The translations under genes and the position numbers were made by a program. This document shows positions 1-64,000 of a stretch of DNA of 64,000 nt, piece by piece; the first letter of the stretch is position 1; every line of letters starts with the position of its first letter. Source of the DNA: Halichondria panicea (taxonomy: Eukaryota; Porifera; Demospongiae; Suberitida; Halichondriidae); the NCBI RefSeq assembly GCF_963675165.1, contig NC_087388.1, positions 5,213,047-5,277,046 of the forward strand, read 5' to 3'. The notes under the pieces are model-generated. The model ran no database searches. It was not told the DNA's origin and was given only the letters and a program-made list of their open reading frames with translations.

Positions 1-329
1 GCTCCAACCACGAAAACCACAAATATTAATTAATTCATGTGTAGATCCATGTACTCTGATCTCCATGCAAGATGAGAGTTATTGGAAAGCAACTATATAA
101 GTCACAGTGGATGATTTACTCCACACTATTGCTATTGCTGAAATTTGAATGCTCATCAGGACAAGTGACAGGAGGCCAAGCAAAACGAATATGTGAGTAA
201 ATTAGAATATAATTATTATAGCGTAATAATTATGCTGTAGTACTATAAGTGCATGTTGTGAGCATCAAAATTAATAATAATCATGCAAACTTTGCGAATG
301 CTATAAAAATAAGATCGTAAAACCTTATA

Positions 330-730
330 ATCATGCCTCGAGGCGTAGCCGCACGAGGACTGTGTATGTGTGTGTCTGTGTCTGTTCCAGCTGTAACTGC
401 TCAACGGTTGCAATGCGATGAAAGCTAACAGCTTCTATAGGCTCCTGACTCTGAGTCTTGTAGCTAACAAAAATCTAGCGCATTAGTGCAAGGGTAACTC
501 ATAATATTATGTTGAATAGAAAGTTTTTGTGAATAGATTATGCTATGAAAGATTCTGAAGAGACTGCAACAGCCTTCAATGTGAGTAAAACTAGCCATAA
601 CTCGAGAAAGAAGCTTTAGTTTGCTAATCCACGAATCAAAATCCAAGAGAACGTGGCTCTGTTAAAGCAGCTAGCTATATAGTGGTCATTTGTGAACTTG
701 ATCTCTTTACCTTTAATAATTATTCCTGTG
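330..730. repeat. GCCTCGAGGCGTAGCC repeat, first part, with an inverted core
   Basis: Resembles 20914-21300 from GCCTCGAGGCGTAGCCGCAC on. The stretch 440-655 matches 21065-21240 only in reverse complement, while both flanks match directly. It is interrupted by the 731-3148 element and its right end continues at 3149. Confidence 0.6.
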
Positions 731-3148
731 CACTGTAAAAACAAACGTGTTATTTTAACCCGTGGTAGCGTGTCGTTCGAATGTCTCCTAAAATAGCACA
801 CTATACATACGTGTTACTTGATATCAATGTTAAAACAGCACCCGTGTCATTGATTTTTGTGTTAAACCAGCACGTATGTAGCATGCAATAAATTATTAAT
901 AGTGACGTTGTTGGCATGTGACTGTGAAAAGATAAATGGAGGTGCAATTAAATTATACGTACACTCGATGAAACAGCAGAAAAAGTGATTGAAAATGTAC
1001 AGGAACATAAAGTATGTCCTGCATGAGTACAGAGTATTGTTGCAGCAAATTAATAGTACCATTGTCTGCTTCTTCGTTATAAAGTGTTAGAAGCTACAAC
1101 AGAGGCAGGTACGGCCTTCTTGGCAATCGTCTTCGGTGATGAAATTTCAGGATGGAGCCATGCCTACAAAGGATCGAAATGAAGACAAATGAAGACCATG
1201 CACCATACGTATATTGATGTGATGACCATGCCACTCCAATTGTTGTTTATGTCATAATTATGGGCTATCAAAACATACGCACCACCTTTTGTTTAAATAA
1301 AAGGCACACGATAATTACACACAGTGTCTCCCTACTACCTACAATAAAGGGGCAAGTCCCAATTTTTGCTTTGCTCAATTTGAGCACCGAGTACCGCACA
1401 TGTATAGCGAGAACATTTCGCGAGTGCTATTTGGCTCTAGAGCCCTCAGAATAGATGCTCGCAGTTGTAATGTTTCAATGACAGGAAACCACATACCAAG
1501 AATGAAATACCAGTGGGTGCAGTTATTACTTGGCCTCGAAAACCACAAAATTTTGCACCTCACACGGTACATATTTTCTGGCACTTAGGTTAGAATTACA
1601 ACGCGCGGCATGAAATCGAGGCTATACAATTGTTAGAATATTCTAAAAGAGTGTTTATAGTTCTTAGAATAGGGTGGAGCTAACAACGCTACAGTGACCT
1701 GGTTGCCTCGAATATTACTGTTAGAGCCAAGACTAATTGTGATCTATCTATTATATATCTGTACCCAATGTGTATCAGCAGCAGCAGCATACATTTTAGC
1801 TTGTTGGTTGGTTATGGTCGCTCACACACACATGCTAACTAATCAGCTAAGCAAACGTATTCAAAAGGGAATGCTGGCAAGTATAATATAGTTCTACCAT
1901 TGGAGCTGTACAATTAATTTTATTATAGCCACGTGGAACGGATATATGCACTGCTATGGAATGGGTTACTAATTTTATAGTACAAATAGAATGATTTACC
2001 ATATCAAGTTGAGTGCCGAAGCACAGTTGGGTGTGAACATGAACAAGGTGCTGAAGCCTGTCCACTGGGTTGGAACTATATACAGCTCGTCAAAGTCATA
2101 CCATAGCCTTTTTCCGTCAATGCCTGCCATTAATACAAACAGGTAGGTATTATCATTTTCAGTCAACAGCTATAGCCAGAACAACTGCCTGGAGAAACTC
2201 ACCTAGAAAAACACTTGCTTTACTCCAGTCGAGTCTGGTCATGAAACAATCCTCTTTCAGCTTTTAAATAACTCCTGGTCCCTCCTTATTTTAGACACTC
2301 TATAGTGTAGTCTCCTAGTAGTATCTTAGTAGTATAGGCTACAAGCTGCAGCTGCGAAGTATAAATATAGGTATTATTATTTTTGTACTGTTGTGTACAG
2401 CTAGCCAGAACAACTGTCTGGAGAAACTCACCACTTGCTTTGACACCATCCTCTTTCAGCTCTTTCAGCTCTTTCAGCTCTTTCAGCTTTTAAACAACTC
2501 TTGGTCCTTGGTGGTATCTTTTAGACTGCTTTTGACTCTTCTGCTTTTGTTCTAGAATCCAGCTGCGAAGGAGCTATAGCAACTAGAAACTGCGCATGCG
2601 CGTAGCAACTTCTGCACTGGGCTTTATATAGAAAAGCTAAAAAAAGATTTAAAACAGCCAACAAACAAAATACTTTATAAATGAGAACTCAATGGTCTTC
2701 TCTTGCTCTTTTATGAAGGATAAAGACTGTACCACCTGTCAGCAAGATATCTATAATTAGATATGATCCTATGTTGACTTAGATCAGTGCTCACATGCAT
2801 GCCATAATCATTTACTAATCAAGTTAGTGATGCTACTCACTCTCAGAAATGGCTCAAATATCACTACAATTATCACTACACTTGATTATAAACCGTAATA
2901 TACCACATTCTATTGCTGTAATACCAGTGCTGAAATAGCACACATGTAGTTTACTACTATGCTTATATAACACACGTTGGGTCAATTAGCACATGTGTAA
3001 CACACATACACATGGGTTAAAGTGGTACCAGTGGGCTAAAATAGCACGCATGTACTTACTAATGTGCTGATTTGACATACGTAGAGCAATTTAGCACACA
3101 TGTGACACGCTACACGTGTGTTACGGTAACACGTTTGTTTTTACAGTG
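731..3148. mobile_element. 2.4-kb element with CACTGTAAAAACAAACGTG termini
   Basis: CACTGTAAAAACAAACGTGT at 731 recurs inverted ending at 3148. Subterminal regions hold many short motifs such as TAGCACACATGT. Flanking sequence (ATTATTCCTRTG and ATGTAATGCGC) is continuous in a related repeat at 21296-21315, which acts as an empty site. No transposase is recognisable. The target duplication is not resolved (2-4 bases at most). Inside, 2165-2290 and 2396-2520 are related partial repeats. Confidence 0.65.
2451..2496. repeat. CTCTTTCAG tandem repeat
   Basis: Five near-perfect 9-base units inside the 731-3148 element; the related stretch at 2250 has one unit. Confidence 0.85.
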
Positions 3149-3431
3149 TGTATGTAATGCGCATGCGCACATGCACGCTCATCCCACATGTTAGATCCAG
3201 TGGCAGGCAGAATCAACTTACTTCTTTTTCTTGAGGTCCTGGTATACCGGTAAGCCACAAAACACGACAATAATACCATAATTATATATTATAGACAATA
3301 GATGCATGTACACAAGTCTTTTCTCTGCTTGTTTAGATACTATACTGTTGTGCTATACTGTTAACTATACACATTCACTGTCTGTGCTTATACTGTGACT
3401 GTCCGCATGTGCTTAAATTCTCTCTTACTCT

Positions 3432-3713
3432 GTGCCTTTGACAAAGGTTTGCTCCCACTGTGAACTGCTGTCAGCATCTGGCCTTACAAGTCTGGAGACA
3501 AGAAGAGTAGTCGCAAGAATGTGCCACTTGTACAAAATTTTACATGACATGATAGACTTTCCCAACCCACCGGTTGAAAGAAGAGAGATTGTCTACAATA
3601 GCTGTTCAGTTAATGGTCTCTCCCTGGTACCAATTAGATTTCGAACATCAATGTACCAATACTCATTCTTCCCACATGCTGTAACATTATGGAGGATCGT
3701 GAATCGGGAATGA
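3432..3713 (+). mobile_element. 3' end of a non-LTR retrotransposon (reverse transcriptase C-terminus)
   Basis: An open frame reads SLETRRVVARMCHLYKILHD, later IRFRTSMYQYSFFPHAVTLW, the usual C-terminal pattern of CR1/L2/RTE-like ORF2 proteins (..RR..ARM..LYK.., ..FFP..V.LWN.LP). The copy is 5'-truncated. The following 250 bases (to the CA microsatellite at 3890) recur as a dispersed repeat at 6925-7190 and, inverted, at 8745-8960, and could be the 3' UTR of the same element. Confidence 0.75.
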
Positions 3714-3890
3714 TTGTAATCTACAAGACTATAATAGCCAGAAAACACAGTTTTTGTCGCCTTTGAAGATCGCCTACAAGTGTCCACAATAGTAGCCTCA
3801 GCAACTGTCTCATTAACAGTTAAATCAGTCCATGAATGTACAGTAGTTCACTGAAACAGCTCATTTTTGTGTCCACACTGTCACACACTG

Positions 3891-3891
<1 letters not shown>

Positions 3892-3924
<33 letters not shown>
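3892..3924. repeat. (CA)n microsatellite
   Basis: CA tract inside the dispersed repeat upstream of the kinase pseudogene. Similar tracts lie at about 7114-7147 and 44609-44666. Confidence 0.9.
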
Positions 3925-3925
<1 letters not shown>

Positions 3926-4189
3926 AATCACTCTATCCCTGCTGCGCGCACGAGGTAATTATGAGAGAACTTTCATTGCAAAGGTATTCATAACATCACA
4001 AGCCAACTAGACTTGATAAACTGCATGTGGACTGTTGTACAGAAAGATATATCAGTGTATATAAATACAACAATGTAAAGCGTATATCCAATGGCATCTA
4101 TATTTTAAACAGCATCACAATAGCACACTGCATGGTTAGACAATGTCACATGATTGTCTCAGTGTGCATGGCTTCATTCTTATATATAG

Positions 4190-5440
4190 GCTGGACTCGG
4201 GAGGGGGTATCAGGGTGGGGGACTTTGGTCTGGCTGAGGACGTCTATGCTAGTGGCTACTTCAAACAGAACGACCGAGCCAATGTGAAGCTGCCCTACAA
4301 ATGGATGGCCTTAATTGGAAAGTCTCAAGAATGCCATCTTCACAGAGAAAACTGATGTGGTGAGTAAATGCATGCATGGTATATAGGCCTTAAGATGATC
4401 CTCAAGTTTTGCTACTACATATACTTGTTGTCCATGTGCCCAGTGGTCGTATGGTGTGACTGTGTGGGAGATCTTCAATGGAGGACGGACCCCCCCTGTG
4501 CCACCGAGATGTGAGTGTACACTCTGATTTCATTATACGTACATCGTATAGCAGATATATGTATTCAAGAAAGCCCTTTAGGAAGCAGGGCTGGTAATAA
4601 TCCGGGTAGACTGCAGATCGAGAGCTAGGGCTGCACGTCATTTGATTCATTATGTATACACATTTCCCCGTTATCCTCACACAGTTCCAAACTAATGTCT
4701 CAGTGTTGGAGGAAGGACTCAGAGGAGAGGTCAACCTTCTCACAATTGTCTGCCATTGTGGAGAAGCGACTGGCGTCCATTGCTGAGCTCGGTATGGTGC
4801 TAATGAACCCAACTGAAGAGGTGGAGCAGCTCGGTAAGTGTATAAATAGACTCAAACTCGTAGGTTAAGTGTATTAAACTTTTGACTTGATCTATACCAT
4901 CAGGCATGTACCGGGTAATTTTCGTTGGTGTTCGTACGATGTACCCATTTACATTCGTACAGCTCAGGATAGTGACGTTGAACCTATTATGCCAGAAAAT
5001 TTTATTTTTGGATGTGCTCTACAGATACAAAAAATTCTAAAATGTCCACCTAAAATGTCCACCATTACGATAGCTTTTAAATGTCGTAGGTGTGCAAATT
5101 TTGTACATATAAGAAATACTGTACTTTTTCTGCTAGTATTATGTTACTTCACATGCAAAGCGAAATTATCAATTGAATATCAAGTTCTGAGTTTGAATTA
5201 TATAGCCTCGAATCCAGCTGATTAAAATACGTACTTTTTTAATTGGTCGGGAAGCAAGGCTATGTTTAGCTTATGTCAACATTCATTTTTACTGCAGAAT
5301 GTGACCGTCATGAACCCATACATACTGATCATGAAGACGCTCATCGCTATGTCGACCCTCCGTCAAGTTATCCTCTAACAATTAAGAACAGCGGAGCATG
5401 CAACCCCAGGGAAGAGATTACTACAACAGACAATTTATAA
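4190..5440 (+). pseudogene. Inverted 3' fragment of a fifth plexin/Met-like receptor kinase gene
   Basis: Four exons matching kinase exons 21-24 lie on the plus strand: 4190-4359, 4444-4510, 4685-4833 and 5298-5440. Exon 21 keeps [14 protein letters not shown] and KLPYKWMAL but carries a 4-base insertion after the GCCTT of MAL, which shifts the frame. Exon 22 lost about 76 bases after GGRTP (67 against 143 nt). Exon 23 has a 9-base in-frame deletion. Exon 24 is open to a TAA at 5440, with tail [32 protein letters not shown]. The sequence upstream resembles intron 20 of genes A and D, so the copied segment started inside that intron, and no N-lobe is present. It is convergent with gene A. The tail combines features of the B/C and A/D tails and may be the older form. 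A functional product is very unlikely. Confidence 0.9.
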
Positions 5441-6347
5441 CTAGTGTATGGAGTAATGGCTATATAATTATATAATTACTCTGCATGCATGTAGTAACAG
5501 CGTAGTCACGATATGATAGGGTAGTGCAACATGCATACCATGCATGGTATACAATTTTATTTACGTCATAATACAGATATCGGTGTTATCGTAGCGTAGT
5601 GAGTATATTAATTGTTTACACGTTTTATACAATCATTTTTATGATTGTTCCATGCATATGCAATAATTATTATGCAGTAGTGAACAAGTCATGTTGATAC
5701 GTCCAGATATTAGCCAAATATATCGTATCAAAATAACCACCTCACAATTCAATACAACTGCAATGATTATCAGTTCATAATAATTATATAGGAGAACAGA
5801 CACAGGTAACTTTTGTTGGTTGAGGCTATCTATCCATGCTACAAACACAGCACTGTCACATCCAGGTGAGCAGACTCAGAATACACAGAACAACAAACAG
5901 ACAGACAGACTGACTGACTGACCACTATATATCCCGAGTCGCCATGGCACAAACATGCATGGGTTAATAACCTTTTAATTTACCAGAGTCAATAAAATTA
6001 GAACAGTTGCATAATTATATACAACTGCAATAATTTGTTAATACAGCACAGCAAGTTATATAGAGTTTGCATTTAAGTTTTACACTAAATTGTCGTTAAT
6101 TGGTACACTTTAAAAAAATATGGAAGACAGCTACACAATTAAGATGGCAAATTAACAGTGCATACATGCACTGTTAATATATTATTGTTGTACACATGTG
6201 TAAAACAATAATATATAGTACTGCATGTGTATACATGCGTGTATGATAAAGATAAAAGCAGCTGGTTATGTACACACTATCAGTTCACTACATTATACTG
6301 TACATTCGACCTTTAACCTTATGAGTTATAACGGCTATAAGCATTAA
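5441..6347. other. Intergenic stretch between the kinase pseudogene and gene A 3' end
   Basis: AT-rich and non-coding. It contains a small inverted repeat (ATATATTATTGTT against AACAATAATATAT, 6178-6216). No gene, RNA or clear element was seen. Confidence 0.5.
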
Positions 6348-7111
6348 TTAATTGTCTGTTCCAGTAAATTCTTCTTCGTACATTCTGTTTTTGAATGCTA
6401 GAGGGTGACCTGGTAGACCATCTACATAGTGATTAACGTCTTCAGTAGGTGTGGGTACATTGTCACATTCTGCAGTAAAAGAAAATACTTAACAGTATGT
6501 TTTAGCATAATGTATACACTAAGTATACCGGTATTCAAACATTGTACTGATTTTTGTGGGCATTAATAGCTATAATGGCTATATTTATAGTAGCATATAA
6601 GGTACAGTCTTTTTAGCTATTATGTCTAATACTAACCGAGCTGCTCCGCTTCTTGACTGGTGTTCAGTAGCACCATACCGAGCTCAGTGTAGCCAGCAAT
6701 GGATGTCAGTAGCCTCTCCACAATGGCGGACAGTTGTGAGAAGGTTGGCCTCTCCTTTGGATCCTCTCTCCAACACTGACGCATCAGTTTAGATCTGCAT
6801 GTGTGAGGATAAGGGGGAAATGTGTACATGCAGTCAATCGTAAAGACAAGATGCTCACAGAGCATATATTCACTCTGTGCAGCGGCAAAATCACTTCTTA
6901 CCATAAGGACCTTACTATAATATAATCATTATATGGGGAATGATCGTGAATCTATAAAACAACGATATTAGAAAAAAAGTGTTTTTGTCATCTTCGAAGA
7001 TCACCTAAAATTCAGCTGTAACTAGCGTATTATTTTTCAACTATACTTCATGTTAGCAGTTAAAGCAGTCCAATAAAGTGTCTAGTTCGCTTCAACAGCT
7101 CATTTTTGTGT

Positions 7112-7150
<39 letters not shown>

Positions 7151-10100
7151 ACCCCTGCTGTACGCTGCGAACACATGGAGTAATAATCAACTGACATACA
7201 TGCAGCGGCCTAGCTCTCCTAAGTCTAAGGGGCTTGCTTGAAAACAAAGCTCAATGAAACTGCTACAATATACGTACACCATCCTGGTAATTTACTGAAC
7301 TCAGAGTGTAAAAACACATATGTTATATGGGATGCATTATCGTATTTTAGTGTTAAAATGACAGAAATTTATGTCATTTCTACATTAAATTTCAAATGAT
7401 GCATTTTATTTGAATGTTTTATGTTATTATAACGTATCTGTTTTTACTATGGTATACACTCACATCTCGGTGGCACAGGCTGTATTGAGAGGTTTCTCTA
7501 GTCTCCGCCCCTCTCCCAGCATCTGGATGAGGGAGTGTGGGTCCAGGGCAGGGTAGGGAGTCCGTCCTCCATTGAAGATCTCCCACACAGTCACACCGTA
7601 TGACCACTGGGCACATGGACAACATGCAATAATGAAAGCACCGCAGGTGCATGCTGATGCCTCAGTGGAGGTGTCAAAGCTAAAGCTATAAGATTATCAC
7701 GATGAACATTTTTGCATACATTTTGCTGCATGCTAGAATCAAGAATCATGCATACAGTGCCACATGATTGTTGTTTAAAACAATTGATGCCAAGTCTAAA
7801 ATGAATGGCTGCAACAGCAGGGCCTTGCAGCTTTTAGCCTCGATTCCAAGTTGCTCTCAAAGGAGAAAGACAGAGGACTGGTGCTCCATTCACTAAAACG
7901 CTAGCTGCAAGAGTAAGAGAGCTGCATAGCATCGATTCTAGGCCCTCTAGTGACCGAAAATGTCCAGTTTTCACTAGAGGGACTGGTATGTAGCTCTCTT
8001 CTCACTCTTGCAGCTAGCGTTCTAGTGCAGAACTAACTACTAAGTAGAGTAGCAACACTCCATGGACTACGCACTCTTCTGAAAAGGCTGCAATGGCGTT
8101 TCAAGTAAGCAGCATAACTCCAGAACGAAGCATTAAAATTCAAGAAAACATGACTATGGAAGCCTATAGAAACTCTTACTTACACTTCATTGATCCTTGA
8201 GCAGCTGTAGCAGTCTACACAGACACACAGACACACAGACAGACACACTACCGTATGCCTCACTGCGCATGCGCACCGAGACATAATTATTGTAGGCCTA
8301 ATACCATGCATGTGTACTGACTGACCACATCAGTTTTCTCTGTGAAGATGGCATCGTTGAGACTCTCCAAGGCCATCCATTTGTAGGGCAGCTTCACATT
8401 GGCTCGGTCGTTCTGTCTAAAGTAGCCACTAGCATAGACGTCCTCAGCCAGACCAAAGTCCCCCACCCTAATACCCCCTCCCGAGTCCAGCCTATTAAGA
8501 AAAAGATGCTGAGACTATCATGATTGTATACATGTAGTGTGAACTTGTGATGCTCTTTAAAATATATATGTCATTGGATATACGTATAGCAAAGAATACT
8601 CATAAATTGGTGAATTCGATATCTTTTTCTGTACGACAGTCCATATGCAGTTTGTCAAGTCAATACATATCTAGTGATGCTGTTACACTTTGGATAAGTA
8701 GCAATGAATTAAACTTCTCTCATTATTACTTATAATTACCCCATGCAGCTCAACTTGCAGCAAGGATAGAGTGATTGGTGTGTGTGTGTGTGTGTTTGTG
8801 ACAGTGTGGACTGATGAGCTGTTTGAGTGAACTATGCACTTTCATTAACTGCTAATGAGACAGCTGTTGAAAAATATTAGACTAGGTGATCTTTAAAGGC
8901 GACAAAAAACACTGTTTTCTAATCGATTTTTGCTGTTATAGATTCACAATCATTCCCCATAATATTATTACCGTATAGCGGGAAATTTTCGCGGGTGCAA
9001 ATTTTCGCTATTTGGCTCCAGAGCCCTCAGCAGAAATTTTCATGGTGTTCTAATATTCGCGTTTAAATGCCAGGAAACCACACCCACCAATAGCTTGCAT
9101 GTGAAATTACCAGTGCGTGGGAGTTTGTCCCGGTTTTAATTTTCGCATTACTACTCTGCCCTCGAAAAACGCGAAATTTTGCACCCCACGAAAATTTCCC
9201 GTTATACGGTATGTTAAGGTCATTACGGTCATATCCGTTTTGCCGCTGTACGAAGCACAACTCAAGGGGTGAATGCTCTATGAGCTTCATCTTGCTATAG
9301 GGCCAGGTAAAGTAGATTTGTTTCTTGTCAGCCCCCGCTTGTGGTAAACATGTCTCCTTGACCTCTAAATCACGTGCTCTTTTGGTTATAAATAAGAAAG
9401 AAAGTGATTTGCCATGTAGAATAAAAAAAATAATATTCCTGAGTAATTTTAATGAGGAGGATCGTCAAGGTAAAAATGTCTTAATTATAAAGCTGCTTCC
9501 GGAGGACTTTAATTGCTCATCTACTCTTCCTTTAGCATCTCCAATTCACGTGGAGTTATAGTTGAGTGGAATTTTAAAGTCTTTCGAAAGACCTTTTGAC
9601 ACTGACGATCCTCCTCTGGCTTCCTCTCTTTTCATGCATATTGAGGAAGTGGCTGATGAGAAACAAGGAATCTTTGCCTGGTCTAGTGAACTTTATATTG
9701 ATTTTGTTTCTCTGTATACACACATGCAGTCGTTGATGGCTCACTCACATGCAGTTTCTGGCTGCAAGGTCTCGATGGACAAAATTCTGCTCGGCCAAGT
9801 AGGCCATTCCCAGTGCTATCTGATGGCACATCTTCAGTAGTAGTTTCCTCACTTCCAGAATCTGTAGAAAATGGTAAGAACTTCCTCATGCACACAATTA
9901 ATTTTGTTGGTGCTCTGAAAAGGCTCACCACTATAATGAGACTATCCCCATAACGCTCAAATTGAAAATTCTTTTTCTAGCTATAGATCATTCATTTCTA
10001 GGAACAATCAGTTAGACCACCTTGAATGCGTAACTAGTGCAGTATTACATGCAGTGAGGAAGTGTTGTGGATTGTATAAATAATTAGGTTCAAGGGGAAA

Positions 10101-13100
10101 AAAGGCTGTTAATTTGGGGGCTGGTCAAGTCGTCAAAGAATAATAATCCTGACCGCAGTAGCAGATGAAAGTGTATAGTGTGCACTTTTGTCTTCCCTCA
10201 TAAACTACACACACTATAATCAGAGTCACCCACCTCTCTGTTAAGACACCCATGCAGACAAGGCTCATACAATACTTACTTTATTTCCAAAGGTATACTG
10301 TATATCTAGATACTGAGCTATTTCCATGACTTTAGTTCAAAGCTATAATTATCACACCTGATCAACCTCACAGTCATCGTCCAACTCAAGGCTGCTCCTC
10401 TCTCTCTTGAGATATCCAATGAGGCTCCCGTTGGCCATATATGGCATCACTATGGCAATGCCGGGCCCAGCATCGAGACACACCCCGATCAGGGACATGA
10501 CATGAGGATGGTCAAAGTCTTGCATCTTGTTCACCTCGCACACCATGCTCTGAAGATCCGACAACGAGAACAAACCTGCAAGGTAAACATGAACAATTCA
10601 GGTTATAATTACAATCCTCTATATAATTATAGGGGAAGCATAATTTAGTGAATATGCTTACAAATACAACAGACTAATTACATCAATTAAGCTAGCTATG
10701 AAATTGTACTGTCAGAGAAATGCACCTTTTAGTGTCTTCATGGCCACCCCTTGTATAGGTACATTGTTCCAGTCTGTCAAGATGCCCTTGTACACAATGC
10801 CAAATTCACCTGATAATTATTCCATAAAATAAATTATTTGCACATCTTTGTTTACCTTGTCCTATTGCAGTACTGGAGAGCTTCAATATTGAGGCTGGTA
10901 TTTTTATTGAGTCTGGGATGGACTCAGCAATCTCAACAAGTTCTGATTCTGTGAGTCAGTGAATACTCAGTGCAAACTATAATAATTATAGAACTAAACT
11001 TACTAACGAGTGCTGTATTGCCATCCATAGGATATATTTCCTCCCGTGTTCCCCTGTAACAATGAATAAGATGATTGAACAGCTACTATTTTTATTACTT
11101 ACGAATTAGCCATGATTTCCATCATCTGTTCTTGCAGAGCAATTGACATGATCCTCCTCCGATATTTCTGATATAAACGGACAAAAATGATCAGTATTAC
11201 AAACACGATCATCACAATAACCCCCAAAACACTCGGGATGATGATTTCCAGTGGAACTGCAGCCACAGGAACTGTGTAGGTCAGTTGCTGGTCCAATACT
11301 TGAGAGATGTTGCTCCCAACGTTCACCTGAAGAGGACAGTAACACAATTACGCTATACCCTATAGTCACTTACTTGTATCGTGGCTGAGTTTTCCCCTCC
11401 TGGAGGCTCCAAGGGGGCGGTACAGATGATTTCACTCCCTCTTAAGCTACCGGGTGTCCTGATACACTCCTCCCCTCCCACTGTCACTTGTATCTCACTG
11501 GTCTCCACTGAGTCGAGATTATCACCCTGGACACACACACAATAACAGTAGTATGGTCAGTGTATACTAGTTATAGGACGTACCACAATGCGCATGAGCG
11601 TCTCTGTGCCACTGGTGACCTCTTGAGAACTCTCTAATTTAAATTTAGAAGGATCTGATTGGACGCTGATAAGGAGGTGTGCTTGTGTAATGAGTGAGAC
11701 ATTATCAAACAGTAGGGCATAGTCTAATGGTGTCAGTGAGATTGTTGTCAGACTAGGAGTCAAGCATGTCATGGTGGTATTGTCCACAACACTGCAGTTA
11801 CTCCTCTGTAGAGGAGGGACAGTGCATCATGTACTGTTACAGTATATATTTTCAGGGCTTGAACAAGCCACAAAAATTCTCAGTCATGGGTCAATAATAA
11901 ATTAATGACACTACAACTTCGGTACAAGTACTATAGTGGCTGCAAAATTTTCATTCAAGATAAAATGCTGTTTGTGACCATCGAAAATTACCTGCTATAT
12001 ACGGCAGCTTACCAGAGGAGCCCCCATTGGCTGGTGGTAGACCTCCAAAACAATCTGTTCTACCACGTCCAAGTTCACTCCAGTAAAGGTCAATGTGATG
12101 CCTCCACTAGGAATAGTGTTGCTAGGAAACACGGCAGTCACATTAGGGTTGTTACGATAACTGAAGACCACTCCTGGATTGCTGACTCTAGCAGCATCAA
12201 TGGACACCACTACCAAAGCAGCGGAGGTGAGGGGTCCTGCTGTGGTCGTGCAACGAATCTCGTCAGATTGGATAGATCTGCAGGGAAAAGTTTGAGCATT
12301 GTCAATTAATAGCTACTTAATAATTATAGTATCACTCACGATATGTTGCAGACGTAGTTTGACCCGCTGATTTCCAGAGAGATTCTAGTGTCACCCTGGT
12401 TACCCACATCCAGTGCAGTCCCCATCACAACCACTGCAGTTCCCCCATCCATGGATCCAAAGGTCGGAGTCACACTGCTGACAGTAGGATCCACCACAGT
12501 GAAGAAGCCACCGTTTACAATGGCTACTCTAGAGTCGATGGTCAGAGAGAATTCTTTTGACCCTTCTGTTACAAAATTGGTCGTCTCACAGACAAACTGC
12601 TGCCATCGTATGTAACCAATAATGAGGGGAGTGCAGGCCACGCCTCCTAATGTAAGGTTGGAGTTCTGAAGGCTGACAAAAGTTCCTCCAAAGTCGGTGC
12701 TCATCACAGTGATTGCTGTACCACCCTCAACTGGTCCTGTGTGTGCAGGTCGCACTTATTCCATATCAATTCAACAAACAAAAAAAAGTGACCGTCTCAG
12801 ATTTGGACGAAACTTGGCACATAAGTAGTATATGAGGTGACATTATGCAACACAAGTTTTAAGCTCTGTTCATTGTATGGCTTCCGGGTTAGGGCTAATT
12901 GAAATAATTATAGCGAAATCTGTACACTGGCTAATACTTAATGCCCAGTAACACTTTCAGTTTTAATTTTCAAAGTTTTGCACTTTACCATCTTATAGTC
13001 TTTCACGTGATATGTTATATAGCTTCAATCAATAAAGTAGCTGCGGGAGGGTGTAATCAGTGAACTTTGAACTTTGATTACTTAAAAAGTGGTATTTAAA

Positions 13101-16100
13101 TTTCCCCGAAAAAATTTCCTAATTTATTTTGGGGCATGGTCTAATATCTATACGAATTTGATTGTGGGCTTTCTATGGGCTCAGGAGATACGAATCAGAA
13201 TGACATTCCAAGTTTGGCTCAAATGTGTTATCACAGTACATGCATAATAAGTTCACAATAATAATAGTGCCAACTCATCATTAGTGCATGTACACTGAAT
13301 AAAAACTCTGATATCTAATTTTCTGCCAAAACGGTACGTAGTTTCTCTGAAGCAAACTTGGACTCTTTCTTTAGCAATGTGTAAGTACGGCCTGTTCTTG
13401 TTCTTGGATCAACTGTTCCAAGTATGTGTTTAGCTGGTACAGTGTGTATGTCCGGACAGCTGGATACTTAAATGAGTTACTAGGCCCATGAGGGTGGAGA
13501 AACGTTAGTTTTACTCGGCTGTTTTCAACATGCACCTGCAGCACACATGCTAACCACCATTGACCATCACGCAAACAAGTGACAAAACTAGAAATTGACT
13601 CCACTGCTATGTCAGTATCCCCTGATGCAACTCTCTCTTCTTTGAATGTGATACAGGTTGAGAATAGTCTAACTTGCACTTTATCAACCGAGATAGGCAT
13701 GCACGTACGAGTGTAGCTTACGAGTACCTGGAATTGTTCGAGCGTTTTTGGAATCTTCGCTCAAGATTCTGCTGTTCCCTCTTGTAGTCTTCATTACTGC
13801 AATATTCAAAGTAAACTGCTGGTATATGCTAATGGGATGCCCAATCAAATAGTTAGCGAGGAGTCATTATTTGATCATTATACGGCCTTTGCAGACTAGC
13901 TCTGGCAGCAAGTCGTTTAACTGTTCCCCCAAGACCATCACAAGCTCCTTTCCCATGAGAGGTAGCTGAAAAGTGCCACTCGGTAGATATTCCAAAATCA
14001 TCCTTGTGGTGGCACAAGTTGACGAAATTCTTCCTATTCTTGTACTGGGACCCAGCATCTGGACTAGAGAGAACCCCTTTTTCTTCGACAAGCTCTTTTG
14101 ACTTTTGAGCCATGTAATCAACTGAATTTTCTTAATCGACTAGCTTTGGGGCAAAACAGTGAGAATTTGTATTTGCTCACTTTTTTGTGTGGTTTTGTTA
14201 AATTTTTCTTTCAATTGTTTGAGTATTTTATTTCACTCCCGTCATCATGCATGTGGTTCTGCACTAACGATCGTTTGCCTCATTGCTTTAGTGATCTCCT
14301 CAAATTTTTTTCTGGGTAACGAGGCTGGCTATGAGAGTTCCGCAATTAAGGGAATAATATAATTATGCATGCAATGCAGCATTCATGTAGACTACATGGA
14401 TTGAAAATAAGGTTTGTGTACTACTTTTTTAACAGTATTATGTAAGGGAATGGAATGTGTCACCACATTCTGATTTGTATCTCCTGAGCCCATAGAAACC
14501 CCAAAGCCAAATTCGTACAGACATTAGATTAGGCCCTAAAATAAATTATGAAAAATTTTTGGGAAAATTAAAACACTGCTTTTTAAGCAATCAAAGTTCA
14601 AAGTTCAAAGTTCACTGATTACACCCTCCCGCAGCTGCTTTATTAATTGAAGCCATATAACATATCACGTGAAAGAGAATTTTCTGTACTATAAGATGGT
14701 AAAGTGCAAAACTTTAAAAATTAAAACTGAAAGTTTTACTGGGCATTAAGTGTTAGCCAGTGTACAGATTTCGATATTATTTCAATTAGCCTTAATCCAG
14801 AAGCCATACAATGAATAGAGCTTAAACTTGTGTTGCATCAATGTCACCTCAAGTACTACTTATGTGCCAAGTTTCGTCCAAATCTGAGACGGTCACTTTT
14901 TTTGTTTTGTTGAATTGATGTGGAATACACTAGTTTAGTATATCCTCACATAGTAAGCTAAGCATACTAGCATGCATGCATATGCTCATATAATTATAAC
15001 CTCGATCCCATCCCCTCTCACCGTCTTTCTCAATAGAGAGCGGCCTGGAATCGACCTCATAAATCATATCCATGCAGTTTAAAAGGCTAGTAATGCAAGT
15101 GTGATATATACTTTGACTACACTACATATGCAGTGTGCATGTGTACGTACATACGTACAGAAAAATGATAGGTGATATACTATACGCTGACTGCATTCTT
15201 ACCTAATATTGGAGTGAATGAGTTGATGACAGGGGCAGGAAGATTTATCCCCTCAGTAATGAAAGTATTGGAGCACTCTTGCCTCACCTCACAACTACCC
15301 TCACACCACCCACATGCGAACTCTGACCCCATTCTGACTGCAATACATTCTGAATATCCACTGGCCAAGTCACGACAATCATACAACGTCACTGTGTGTG
15401 TGGGTGCGTGAACTAGTAGATTGTCTAGACTATCTGGAAGTGCCTATCCAAATATTATGATTCACAGATAATGGTACCTGACAATGATTGCATGGTGTTG
15501 CTCAGTGTGTGGTTGATGTTATCCCCCGTCCAGGTTACCATAACAACCACAGGGAAACTTCCAACACCAGGGAAAAGTGTGCCGAACTATAAACCAAATT
15601 TTCAGTAGGTGCAATTAGTGCAATTATGCTTACTTAATTAGGAATGTGTTTACAAGTACATGAATGTGTGCATTATTTAATCTGCACAGCCGCACAAAGA
15701 ACTGCATGTTCCAGCTGTAACTGTTACGGGTTGCAATGCAACAAAAACTGATGATTCTATAGGCTTCTCTATAGCCATGCTCACAATAGTTTGATGCCAG
15801 AAGCATGCAGCAGCCATTTTTGTGAGACTTTCCTCTTCCAAAAATTCTTGCTCTAATTTGTTTCTTGGAAAAAATATTCGTAATATACATTACAAAAACT
15901 ACTGTCATTATTGTACACACTCTAAATTTTGGAGTGAAGCAAAACATGCCGAGGCGCATTAGCACATGTACAGCGGAACTTGCAACATTCTGTACATGTT
16001 AATCAGGCACGTAATTGTGTGCAAGTATCTATTGTGACAAACAGTACAAGTGATCCTCCTCATTCCACTGGATAATTCAATCACATAAGCCAACCATCAC

Positions 16101-19100
16101 AAAATTAATAAAATACTACAAATTAGTACTCACTTGTCCACTGCCCACTGTACACAGGATGGAGCTCTCGTTCTCATACTGAGCTGTCAGACTAACTCCA
16201 TTCACAACACAATAGTATTCGAAGCCATCCGTCTAATGGAGACGGAAGTCATGAAACAATCATATATACATGTGTCATGTGACTCACAGCAGGTATGAGG
16301 TTCCTGGTGGTCAGTCGAAGGTCCTGGGCCACCCTTACTGGTTGAGTGTACCCACCAGAGGGGGGTGTGTCCAATAGGGGACACTCGGTAGTGAAGTTTT
16401 TGCCTCCAGACACCTTTATATAGTACAGAGGATGTATATAGAGAGATACAGGTCACCATGAGCTCACCTGTAGGAAGTGAGATGGATTCCTGCAAGGAGC
16501 TGATGTTCCACTGCACTGCTTGTTGAGGTTACACCATCCACACGGACTATTCAGCCCAAGGCAATCCCTACAGCTATATACAACAGGTTATATTATAAAA
16601 ACATAATTATATTCTCCTGACGATGTTCTATAAGTGGTAGCTATCAAGTTGTGTCAAACAAGAAGGGCTCCCTCTCTCAATGAGCGAGTCGTTGAGCATC
16701 AAGTCCAAACTGTCAACTCCAGTGTGAAGGAAGGGTCGTTTTGTGTAGTCCCTATATACTGTACGTGCTACCAGTTTTTGCAGACAATGAATTTAGAATC
16801 ATTTAGCCCTATCTACCTGGACATATACAATATTATCTTTACTTGCAATTTCTTCAGCTATAATTATTTTCAGCTACGCATGCAGTTACCTATATCGCTA
16901 TTTATAGACATGCCCAGACACAATCTATCTCAGACCTTATTGTTTGCTCATCCGGATATAAAAGTGAAAAATCGGCCTGGATTGACTAGCTACACATAAA
17001 ACAATAGTTGTGATCATGGAGAGTTGTATTTAAGCTTATAATTATTATACTTGCCTTGAATATTTGCATTCAATATGGGTGGATACCTTTTTCCTGCTGA
17101 GCAATTGTAGATAGTAAGTGCTTGGTTGGTGATATCAAATGACAGATTGAACAAAGAGCTCTGAAAACCCAGGTTGATGTTTGCAGTCACTCCAGGGTAG
17201 TCAGGTACCAGCCCTTCAATATCACAACTGAACACTGTTCCCGGGATGACCTCGACAGCTGGTACTATGATAGGTGGAAAACGTCCTTCACTGTCGGCCA
17301 GATGACAGTAGAAGCTCTCTCCAGGAAGGGGGTTAGGCAGGCCGGGAGAGGTCAGGGTAACTGTGAGCTGTGTAGGTACGTCTGATCTTAGACACAACTA
17401 TAATTATACACAAGCCTTACTTTATTAGTAAGGTCAAGCACAAGTTGCATAGGTTCCACAGTATTAGAAGTAAAACAGTTGGCATAGTTCTCTATCCATC
17501 GACTGGAGAGACTGGAGTTTTGACACTGTGTCTGTCGAGAGCACTTGTTCTCCACCACACACCACCCACACAACGGGTTAAGGTCATTGGTACAACTGGT
17601 ACAGTTTGTATGCTGGAAACACTCCTCTATGGGTACTTGGAATACCTACAGAGAGGGGAGGGGTTGATATAGGGTAGGACATACATGTAAGCATTAACTC
17701 ACAGAGTTTTGAGTGGCTGCTGTGATGTAGTTCAGTCCCTCCTGCCATGACAAACGATACACATGAGAGGTAACTGGCTGATTGTAGAATGAGCTATCAG
17801 CTGTGTCCAGGGTCGATGTACCACTGACATCGAACTGTGAAGAAACAATGCCATTAATTACAGACTAACTTACTCAAACTAACTTACTCCTAGTATCCTA
17901 TGATCATCAGTTGTTGCCACAAACAAAAAAGAAAACTGATCCACCTTCACAGCTACTGAAGAAACAGGGAAAAGGTTGCTGTCCCCGAAGTTAATACGAA
18001 CTGGTGCTATTAGGTCAATACCACCATTTGGGGCAAGAAGGCCGACTGGACTGGGTGTGTCACATCTGTCTACTGGTATCTGGAAAATGAAGTGTGCATG
18101 TGAATTGCTATAGTAATGCCAGTATAATTTAATAATGGAATACAAACCTGAGGCTGAGGCAGAGTATCGCAGCTTTTTAGGTCTGTTCCCCATTGTAAGC
18201 CAACGTCTTCCCCAGCAGTCCGTGACACAATACAAGAGTCATATTTAGCGTCCATAGCTTCATTGACAGCAGTGATATTGACCACACAAATAGAGTTAGT
18301 ACTGCTGGAGCAAAGAGTTACCACAGCAGTGGGTCCAGATATCCCACTGAAGTCCTCCATTAATGACACTGCACACACATTAGTACGGTCAGTGATAGAC
18401 TGAAAGCCACAATCGAATCCCAGTTCATACAAAGCAGTCACTCCACAGGTACTTGGGCCTCCACAATCAGGCATGATGCAAATACGTAATAGTTTTATAG
18501 CTTGTGCTAAAACAGGTTCGCTATCGACGACAACATAGTAGGCAAATCCACCACTCACAAAACCACCAAATGCATAGAAGTATCGTGCCAAGGAATCAGC
18601 AACCTCAACAACCAGTTCATTGCGTGTGCCTGATGAATTGCTGTCGGAAGATCTATTGAAATCCTCTCCAAATTGTTGCAGTACCATTGTCAGTACTTCA
18701 AGGCCCTCCTTCATTGCTCCAGTGTAGAAATTGTCTCCTGACATAAATATAGCTGCTCCAAAGGGAATAAAATCTCCCCCTATAGCATTACTGACACTTC
18801 TGATAGGACCAGCACTGAGGTCGCTTGTATTGTACACAGAGCAAGAGAGATCAAATAAACAAACCACCAACATCCCAGTAGAGCTCAAGGCCAGTCCTTC
18901 GTTAATGATAACTGCTCCTAGATCAACTCTCTCCTCTTGTATTAGCTGAGCATTCAGTCTATACAGGTAGTTGTCTGCAGTGAGAAATGTTCTCCCAGTG
19001 GAGTCCACCTGCAGTCCTGGGATACCTTCAGTGTAATCAAAGGAGAAATATTGAGAATGAGCTGCTCTTTGCAGCAGAAACAAAAATAAGAGTGACAATA

Positions 19101-19104
19101 ACAT
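6348..19104 (-). CDS. Gene A: plexin-ectodomain / Met-like receptor tyrosine kinase (24 exons, 1607 aa)
   Basis: Predicted single-pass cell-surface receptor kinase. Exons read by eye, 5' to 3': 19104-18148, 18079-17888, 17834-17703, 17645-17421, 17367-17087, 16573-16468, 16413-16288, 16232-16134, 15586-15478, 15391-15203, 12736-12340, 12277-12013, 11805-11584, 11526-11374, 11326-11103, 11053-11004, 10948-10856, 10809-10726, 10575-10358, 9861-9749, 8491-8326, 7606-7464, 6794-6637, 6469-6348. All junctions are GT-AG and the sum is 4824 nt, in frame. The start Met begins a hydrophobic signal peptide ([11 protein letters not shown]). Exons 1-3 encode the Sema propeller, exon 4 PSI-1 ([10 protein letters not shown]), exon 6 PSI-2, exon 10 PSI-3, exons 10-14 IPT repeats and exon 15 the TM helix. 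Exons 17-23 encode the kinase: GQGEFG loop, VAVK lysine, [11 protein letters not shown], and [10 protein letters not shown] followed by DVWSYG. The tail ends [24 protein letters not shown]. Catalytic residues are intact, so kinase activity is expected. The ligand is unknown. Confidence 0.9.
7306..7449. mobile_element. Short MITE with AGTGTAAAAACA-type ends (gene A intron 22)
   Basis: AGTGTAAAAACACATATGTTA at the left and, inverted, AGTAAAAACAGATACGTTAT at the right. The sequence is absent from the same intron of genes B-D. The ends resemble those of the 731-3148 element and may belong to the same family. Confidence 0.45.
7636..8290. repeat. Dispersed repeat in gene A intron 21
   Basis: Begins GAAAGCACCGCAGGTG..GATGCCTCAGTGG and ends near GCATGCGCACCGAGACATAA. 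The same family is at 63377-63956, with partial copies at 23104-23160, 25850-25935 and 44600-44712. An inner inverted repeat (CTAGCTGCAAGAGTAAGAGAG) spans 7897-8020. Confidence 0.6.
8969..9211. mobile_element. MITE with TACCGTATAGCGGGAAATTT ends (gene A intron 20)
   Basis: TACCGTATAGCGGGAAATTT with its inverse at the other end, in a ~240-bp palindromic element flanked by TA. Related elements occur at 29169-29389 and 48109-48333 (intron 15 of genes B and C), and a degraded one lies at about 1395-1575. A TA target would fit a Tc1/mariner- or pogo-derived MITE. Confidence 0.65.
12757..14927. mobile_element. 2.2-kb DNA transposon relic with ~500-bp terminal inverted repeats in gene A intron 10
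   Basis: Ends TATTCCATATCAATTCAAC and its inverse are flanked by CACT (12753-12756 and 14928-14931), a 4-bp target duplication. The arms (12757-13200 and 14470-14927) align inverted over roughly 450-500 bases. Minus-strand frames between them give [20 protein letters not shown] then [17 protein letters not shown] (14060-13890), and a separate [18 protein letters not shown] block (13560-13470). I have seen such blocks in transposon-derived proteins of invertebrates but cannot name the superfamily with certainty. The gene is broken by shifts. Confidence 0.8.
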
Positions 19105-19179
19105 AGCTACCTCTTAGTTAGGCCAATGTTAATCAATGTCTTATTTCTGGTTTGGGAATCACTTTACCACTAGTGAGGG

Positions 19180-20879
19180 TAGCCTCGAGACCAGCCGTTC
19201 CTTATCTGAAAGAACGCCTGGTCAAGTTTAGCCTCGATTCAAGGCCGATTAAAATACGTATTTTAATCGGCCTGGAATCGAGGCTAGGTCAAGTTCTAAT
19301 GTGCAACTTGTCCAGCTGAGTCAGCGTTTATAGCATCATAATGATATTCATGGGTAATACACCTTGGGCGGACCTTGTGCAGGCAATTACCTGTCCAAGA
19401 AATTCCTGGACCGCTGGACCAAAGATATAGGAAGGGAAGGATTGGCAACGGTAGAAAATTTGAAGCTATCCGTGACACGCTTATGTCATTGGAATGCATC
19501 ACTTTGCCTCTACTTTTGTTGCCTCCAAACTATGGCAATAAAAATAACAGAGAGAACAAGTCCTTATTAACTCTGAAAGAAGTCATTGATGACAGATGCA
19601 AGTTGGCATCCCAAGAATCTGCCTCATGTTAAATACTGAGAGGGATTCTCAAAGTCATGATCAACAAGAAAGAGAGAAGCTCAGAAACAACACTTTAATA
19701 CTTAGACAATACTGCTTGTGTTCATGTCCATTCTCACATTTGATACAAGCTCTGGGCGTGTATGCACAAGAACTAGATAACATAGATAGACTGATAGTAC
19801 TGTAGCCATTATCAATATTCTCTGTAACATGTTCTGTACGACATTTTATTAATACCAAATTTTAATAAATTATCAACATTTCACAAGTCATATAAACTGC
19901 CATAATAAGCTGCATAATGGACTGCTGCTGCATGAGGTAGAGCTGGTGCTATACAACTGTACAGGTCTTTTGCATGTAACAAAGTCTTTCATTTCGTTTT
20001 TATAATATGTAGCCCAAAATAGTCGATCAACTCTTCCTTCTTCAGCTTCATAAATTTCTTCCAGCATACTGATAGTACGATGAAGATCTAATAGTATGAC
20101 TGTGTATGTGGGGGGGGGGGGGGCATATGAATGAGTTAGTAAAACACTGTGGCACTGACCTGGGAGCTTTCTATCCCAGTTCTGTTTCTTACTATAATTA
20201 TAAGCCGATAATCAGGCCTTACACCTCCAGTCATAATTATTTTCTGCAACTGACTAAAATTTAAAACACAAAACCTGTACCAGTTGATGGACCTGACATT
20301 GATAAACACTCTCATGAAGTCAGTATAATTTTAAAAGCATGTGTGTTTCTTAAAAAGGGAGCATAAAACGTCAGATGAAATAAGCCATACTCAACACTAC
20401 AACACATTCTAAATGGTATGAATAGGCGATTTTTGCCTTTCAGTAGATCAACCTACATACATACAACCAAGAAAACTTGAAGAATAGTAATATAGATGAG
20501 TACTGTTTCTTAAAAAGGGATCAAACCTTGTAAAATTGTAGTTTTTCTGTAGTAAAAAGTCTTTGTTTCTTTAGTTTTACAAACTGGCAAGATAATCTAA
20601 CTCTAAATAAAGCACAACATCAGTGTAACACCATGAGAGGTCATGAGGCACTAAAGGAAGACCATAGCAGACTTTTTCTGCTTTTCGCGGGCATTCTGGC
20701 AGGAAAACAGGCGAGTCACGGATGGTTTCATTACAAAACTGCAGAAACACATGTAAAATGATCACGTGAACCACTTCCGTTGCCAATCCTTCCCTCCTAT
20801 ATCTTTGGCTGGACAGTGCTACATTAATAGAACTTGACCAGGCGCTCTTTCAGATAACGAACGGCTGGTCTCGAGGCTA
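19180..20879. mobile_element. 1.7-kb DNA transposon, TAGCCTCGAGACC termini, 9-bp target duplication
   Basis: Left end TAGCCTCGAGACCAGCCG and its inverted copy at the right are flanked by TAGTGAGGG (19171-19179 and 20880-20888). The inverted repeat runs at least 50 bases and can be followed to about 110 with gaps. A 9-bp target duplication is typical of Mutator-like elements. The interior has only short frames without recognisable transposase motifs, so it is non-autonomous or decayed. It lies about 75 bases upstream of the gene A start codon. Confidence 0.85.
19229..19286. mobile_element. 58-bp palindromic MITE nested in the 1.7-kb element
   Basis: An almost perfect palindrome with TAGCCTCGATT ends and centre AAAATACGTATTTT, flanked by GGTCAAGTT on both sides (19220-19228 and 19287-19295). 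It interrupts the left inverted repeat of the 1.7-kb element, whose right repeat has the uninterrupted site. Insertion order is therefore certain. Confidence 0.88.
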
Positions 20880-20913
20880 TAGTGAGGGAGGGAGGTTAGC
20901 ATTATTCATTATT

Positions 20914-20950
20914 ATGCCTCGAGGCGTAGCCGCACGAGGGAACGGTAAAG

Positions 20951-20985
<35 letters not shown>

Positions 20986-21330
20986 TGCCTGTGTGTCTGT
21001 GTGTCTGTTCCAGCTGTAACTGCTCAACGGTTGCAATGCGACGAAAGCTAACAGCTTCTATAGGCTTCTAGCCACGTTCTCTTGGATTAGATTTGTGGAT
21101 TAGCAAACTAAAGCTTCTTTCTCGAGTTATGGCTAGTTTGACTCACATTGAGGGCTGTTGCAGTCTCTTCAGAATCTTTCATAGCATCATCTGTCCGCAC
21201 AAACTTTCTATTCAACATATGAGTTAGCCTTGCACTAAAGCAATTTCACAAATAAGTAGCCATTTGTGAAATTGATCTCTTTGGACACACCCTTTAATTA
21301 TTCCTATGGATGTAATGCGCGCTCATTCCC
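20914..21330. repeat. GCCTCGAGGCGTAGCC repeat with GT microsatellite
   Basis: Dispersed repeat with a (GT)n tract at 20952-20984 and the shared segment TCCAGCTGTAACTGCTCAAC. It is a second copy of the repeat at 330-730. No coding sequence was seen in 20889-22035. Confidence 0.6.
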
Positions 21331-22035
21331 ATGCATGTGTGAGAAATAATATCCAAGATCCATATCCAGATCCTCCTGGCAGAATCATCTTTGTCTTGAA
21401 GGCCTGGTAAGCCACAAAACACTACCATATAACAATATAGATAACAATATGCATGTACACAGGTCTTTTCTTCTTACATATTATATACACTGAACTACAG
21501 ATCCTGGAAGAATCAATTTTCTTCTTTCTTGAGGTCCTAGTAAGCCACATAATACAACAATAGATGCATGTAAATAAGTCTTTTCTTCTCAGTGACTTTA
21601 TATAGATAAGCTAACTTTAATATAAAATTCATTATAGAAACTAATATAACACTCTAATACTTTTCAGCGAAAGCAAAAAACATGGCGAGAGGCATTAGCA
21701 CAGCGCCAGCTTGAACACTAGTTGTTACATCATTTCCTGTAAGACCCCATTTCCTGTTAACTAGGTGCAATCATAGATAAAAGAGACAAATGGATAAGAA
21801 ACAGTTTCCCCCGGGATTCATTCGAGGCCGCCTACTGTACATGGAAAAAATGGCCAAAAACACAAAAAAGAGACAAATGATTGTCTTACTGTCAGTGTGA
21901 GAACCCTGCTGCTGAACTTTTACTTCTGTTTAATACTTGAGGCTATATGACACACAGTACACTACTTGTATAGGTTGTTCTAGCTGTATTATAGGTGTTA
22001 TTGGTACAAGAAACATCCTAAGTAGTGAAAGCAAT

Positions 22036-25000
22036 GTGGGGGCGGTGTGTGGAGCATGTCCGCCAGGCTACACTGGAGATGCACTCAAGTGTTATGGTGA
22101 ATTGATATAAATCGTATTACTTTGTCTATAATAATAATGAGCAGATATTGATGAGTGCTTCCTAAATCAAACTCTCTGTGACTACAACTGTACAAACACT
22201 GATGTATAGGGTATCTCTTTGCTCCTGTTTTGATGGCTATCAGCTAATTGAGGAAACAAGTGAATGTGAAGGTGATTACTAGATTCCAATCAGGTACATA
22301 AATGATAATGCACAGTATGTTCTAAAGTCCTAAGCTCTTTATGGAGTGAAACAGAATGATATAGTTATTTCTGGCCTTCTAATTAATGGAGTTGTTGTCA
22401 TGGATACTTTAAGCCTCTGGTTCTGAGCCTTCTCTGTTGTGAAAAATTTACTTTGGTCACACACATCATTACCTATAGTACATAATTGTCCATGCTTTCT
22501 TTTGTTGGGTTGTAGATATGTATATAACATTTAGCACTAGCTCCTATATATAACTGTCTTCGTTCTCTAGATACAATCAATTAAATATAGATACAAATGA
22601 ATGTGACGAGTTCAGTGGGTGTCAGCAGTTGTGTGAGAACACTGTGGGGTCTTTTGTATGCAACTGTACTGAAGGATTTACTCTGGCCACCGATGGAAGA
22701 AACTGTACAGGTAAACCAGGGTTCTGATTTTTGTCTTATAATTATTATGTCAATTACCTGAAAACATATTTACAGCAAATTAATGTACCTTGTGATGGTA
22801 CTTGTTCATTTGGCTGTGCTGTTGTCAACAACATGGAAAAATGTTACTGCCCACCTGGATTCCAGCTTGATGTACCTGGGGAAACACAATGCGTCGGTTG
22901 GTGTTTTGGTACACTTAATTTGCTGCATCATAATTATGCCTCGAGGCGGTTCCGTACAGAATGTCACTAAATGAAAAAATTGTCCCCAGTATATAGGAGC
23001 TTTTAATGCCGATGCATGGGCACTAAATCTCTCCTACATTATTTAGAGGAATAAATCTCTATAATAATATGGGAATGTTTAAATGACTGAGGGCACTAAG
23101 TCTTCCTTAATGATGAAAGCACCGCGGGTGCTGATGCCTCGGTGGAGGTGTCAAAGCTACATAACATAAAGCTACTAGCTATATTATATCATCAAGGGCG
23201 TATCATGTTGCATACGAAAAGAAGAGAGGGCATATTATGCAACAGCAAAAGAGCAGAGTTCAAACGTGGGCGGATGAATGTGCATGATGTGTGCATCACT
23301 TCATGCAAATTCACAAAAATTGTTGTACACTCCATGCATGCTTGTGGGGTTTTATACTTGTAATCAAGGCCCGATTACTGTACGTGTTATAATAGTCAGA
23401 CCACAACTAATATAGAGTTACTGCATGGCATTCTATATAGCTATAGCTGTTTGTTTACATATACACTTTTATAGATACTAATGAATGCCAGTTGAATATG
23501 TGTGAACAAGAGTGTATCAACTCTAATGGATCGTTTTCCTGTTCATGCACAACTGGTTACATGCTTACAACTGATGGACGAACATGTACCGGGGTATTGG
23601 TGAGAAGCATGATTCAAGAGGTGGTTTGTTCTGTATCATGTCGAGTTATCCCTACCAGATATTGATGAATGTTGGCTAGCTGTGCGGGAATCAAATGACC
23701 TTTGTGAGAACTATCTAAACACAGAGTGCGTTAACAACGAGGGTTCATTTAAGTGTGTTTGTGTCCGTGGATACACAGCAAACTCAAATGGAATTTGTGA
23801 GCGTAAGTATGAATATGAATTACCCTAGTTAATTTGCAATGACATGCATCACTGACACTGAATTATGGCATATCATCCATATTGTAGTTGATGATGAACT
23901 CCCTCCGATGATCAGTGTGATCAGACCACAGAAAAGTATTGAGAATAGTGTGAACTTCTCATCACCTATACTGGTTTCAGAAAATGTGAGTATTTATCCA
24001 GAGGTCTGGTTCATCATGCAAGCATGACGGTGTTTTTATTTGGTTAAACAGTTCAGTCCAGAACGCCGACAAAAATTTAGGGAAGCAATCGCAGTTGCTG
24101 TCAATAGTTACTGTGGGCTTACAACATGTGATCTTCTTCTCCCATCTGGAGAAACTCAAATGCAAGTCATGATTGCATATTATACCTTCTTATGCCAAGA
24201 ATAATTACCAATTGTTCTGTGCAGATTGATAAGACTAACAATTAAAGCAGCTAATGTAGCCATACCTTCTTCGTTGATTTATCAATACATCAATGGACAG
24301 CTTTTGTTCACCTTCTATGTACAAGTTGGTGATGCCTTCCTATCAAAAGAATATCTTAAGCCAGCAGTGCAGGTATATGTTATTGTCCATTGGCTAATAC
24401 ACCAAGCTTAAGCCTCTAATATAAAATTCCTATAACACATGCAGCAAGCTGAAGAACTCTATCGAGATGGATTGCTGCCTCTCCTCACAGCACAATCCCT
24501 TCATTTTCATATCCTGTCACCACACCTAGATCTACAACCTTGATCAAGACGATTTTAGAAGATACTCAAATAATTGCCATAGCAGCTGGAGCTGGTGGAC
24601 CAGTGCTCGTAATCATGACAGTACTACTCAGTCTCTTATGGTGTCTATAATTGTGCTGTATGTGTTGCTGAATGATACTACAAATATATAAATATACATA
24701 TAAGTATACAAATTAGTTAAGGGATTAGAAACGAAAGTACGAATCTCCACTTACCCCGCAAGTCAATCAATTAAGCAAGCCAAGCTGTACTGAGAACCGT
24801 GGCTTGCGAGGTAGCTAAGCTGGTGCCTATTTCTACACACCGTGCAGAATAAACCACTATAGAAAATGTGCTCATCCATCCCTCAGAGGAAGTATATAGG
24901 CGTGGGAATGAGGCTAAATGATTACATGCATTTTCAAGGCCGTAGCAAGCGGTCAGGCTGATCAGGTTTTGGCCGGACTACTTTTTTGGAGCTAGTACCT

Positions 25001-25580
25001 ACTCAGCTCCAAAAAAGTAGTCAGGCCAAAACCTAATGGTCTTCATTATTGAAAATTGAATAATGGTTTCCTCCCAGAGGAGGTACGACATCCGCGTGTC
25101 ATCCGCATGTCTTTAACACACACATTCCTTAGGTCAAAGTTCGGAATGTGCGTGTTAAAGACATGCGGATGACACGCGGATGTCGTACCTCCTCTGGTTT
25201 CCTCCTGGTAATGGTCCGTCAATATTGTAATTGGTAGTTAACCTGTAAAATTTACCTTGACTCTAAACTTGCTTGCTACGGCCTTGATTTTGGGCAACTA
25301 ATTATTCTTACCATGTTTATTTATACCTCATGCAGTCTGAAATTTGATTAAGAACCTTATAATTATAGTCTCATTTGTATAATTATATGGTTGTTGACTT
25401 ACAGCTACTGCAAGTATAAATAATCGAAACCAAAGAAAAGGGCAACATCAAGTCAACCTGATTGAAGTAACAGATTGTTTTAATGTAGAGTTGAAAGAAG
25501 GTGAACATAATTGTGAAGAAATTGCAGAGGTTCCAAAAAAGAACAATATCTCTGGTCAAATTGATGTGAACATTAATTAA
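22036..25580 (+). pseudogene. 5'-truncated duplicate of the NIDO-AMOP-VWD-EGF transmembrane gene
   Basis: Homology to the 39040-44355 copy starts abruptly at 22036, inside an EGF exon, so NIDO, AMOP and VWD are missing. Exons: 22036-22094, 22142-22271, 22591-22710 (EGF), 22776-22896 (EGF), 23475-~23592 ([17 protein letters not shown]), 23659-23802 (EGF, DIDECW), 23888-23985, 24052-24161, 24225-24372 (SEA-like), ~24445-24655 (linker and TM), ~25404-25580 (tail ending QIDVNIN). Three EGF exons here have no plus-strand counterpart in the other copy: two are deleted there and one is inverted. Damage: a stop near 22208 (GATGTATAGG), a one-base loss before the TM near 24500, and an extra A making TAA in the tail near 25420. 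The intron after 24161 uses a GC donor. It is convergent with gene B. Confidence 0.8.
25075..25196. mobile_element. 122-bp palindromic MITE, 9-bp target duplication, only in the left duplicate
   Basis: CAGAGGAGGTACGACATCCG pairs with its inverse over about 54 bases around a 14-base loop. The flanks are GTTTCCTCC on both sides (25066-25074 and 25197-25205). The right duplicate has one GTTTCCTCT near 44008, so insertion came after the segmental duplication. The near-perfect arms also point to recent origin. Confidence 0.9.
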
Positions 25581-26111
25581 TAGGCTAAAAATTGCTCATT
25601 TTCAGTAATATGCGACTGATGGAAAACATGCATAATTATTAATTAATTATTTTCGTTCTGTTACAGTACATAGTATTAGACTACTATAATCTTATAGCTG
25701 CCTCATAATTATACCTGTGGACAATTATATATTAGACTCTACTCTTTTTATAATATTCTCTCACTCTCACTGCAGCTATTAATGACATTGACTATTTGTG
25801 CATATATAATTATAATTATTGACCTTTCTATGGACCGATCTATTCTCAGACTTGAGCAGCTGCCACACACACACAGACACACACACAAACACACTACCGT
25901 ATACCTCGCTTGCGCATGCGCACCGAGGCATAATAAACACAACAATGTGCTCTTTTTGTACAGTTCTTTGATTTACTAAAACTGTCATACTCATGTTAAG
26001 GCAGTGCTTGGTAGCTAGGCCTTGGTGGAATTTGCTATAGCATATTTTTAGGAAAAAATAGGCACAAACAAATGTTTCAAAGCAAAAGACTGTCTGCATA
26101 ATTATAATTAT

Positions 26112-26204
26112 GGAGTCCACTTGCAGTCCTGGGCGATTGACTGATCTGGAATGACTGTGAGCTGCTCCTTGCAGCAGAAACACTGTTAAGAGAATATAGC
26201 CCAT
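26112..26204 (-). pseudogene. Relic first exon (signal peptide) of another kinase-family gene
   Basis: A short stretch encodes MGYILLTVFLLQGAAHSHSR, followed by GLQVDS. It matches the start of exon 1 in genes A-C ([17 protein letters not shown]) on the same strand, but lies 3' of gene B with no other Sema sequence beside it. I read it as what is left of a deleted member of the array. It is too short to be a gene. Confidence 0.7.
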
Positions 26205-26729
26205 TCAATGATGACTCATAGATTGATTATAGTCTAGCCTTGAATTTGAAAGACATTAATTGCTGTGGGAGATTGTAGATCTATCTCCAGAAATGAGCTC
26301 AAACATTCATTATCCATAGAATACGAAATATTTAACTATACGCGCATGCATGTGTAGTTTATAGGAACATTTACACCAACAAAAGTACGTACTGATTGAT
26401 TGCTGTTGATTGATACGATATCTGTTTGTCTATATTATACTGACATAATTATGCTTGTTATTTTGAAACACTTACATCACTACAATTATACATGTACTCG
26501 AACAATCACACAAATATATGGTAGACATTAAAAGGAAAACAACGATTGCAGTAAAAACAGAATATAAGCTACGCGATAACAGGTATTATGTTGTAAATAA
26601 GTAAATTGTACCAAAATTCACAATATGCAGCTGGAGTTGTATTACAGTTATAATTAATTAATTAACTGTTACTATAATACTGTACATGCAGAGGACGGCC
26701 ATTACCTCATAATTAATTTTATTGCATAG

Positions 26730-29700
26730 TTATAAATTGTATGTTGCTCCGCTGTTCTTAATTGTTAGAGGATAACTTGACGGAGGGTCGACATAGCGAT
26801 GAGCGTCTTCATGATCAGTAAGTACGGGTTCATCGTCACATTCTGCAGTAAAAATGAACTATTGCATGGGTCCAAATATTAGATGATGACACAATAATGA
26901 CATGTTTACACGTACTATATAAGACTCCGGTTTAATGATACTTATGCATGGGCATATCATACAGCTACTATAGTATATATATAGCGGTACTCTGAAACAG
27001 AAAACGTACAGTATTTTTTGCTACATAGTGCTACTGTACAAGTAACATGTATTAATAGTAAGACCTACAACAAAACAAGGGTCAAACTAATACCTTAGTA
27101 CTATAATACAACCATTACAAGACCGAGCATTAAAGCTAATTTTATACACTTACTGAGCTGCTCTGTTTCTTGAATGGTATTCAGTAGCACCATACCGAGC
27201 TCAGTGTAGCCAGAAATGGATGTCAGTAGCCTCTCCACAGTGGTGGACAATTGTAAGAAGGTTGGCCTCTCCTTTGAATCTTTCTTCCAACACCGACGCA
27301 TCAATTCAGAGCTTTGAGGATAAGGGGATGTACAGTTGGGCCAAAACAATACTAAAACCCCCAATTAAGGAGAATGCAGCCAGTTCTAGTCTATCTGCAG
27401 GCCCCCACAACCAACAACAAAGCACAAGGGGATTTGCTTAAATAATAGTATTTGCAACTGATACTAATCAACTCAGAGAGTACACTCACATCTCAGTGGC
27501 ACAGGCTGCATTGAGAGGTCTCTCTAGTCTCCGTCCTTCTCCTAGCAGCTTGATGAGGGAGTGTGGGCCCACGGCAGGGTAGGGAGTCCGTCCTGCATTG
27601 AAGATCTCCCACACAGTCACACCGTACGACCACTGGGCACATGGACAAGAAGGAACAATTAATATTGCTAGTTGCAATACCTGAGGGGTATTGTGACCTT
27701 AGGTCTACCATACTGCTCTGACTCACCACATCAGTTTTCTCTGTGAAGATAGCATCATTGAGACTCTCCAAGGCCATCCATTTGTAGGGCAGCTTCACAT
27801 TGGCTCGGTCGTTCTGTCTGAAGTAGCCACTAGCATAGACGTCCTCAGCCAGACCAAAGTCCCCCACCCTGATACCCCCTCCCGAGTCCAGCCTATTGTA
27901 ATGTACAAGATGAAACCACACTGAGACAATCATGTACACTAGTGATGCTGTTTACACTATCAATACCCATGGATACATAATTATAGTAATGACTCATCTA
28001 TAATATATTGGCTATATATGTATTCACAATGACTACTCGTACACACTGTCGATGGTCCACTCACATGCAGTTTCTGGCTGCAAGGTCGCGATGAACAAAC
28101 TTCTGCTCGGCCAAGTAGGCCATTCCTAGTGCTATCTGGCGACACATCTTTAGTAGCAGTTTCCTTACTTCCAGAATCTGTGTAGAAAATGGCAACATCT
28201 TCCTACAGAATCCCATGCACCAATGACCTATCTCCTAATGAGACTATATTATTATCACCATTATACAAAATAGTAAACTTAATGGTTCAAGACACACAAA
28301 AATTTGCAACAACGAAAATAACGTGCTGCATGTATATACACACATATAGACCTCTACCACACACCTGATCAATCTCACAGTCTTCGTCCAACTCAAGGCT
28401 GCTCCTTTCTTTTTTGAGATAGCTAATGAGGCTGCCGTTGGCCATATATGGCATCACTATGGCAACACCGGGGCCAGCATCGAGACACACCCCAATCAGG
28501 GACATGACGTGAGGATGGTCAAAGTCTTGCATCTTGTTCACCTCACACACCATGCTCTGAACATCCGACAACGAGAACAGACCTGTAGGGTAGACAATGA
28601 TTAACTAACTCTGGACCAGAGGAGGTTCAACAATTCGTTCAATGTTGCATGTTATATAATTGCAGAAATGGTAATCTCTACAGGGGGCAGGAAATTTGAA
28701 TTACCCATAATTATTATTAATACACAGATAATTAGTGCATGGCTGACAGCAGACTAAGTGTATCAAGCTATGACACAATGTTAACCTTTTAGTGTCTTCA
28801 CGGCCACCCCCTGCATAGGAACTTTGTTCCAGTCTGTCAGGATTCCCTTATACACAACGCCAAATTCACCTGTATAGTGACATTCCATAAATTAATTGTA
28901 ATGCACATCTTTCTTTACCTTGTCCTATTGCAGTACTAGAGAGCTTCAATATGGAGGCTGGTATTTTGAATGAGTCTGGGATGGACTCGGCAATCTCAAC
29001 AAGTTCTGATTCTGTATAATTATAAGTCAGTGAATATAGTATAGACTGCATGCATGGATGTATAAAAATCATAGAAACTTACTAACAAGTGCAGTATTGC
29101 CATCCACAGGTAATATTTCCTCCTGTGTTCTCCTGTAACATAATTGGACAGCTGGACTATAAGTATTATACAGTATAACGGGTATATTTCGAGGGTATAA
29201 ACTTTCGCAGAATGACCCATTAGAAACAGTTGATCACTGCTACTATGCTATAGCGATTTAATTTTCGCGGAATAGCAGCCTTTCTGCAGCATGCATTGAT
29301 AAATTCGTGGGTAAAAATGTTTGTGGTAGATGTTTGATCAGCGAAAACCACGAACATTTATACCCTCAAAATATTCCCGCTATACGGTAATTACCTATTA
29401 GCCACGAGCTCCATCATCTGTTCATGCATAGCAATAGACACGGTCTTCCTTCGTGAGTTCAGACAAAAACAGACAAAAATGATCAGTACTACACACACTA
29501 CCACTACAGCCCCCCCCAAAACACTCGGGATTATGACCTCCAGGGGAACTGTCGCTTCAAGAACTTCCACCGTAGGAACCTCCACCACAAGAACTATGTA
29601 GGTCAGTCGCTGGTCTAATACTTGAGCGATGTTGCTTCCAACGGTCACCTAAATAGCACAGTAACACAGTTAAGTTATATAGTTTTACTCAACTCGTATA

Positions 29701-32700
29701 ATAGCCGGGTTTTCCTCTTCTGGGGTCTCCAAGGGGGCGGTGCAGATAAATTCGCTCCCTCTTGAATTACTGGGTGTCTTGACACATTCCTCCCCTCCCA
29801 CGGTCACTTGTATCTCACTGGTCTCCACTGAGTCGAGATTATCACCCTGGATACACACACGGTAACAGTATGGTCAGTATTACAGGATAAAACGTATACC
29901 ACAATGCGTATGAGAGTCGCTGTACCACTGGTGACCTCTTGCGAACCCTCAAGCCGAAAATTGGAGGGATCTGATTGGACGCTGATGGGAAGGCTTGCGT
30001 GTGTGGTGAGTGGGACATCATCAAACATCAGGGCATAGTCCAATGGGGTCAGTGAGGTTGTTGTTAGATTAGGAGTTGAGCATGTGATGGTGGTATTGTC
30101 CACAATACTGCAGGTGCTCCTCTGTAGGAGAATAAGTACATTATGTAATACCGTCATGACATAATAACAATTTTCCTGGAATGATGCTCAGTCCCCCAAA
30201 AAATTGTATTTTTAAATATTTACGATACATATTTTTGACAGGTGGAACTTATTGCTCTCTGTAAAATGCTCACTGCAAAAATTTTATTCACAAAAAAGTC
30301 GAAAATTACATGGTGTTGTTCGGTAGTTGCTGGAGGAGCCCCCATCGGCTGGTAGACCTCCAACACAGGCTGTTGTATCACGTCCAAGTTCACTCCAGTA
30401 AAGGTCAGTGTGATGCCTCCACTAGGAATGGTGTTGCTAGGAAACACGGCAGTCACATTAGGGTTGTTACGATAACTGAAGACCACTCCTGGATTGCTGA
30501 CTCTGGCAGCATCAATGGACACCACCACCAATGCAGCGGAGGTGAGGTTTCCTGCTGAGATCCTGCAACGAATCTCTTGAGACTCGATAGATCTGCAGGG
30601 AAAAGTTTGAGCACCAGCTATTTAATAGTCACCTACGATGAGGAAATATATACAGCTATTTAATATCGCCTTGCACTTACAATATATTGCAGACGTAGTT
30701 TGATCCGTTGATTTCCAGAGAGACTCTAGTATCCTCCTGATTCCCCACGTTCAGTCCAGTTCCATTTACAACCACTTTGGTTCCCCCGGCCATTGGTCCA
30801 AAGGTCGGAGTTACACTGTTGACAGTAGGATCCACTGCAGTGAAGGAGCCAGCGTGTACAATGGCTATTCTAGAGCCAATGGTCAGAGAGAATTCTTTAG
30901 ACCCTTCTGTTACAAAATTAGTGGTCTGACAGACAAACTGCTGCCATGGTATGTAACCAGTGACGAGGGGAGTGCAGGCCACGCCTCCTAATGTAAGAGT
31001 GGAGTTCTGGATATCAGCAAAGGTTACTCCGAGGTCAGTGCCCATCACAGTGATTGTTGTACCACCCTCAACTGGTCCTATGTATGTGTATAGGTTTACT
31101 TAGCTGCAATGTATAAAATAGTCAGTCAGAAAATACACTACATAATAGTTAGACACTGTTTAGGAAATTTCTACATGATTTAGAAGCCCAAAGGGCTGGT
31201 TGTAGTATCCCGAACGCAGTGAGGGTTCTACTAGCCCTGAGGACTTCTAAATCATGTGGAAACTTCCTAAACAGTGTCTAAGCATTTTAGATCATAGCAA
31301 CCATGAGTATTTAGCCAATCAGATTTGAATGTTCTTATCTAATCTTTGCTACATGATTTTCTAAGTGAAGTACATGATTTTCTATTGAAGTACATGATTT
31401 TCTAAATTGGATAGAACATTTCCTCTAACCAATCAGATTGCAGTATTTATGACAAACATGATCTAATTTGATTTATATCCCGTTGCTACGTTGTTGCCAA
31501 GTGCAATATGCAGCATAATGCACTGCTGAAAGTCATAATGCACTGACCGCAAAGTCATAATGCACTAACCACAAAACGCCCCTCTGGCAATTAGACAGAC
31601 AATTAAATTAAAATTAAATTAATACGCATGAGAAATAACAAGTATCAAAGTATGTCCAGCCATGCAGGAATGAATGTTCAGCACTGCTGGAGTTTCTTCT
31701 TGCAACCATGCAGGTTTTAAAATTGTCCAAGATTCATTTTGTGGAAGATTCTGTGTTCCTAGATCGACCTAGTCCTCGACCTCGTAATGCATGTCAATTC
31801 TGCTTCACCGTAGCACTAGAAGTGGCTCTTTTTGCTGGGGGCATGAGCAGTTTTGCAGCAGTGTAGAAGCGAGCTTTCTTGGCTTGGTTATGAGGCCGAG
31901 CGTAGACCAGCAGCTAATACATGTATTCACTGAGTAGTGGGGTGGGGCTGTTCTTTGCAGCAGTAAGTGGGGCGGGGCTGTTTTGCAGCACCAGAAGTGG
32001 GGTGGGGCTGTTTTGCAGATTTCAGTTGGAACTCCAACAATTTTGTGTCAAGCCATTCGTCGGTCATGCCAATCTTATACACTGCAGATACTGGCGTCTA
32101 GAAGAGAGAAGAGATGGAGCTGTGTCTAGAGTTGTCTTTGTCTTTTTTTTGTGCTGTTTATATTGTGTTACTAGGACAGTGTTATGTTGCTATGCCCTCG
32201 GGATATAAACTAGTTATAACACGTGCACTCGGGCTGCATGGCATATATTGCACTCAGCCCTCGGGGCTGGCGCCCTCGTGCTTCAGTGCAATATATTCCA
32301 TACATCCCTCGTGCCCGTGCCCGTATTATAACTATAACATACACTATAATCATGTGAGCAGAACATTGTATAATCTTTAATACTATAGTGACAAGAGAAG
32401 TTCTATTTCACCTAGATTTTACCTGACATTGGAATGAATGAGTTGATGACAGGGGCAGGACAATTGTCCCCCTCAGTAATGAAAGTATTAGAGCACTCTT
32501 GCCTCACCTCACAACTGCCCCCACACCACCCACATGCGAACTCTGAACCCATTCTGACTGCAATGCATTCCGAACATCCACTGGCCAAATCACGACAATC
32601 ATACAGCGTCACTGTGTGTGCGTGGGGGGAACAGAAATACCGCAAACACTATTATTATTTGTTACAATCTGGAAATGTTAATCCAAATGGTTGACAAAAT

Positions 32701-35700
32701 AATTATAATGGCACCTGAAATTTGTTGCATGGTGTTGTTCAGTATATGGTTGACGTCATTTCCCGTCCAGATTACCATAACAACCACAAGAGAACTGTCG
32801 ACTCCAACAGAAAGTGTGAGCTGTACACAGAAATCGTCCAGTATATACAAGTCAATCAGGCATGTGCACAAGTATGTACAGTAAAACATGCTCCATTAGA
32901 AAAGTAAACATCCTGCATAATAATTATTATTGTTAGCAACACTCACTTGTCCACTGCCCACTGTACACAGGATGGAGTTCTCGTTCTCATACTGAGCTGT
33001 CAGACTAACTCCATTCACAACACAATAGTACTCAAAGCCATCCGTCTAATGGAGAAAAACTATGGAACAATCAGATACATGTGTCATGTGACTCACGGCA
33101 GGTATGAGGTTCCTGGTGGCCAATCGAAGACCCTGGGCCACCCTTACTGGTTGAGTGTACCCACCAGAGGGGGGTATGTCCAACAAGGGGCACTCGGCAG
33201 CAAAGTTGTTGCCTCCAGACACCTGTACAGAGGATGTATAGAGTCACAAGTTACCGTGGTTATTGAGCTCACCTGTAGGAAGTGAGATGCATTTCTGCAA
33301 AGAGCCGATGTTCCACTGCACTTCTTGTTGAAGTTACACCATCCACACGGACTGTTCAGCCCCAGGCAATCCTTGCAGCTGTAGAATATATATAGGGAAG
33401 AGAGCCAGTTTTGAAAAACTAAAGCTATAGATCTATGATTAAAAATGAATAATCTGTCATGGGAGAGTTGATAATCATGTGTAGGTAGGTGTTTTGAAAC
33501 TGAATATAGCATACCTTTCCACTGCTGAGCACCTATAGATGGTGAGTGCTTGGTTGGTAATATCAAATGGCTCATTGAACAGGGAACTCTGAAAGCCCAG
33601 GTTGATGGTTGCAGTCACTCCTGAATAGTCAGGTACAAGTCCATCAATATCACAACTGAACACTGTTCCTGGAGTGACCTCAACAGCTGGTACTATGATT
33701 GGTGGGAAACGTTCTTCACTGTCTTCCAGATGACAGTAGAAGCTCTCTCCAGGCAGGAGATTAAGCAGGCCGGGAGAGGTTAAGGTCACCGTGAACTGTG
33801 AGGTCAGATTGTAATGTCAGACACAACTACACAAACCTTACCTCATTAGTAAGAATCGTAGGGTCAAGCGCAAGTTGTATAGGCTCCACAGTAGCAGCAG
33901 TAAAACAGTTTGTATTGTCTTGTGTCCATCTACTGGTGAGATTAGAGTTCTGACACTGCGTCTGACGGGAGCACTTGTTCTCCACCACACACCACCCACA
34001 CAGTGGGTTGAGGTCATTGGTACAACTGGTACAGTCTATACGCTGGGAACACTCCTCTATGGGTACTTGAAATACCTTGAGATGGGGGAATAATGGATAT
34101 GGTAGACCATACCAGCATTCACTCACTGAGTCTTGAGTGACTGCTGTGATGTAGTTCAGTCCCTCCTGCCATGACAAATGATATACCGGTACCATTACAT
34201 CATATCTCACTCGCTGACTGTAGAAATAGCTATAAATGCCCAGGGTCGACGTACCACTGACATCGTACTGTGGAGATAAACAAGGCCATTATTATACAAA
34301 TACGGGGGCGTTTCTAGAAATTGAAGTGGGGGATGTTCAAGGGTATACTGGTGAGCAACGGGACAGAAATGTTTTACTCCCACATTAATTAGATGACAGA
34401 GAGAAGTGTCACTGCAATACATTACCAACTGATGCGGACGCTCAATATATTGAGCGTGGTCATGACTTGTAACACGAGCCAATGTAGTTTGCATTATAGA
34501 ATTCGATAGAGCTGATCAGTTATGTTAGCCAAGCCCCCTGTTAGACATGCCACTGCACTACATGTGTATATAGCTGACTCAATCATGCAGCACTTACTCC
34601 TAATATCCAATGATAATCAGTTGCAACAAACACAAAGGAAAACCGCTCCACCTTCACAGCTACTGAAGCAAGAGGGACAAAGCTGTCTCCAAAATTGATA
34701 CGAACTGGTGCTATTAGGTCAATACCACCATTTGGGATGAGAAGGCCGACTGGACTGGGTGTGTCACATCTGTCCACAGTTATCTAGAAAAATGATTATG
34801 TTAGAAGTAGACCAGAATGCAATCTAACCTGAGGCTGCGACAGGGTAGAGCAGTTATCTGAGCCTGTTCTCCATGCTAAGCTAATTTCTTCTCCAACAGT
34901 GCGTGACACAATACAAGAGTCATATTTAGCGTCCATAGCTTCATTGACAGCAGTGATATTGACCACACAAATAGAGTTAGTAATGTCATAGCAAATAGTT
35001 ATCACAGCAGTGGGTCCAGATATCCCACTGAAGTCCTCCACTAGTGACACTCCACACACATGAGTCTCTTCAGTGATCGTTTGAATGCCACAATTGATTC
35101 CCAGTTCATACAAAGCAGTCACTCCACAGGTACTTGGGCCTCCACAATCAGGCATGCTGCACACACGTAATAGTCTTATAGCTTGTGCATTAGCAGGTTG
35201 ATAGTCGACGACAACATAGTAGGCAAATCTACCACTTACAAAACCACCAAATGCATAGAATTGTCGTCTAAAGTCACTAATTCCAAAAACCAGTTCATTG
35301 CGTGTACCAGACGGATTGTTGTTGGATGATCTATTGAAATCATCTCCGAATTGCTGCAGTACCATTCTCTGTCCTCCTGCAACAGTTAATACTGATTCTC
35401 CAGTGTAGAAAGTATCTCCTGATGTAAAGATAGCTGCTCCTAAATAGTTAGGATCTGCTATAGCATTACTAACATTCCTGATAGGACCAGTACTGAGGTT
35501 GCTTGCATTGTAGACAGAGCAAGAGCGATCCACTAAACATACCACCAACATCCCAGTAGAGCTCAGGGCCAGTCCTCTTTTAATGACATTAGCTCCTAGA
35601 TCAACTCTTGCTTCTTGCATTAGCTGAGCATTCAGTCTATACAGGTAGTTGTCTGCAGCAAGAAATGTTCTCCCAGTCGAGTCCACTTGCAGTCCTGGGA

Positions 35701-35821
35701 TATTAATAGGGATATCAAAGGAGAATGATTGAGATTGAGAATAAGCTGCTCCTTGCAGCAGAAACAGCCTGAGGGCAAAGAGTGCTACTATAAACATATC
35801 CTTTTCTTTAGCACTGAACAA
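26730..35821 (-). CDS. Gene B: plexin-ectodomain / Met-like receptor tyrosine kinase (24 exons, 1635 aa)
   Basis: Exons 5' to 3': 35821-34829, 34783-34598, 34267-34127, 34075-33842, 33795-33515, 33378-33273, 33222-33097, 33045-32947, 32820-32715, 32611-32423, 31077-30681, 30592-30310, 30121-29900, 29846-29694, 29648-29395, 29132-29083, 29011-28919, 28869-28786, 28582-28365, 28177-28065, 27892-27727, 27632-27490, 27311-27154, 26842-26730. They total 4908 nt in one frame with GT-AG borders throughout. A second Met at 35797 ([15 protein letters not shown]) fits the signal peptide better and aligns with the start of gene A, so it may be the true start. Domain order matches gene A: Sema, PSI-1/IPT/PSI-2/IPT/PSI-3, IPT array, TM, tyrosine kinase with [12 protein letters not shown] and DFG. 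The tail [23 protein letters not shown] is shorter than in A. AATAAA on the coding strand at 26723-26718 lies just past the stop. B is the closest paralogue of C. Confidence 0.92.
29169..29389. mobile_element. MITE of the CCGTATAGCGGG family (gene B intron 15)
   Basis: CAGTATAACGGGTATATTTCG opens and the inverse of CGTATAGCGGGAATATTTTG closes a palindromic element. The same element is in gene C, so it predates the duplication. Confidence 0.6.
31139..32338. mobile_element. ~1.2-kb insertion in gene B intron 10
   Basis: Intron 10 is 153 bases in gene C but 1345 bases in gene B. The extra sequence starts with a hairpin (31150-31280, TTAGACACTGTTTAGGAA against its inverse) and ends with a GC-richer block containing inverted CACTCGGG/CCCGTGCCCG motifs near 32230-32325. 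No coding signature was seen, and the element class is unknown. Confidence 0.6.
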
Positions 35822-35889
35822 TGAAGCTGCTCTTATTATACTAGATCTAGCATAGCCATTCTTATCATAGACTCTAGAGAATAATTATA

Positions 35890-35928
35890 CAGACTGTGAC
35901 AGCTCTAGACTAGAGCTGTCACAGTCTG
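35890..35928. promoter_or_regulatory. Perfect 19+1+19 palindrome upstream of gene B
   Basis: CAGACTGTGACAGCTCTAG, one base, then its exact inverse, ending about 70 bases upstream of the first Met codon of gene B. The equivalent in front of gene C (from 53737) has one mismatch. It could be a dimeric factor site, a transcript hairpin or a small MITE; regulation is inference only. Confidence 0.4.
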
Positions 35929-36061
35929 CAGAATTGTTCTACCCATGCACAGGAATGTCAGACAGTTCAAAGTAGCAGCCCCTCCCTCTTAATTTTATTT
36001 TGTGGCCAGTATAGTTATGCTTCAGTGCGCATGCGCAAGCAAGGTAGATCTATACAGTGCG

Positions 36062-38070
36062 TAGCCCTTGATCCCAGGCCGAGTTTTCGCTTTTATAAAC
36101 AGGCCTGGTACTAGTTATCTGCACATGCGTCAACCAATTAGCCCATGGCTATTAGTATATTCTCGTTCACTTTTGTGACATTTATAATCGTGTACTATCG
36201 TGTACAAAGTCAGTTCCCGTTTTATCATTATTTGAATGGCTCTTAGCTGAAGCTTCTCTCTTCTCTGAAGCTTAGAAAACATTATTCTGAAGACTGAACA
36301 ACAAGAGAAGAAGTATAAAGCTTTGCCAAGCTTGTTAAGGTCAGATATTTTTGTGTAGGCCCTATGCTATCAAGTCTTGCTCATGTTTGGCAAGATCTAG
36401 GTAGACTATAGTTTCATCATTAATATGGTGGATCAAGTGAAGAGTGTAAGCTATAGAACTTGGTGCTGCCATCATCAGCTCGTTGACAATGGCACTATAA
36501 CCTGTTCAATACGAGAAATTTAATATGTATATAGATATATCTACACGTATTTCGAATGTCTACTTCTCTGTACAGGAGCAATGGCTAATATCCAGCTATC
36601 CCAACAGTGCTCCTCTTGGCTATACTAACGGACGAGACTGGACAGTTTAAGGTAAGGGGGTTTAACCGTCTTTGTAATAATTATTGTCCTATACTCACAG
36701 GACTGGAGTATGACCTGCTCGTTCGAGCGTTGCTGGGTAGCTCAGAGGCATCAAGAGAATCTACGTTTTCTCAAGCAAGATTTAACTGAGTTACGAGTTG
36801 GCTAGAATCAGAGAAGTCCAGCAGCCTGCTAAATCTTTTTGAAACGTAATATGAAGACATTCAATCATCCTGAAGTTGCCCTGGGTCACTGTAATCGTGC
36901 TGCAGCACAACTGGCAACTCCCCAGGCACTTGTGAAGCAGCTAGCTCTCTATGTGCATATTTTGTGTACTCACTCTGTGCATTTTCATTTCTAAATATTT
37001 TTGCTGACCACAAATACAATGAAAATTTGACGCATGCGCAGACAACTACAGTACCCTAGGGGAAAATAAGCCCATCTTGAATAAACGCCCATCCCCTCTT
37101 TTGCCTCGAAGTTCTTGCACAAGGGTATTTTCACTCGATTATAATCAACTGAGAGCGGCCTGGAATCGAGGCTAATCATCCAGCTACTATTACTATCACG
37201 TGTCAGAACTGACGTCATACTTGTGGTGAAAATTTTTGCATAAGTGGTAGCTTTTAGAAAAGCTGGTTAGTGACAGAGTTAGTTATTCAGTCTCTTTGCT
37301 AGCTACATGTAGAACAGTCATGAGTTTCTCTATGTGATTTCGCTTGCCCTCAAAGATGTAGATGCAGGGAACAACTAGCCCTTTCACGGATCTCGGAACG
37401 ATGTCGATCCCCGGTGACTTTGCAGGTTATCTTACTGTTCCTTCTGTGGAGAAAGTACCAGAATGTACTGGATAGCTCTCTAGGAACATGACCGACGACT
37501 TGTCCACCTTTCCATGCTGCTACAGAATGGACATCAAAAACATTTCCATGGTCAGCAGTAACTTTGAGGTTCTCATTGATGTGTGCTGAAGAAGTAGAAC
37601 TGTCGGAGGATGAACCAGAAAGCAATGATGTCAACAAGATTGATTCGTTTTTTCAGAGGATGAAAGTGACACTGACTGACTACAATAATTATTTTGCCTA
37701 AACCCAACTTTATATAATATTAGCTTCATTGAGCTTCATTGTATTGTGTTAGCATTATTAATGGTATCATATATATAGACTGCACAAAAAAGATGTGTAT
37801 GGTAACTGCTATCAATGAAAAATGAAAAAAATTTTTTGCTGAGTTTGCACAAATTAAATCGCGGTTAAGCCGCGTTATTTCGAGGTTAAGGCGCGGTGGG
37901 TGTATATTCGAGTGAAAATTCGCCGTTCGCGAATAAACGCCCAGTCCCCTAAAAGGCCCAAAGTTGTTGCAGAAAAGAGTGGGCGTATTTTCACGACGGT
38001 ACGGTAGTACCAGGCCTAGTTATTCACCTAACCGTTATAAAAGCGAAAACTCGGCCTGGGATCGAGGCTA
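36062..38070. mobile_element. 2.0-kb DNA transposon upstream of gene B, 9-bp target duplication
   Basis: Termini TAGCC(C)TTGATCCCAGGCCG and the inverse of TAGCCTCGATCCCAGGCCG extend as about 32-bp inverted repeats ending TTTTCGCTTTTATAA. The flanks are TACAGTGCG (36053-36061 and 38071-38079). The sister segment upstream of gene C has a single TACGATGCG, the empty site. A minus-strand frame at 37637-37350 contains QVVGHVPRELSSTFWYFL..KVTG, a type of sequence I associate with uncharacterised invertebrate repeat-borne proteins. A further terminus-like motif (CGGCCTGGAATCGAGGCTA) at 37154-37172 suggests a nested relic. Confidence 0.86.
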
Positions 38071-38660
38071 TACAGTGCGTAGCCAGGATTTTTTTGGAAA
38101 GGGCAGGGCTCAGATTGTTGAAGCATTTTTTTAGGGTTGTTATGTTACTTGGGGCAAAAAAGCATAGGCGCTGAAGTTTATCACTTTTCCTCAGCAGTAA
38201 TGAGCATCAGATGGCCCTAGATCAGATCACAGCTATTAAGTTACAGCTGTTGGAGAACAAAAGGGGGGACATCAAGGTGACATATTTTCACAGGTACATT
38301 TGTTTTCGTTTCACTGTTTAGCTCATTTTGCTGGTATTATAAATCTTGGATATACGCCCTATCGAAAGTGGGTGTGCCATGAAAACATTAGTATATTTGG
38401 AGACCCAACAGTATCAGGAGATCGAGCTCTGCTCAAGTTGTGAAATTAATGTTATTCATAGCGTTTCTATGTACTCGCAAGTGGTTTTAATGAGATTCAC
38501 AGCATTTTACAATTATCTGCGAGTACATGTTTTTGCGATTCTACTCTCATTCGCAGAAATAGCAGAAATTAATGCTCGCAGAAATATGTCACTTTAAGGT
38601 ATATAAATTATGTGGAGTGCTGAATATTTAATTTTAATGGGGTGAATGTTCAAAGGAGTT

Positions 38661-39039
38661 CAGTGGCGGATCCAGGGGGGGATCCCAGGGTGCCATGGAT
38701 CCCCCCTTTCAGACTAAGCTATTGTGGCTTTACTACAGCTACCAGCTAGCTATTTATCAGTATTGTAGCTTGATTCAATGATTGTACCTGTTGTTCTGAT
38801 GCATCAACTGCCAAAGGAGTGTTCAGGTTAGCCTAGGTTAGCTAGTTGACTGTTCGTGGCAGAGCTAGCTAATATGGTATTTCTGAGGATATACTAAGCA
38901 AGGTACTTAACATCTACTACTTATTGTGTACATTATGCTGTTTTCTGTCACCGTATTACTAATACGGTGTGGCACCTTGCAATTGTTATCTATTTGCAAG
39001 AATGCATGTTTTACTCTCTTCTTTTGAATCCATTTTTAG
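38661..39039. other. Junction region between the duplicated segment and the NIDO gene
   Basis: Starts exactly at the end of duplicate homology with CAGTGGCGGATCCAGGGG, which looks like a hAT-type terminus, although I found no matching opposite end. No upstream exon for the NIDO gene (signal peptide) could be recognised here. Confidence 0.45.
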
Positions 39040-42000
39040 ACAAACACCTATCAAGGAATTGTGATCAGTAATGTGTACCGTTCATATGGTATATTTACCT
39101 ATGGTTGTGGAGACATTCAATGGAGCTCAACCACAAATGGGCAAGGTGCTGTTATCGGTTACAATGCTGCTGCAAGCTATTTTTTCAACCACCGATCATC
39201 TGGGTATATCTTTGTAGGCAACAGTGTTTCTTGTACAGCTACAATTAGTCAAAGGAAAAAGCAGACGCATTGTTGTGTTTCTGATCTACAAAATCTAGTA
39301 AAGCCATGCTTTGAGATCCAAACTGCAGATAAAAAAGTGGTCATTGATGGGTTAAATCTGCATTTGCTATATCCCTGCCCATCAACTAGAGGACAAGCAG
39401 ATGAGGATAATGCTCGCTTTAGACCACAAGAAAATCTTCCTCAATGTTACTTGTCTATGAATGTCATTAAAGGATTTTTGTCCCTAACTAAAGAAACTGT
39501 TTCACTAACTCAGCAGTGCTGTTACAAGAATGGGTAAGTCAATATAATAATTATACATAAGTGATTGCAAGTATATTGTAAGCTACCTCAGGTCTATTAT
39601 ATAAACCATTCAGAATTTGAATCTGGAGACAACAAATGTGCAAACAATAGACTAACTGATAATTATGATCTATGAATAATTATTATCCAAGAAATCCATA
39701 ATTATAGTGCTTTGGTGACAAATCGTAATGAAGGATATGCTGGAACATGGCTACTCCAGCACCCTATCAGAGAACGTGAGGCTTATGAAAGAGAATTTAC
39801 CGACCGCCTTCATCCATACAGTGATAAAACATTCAGAGATGCATGCTGTAATGAAGAACAGAAAAATGATTGCAACATATTCTTTAACCAAAGAGGCATT
39901 GTTACAGATGACGGTTATCTGTCTCCAGCTTTAGGTTAGCCCACACATTTATAACATGCGCTTTTGCACTAATGTCAGATGCGATACATATACGTAGCCA
40001 TTTGCACAAGTGCATGCATACATGATTCTTAGTTGGTTAGTACAGCTTTTCTGAAGTGTAACAAACATAATTATGATTTGAGGCCAGTTTATTATCATGC
40101 AGCTATAATTATTAAAATTAATTGTACAGCTGTTGGTAATGGAGACCCGCACTACCGGCCATTTGATTTTAAAGGAAATCGTCATCATTTTCAAGGTGTA
40201 GGACACTTCATCATTCTAAATCTTGTTTCTTCAAGCCAAAGTGCATCAGAATTTTCTATTCATGGGCATTTATGTCAACTTGGTTCAAGAGGTGTTACCT
40301 GGCTTTTGGAAACTTAAATATTGCTTTTGAAGTAAGTGTATAATACTACTGTGACTGAATACAATTCCCTTGTACCAAACATGTGCATTGTTTTCATATC
40401 ATATGCCACTCTATCTATCTTAACTGAAACTATCTTACTAATAATTCGATTGATGCAGTTGGGAAGACTTCCAGGATTCCAAATGTGGCAAACAAGGCCA
40501 AATGAAACAAACTTAACACAATTATTAGAAGACCAACCAACTTGGAAAAGTCCTGATGGAGATGTAGAGTTAGTCAGATTGCGTCGACATGGCGGGAGAG
40601 ATACAGTCGTGGCATGCTTTTTTGAGTATGGTATAAAACCCCCCATGGTATAAAAATAACCGTTAACGTTGGTCAATTGAAAAGAAGATATCGATACAAT
40701 AACTACAAAGTTTGGGTTCCCTTAACCTACGCTGGTAGAGCTTCAGGACTTCTAGGGAACTTAGATGGAAATGATACAAACGATTATTTCGAAAGGGGTC
40801 AAGAAACCAATCCACTTCCACACTACTATTCAGACAGGGAATTGTACAATAACCACTGGTTGACATGTAAGTTAGTGTATTCATGTATATACCTGTTTTC
40901 ATGCAATTGCTATATATAATTCCCTCTGATATTTATACTGGGGCTGTATGTTATTTTTCTATGTATTGTACAGCTATTGACCAATAAGATCAATTAGTGG
41001 TGACGTACGTAAGTGTGGTATAAAACCTTCATTTTTCAGGGAATTTATCTGCTGGAGAAAGCCTCTTTTCCCATCATTTACAATGTCCTGATAAATCTCT
41101 AAAGAAGCGTCAGGCATCATATGCTCCGATTACACCAGACCAACTGAACTTTACCGATGAGCAAAAGAGGATCTGTGAAGGCAATCTACAATGTGTGTTT
41201 GATTTAGCTGTTTCTGGGGAAAAAGAAGTTGCTTTAGCAACGCTAACTCATGAAAAATAAGCGAATTCATCAATTGAGATCCTAGGTATGCATTATCTTA
41301 GTGTGAATGACTCAAGAGATAATTTCACCTTAAGTGTACTGGGAGACATACCAACAACTTCTGTACTTGAAGAATTGTCAAGGGGAGAGTTTGTATTTCG
41401 CTGGACACTATACAAAAGATAACTTACAACCCCCTAATCTTTCTTGCAAATGATAGCCGAGGAGCTGCTTCACTGTACGCACCCCAAGTTGAAATTTGCA
41501 ACTGTTTCAATGATGGGAATTGTACCCTTGATGGAATTCTGAGTGATAATGCAACAGCAGTACTAACCTGCCTTTGTACACAAGGTTAATTGGCTTGCTA
41601 GGAAATAGATTATAGCTATAATTATTCAAAGTCCGTTATGCAGCATTTGGTGAGAGGTTCTGTGAAGAAGATCGCAATGGGTGCTCAGAGATCCAGTGCT
41701 TCGAGGGGGTGGAGTGTATGGACGTTCCTGCTCCTGGAGTGGGGGCGGTGTGTGGAGCATGTTCGCCAGGCTACACTGGAGACGCACTCAAGTGTTATGG
41801 TGAATTGAGATAAATCGTATTACTTTGTCTATAATAATAATGAGCACGCAGATATTGATGAGTGCTTCCTAAATCAAACTCTCTGTGACCACAATTGCAC
41901 AAACACTGATGGAGGGTATCTTTGCTCCTGTTTTAATGGCTATCAGCTAATTAAGGAAACAAGGGAATGTGAAGGTGATTACTAGATTCCAATCAAATTA

Positions 42001-44355
42001 TGGTATGCACAATAATTATGTTCTAAAGTCCTAAGGTCATTGTTGTACACTCCATGCATGCTTGTGGGATTATATACTTGTAATCAAGGCCCGATTAATG
42101 TACGTGTTATGAACAAACCACCTTTGAATTATATAATATGCTTCTCACCAATACATGTTCGTCCATCAGTTGTAAGCATGTAACCAGTTGTGCATGAACA
42201 GGAAAACGATCCATTAGAGTTGATACACTCTTGTACACACAGATTCAACTGGCATTCATTAGTATCTATAAAAGTGTATGTAAACAAACAGCTATAGCTA
42301 TATAGAATGCCATGCAGTAACTCTATATTAGTTGTGGTCTGACTATCTGTATCATGTCGAGTTATCCCTACCAGATATTGATGAATGTTGGCTAGCTGTG
42401 CGGGAATCAAATGACCTTTGTGAGAACTATCTAAACACAGAGTGCGTTAACAACGAGGGTTCATTTAAGTGTGTTTGTGTCCGTGGATACACAGCAAACT
42501 CAAATGGAATTTGTGAGCGTAAGTATTACTCTAGTTAATTTGCAATGACATGCATCACTGCATGACACTGAATTATGGCATATCATCCATATTGAAGTTG
42601 ATAATGAACTCCCTCCGATGATCAGTGTGATCAGACCACAGAAAAGTATTGAGAATAGTGTGAACTTCACATCACCTATGCTGGTTTCAGAAAATGTGAG
42701 TATTTTATCCAGAGGTCTGGTTCATCATGCAAGCATGTGTTTTTATTTGTAAACAGTTCAGTCCAGAACGCCGATAAAAATTTAGGGAAGCAACTGCAGC
42801 TGCTGTCAATAGTTACTGTGGGCTTACAACATGTGATCTTCTTCTCTCATCTGGAGAAACTCAAATGCAAGTCATGATTGCATATTATACCTTTTTATGC
42901 CAAGAATAATTACCGATTGTTTTGTGCAGATTGACAAGACTAACAATTAAAGCAGCTAATGTAGCCATACCTTCTTCGTTGATTTATCAAGACATCAATG
43001 GACAGCTTTTGTTCACCTTCTATGTACAAGTTGGTGATGCCTTCCTATCAAAAGAATATCTTAAGCCAGCAGTACAGGTAAATGTTATTGTTCATTGGCT
43101 AATACACCAAGCTTAAGCCTCTAATATAAAATTCCTATAACACAGCAAGCTGAAGAACTCTATCGAGATGCTGGGTTGCTCCAAGCGCTGCCTCTCCTCA
43201 CAACACAACCCCCTTTATCTTCAGATCCTGTCACCACACCTAGATCTACAACCTTGATCAAGACGATTTTAGAAGATACTCAAATAATCGCCATAGCAGC
43301 TGGAGCTGGTGGACCAGCGCTCGTAATCATGACAGTACTACTCAGTCTCTTATGGTATCTATAATTGTGCTGTATGTGTTGCTGCATGATACCATACAAA
43401 TTAGTTAAGGGATTAGAAACAAAAGTACGAATCTCCACTTACCTTGCAATTCAATCGATTAAGCAAGCCAAGCTGTACTGAGAACCGTGGCTTGCGAGGT
43501 AGCTAAGCTGGTGCCTATTTCTACACACCGTGCAGAATAAACCACTATAGAAAAATGTGCTCATCCATCCCTCAGAGGAAGTAGGCGTGGGAACAAGGCT
43601 AAATGCATATTCAATAGCCTCCTTCGCAGCCTCTCCTTTTTCTGTTCTTTGTCACACAGGTAAGAATTGGAGGAACAAAGAAAGAAAGAACAAACCCTCT
43701 TAGACGGTTCGTTCTTTCGTTCTTTCTTTCTTTGTTCCTCCACTTTTTACCGTATTGACTTGTGTGACAAAGAATAGAAAAAGGAGAGGCTGCGAAGGAG
43801 ACTACATTTTCAAGGCCGTATAGCAAGCGGTCAGGCTGATCAGGTTTTGGGCTGACTAGAGGGTTGATGTCTCATGTAAGATGGATCCATAAAGAATGAA
43901 TAATTACAGAGTCCCACCTATGCATTAATTACATGCAGTGTTTGCAGTGATGCACTTTTTAGAGCTAAGTAGGTAATGGTAGTCATTATTGAAAATTGCA
44001 TAATGGTTTCCTCTTGGTAATGGTCGTCAATATTGTAATTGATTTAGTAGTTAACCTGCAAAAAACTTGCTTGCTACATATACGGCCTTGATTTGGGCAA
44101 CTAATTATTCTTACCCTGTTTATTTATACCTCATACAGTCTGAAAATTGATAAAGAACCTTATGTCTGATTATATGGTTGTACTTATACAGCTACTGCAA
44201 GTATAAATATCGAAACCAAAGAAAAGGGCAACATCAAGTCAACCTGATTGAAGTAACAGATCGTGTTAATGTAGAGTTGAAAAAGGTGAACATAATTGTG
44301 AAGAAATTGCAGAGGTTACATTATCTCTGGTCAAATTGATGTGAACATTAATTAA
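39040..44355 (+). pseudogene. NIDO-AMOP-VWD-EGF transmembrane (mucin-4-like) gene, disrupted
   Basis: Visible exons: 39040-39533 (NIDO end, IFTYGCGDIQW, then start of AMOP), 39708-39934 (AMOP, YSDKTFRDACCNEEQKNDC), 40130-40331 and 40459-40866 (VWD, GDPHYRPFDFKG and ASGLLGNLDGND), 41040-41285, ~41300-41585, 41644-41798 (EGF), 41852-41974 (EGF), 42375-42518 (calcium-binding EGF, DIDECW), 42598-42695, 42757-42866, 42930-43077 (SEA-like), 43146-43354 (TM, IIAIAAGAGGPALVIMTVLL) and 44192-44355 (cytoplasmic). Such proteins are secreted or membrane adhesion/mucin-like molecules. Damage: frameshift near 40305; a 17-base partial repeat of GGTATAAAA near 40630; TAA at 41258-41260; frameshift near 41420; CAA to TAA in the SEA-like exon (42775-42777); one-base loss in the tail near 44282; one EGF exon inverted (42110-42347). 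No signal-peptide exon was found upstream. Some homopolymer shifts could be assembly errors, but not all. Confidence 0.8.
43615..43804. mobile_element. 190-bp palindromic MITE, TAGCCTCCTTCGC termini, only in the right duplicate
   Basis: TAGCCTCCTTCGCAGCCTCT and its inverse close a long palindrome whose inner arms are rich in GAAAGAAAGAAC. The flanks are CATATTCAA (43606-43614) and CATTTTCAA (43805-43813), a 9-bp duplication with one mismatch. The left duplicate has the uninterrupted ATGCATTTTCAAGG near 24927. Confidence 0.85.
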
Positions 44356-44608
44356 TAGGCTAAAAATTGCTGATTTTCAGTAATATGCGACTGATGGAAA
44401 ACATACATTAAGCGTATAATTATTTTCGTTCTGTTACAGTACATTTACTATAGATCTTATAGCTGCCTCATAATTATACCTGTGCACAATTATACTCTTC
44501 TTATAATATTCTCTCACTCTCACTGCAGCTATTAATGCATGACATTGACTGTGTGTGCATATATAATTATATTGACCTTTCTATAGACCGTTCTATTCTC
44601 AGACTTGA

Positions 44609-44615
44609 GCAGCTG

Positions 44616-44666
<51 letters not shown>
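44609..44666. repeat. (CA)n microsatellite, expanded relative to the sister copy
   Basis: About 29 CA units here against a short interrupted tract at 25864-25893 in the left duplicate. Confidence 0.9.
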
Positions 44667-44674
<8 letters not shown>

Positions 44675-44887
44675 ACCGTATACCTCGCTTGCGCATGCGC
44701 ACCGAGGCATAATAAACACAGCAATGTGCTCTTTTTGTACAGTTCTTTGATTTACTAAAACTGTCATACTCATGTTAAGGCAGTGCTTGGTAGCTAGGCC
44801 TTGGTGGAATTTGCTATAGCATATTTTTAGGAAAAAATAGGCACAAACGAATGTTTCAAAGCAAAAGACTGTCTGCATAATTATAAT

Positions 44888-44986
44888 TATGGAGTCCACT
44901 TGCAGTCCTGGGCGATTGACTGATCTGGAATGACTGTGAGCTGCTCCTTGCAGCAGAAACACTGTTAAGAGAATAGCCCATTCAAT
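44888..44986 (-). pseudogene. Second copy of the relic signal-peptide exon, downstream of gene C
   Basis: Counterpart of the relic at 26112-26204, carried along by the segmental duplication. FLLQGAAHSHSR and GLQVDS are readable. Two bases are missing near the former start (GGCTATTCTC against GGCTATATTCTC), so the initial Met is out of frame. Confidence 0.68.
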
Positions 44987-45509
44987 GATGACTCATAGAT
45001 TGATTAGTCTAGCCTTGAATTTGAAAGACATTAATTCCCGTGGGAGATTGTAGATCTATCTCCAGAAATGAGCTCAAACATTCATTATCCATAGAATACG
45101 AAATATTTAACTATACACGCATGCATGTGTAGTTTATAGGAACATTTACACCAACAAAAGTACGTACTGATTGCTGTTGCAGTGTATTATTGATACGATA
45201 TCTATTATCTTCTGTTTGTCTATTATATACTGACATAATTATGCTTGTTATTTTGAAACACTTATAATTATGATCACTATTATATATGTACTTAAAAATA
45301 TGGCAGACATTAAAAGGAAAACAACAATTGCAGAATATAAGCTACGCGATAACAGGTATATGTTGTAAATAAGTAAATTGTACCCCAAAATTCACAATAT
45401 GCAGCTGGAGTTGTATTACAGTTATAATTAAATTTTATGCTATAACTGTTACTATAATACTGTACATGCAGAGGACGGCCATTACCTCATAACTAATTTT
45501 ATTGCATAG

Positions 45510-48500
45510 TTATAAATTGTATGATGCTCCGCTGTTCTTAATTGTTAGAGGATAACTTGACGGAGGGTCGACATAGCGATGAGCGTCTTCGTGATCAGTA
45601 AGTACGGGTTCATCGTCACATTCTGCAGTAAAAATGAACTATTACATGGGTCCAAATATTAGATGATGACATAATAATGACATGTTTAAACGTACTATAT
45701 AAGACTCCGGTTTAATGATACTTATGCATGGGCATATCATACAGCTACTATAGTATATATATAGCGGTACTCTGAAACAGAAAACGTACAGTATTTTTTG
45801 CTACATAGTGCTACTGTACAAGTAACATGTATTAACAGTAAGACCTACGACAAAACAAGGGTCAAACTAATACCTTAGTACTATAATACAACCATTACAA
45901 GACCGATCATTAAAGCTAATTTTATACACTTACTGAGCTGCTCTGTTTCTTGAATAGTATTCAGTAGCACCATACCGAGCTCAGTGTAGCCAGAAATGGA
46001 TGTCAGTAGCCTTTCCACAGTGGTGGACAATTGTAAGAAGGTTGGCCTCTCCTTTGAATCTTTCTTCCAACACCGACGCATCAATTCAGAGCTTTGAGGA
46101 TAAGGGGATGTACAGTTGGGCCAAAACAATACTAAAACCCCCAATTAAGGAGAATGCAGCCAGTTCTAGTCTATCTGCAGGCCCCCACAACCAACAACAA
46201 AGCACAAGGGGATTTGCTTAAATAATAGTATTTGCAACTGATACTAATCAACTCAGAGAGTACACTCACATCTCAGTGGCACAGGCTGCATTGAGAGGTC
46301 TCTCTAGTCTCCGTCCTTCTCCTAGCAGCTTGATGAGGGAGTGTGGGTCCATGGCAGGGTAGGGAGTCCGTCCTGCATTGAAGATCTCCCACACAGTCAC
46401 ACCGTATGACCACTGGGCACATGGACAAGAAGGAACAATTAATATCGCTAGTTGCAATACCTGAGGGGTATTGTGACCTTAGGTCTACCATACTGCTCTG
46501 ACTCACCACATCAGTTTTCTCTGTGAAGATAGCATCATTGAGACTCTCCAAGGCCATCCATTTGTAGGGCAGCTTCACATTGGCTCGGTCGTTCTGTCTG
46601 AAGTAGCCACTAGCATAGACGTCCTCAGCCAGACCAAAGTCCCCCACCCTGATACCCCCTCCCGAGTCCAGCCTATTGTAATGTACAAGATGAAACCACA
46701 CTGAGACAATCATGTACACTAGTGATGCTGTTTACACTATCAATGCCCATGGATACATAATTATAGTAATGACTCATCTATAATATATATGGCTATAATT
46801 ATATGTATTCACAATGACTACTCGTACACACTGTCGATGGTCCACTCACATGCAGTTTCTGGCTGCAAGGTCGCGATGAACAAACTTCTGCTCGGCCAAG
46901 TAGGCCATTCCTAGTGCTATCTGGCGACACATCTTTAGTAGCAGTTTCCTTACTTCCAGAATCTGTGTAGAAAATGGCAACATCTTCCTACAGAATCTCA
47001 TGCACCAATCACATATCTCCTAATGAGACTATTATTATCACCATTACAAAATAGTAAACTTCATATATAAAAATTTGCAACAACGAAAATAACGTGCTGC
47101 ATGCATGTATATACACACATATAGACCTCTACCACACACCTGATCAATCTCACAGTCTTCGTCCAACTCAAGGCTGCTCCTTTCTTTTTTGAGATAGCTA
47201 ATGAGGCTGCCGTTGGCCATATATGGCATCACTATGGCAACACCGGGGCCAGCATCAAGACATACCCCAATCAGGGACATGACGTGAGGATGGTCAAAGT
47301 CTTGCATCTTGTTCACCTCACACACCATGCTCTGAACATCCGACAACGAGAACAGACCTGTAGGGTAGACAATGATTAACTAACTCTGGACCAGAGGAGG
47401 TTCAACACGAGTACCTTGATTATATAGGCAAAAATTGAGTTAATTAGTCACATGCAACAATGACTTTAACATTGAATTTTGCACGTGACCAAGCTGAATC
47501 GAGGTACTCGTATTGTACCTACTCTGACTCTGGACTCATTAGAAATGTTGCATGTTATATAATTGCAGAAATGGTAATCTTTACAGGGGGCAGGAAATTT
47601 GAATTACCCATATATAATATTAATACACAGATAATTAGTGCATGGCTGACAACAGACTAAGTGTATCAAGTTATGACATAATGTTAACCTTTTAGTGTCT
47701 TCACGGCCACCCCCTGCATAGGAACTTTGTTCCAGTCTGTCAGGACTCCCTTATACACAACGCCAAATTCACCTGTATAGTGATATTCCATAAATTAATT
47801 GTAATGCACATCTTTCTTTACCTTGTCCAATTGCAGTACTGGAGAGCTTCAATATGGAGGCTGGTATTTTGAATGAGTCTGGGATGGACTCGGCAATCTC
47901 AACAAGTTCTGATTCTGTATATAATTATAAGTCAGTGAATATAGTATATAGACTGCATTCAAGCGGCCGGGAATCGAGGCTAAGACTGCATGCATGGATG
48001 TATAAAAATCATAGAAACTTACTAACGAGTGCAGTATTGCCATCCACAGGTAATATTTCCTCCTGTGTTCTCCTGTAACAATATATGACAGCTGGACTAT
48101 AAGTATTATACAGTATAACGGGTATATTATTTCGAGAGTATATACTTTCGCGGAATGACCCGTTAGAAACAGTCATTGCTACTATATGCTATAGCTAATA
48201 GAAGGTTTTCGCGGATTTAATTTTCATGGAATAGATGCATTGATAAATTCGTGGGTACAAATGTTTGCAGTAGATGCTTGATCAGCGAAAACCACGAACA
48301 TTTATACCCTCGAAATATACCTGCCATACGGTAATTACCTATTAGCCACGAGCTCCATCATCTGTTCATGCATAGCAATAGACACGGTCTTCTTTCTCGA
48401 GTTCAGACAAAAACAGACAAAAATGATCAGCACTACACACACTACCACTACAGCCCCCCCCAAAACACTCGGGATGATGACCTCCAGGGGAACTGCCGCT

Positions 48501-51500
48501 TCAAGAACCTCCACCGTAGGAATCTCCACCACAAGAACTATGTAGGTCAGTCGCTGGTCCAATACTTGAGCGATGTTGCTCCCAACGTTCACCTAAATAG
48601 CACAGTAACACAGTTAAGTTATATAGTTTTACTCAACTCGTATAATAGCTGGGTTTTCCTCTCCTGGAGTCTCCAAGGGGGCAGTACAGATAAATTCGCT
48701 CCCTCTTGAATTACTGGGTGTCTTGACACACTCCTCCCCTCCCACGATCACTTGTATCTCACTGGTCTCCACTGAGTCGAGATTATCACCCTGGATACAC
48801 ACACGGTAACAGTATGGTCAGTATACAGGATAAAACGTATACCACAATGCGTATGAGAGTCGCTGTACCACTGGTGACCTCTTGCGAACCCTCCAGCCGA
48901 AAATTGGAGGGATCTGATTGGACGCTGATGGGAAGGCTTGCGTGTGTGGTGAGTGGGACATCATCAAACATCAGGGCATAGTCCAATGGGGTCAGTGAGG
49001 TTGTTGTTAGATTAGGAGTTGAGCATTTGATGGTGGTATTGTCCACAATACTGCAGGTGCTCCTCTGTAGGAGAGTAAGTACACTATGTAATACCGTCAT
49101 GACATAATAACAATTTTCCTGGAATGATGCTCAGTCCCCCAAAAATTGTATTTTTAATTATTTACGATACATATTTTTGACAGGTGGAACTTGTTGCTCT
49201 CTGTAAAATGCTCACTGCAAAAATTTTATTCACAAAAAAGTCGAAAATTACATGATGTTGTTCGGTAGTTGCTGGAGGAGCCCCCATCGGCTGGTAGACC
49301 TCCAATACAGGCTGTTGTACCACATCCAAGTTCACTCCAGTAAAGGTCAGTGTGATGCCTCCACTAGGAATGGTGTTGCTAGGAAACACGGCAGTCACAT
49401 TAGGGTTGTTACGATAACTGAAGACCACTCCTGGATTGCTGACTCTGGCAGCATCAATGGATACCACCACTAATGCAGCGGAGGTGAGGTTTCCTGCTGA
49501 GGTCCTGCACCGAATCTCTTGAGACTCGATAGATCTGCAGGGAAAAGTTTGAGCACCAGCTAATTTAATAGTCACTTACGATGAGGAAAGGGTATATACA
49601 GTTATTTAGCCATGCACTTACAATATATTGCAGACGTAGTTTGATCCGTTGATTTCTAGAGAGACTCTAGTATCCTCTTGATTACCCACGTTCAGTCCAG
49701 TTCCATTTACAACCACTTTGGTTCCCCCGGCCATGGGTCCAAAGGTCGGAGTTACACTGTTGACAGTAGGATCCACTGCAGTGAAGGAGCCAGCGTGTAC
49801 AATGGCTATTCTAGAGCCAATGGTCAGAGAGAATTCTTTAGACCCTTCTGTTACAAAATTAGTGGTCTGACAGACAAACTGCTGCCATGGTATATAACCA
49901 GTGATGAGGGGAGTGCAGGCCACGCCTCCTAATGTAAGAGTGGAGTTCTGAATATCAGCAAAGGTTACTCCGAGGTCAGTGCCCATCACAGTGATTGTTG
50001 TACCACCCTCAGCTGGTCCTATGTATGTGTATAGGTTTACTTAGCTGCAATGTATAAAATAGTCAGTCAGAAAATACACTACTTTGATATACACTATAAT
50101 TATGTGAGCAGAACATTGTATATCTTCAATACTATAGTGACAAGAGAAGTGCTATTTCACCTAGATTTTACCTGACATTGGAATGAATGAGTTGATGACA
50201 GAGGCAGGACAATTGTCCCCCTCAGTAATGAAAGTATTAGAGCACTCTTGCCTCACCTCACAACTACCCCCACACCACCCACATGCGAACTCTGAACCCA
50301 TTCTGACTGCAATGCATTCCGAACATCCACTGGCCAAATCACAACAATCATACAGCGTCACTGTGTGCGTGGGGGGGGAACAGAAATAACGCAAACACTA
50401 TTATTATTTGTTACAATCTGGAAATGTTAATCCAAATGGTTAACAAATAATTATAATGGCACCTGAAATTTGTTGCATGGTGTTGTTCAGTACGTGGTTG
50501 ACGTCATTTCCCGTCCAGATTACCATGACAACCACAGGAGAACTGCCGATTCCAGCAGAAAGTGTGAGCTGTACACAGAAATCGTCCAGTATATACAAGC
50601 CAATCAGGCATGTGTACAAGTATGTACAATAAAACATGCTCCATTAGAAAAGTAAACGTCATGCAATTTGTAAGCAACACAAGTTATGTATACCACAGTG
50701 ATGCATGTGTAAACGTATTCATAATTACACTAGTACAATCACAAGCTACATTAGTAAAGTAAACATCCTGCATAATATTATTGTTAGCAACACTCACTTG
50801 TCCACTGCCCACTGTACACAGGATGGAGTTCTCGTTCTCATACTGAGCTGTCAGACTAACTCCATTCACAACACAATAGTACTCAAAGCCATCCGTCTAA
50901 TGGAGAAAAACTATGAAACAATCAGATACATGTGTCATGTGACTCACGGCAGGTATGAGGTTCCTGGTGGCCAATCGAAGATCCTGGGCCACCCTTACTG
51001 GTTGAGTGTATCCACCAGAGGGGGGTATGTCCAACAAGGGGCACTCGGCAGCAAAGTTGTTGCCTCCAGACACCTGTACAGGGGATGTATAGAGTCACAA
51101 GTCACCGTGGTTATTGAGCTCACCTTTAGGAAGTGAGATGCATTTCTGCAAAGAGCCGATGAGCCACTGCACTTCTTGTTGAGGTTACACCATCCACACG
51201 GACTGTTCAGTCCCAGGCAATCCTTACAGCTGTAGAATATATATAGGGAAGAGAGTCAGTTTTGAAAAACCAAAGCTAGATCTATGATTAAAAATGAATA
51301 ATCTGTCATGGGAGAGTTGATAATCATGTGTAGGTAGGTACTCTGAAACTGAATATAGCATACCTTTCCACTGCTAAGCACCTATAGATGGTGAGTACTT
51401 GGTTGGTAATATCAAATGGCTCATTAAACAGAGAACTTTGAAAGCCCAGGTTGATGGTTGCAATCACTCCTGAATAGTCAGGTACCAGTCCTTCAACATC

Positions 51501-53668
51501 ACAACTGAACACTGTTCCTGGAGTGACCTCAACAGCTGGTACTATGATTGGTGGGAAACGTTCTTCACTGTCTTCCAGATGACAGTAGAACCTCTCTCCA
51601 GGCAGGAGATTAAGCAGGCCGGGAGAGGTCAGGGTCACCGTGAACTGTGAGGTCAGATTGTAATGTCAGACACAACTACACAAACCTTACCTCATTAGTA
51701 AGAATCGTAGGGTCAAGCGCAAGTTGTATAGGCTCCACAGTAGCAGCAATAAAACAGTTTGTATTGTATTGTGTCCATCTACTGGTGAGATTAGAGTTCT
51801 GACACTGCGTCTGACGGGAGCACTTGTTCTCCACCACACACCACCCACACAGTGGGTTGAGGTCATTGGTACAACTGGTACAGTCTATACGCTGGGAACA
51901 CTCCTCTATGGGTACTTGGAATACCTTGAGATGAGGGAATAATGGATATGGTAGACCATACCAGCATTCACTCACTGAGTCTGGAGTGACTGCTGTGATG
52001 TAGTTCAGTCCCTCCTGCCATGACAAATGATATACCGGTACCATTACATCATATCTCACTCGCTGACTGTAGAAATAGCTAGAAGTACCCAGGGTCGACG
52101 TACCACTGACATCGTACTGTGGAGATAAACAAGGCCATTATTATATACATACGGGGGCGTTTCTAGAAATTGAAGTGGGGGATGTTCAAGGGTATACTGG
52201 TGAACAACGGGACAGAAATGTTTTACTCCCACATTAATTAGATGACAGAGAGAAGTGTCACTGCAATACATTACCAACTCATGACCACGCTCAATATTGA
52301 GCGTGGTCATGACTTGTAACACGAGCCAATGTAGTTTGCATTATAGAATTCGATAGAGCTGATCAGTTATGTTAGCAAAGCCCCTTGTTAGACATGCCAC
52401 TGCAGTACATGTGTATATAGCTGACTCAATCATGCAGCACTTACTCCTAATATCCAATGATAATCAGTTGCAACAAACACAAAGGAAAACCGCTCCACCT
52501 TCACAGCTACTGAAGCAACAGGGATAAGGATGACTTTAAAATTGATACGAACTGGTGCTATTATGTCAATACCACCATTTGGGATGAGAAGGCCGACTGG
52601 ACTGGGTGTATCACATCTGTCCACAGTTATCTAGAAAAATGATTATGTTAGAAGTAGATCAGAATTGAATCTAACCTGAGGCTGCGACAAGGTAGAGCAG
52701 TTATCTGAGCCTGTTCTCCATGCTAAACTAATTTCTTCTCCAACAGTGCGTGACACAATACAAGAGTCATATTTAGCGTCCATAGCTTCATTGACAGCAG
52801 TGATATTGACCACACAAATAGAGTTAGTAATGTCATAGCAAATAGTTATCACAGCAGTGGGTCCAGATATCCCACTGAAGTCCTCCACTAATGACACTCC
52901 ACACACATGAGTCCCTTCAGTGATCGTTTGAATGCCACAATTGATTCCCAGTTCATACAGAGCAGTCACTCCACAGGTACTTGGGCCTCCACAATCAGGC
53001 ATGTTGCAAACACGTAACAGTCTTATAGCTCGTGCATCAGCAGGTTGATAGTCGACGACAACATAGTAGGCAAATCTACCACTCATAAAACCACCAAATG
53101 CATAGAATTGTCGTCTAAAGTCACTAATTCCAAAAACCAGTTCATTGCGTGTACCAGATGGATTGTTGTTGGATGATCTATTGAAATCATCTCCGAATTG
53201 CTGCAGTACCATTCTCTGTCCTCCTGCAACAGTTACTACTGATTCTCCAGTGTAGAAAGTGTCTCCTGATGTAAAGATAGCTGCTCCTAAATAGTCAGGA
53301 TCTGCTATAGCATTACTAACATTCCTGATAGGACCAGCATTGAGGTTGCTTGCATTGTACACAGAGCAAGAGAGATCCTCTAAACACACCACCAACATCC
53401 CAGTAGAGCTCAGGGCAAGCCCTTGGTTGATGACATTAGCTCCTAGATCAACTCTCTCCTCTTGTATTAGCTGAGCATTCAGTCTATACAGGTAGTTGTC
53501 TGCAGCAAGGAATGTTCTCCCAGTGGAGTCCACTCGCAGTCCTGGGATATTAATAGGGATATCAAAGGAGAATGATTGAGATTGAGAATAAGCTGCTCCT
53601 TGCAGCAGAAACAGCCTGAGGGCAAAGAGAGCTACTATAAACATATCCTTTTCTTTAGCACTGAACAA
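45510..53668 (-). CDS. Gene C: plexin-ectodomain / Met-like receptor tyrosine kinase (24 exons, 1635 aa)
   Basis: Recent duplicate of gene B; all 24 exons have the same lengths. Exons 5' to 3': 53668-52676, 52630-52445, 52116-51976, 51924-51691, 51644-51364, 51229-51124, 51073-50948, 50896-50798, 50568-50463, 50360-50172, 50018-49622, 49534-49252, 49064-48843, 48790-48638, 48592-48339, 48072-48023, 47914-47822, 47772-47689, 47357-47140, 46962-46850, 46672-46507, 46412-46270, 46091-45934, 45622-45510. The alternative start Met is at 53644. I saw no in-frame stop. Differences from B are scattered substitutions; one visible cluster is in the last Sema segment ([13 protein letters not shown] versus [13 protein letters not shown]). 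Intron 10 is only 153 bases here against 1.3 kb in B, which carries an insertion. The kinase motifs are the same as in B, including the activation loop [11 protein letters not shown]. Confidence 0.92.
47407..47511. mobile_element. ~105-bp MITE in gene C intron 18
   Basis: ACGAGTACCTTGATT at the left pairs with GAATCGAGGTACTCGT at the right. The sequence is absent from the same intron of gene B. The flanking target duplication is not clear, and some adjacent bases also differ between copies. Confidence 0.55.
47959..47982. mobile_element. 24-bp remnant of a TAGCCTCGATTCC element between 9-bp duplications (gene C intron 16)
   Basis: GGGAATCGAGGCTA, the inverted terminus of the TAGCCTCGATTCC family, sits between two copies of AGACTGCAT (47950-47958 and 47983-47991). 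Gene B has a single AGACTGCAT at 29043-29051 in the same intron. This looks like an insertion that then lost most of its body. Confidence 0.82.
48109..48333. mobile_element. MITE of the CCGTATAGCGGG family (gene C intron 15)
   Basis: Orthologous to the element at 29169-29389, with indels between the two. It predates the B/C duplication. Confidence 0.6.
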
Positions 53669-54580
53669 TGAAGCTGCTCTTATTATACTAGATCTAGCAT
53701 AGCCATTCTTATCATAGACTCTAGAGAATAATTATACAGACTGTGACAGCTCTAGACTAGAGATGTCACAGTCTGCAGAATTGTTCTACCCATGCACAGG
53801 AATGTCAGACAGTTTAAAGTAGCAGCCCCTCCCTCTTAATATTATTTTGTGGCCAGTATAGTTATGCCTCGGTGCGCATGCGCAAGCAAGGTAGATCTAT
53901 ACGATGCGTAGCCAGGATTTTTTGGAAAGGGGGCTCAGATTGTAGAAGCATTTTTTTTTTAGGGTCGTTATGTTATGCACTCCATCTTGGGGCAAAAAAG
54001 CATAGGCGCTGAAGTTCATCACTTTTCCTCATCAGTAATGAGCATCAGATGGCCCTAGATCAGATCACAGCTATTAAGTTACAGCTGTTGGAGAACAAAA
54101 AAGGGGAGACATCAATTAAGGTGACATATTTTCACAGGTACATTTGTTTTCATTTCACTGTTTAGCTCATTTTGCTGGTATTATAAATCTTGGATATACG
54201 CCGTATCGAAAGTGGGTGTGCCATGAAAACATTAGTATATTTGGAGACCCAAAAGTATCAGGAGATCGAGCTCCGCTCCAGTTGTGAAATTAATGTTATT
54301 CATAGCGTTTCTATGTACTCGCAAGTGGTTTTAATGAGATTCACTGCATTTTACAATTATCTGCGAGTACACGTTTTTGCAATTCTACTCTCATTCGCAG
54401 AAATAGTAATACTCGCAAAAATATGTCACTTTAAGGTATATAAATTATGTGGAGTGCTGAATATTTAATTTTAATGGGGTGAATGTTCAAAGGAGTTGAT
54501 AAACATTGAAGCTAATTTTTGTAGACATATGATCTAGTGTTCTTTCGAGAGTGACTGCTGATCGACTTCCAGTTGTACTC

Positions 54581-56897
54581 TTACTTGCTTGGCTTGGTTG
54601 TATCAAGGGTTGAGCGGCAAACTAGAAGATTCCAGTAAAGAGCCAATACACGTTTTGTTAACAGAAAGGCAACAAATATTACAAAACCTTGAGTACTGTT
54701 TAAGAGGATAAAAGGATACCAGGCCCAGTTAGTGCCAGCAAGCAATGCAATGAAACCAAACACCCAAGTCAGTCCAGTTACTGGAAACACAGCAGCGTTC
54801 ACACGGAAGAAAGGAGATCATGTTTTTGTCCAGTTTTGAGCTTGATTGAGCTGCAAGACAGAGGTATACAGTAACTACAATAAAAAATACCATGTTGACA
54901 ATGAGAGATATCACCAGAGGCACAATGAATGCAACAATTGCTGATTTGAAGTGATTGATCCCAACCGACCATCTCCAACACACCATACAAGACAAGATCT
55001 TCAGTTATGAAGTCAACAAGAATTGATGTGACGGTAATAGCAAGAGGTACACTCCAACCAACAATAAAATACACACCAAATACTCCCTTTTGCTTTTATT
55101 TAAAGTCGAAATTCATTTTATTTGCTTGATAGAATGTTCTTGCCATCTGAAATGACATGATGGTCATCCATGAAAACTGTGACAAGAAGAAAAAATGAAG
55201 GCAAATTGCAACACTTTTACAGAGTTCTATGTTGGGAAATGCTCGAGTAACAGGTCCACCAATAATAATGAAAATATTGTTCACTAGAATAGCAGCAGAA
55301 ATGTTCATAAGGATCAAGCTAGGTAAGGTTTGGAGGCTCTTGAATATTCCATGCATGTTAGCAAAACTATTGCACTACCAATAACAGACAAAGAACACCC
55401 AATGTATGTGAGAATAAAGTAACCTTCAGGATAGGAGTATATAGTCACACTAACAATTGTAGTGCCATTTGGAGGACAAATAACTGGTCTGCCATAGTCA
55501 TCATATTCAACAATACTGAAAAATTCTTCTTCATACACAATTGTGTTGTTACCCAAATCCGTAAATTCTGAATTGTTAAGCGCAACCAAACCACTAGGAC
55601 AGTCAAAAAATTCTCCAAAATAGTGAGTTGTTTACAAACTACTGGCTGTCCAGTAAGGTCAAACTCAACAATCATAAGCACCTGCTGACCATTGTACAGC
55701 AGAGTGTCATTGTCAATTATGAAGACATAATCCGATGCGTTTAATACCACAAAGCCACTCAAACACTGTGTTGTAGTGTTAGCAGAGCTCCCAATCAGAA
55801 AAGCACAACGACCTCCATTTTCAATGTAGCCTTCAGGACAGAGGGTAGGTCTACACTCCAGCCCCAAAGCAGCTTCTCCATCAGGGCAATCTACAGTCAC
55901 TGTCACCATCTCTGTCATTACTGACACTTGTACCTGTCCACCTCCCAAGTTACTAAGTGTTATCGTGAAGGGAATACCATTATTGGTTGGTGGTAGTGGT
56001 GGTGGTGGTCGTCCAAGCGGTCTAGGTGGGATGGAGGGGCGCACAGGAGGCTCAGTTGTGGAGTTAGCTGGTGCACATTCTTGAGGTATTTCAGTTCTTG
56101 TTGATGAGTCAAGACATGCATAAATATGTTCCCCATTACATACTGCACAGTTCTGGTTTCTATACAGAGTTCCAGATTTAGCCATCACAATATCATACGG
56201 TCCATTTTCACATGTCTTAATCATTGCAGTATACATTTCTTCACTTAGTTCTTCTCCAGTTAGAACTTCCAAACTAGAGAGATCTAAGCAACTTGATATT
56301 GAGGGGAAGCAGGGCCTTGGTCTGAGAATAGAGGTGAGACTGGGTGCTTGGTATGAGCAGGTTTGGCATTGTGTTTGGAAAATTGTGGGATCCATTGCAA
56401 GCAACTGTTGGATTCCTACTGCAGCAAGTTGTTCATACACGTAACTGGTACAGGCAAGGTTGGGTTACCATACTGCAAATCCTTGAGCTCTATTGCAGAT
56501 GGCACAAAACTCGTTGGCATAAACCATTCCAGTATTGATATCTGTAATCGGAGGGAGAGAGTTGTTCAAAGAGACACAGTTGTCCCTCACTAATACTTGG
56601 GTGGGTGGCGTCATCAGTGGACCAACTGCTGGGGCAACTCGAGACCATCCAAAACAATTCATTGACGTGTGGCTCGATTCTGTTGTCAGGATATATAGAG
56701 CGACATACAAATCCAAGTGGCGTAATAGTATTTGGAGTAGATTCACAACAATCTCCAAATAATTCGCACTTGCCATCACATTTACAAAGGCCATTGAACT
56801 GACCATCACCTTCATTGGATGCACTGCAAGCACTTTGTCCTTGCACTCGAGTAGAAATTGATACTATTATTGCTATAACAGAAAAGTAAGTATACAT
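54581..56897 (-). pseudogene. Somatomedin-B / adhesion-type seven-TM receptor, disrupted
   Basis: Reads from Met 56897 with a signal peptide, then a somatomedin-B cysteine pattern (CKCDGKCELFGDCC). A cysteine-rich ectodomain with a proline-rich linker (RPLGRPPPPLPPTNNG) follows, then TM segments of a family-2-like GPCR: TM1 near 55430 (YFILTYIGCSLSVIGSAIVL), TM2-3 at 55350-55100, TM4 near 55050, TM5 near 54930 and TM6-7 at 54800-54600 (VTGLTWVFGFIALLAG). No introns are evident. The frame breaks at about 56600, 55610, 55330, 55080, 54980 and 54810, and a TAA interrupts at 56465-56467 between AVW and PNLACTSY. With this many breaks it is most likely a pseudogene. It lies directly right of the duplicated segment, upstream of gene C. 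Confidence 0.78.
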
Positions 56898-57239
56898 GTT
56901 GTGTTCAATCTATGGAGATGATTGGTGGTATCAAGAGAGCTATGTATGTGGTGATGATCAGTGAAATTAAACAAGCCTTAGGATGTGATGTATCAAAACA
57001 GGAAATTAACTGGTTTCATATTTCCCACCTACTACACTTTTGCCATGTAGTGGGGTTTAACTGTCATAAATTGGCACATCAGGGCTACAAGAGAAAATAT
57101 GGCTAATAAATTGGCACCTCAAGCATATGCAGTGAAAATACAATAACGTGTTTTCAAAATGAAATGACTGAGATGAATGAAATGTCTTGCATGAGAAACA
57201 AAATGTCATAAATGAAAATAGAGTTGGGCAGGAGTTATA

Positions 57240-57640
57240 AAAAGTAGAGAAAGTTGAAAAGGTGTGAATTGCTTCCAGAGGTAATTTTTCTTGTTCCTCG
57301 CCCACAGCTCTGCAATATTGATTACCTTCGGAGGTATGGCGTTCCAGACATGTGCTATTCGATTGTGGTAAAAGTTTTTTACAGCAGTCGTCCTGGTGTA
57401 TTAAACTTCGAGCTTGCAACTATGCATTTGTGCCAGCTCTCATGTGGATGATGTTAAGAATGTAGCAAAGCTTATCACTGTGGTTGGATTGACATCGTGG
57501 TGCTGAAAACATTTCACCAAAAACAATACATCCATGAGAATAGATCTTGTGGCTTTCCTTTGTACACATTCTAAGTTGGTAGTATCCTTATAGAGACTTT
57601 GCTCAATCGAATGCTGGACCTAATGTTTCCTGCAGGCATG
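57240..57640 (-). mobile_element. LINE reverse transcriptase C-terminal remnant
   Basis: The minus strand reads TTNLECVQRKATRSILM (near 57590-57540) and, after disruptions, FYHNRIAHVWNAIPPKVI (57400-57340), matching the thumb/C-terminal region of LINE ORF2 proteins. Frames are broken, so it is a dead copy. Confidence 0.7.
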
Positions 57641-58104
57641 CCTGTGTGATCTCAGGCTCAAAAGGTTCTCATCTGAGCTGCTCTGACCTGCTGTAGGCGG
57701 CGCCTCAAGAGTCTCTGTGCATGTGTCTTGTCTGAGGAGTGGTAGAGTCAATTATCAGACAGAACGTATATAATCAGACAGCTGCCGGAGGAGAACAGAT
57801 GGGCGAAACAAACTATCAAGTAGCTAAGGTGAACTTCTAGTAGCGCTCAGGGCCACCGTAGAAACAAGCTGATTTTTCACCCGACAATAGGTCTACCTAT
57901 ATTAACAACATAGCCTCCAACAAAATAAACAAAATAATTATCAGACACAGGAACCTACGAATCATTGAAGAGGCAGAGCCACAAGATTTAAGTGCTTTTG
58001 CCGGGTAGCTAAAGTCTCCCCTACAACATAATATCACAAAACCAAAAAGCTTGTACCCTACGCATGACAGCAGCAGTTACAAAACCACTAACAACACTTT
58101 CTAA

Positions 58105-58245
58105 CTGTGTATTGTCTGAGCGCGTCTTCTGAGCATGTCTTCTGAGCGCGTTGCCTGAGTGTGTCTTCTAAGCACGTTGCCTGAGCGCGTCTTATGAGCA
58201 TGTGTTACCTGCATGAGCCTGTGTTGTCTGAGCGTATGTTGACAA
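58105..58245. repeat. Degenerate GC-rich minisatellite (CTGAGCGCGTCTT-like)
   Basis: About nine imperfect units of 13-15 bases around TCTGAGCGCGT. It stands out as GC-rich in an AT-rich region. No coding sequence was recognised in 57650-58600. Confidence 0.6.
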
Positions 58246-58619
58246 GAGTTTATATTCCCTTATTTTTGACCCAAATGGCCCTCCATAGATTCTAACCAAA
58301 ATGTATATGTATTTGCTATTTCATAAATCTCGATCATTCTCTATACTCTCTAGCAAGTCTACTTGAACGACAAAGTTCATTCAATTGGCTAAGGTCTATC
58401 ACTGCTAACCTATATACAAAGAAGGACTCAATATCCTCCCTCTCATGCATGTACCATCTAGATCTATAGAACTGGCAGACATCACGTTGTAAATAAACTC
58501 TAAAAACCAAACTCCAAGATACGATATTTTGGATTATATCATACCAACTGCAGGCTACACCAAATCCTCTGGACAATCATAGATTAAATCACATGTATAC
58601 TCACGTACAAACACTCTCA

Positions 58620-58760
58620 GACATTTTTCTTAAAATTGTGTCCCAAGATTATGGAATAGCCTACCAATCAACATGAACCTCACGAGCAGCACTATCAAAG
58701 CCACATTGAAGAATCTCCTCTGCATGGCAACACCTCCTCAGCAATTTCGACTCAAACGTT
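58620..58760 (+). mobile_element. LINE C-terminal remnant
   Basis: The plus strand reads CVPRLWNSLPINMNL, then STIKATLKNLL, the standard end of a LINE reverse transcriptase frame. It is a different lineage from the fragment at 57240-57640, on the opposite strand. The preceding 300 bases may belong to it but I could not follow a frame. Confidence 0.65.
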
Positions 58761-59508
58761 CCTTGCACCTTCCATTTCAAGTGCCCATGCAACAAATGTT
58801 GCAACATTCATGGCCAACCTGTTTCTACTTTTTTTTTCTTTTTTTTCTACTGGTTGGCTATCAGCATTTCTAGGTCAGTACTATAATTATATACACCATT
58901 CTTAATGCTGATATTGAATTGAATACTCCCTTCTTTCTCCTAAAATTGATACAACTCTGCGCGAGGCTAATAATGCGTGTGCATATACCTAGTTATTTTA
59001 TGGAGGGCAGTACAGAAAAAATAAGCATACAGTGTACTTATTAGTTTAACCTATTAGCAGTTCGGAGGTAGCCAGGTCCACTAATTGATAGGAGTGCTTT
59101 GAAAGTGTGACCAATGCTGGAGCGAGCACTATACAAATACATTGTATTGCAGAATGTAGCTGCATGTGAGAAAATCAATCAACAGCGGAGCCATGCCATA
59201 GTAGATGAGTACGAGCACTCCTATTTGTCAACAAGGCGCGGCTAGCCTTTGTGGCTTCCGTGGCATAAGGACAGATGGCAAACATTGCATGTATATAGGC
59301 ATGCATGTGTATACATGCATGTATGATGCTAATAAAGATTAAAGCAGCTGGTTATAATTATATACACACTATATCAATATAATTATTATAAATAGTGGTA
59401 TACAGGGAACAACAATTCAATCTTTAACCTCATGAACTAAAGGCTATAATTATAGCAATATTATATTGTCTGTTGCAGTAAATTCTTTGTACATTCTGTT
59501 TTTGAATG

Positions 59509-62500
59509 CTATAGAGGGTGGCCTGGCGAGCCTTCTACATAGCGATTAGTGTCTTCAGTGGGTGTGGGTACATTGTCACATTCTGTAGTAAAGGGAATAT
59601 AAACTAACAACATTTTTTCATACATGCACTAAGTATAGATAGGTACAATAATAATTATGATATTTGTAGCTATAGTAGCGTACTAGTTTTTAGCTATATA
59701 CACTTACTAAGCTGCTCCGCTTCTTGAATGGTATTCAGTAGCACCATACCAAACTCAGTGTAGCCAGAAATGGATGTCAGTAGCCTCTCCACAATGGCGG
59801 ACAATTGTGAGAAAGTTGGCCTCTCCTCTGGATCCTCCCTCCAACACTGAGACATCAGTTCCGAACTGTGTGAGGATAATGGCCGGGGAAATGTGTACAG
59901 TCAATTCACTCAATCAAATAACATGCAGCCCTATAGCTCTTCTACCCAGATTTCCAGCTGCTTTCAAAGTATAATTATGATGAATAAGTTTATCCACAGG
60001 GGAGGGTCACATAGGCAATATTGCCTTATACAAAGGTGTGGCTTGCTTGATAACAAAACTCACTGCATACAATATATACTGAACTCAGAGTGTATACTCA
60101 CATCTCGGTGGCACAGGCTGCAGTGAGAGGTCTCTCTAGTCTCCGCCCTTCTCCCAGCAGCTGGATGAGGGAGTGTGGGTCCACCGCAGGGTAAGGGGTC
60201 TCTCCTCCACTGAAGATCTCCCACACAGTCACACCATACGACCACTGGGCATATGGACAGTTAATACTAACAACAATAATTCTGGGGATCATTATCATCT
60301 AGAGGCCTATATACCATGTATAATTATACTGACTACTGACTCACCACATCAGTTTTCTCTGTGAAGATGGCATCGTTGAGACTCTCCAAGGCCATCCATT
60401 TGTAGGGAAGCTTCACATTGGCTCGGTCGTTCTGTCTGAAGTAGCCACTAGCATAGACGTCCTCAGCCAGACCAAAGTCCCCCACCCTGATACTCCCTCC
60501 CGAGTCCAGCCTATAGGAATGTACAAGATGACAATCACACTAAAACAATTATGATATATCTTTCTGTACATGCAACAGTCCGCATGCAGTTTGTCAAGTC
60601 AATACATATAATTAGAGTGATGCTGTTACAAGCCTTTGCAATAGTTATCTGATAATCATATATAATTATACTTGTAATTATACCCCGTGCGCTTGATAGA
60701 GTGTGAAATGGCTGATGAGAAACAAGGAGCTTTAAGTATTTTGCTTGTTTCTCTGCATGTACACACAGCATACAATCGATGGTTCACTCACATACAGTTT
60801 CTTGCTGCAAGGTCGCGATGGACAAAATTCTGCTCGGCCAAGTAGGCCATTCCCAGTGCTATCTGATGGCACATCTTTAGTAGCAGTTTCCTCACTTCTA
60901 GAATCTGTAGAAAATGGCAAGAGCTTCCTCACACAGTGTTGGTAAGCTCACTACCATGTCCTATAATGAGACTATCCCCATAACGCTCAAATGAATACTA
61001 GCTATTGATCACTTGCTCATTTCTCAAGTATCAGTTTTACAGGTGTTTAGTACACTTTAAACGCATGTAAAGTATATTTGTATTGAGTTCGACCTTCATA
61101 AAGTTGTCATAACTTTGTTATACTTCACTGAAATTCAGGAGTTTCATATACCATTGGATTCCTTGTTAAAAAGCACTTCTATAATTATATATCTATAATT
61201 ATATGCTGTAGAGCTAGAGAGCTTCAACCAGTTAAAAGTTAGTATTTTCCATGTAGAAGTCCCAATCGTCCTCCACCACATGCAGTCATGAAGCATAAAT
61301 AAAGCCATAATTTACCACATAATTTCCGGGACCGAACTCAACGCAAATAGACTTTAGACACTAGTTGATAAGATCTACATGCGAAGTACATGCACATGGG
61401 AAGTGGGAAGTACAATGGAAAAGTTCCTCAGAGTAGGTGCACTATGGGATTTAGTATACCTGCAACTTACTTAGTACACCTATCTATTGTAGTCAAGCAT
61501 CGAGGCAAGGTTTGCTCATGCGCACTAGTATCTAAATCCCATAGATACCTCCGAAACAGTGTCTATGGACTATAGCCATTATACAGAACATGTGTATATT
61601 ATGTACTACAGTGCAGTATGATATTAGTATACCTTGATGATAGTACATGCAGTGTGATCTACGAACTGTTATGGTCAAGGGAGAAAAGAATGTTAAATTG
61701 GGGGAGATCTAAGGGTGCAGCTGGTTAAGCTGTCCAAGAATAAATTGGGTAACTAATCCTGACCACGGTAGAGTGTAGTGTGCACCTTTCACCTCCCTCA
61801 TAACTACACACACTATATAATCAGCCCCACCCACCTTTCTGTTGCATGCAAACAATTTAGGTTCATAATAATAACTTAGCTATATGCGTACTTTACTTTC
61901 ATATCTAGATACTGAGATACTTTAGTTCAACTAGCTATATACCTACCTGATCAATCTCACAGTCATCGTCCAACTCAAGGCTGCTCCTCTCTCTCTTGAG
62001 ATATCCAATGAGGCTCCCGTTGGCCATATATGGCATCACTATAGCAATGCCGGGGCCAGCATCGACACACACCCCTATCAGGGACATGACGTGAGGATGG
62101 TCAAAGTCTTGCATCTTATTCACCTCACACACCATGCTCTGAACATCCGACAGCGAAAACAGACCTGTAGGGCAGACAATGACATGAAGAACTGAGGTTA
62201 TAATTGTAGGGAGAAGTATATATGTACCTTTTAGTGTCTTCACGGCCACCCCTTGAATAGGTATATTGTTCCAGTCTGTTAGGACGCCCTTGTACACAAT
62301 GCCAAATTCACCTGTACAGTAGTAGTGACAGCCCATAATTATTTGCACATCTTTCTTTTACCTTGTCCTATTGCAGTACTGGAGAGCTTCAATATGGAGG
62401 CTGGTATTTTGATTGAGTCTGGGATGGACTCAGCAATCTCATTGAGCTCCGATTCTGTGGGTCAGTGAATATTCGGTGCAAGCTATAATATAAAACTAAA

Positions 62501-63317
62501 CTTACCAACAAGTGCAGTATTACCATCCATAGGAAATATGTCCTCCCGTGTTCTCCTGTAACAATGAATAAGATGATTGAACAGCTATAGAATAGACTAT
62601 AATTATTACGTATTAGCCACGATTTCCATTATCTGTTCATGCATAGCAATTGACACGATCTTCTTCCGAGAGTTCAGATAGAAACGAACAAAAATGATCA
62701 GCATTACACACACAATCATCACAATAACCCCCAAAACAGTTGGGATGATGATCTCCAGTGGAACTGCAGTCACAGGACTTGTGTAGGTCAGTTGCTGGTC
62801 CAATAATTGAGAGATGTTGCTCCCAACGTTCACCTGGAGGGACAGTAACACAATTTAGCTATTATACAGTTTAATAGTCACTTGAATGATGGCTGGGTTT
62901 TCCCCTCCTGGGGGATCCAAGGGGGCGGTACAGAATATAACACTCCCTCTAACACTTGAATTACTGAGTGTCTTGGTACACTCCTCCCCTCCCACGATCA
63001 CTCCTATTTCACTGGTCTCCACTGAGTCAAGATTATCACCCTGGATACACACACAGTAACAGTATAGGGTCAGTGTACTAGCTAATAATACATACCACAA
63101 TGCGTATGAGCGTCTCTGTGCCACTGGTGACCTCTTGAGAACTATTTAGTCTAAAATTAGAGGGATCTGATTGGACGCTGATAGGGAGGCGTGCTTGTGT
63201 AATGAGTGGGACATCATCAAACAGTAGGGCATAGTCCAATGGGGTCAGTGAGGTTGTTGTCAGACTAGGAGTCAAGCATGTGATGGTGGTATTGTCCACA
63301 ACACTGCAGTTGCTCCT
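59509..63317 (-). CDS. Gene D: 3' half of a fourth receptor kinase gene (exons 13-24), 5' end beyond the window
   Basis: Exons equivalent to 13-24 of gene A: 63317-63096, 63040-62882, 62833-62610, 62555-62506, 62454-62362, 62311-62228, 62164-61947, 60904-60792, 60510-60345, 60244-60102, 59865-59708, 59582-59509. They encode the last IPT repeats, the TM helix and a full kinase domain (Gx[25 protein letters not shown]). No homologue of exon 12 lies in the remaining 680 bases to the right edge, so the 5' part is outside or the intron is enlarged by the repeat at 63377-63956. The family is closest to gene A (same TM-exon length, tail starting [11 protein letters not shown]). A 2-base TA insertion after the CTA codon creates a stop at 59511-59509, so the conserved tail end (AFKNRMY..) is lost. 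Catalytic residues are intact. Confidence 0.85.
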
Positions 63318-63376
63318 CTGTAGGGGAGGGACAGTGCATCATGTACAGTATAATAATATTGTTGAGGAAAGCATCT

Positions 63377-63956
63377 TGAATGAGTGCACACCGTGGGTAC
63401 TGATGCCTCGGTGGAGGTGCCAAAGCTACATAAAGCTACTAACTACTAGCTAGCTTTTATACACACATTGATTATAATTATCATTTTGCTGCATGCATGC
63501 ATAATCAAGATCACTCAGGAAACTAAAGGAGTGGGTAATGATCGACAATGATTGTTGTTAAAACGATCAATGCCAAAAGTTCGAGTCTAAAATTAATGGG
63601 TGCAAGTCAGCAGAGCCTTGCAGCTCTCTTCTCACTCTTGCAGCTACCAATAGCTATAATAGCGTTCTAGTGCAGAACTAACTAGTAGCAACACTCAGTG
63701 AACAAGTTTTGCTACGGACTCTTCTGAAAAGGCATTCCAAGTAAGCAAAACTAGAGAACGAAGCTTTAGTTTTGCAAATCCACAAATACAAATCCAAGAA
63801 AACATGACTAGAAGCCAATAGAAACTCTTACTTACACTTCATTGAACCTTGAGCAGCTGTAAAAGTCTACACACACAGGCACACACACACACACAGACAC
63901 ACAAACACACTAGATGTACCGTATACCTCGCCTGCGCATGTACACCGAGGCATAAT
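63377..63956. repeat. Dispersed repeat at the right edge (probably in gene D intron 12)
   Basis: Same family as 7636-8290: starts GATGCCTCGGTGGAGGTG and ends at CACACA..CGCATGTACACCGAGGCATAATAA. This accounts for most of 63318-64000; no exon was found there. Confidence 0.6.
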
Positions 63957-64000
63957 AAGCTACAAGTACATGTAGCTGCAATTAAGAATTTGTAACCATC

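Follow-up and report, generated by a model that had tools for sequence, protein, structure and literature searches.

In 2019, Junqueira Alves et al. (PMC6374515) described Met-LP, in which a complete plexin ectodomain is combined with a tyrosine kinase, from two groups: Lophotrochozoa (annelids and molluscs) and Echinodermata (a starfish). The same report, whose tree was built on Sema plus PSI, inferred two separate origins of Met-LP; its survey lists plexins and semaphorins in Amphimedon and places Met and Met-LP in bilaterian clades only. Also in that report, Amphimedon 'Plexin-A1 to -A4' are given plexin ectodomains and short intracellular parts with no GAP. An earlier note on the sponge DNA analyzed here knew of no described receptor combining a plexin-type ectodomain with a tyrosine kinase in this exact layout; with Met-LP, as presented in PMC6374515, the idea of an undescribed layout falls.

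The window, the whole stretch of 64,000 nucleotides of Halichondria panicea DNA that was analyzed, carries on its minus strand a gene, receptor A, at 6348–19104 (start codon ATG at 19104, last base of the stop codon at 6348). Splice sites were picked by hand from the sequence, and the resulting predicted gene model has 24 exons that encode 1,619 amino acids with no internal stop; all introns are GT-AG, with compatible phases. The encoded protein has the order signal peptide, Sema, PSI-IPT-PSI-IPT-PSI-IPT3–6, transmembrane helix, complete tyrosine kinase, and tail. Across the array of related genes, a same-strand kinase exon 19 lies 4.2–9.7 kb downstream of each of the near-full Sema exons (28 of 28), and this pairing indicates that ectodomain and kinase belong to one gene. 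The single gene proposed in the earlier note is supported both by this pairing and by an open frame that runs through all 24 exons with GT-AG introns.

Exon 1 (18148–19104; all features of the window described here are on the minus strand) encodes the signal peptide, recognized by eye, and the N-terminal ca. 300 residues of the putative Sema region, which was assigned by profile-profile and shuffle comparison and is present in 28 near-full array copies. The C-terminal part of Sema is encoded by exons 2–3 (17703–18079, as 17888–18079 and 17703–17834) and is collinear with plexin Sema ends in a multi-domain match. Exon 4 (17421–17645) contains the Sema end and PSI1 (Pfam, 38 bits), and exon 5 (17087–17367) contains IPT1, which had no Pfam match as a single segment and was identified by Plexin-A1 alignment only, followed by the start of PSI2. 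The remainder of PSI2 is in exon 6 (16468–16567), IPT2 in exons 7–9 (15478–16413, as 16288–16413, 16134–16232, and 15478–15586), and PSI3 with VTLYDC...CGWC in exon 10 (15203–15433). As single segments, PSI2 (19.0 bits) and PSI3 (14.4 bits) scored under the Pfam cut-off of 23.1, and IPT2, located by Plexin-A1 alignment, had a sub-threshold TIG_2 match only; PSI3 aligns both with its plexin counterpart and with the one PSI that MET has. PSI1 and IPT3–6 were above the cut-off, with IPT3 (GPVEGGT) and the first part of IPT4 in exon 11 (12340–12736) and the remaining IPT4, IPT5, and most of IPT6 in exons 12–14 (11374–12277). Exon 15 (11103–11326) encodes the end of IPT6, the transmembrane helix (about residues 1190–1212), and the start of the juxtamembrane segment, which continues in exons 16–17 (10856–11053) together with the kinase start according to the gene model. 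The tyrosine kinase, in which GQGEFG is completed and which carries Y1443/Y1447, occupies exons 18–23 (6637–10809; Pfam), and exon 24 (6348–6469) encodes the C-terminal tail with Y1594 and Y1610 and the stop codon.

In a Pfam scan of the whole receptor A protein, with the E-value limit set permissively at 10, PK_Tyr_Ser-Thr (266 bits), four TIG/IPT stretches, and three PSI stretches were detected. Plexin_cytopl (GAP, PF08337) was absent from this full-length scan and present at two other loci of the genome. The ectodomain was collinear with human Plexin-A1 from the Sema end into IPT5 (186 bits, E 9.7e-54), whereas its match to MET was weaker and ran from PSI3 on only (116 bits). A furin-type site was not found: R-x-K/R-R occurs nowhere in the protein, and R-x-x-R nowhere in the ectodomain. 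These results bear out the plexin-type ectodomain and the tyrosine kinase in place of the plexin GAP domain described in the earlier note; its PSI, IPT, and kinase domains were matched by HMM search, with PSI2, PSI3, and IPT2 singly below the cut-off and IPT1 and Sema, taken alone, without a Pfam match.

The Sema assignment is the weakest part of this layout. No meaningful Pfam or PDB match was obtained with exon 1 in 26 copies, with the exon 1 profile, or with the Sema region alone, and the Sema part of a plexin-like gene at C12:3.65 Mb likewise gave none. An AlphaFold model of exon 1, made with three window copies, had a mean pLDDT of 34 and was not used. In local profile-profile comparison with semaphorins, 258 collinear columns were aligned with a score of 29.0 and an E-value of 0.0066, at an HH probability of only 5.8%; the E-value was 0.93 in global comparison of Sema alone, and 8e-4 (local) and 1.5e-5 (global) when PSI1 was added. 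In 100 column shuffles, the local Sema score was never attained (best, 26.4); shuffle and reversal controls were run for the Sema comparison only. Since there was no Pfam or PDB match to Sema alone and the profile-profile alignment scored low, the putative Sema is called from its position before PSI1 of a plexin-type ectodomain together with this weak remote match.

The kinase of receptor A retains GQGEFG, the VAMK lysine, HRDLAARN, and DFG, and its best single PDB match was Mer (216 bits), with Met and Ron at 201 and 200 bits. Fourteen single-exon kinase loci were fetched for the kinase trees, of which two had no accepted frame and two were too short; the second tree omits three long or partial rows, and the third tree omits a fourth. 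In the second tree, the receptor A kinase fell inside the Met+TAM clade (99/98); positions sister to TAM (p-AU 0.37) or outside both Met and TAM (p-AU 0.30) were not rejected, and a RET-group kinase was rejected (p-AU 0.0004). The array kinases shifted from the Met side in the first (84/54) and second (65/31) trees to the TAM side in the third (85/44). As judged from sequence, the kinase is of the Met/TAM type, and positions sister to Met, sister to TAM, or outside both all fit. The earlier label 'Met/Ron-like' holds at the level of the Met+TAM clade; in its narrower sense it is one of the three positions that fit, and the best PDB match is Mer. In the third tree, 16 kinases of the genome formed one clade (100/100) within Met+TAM (99/99), in which seven kinases from IPT-bearing genes formed one sub-branch (93/87) beside two others; this sub-branch was also obtained in the first tree (95/85) and was unresolved in the second.

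The ectodomain gave a different picture. In the ectodomain tree, which omits three short rows, the array ectodomains and the genome's own plexin at C12:6.73 Mb formed a clade (100/99), and the next branch was the plexin-like gene at C12:3.65 Mb (87/94), in whose open frames neither GAP nor kinase was seen. A clade of array ectodomains and MET without the local plexin was rejected (p-AU 0.002; MET has a long branch, and the tree includes no Ron). The tree did not separate a C12:6.73 Mb plexin sister to the array ectodomains from one nested among them (p-AU 0.33). Compared domain by domain with a plexin from this genome, receptor A is 64–80% identical across Sema to IPT2; the value drops to 60% for PSI3 and to 55% for IPT3–6 as far as covered. 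In the C12:6.73 Mb plexin, 5,000 N (C12:6727672–6732671) separate the ectodomain from the GAP exons. In a simple test of intron positions, crude in that misses include detection failures, receptor A had 17 of 22 positions in common with each of its paralogues B and C, only 4 of 12 covered positions with the C12:6.73 Mb plexin, and none of 4 with the gene at C12:3.65 Mb. With the ectodomain grouped with the genome's own plexin and the kinase within Met+TAM, the separate trees indicate that the two halves have different histories.

The scan for modules upstream of related kinases covered genes on C1, C2, C5, C6, and C11 plus the C4 gene L009, whereas the kinase trees contain the second C4 gene, L010; N-termini were taken from same-strand upstream open frames, not from spliced models. 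The three examined members of the other two sub-branches (C6, C1, and C11) had FN3, Sushi, and IgGFc-binding domains upstream, and no PSI or IPT was seen there. The N-termini of the related kinases differ among SRCR/Sushi, IgGFc-binding/Sushi, and FN3/Sushi; an IgGFc match on C2 and an Ig match on C4 were both under the Pfam cut-off.

Three paralogues lie in the same window. Paralogue B (27155–35779) extends from Sema to kinase in the order of A, paralogue C (45935–53626) has the same order, and the kinase of each is 89% identical to that of A; the 3′ part of paralogue D, from IPT to tail, is at 59465–63317, its 5′ part being outside the window, and the nearest Sema exon upstream is at C12:5284160–5285143. 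Because B, C, and the part of D share the order of parts with A, the layout is beyond chance. The array has at least 28 near-full copies on one chromosome, some of them in near-identical pairs, which indicate recent duplication. The median dN/dS was 0.57 for the Sema exon (27 of the 28 near-full copies, with the C12:6.73 Mb plexin kept separate) and 0.10 for kinase exon 19 (22 copies; of at least 33 on C12, 24 were taken and two failed the trimming motif). Between A and B, dN/dS of the transmembrane-juxtamembrane part (0.57) was close to that of Sema (0.58), and all regions compared were below 1. Variable Sema sites fall into short, distinct stretches flanked by invariant residues, and 11 of these invariant residues are cysteines. 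Sema loops had a pN/pS of 1.07, the loops having been picked after data inspection; among unchosen 20-codon windows (24 of 27 copies, three near-identical ones omitted), none was clearly above 1 and two were at 1.00–1.01.

Gene structure, domain order, copy number, the separate tree placements, and the difference in constraint between Sema and kinase are direct observations; the direction of fusion, the ligand, the activation, and the biological role are inferred. Probably, a lineage-specific fusion of plexin and kinase was followed by amplification, the Sema exon evolving fast and the kinase exon being conserved. In this scenario, a local plexin would have supplied the ectodomain and a large local receptor tyrosine kinase family, in which different ectodomains occur on the remaining members, the kinase; copies of the fused gene would then have built up the array. 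The direction is inferred because the tree leaves the C12:6.73 Mb plexin either sister or nested, so that this plexin may instead have received the ectodomain of the receptor. Between the two origins named in the earlier note, the local-plexin clade and the rejection of the MET clade favor an independent fusion over an ancestral link. By analogy with plexin, Met, and TAM biology, the ectodomain would keep the receptor inactive until a ligand on the Sema head pairs two receptors; this ligand would be a semaphorin or some other partner, either microbial or on a cell surface. The paired kinases would then phosphorylate one another on the activation loop (Y1443/Y1447) and subsequently on the tail (Y1594 and Y1610), and the phosphorylated receptor would recruit SH2 proteins. 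Pfam Sema matches in the genome were found at one place on C15, which is semaphorin-like, and at three on C11; these loci are possible candidate ligands. Since Sema exons diverge much more among the copies than kinases do, the array probably feeds varied binding specificities into one conserved signal.

Two readings of the role of this presumed fusion were weighed. A plain lineage-specific expansion of receptors for guidance or adhesion, diverging under relaxed constraint with no recognition repertoire, has an appreciable chance of being right, somewhat short of even. It accommodates dN/dS below 1 throughout, unchosen windows none clearly above 1, the recent duplicates, and a juxtamembrane part that evolves as fast as Sema, so that relaxed constraint fits as well as diversification; the clustering of variable sites between invariant residues and the variety of N-termini among the relatives argue against it. 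We regard as tentative the reading of the array as a repertoire, diversified in the germline and based on plexin ectodomains, for recognizing microbes or self/non-self. In it, dozens of receptors with variable Sema loops, and relatives with entirely different heads (SRCR/Sushi, IgGFc-binding/Sushi, and perhaps Ig), would have in common a stalk and one conserved Met/TAM-type kinase. Two Halichondria genes, one of the plexin group and one with a Sema domain, are reported to rise 6 h after bacterial LPS (PMC8242945), a response compatible with recognition. On this reading, the array would parallel, through kinase signalling, the large and variable families of immune receptors in other invertebrates.

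As to origin, we consider it improbable that a plexin-kinase fusion in the animal stem was ancestral to the array receptors, Met-LP, and Met/Ron, with the local kinases later losing the plexin part and the C12:6.73 Mb plexin taking the receptor ectodomain. A Met+TAM kinase for which a position sister to Met is not rejected would suit such a history, and repeated independent joining of plexin ectodomain and tyrosine kinase in Met, Met-LP (as described in PMC6374515), and receptor A would be a striking coincidence. The ectodomain nevertheless groups with local plexins and its grouping with MET alone is rejected, the examined members of the other two kinase sub-branches show no PSI or IPT upstream, and the scenario would call for gene conversion or for a replaced ectodomain. 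Less probable still is a sponge Met/Ron orthologue with PSI and IPT gained secondarily: the Met+TAM placement agrees with it, as does the Met-type kinase domain that Amphimedon is said to hold (PMC3584944, citing the 2010 genome paper), but the PSI-IPT order is that of plexins, the domains from Sema to PSI3 are each 60–80% identical to those of a local plexin and the covered IPT3–6 55%, R-x-K/R-R is absent, and an ectodomain clade with MET is rejected. That two adjacent genes were joined by eye in a hand-made splice model is hardly credible, because an in-frame transmembrane exon links the halves, splice phases match, and the 28 of 28 same-strand co-occurrence speaks against separate genes.

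Elsewhere in the genome, a COX1 model matched a single fragment, in a nuclear contig, and among 77 cathepsin-type matches the five loci read (of six cut out) all have Cys in the active site, with no silicatein in these five. A Piwi exon of 57 aa gave its best matches with the Piwi entries 7yfq, 7kx7, and 9iiy, from the freshwater sponge Ephydatia (98 bits), against 91 bits for Piwi-like protein 1 and 68 bits for Siwi. A sponge host would mean that the plexin-kinase fusion is not limited to Bilateria, and that the same two kinds of module were joined at least one time more than thought, or once much earlier. With a kinase tree set against an ectodomain tree, the origin of the Met family can be put to the test, and an array that couples one kinase output to many heads is useful for asking what plexin-type receptors recognize.

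Compared with known systems, receptor A resembles plexins (class A nearest by PDB match) in ectodomain order and collinear sequence, and differs in having a tyrosine kinase where Plexin_cytopl/GAP sits. It resembles the TAM receptors Axl and Mer in kinase sequence, but its ectodomain does not have the Ig and FN3 of TAM receptors. With Met and Ron it shares a Sema-PSI-IPT ectodomain on a Met/TAM-group kinase, HRDLAARN, and activation-loop tyrosines, and is unlike them in having three PSI and six IPT (IPT1–6) instead of one and four and no detected furin-type site. The Met activation loop has a double tyrosine and the Met tail a docking site; receptor A has Y-x3-Y-F in the loop and a tail unlike that site. 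The C12:3.65 Mb gene looks, from its open frames, similar to Amphimedon 'Plexin-A1 to -A4' as annotated, whereas the array genes carry a complete kinase. Met-LP is closest in layout (complete plexin ectodomain, transmembrane helix, and tyrosine kinase replacing the plexin GAP), and the starfish is reported to have four, grouped with its own plexins (PMC6374515); unlike Met-LP, the present genes have a sponge host, 28 near-full copies, and relatives with other N-termini. The plexin-kinase layout is thus already known, and the Halichondria array looks like a separate invention of it, multiplied and with variable heads.

The genome (131 Mb, 39 contigs) was searched, and gene A, in the window at C12:5213047-5277046, was modeled by hand on the minus strand from its start at 19104 to the end of the stop codon at 6348. 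The 24 exons encode 1,619 amino acids without an internal stop, and all introns are GT-AG with matching phases. In the full protein, Pfam at a permissive limit detected PK_Tyr_Ser-Thr (266 bits), four stretches of TIG, and three of PSI, and no plexin GAP domain. Among PDB sequences, the ectodomain matched Plexin-A1 (186 bits), Plexin-A2 (168), and Plexin-A4 (154), then MET (116); the Plexin-A1 alignment began at the end of Sema and ran collinearly into IPT5, and the single PSI of MET paired with the third PSI of gene A. Taken individually, PSI1 (38 bits) and IPT3-IPT6 (27–43 bits) exceeded the Pfam cut-off, PSI2 and PSI3 fell below it, IPT2 gave a sub-threshold match, and IPT1 gave none; PSI2, PSI3, IPT1, and IPT2 were assigned because they are collinear with the plexin alignment. 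Hydropathy revealed a single strong membrane helix at about residues 1190–1212. The ectodomain has 18 N-glycosylation motifs, and a motif scan found no furin-type site in it. The kinase retains the glycine loop, the lysine, an 11-residue stretch (not shown), and the activation-loop tyrosines Y1443 and Y1447.

Within the window, the paralogous copies B and C, as well as the 3′ portion of copy D, have the same order of parts as gene A. A genome search with exon 1, the Sema exon, detected 28 near-full copies at C12 4.56–5.57 Mb, one 60% copy at C12 6.74 Mb, and 13 fragments, and no such Sema exon on any contig other than C12. The exon was open in all 27 near-full copies examined. A same-strand kinase exon (exon 19) was located 4.2 to 9.7 kb downstream of 28/28 near-full Sema exons, which is strong evidence that the ectodomain and kinase duplicate together as one gene. 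The 24-exon model, Pfam, the Plexin-A1 match, and this pairing thus confirm the claim of the earlier note that one gene joins a plexin-type ectodomain to a tyrosine kinase.

The domain search by HMM that the earlier note had proposed recovered PSI, TIG, and kinase through Pfam and missed Sema; searched alone, the Sema of gene A had no Pfam or PDB match. A profile of the array heads was compared with a small semaphorin profile (one sequence from the genome, three from PDB alignments). In local mode, 258 columns aligned in order (E 0.0066, probability 5.8%), and the VCGTNAF-type, VYFF-type, and RIC landmarks lined up; global mode gave no match for Sema alone (E 0.93). None of 100 column-shuffled profiles reached the local score (best 26.4, over 48 aligned columns, versus 29.0), and adding PSI1 strengthened the match (E 8e-4 local, 1.5e-5 global). 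The Sema domain is taken as real, mainly because it precedes PSI1 in a plexin-type ectodomain, and is the softest part of the confirmed observation.

For the Sema exon, the 351 pairs among 27 copies had a median dN/dS of 0.57 (median dS 0.27); for kinase exon 19, the median pairwise dN/dS was 0.10 (22 copies, median dS 0.35). Between A and B, dN/dS was 0.58 for Sema, 0.47 for IPT2, 0.38 for IPT3-6, 0.16 for IPT1, 0.24 for the whole kinase, and 0.57 for the transmembrane-juxtamembrane part, so fast evolution is not confined to Sema. Variable Sema sites form short stretches, some of them with gaps in the majority of copies, that are separated by invariant residues, 11 cysteines among them. Stretches picked after inspection had a pN/pS of 1.07 versus 0.46 in the remainder; among unchosen 20-codon windows, none was clearly above 1 and two were at 1.00–1.01. 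This pattern fits a diversifying binding surface without proving positive selection.

The 60% Sema copy belongs to a gene at C12:6.73–6.74 Mb whose ectodomain is traceable to the start of IPT5. Exactly 5,000 N (C12:6727672-6732671) separate it from plexin GAP exons on the same strand, and the part that is sequenced gave no kinase match. This gene is most likely a true plexin, a classification that is not certain because of the gap. A 13-row tree of PSI1-IPT6 placed the array receptors and this plexin in one clade (100/99), followed by a plexin-like gene at C12:3.65 Mb (87/94). A clade of receptors and MET excluding the local plexin was rejected (p-AU 0.002), MET being a long branch; receptor monophyly, as against nesting of that plexin among the receptors, had a p-AU of 0.33. 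Between the two origins proposed in the earlier note, an independent plexin-kinase fusion is more likely than an ancestral link between plexins and Met. A simple position test found that gene A has in common 4/12 covered intron positions with the C12:6.73 Mb plexin, 0/4 with the C12:3.65 Mb gene, and 17/22 with each of B and C; since it misses introns near indels, the test was given little weight and does not add support.

The open frames of the C12:3.65 Mb gene (C12:3648000-3657000) show a hydrophobic helix, end in a short tail rich in tyrosine, and gave no sign of GAP or kinase; the gene resembles Amphimedon Plexin-A1 to -A4 as presented in PMC6374515. A canonical plexin locus at C12:6481500-6507500 has three PSI1-like matches, which may reflect exon repetition or gene duplication.

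The best single-domain PDB kinase matches were Mer (216 bits), Axl (206), Ret (204), Met (201), and Ron (200); the top-listed chain was a double EGFR kinase, each domain scoring 146 bits. In three trees with human kinases, the gene A-family kinases formed one clade (100/100) within a Met+TAM clade (99/96 to 99/99). Their neighbor was Met/Ron (84/54 and 65/31) or Mer/Axl (85/44); neither a position sister to TAM (p-AU 0.37) nor one outside both Met and TAM (p-AU 0.30) was rejected. Placement in the RET group was rejected (p-AU 0.0004). The description "Met/Ron-like" thus holds as Met/TAM-type and not as Met specifically. Of the separate trees the earlier note had suggested, that of the ectodomain grouped the receptors with the local plexin and that of the kinase gave a varying sister.

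In the tree with the Mer/Axl neighbor, 16 kinases from the genome split into three sub-branches. Among examined members of the two lacking array genes, upstream same-strand open frames encode FN3 and Sushi (one C6 gene) or IgGFc-binding and Sushi (one C1 and one C11 gene). The third (93/87 and 95/85 in two trees, unresolved in the Met/Ron 65/31 tree) comprises the array genes together with genes on C2, C4, and C5, which have in common IPT2-PSI3-IPT3-6, the transmembrane segment, and the kinase. No recognizable Sema, PSI1, or IPT1 was found in the examined sequence of the C2, C4, and C5 genes, nor PSI2 except in one C5 gene, where a stretch is 41% identical. Instead of a Sema head, the upstream sequence carries Sushi plus a sub-threshold match to IgGFc (L007, C2), SRCR and Sushi (L008, C5), or a sub-threshold Ig match (L009, the scanned one of the C4 genes L009 and L010).

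By analogy with plexins, Met, and TAM receptors, the most likely mechanism is that a ligand held by the Sema head would pair two receptors, the paired kinases would phosphorylate activation loop and tail, and SH2 proteins would then join. The parts required are present in gene A; the mechanism itself is proposed. Pfam Sema matches elsewhere lie at one place on C15, in a gene nearest to semaphorins, and at three on C11; these genes are first candidate ligands. Because variation is much greater in the heads than in the kinase, different inputs probably converge on one kinase output.

Further elements were observed. An inverted, truncated copy of the kinase exons at window 4191-4847 (plus strand), with a 98% identical activation-loop exon, is probably a pseudogene fragment. 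An open frame at 25779-26204 (minus), whose first residues resemble the signal peptide and start of exon 1, is apparently a remnant of another array copy. The near-identical-looking Sema exon pairs C12:5288717/5321730 and C12:5462480/5526442 represent either very recent duplications or duplicated assembly haplotypes. Intron 10 of gene A contains an element of about 2.2 kb (12757-14927), probably a DNA transposon or fold-back element, whose terminal inverted repeats are long but imperfect (five arm pairs, 85–96% complementary) and enclose open frames. Open frames at 21934-24650 (plus), with EGF-type repeats and a hydrophobic helix by eye, are perhaps a separate membrane-protein gene between A and B. 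A sponge host is suggested by the plexin-like gene similar to those of Amphimedon and by the best Piwi matches, no single test being decisive; none of five cathepsin-type active sites read was silicatein-like.

The earlier note knew of no described receptor with such a layout; one had already been published. According to PMC6374515, Met-LP receptors of annelids, molluscs, and a starfish carry a complete plexin ectodomain and a tyrosine kinase; they are polyphyletic in a Sema+PSI tree, those of the starfish grouping with its own plexins, and Met and Met-LP came from bilaterian clades only in that 2019 survey. The same survey describes six Amphimedon plexins, two of them full-length and four whose intracellular part is short; PMC3584944, citing the Amphimedon genome, gives 150 RTK genes, a Met-type kinase domain among them. 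Among the titles listed in the open-access literature searched, there was no sponge receptor with a Sema/plexin part and a kinase, and no sponge Met-LP. As far as these searches go, the layout is known, and the sponge case, its scale, and the exchanged heads are unreported. The array is of real interest because it bears on how the Met family arose and because it may serve in recognition; gene A, like the Met-LP of PMC6374515, joins a complete plexin-type ectodomain to a tyrosine kinase.
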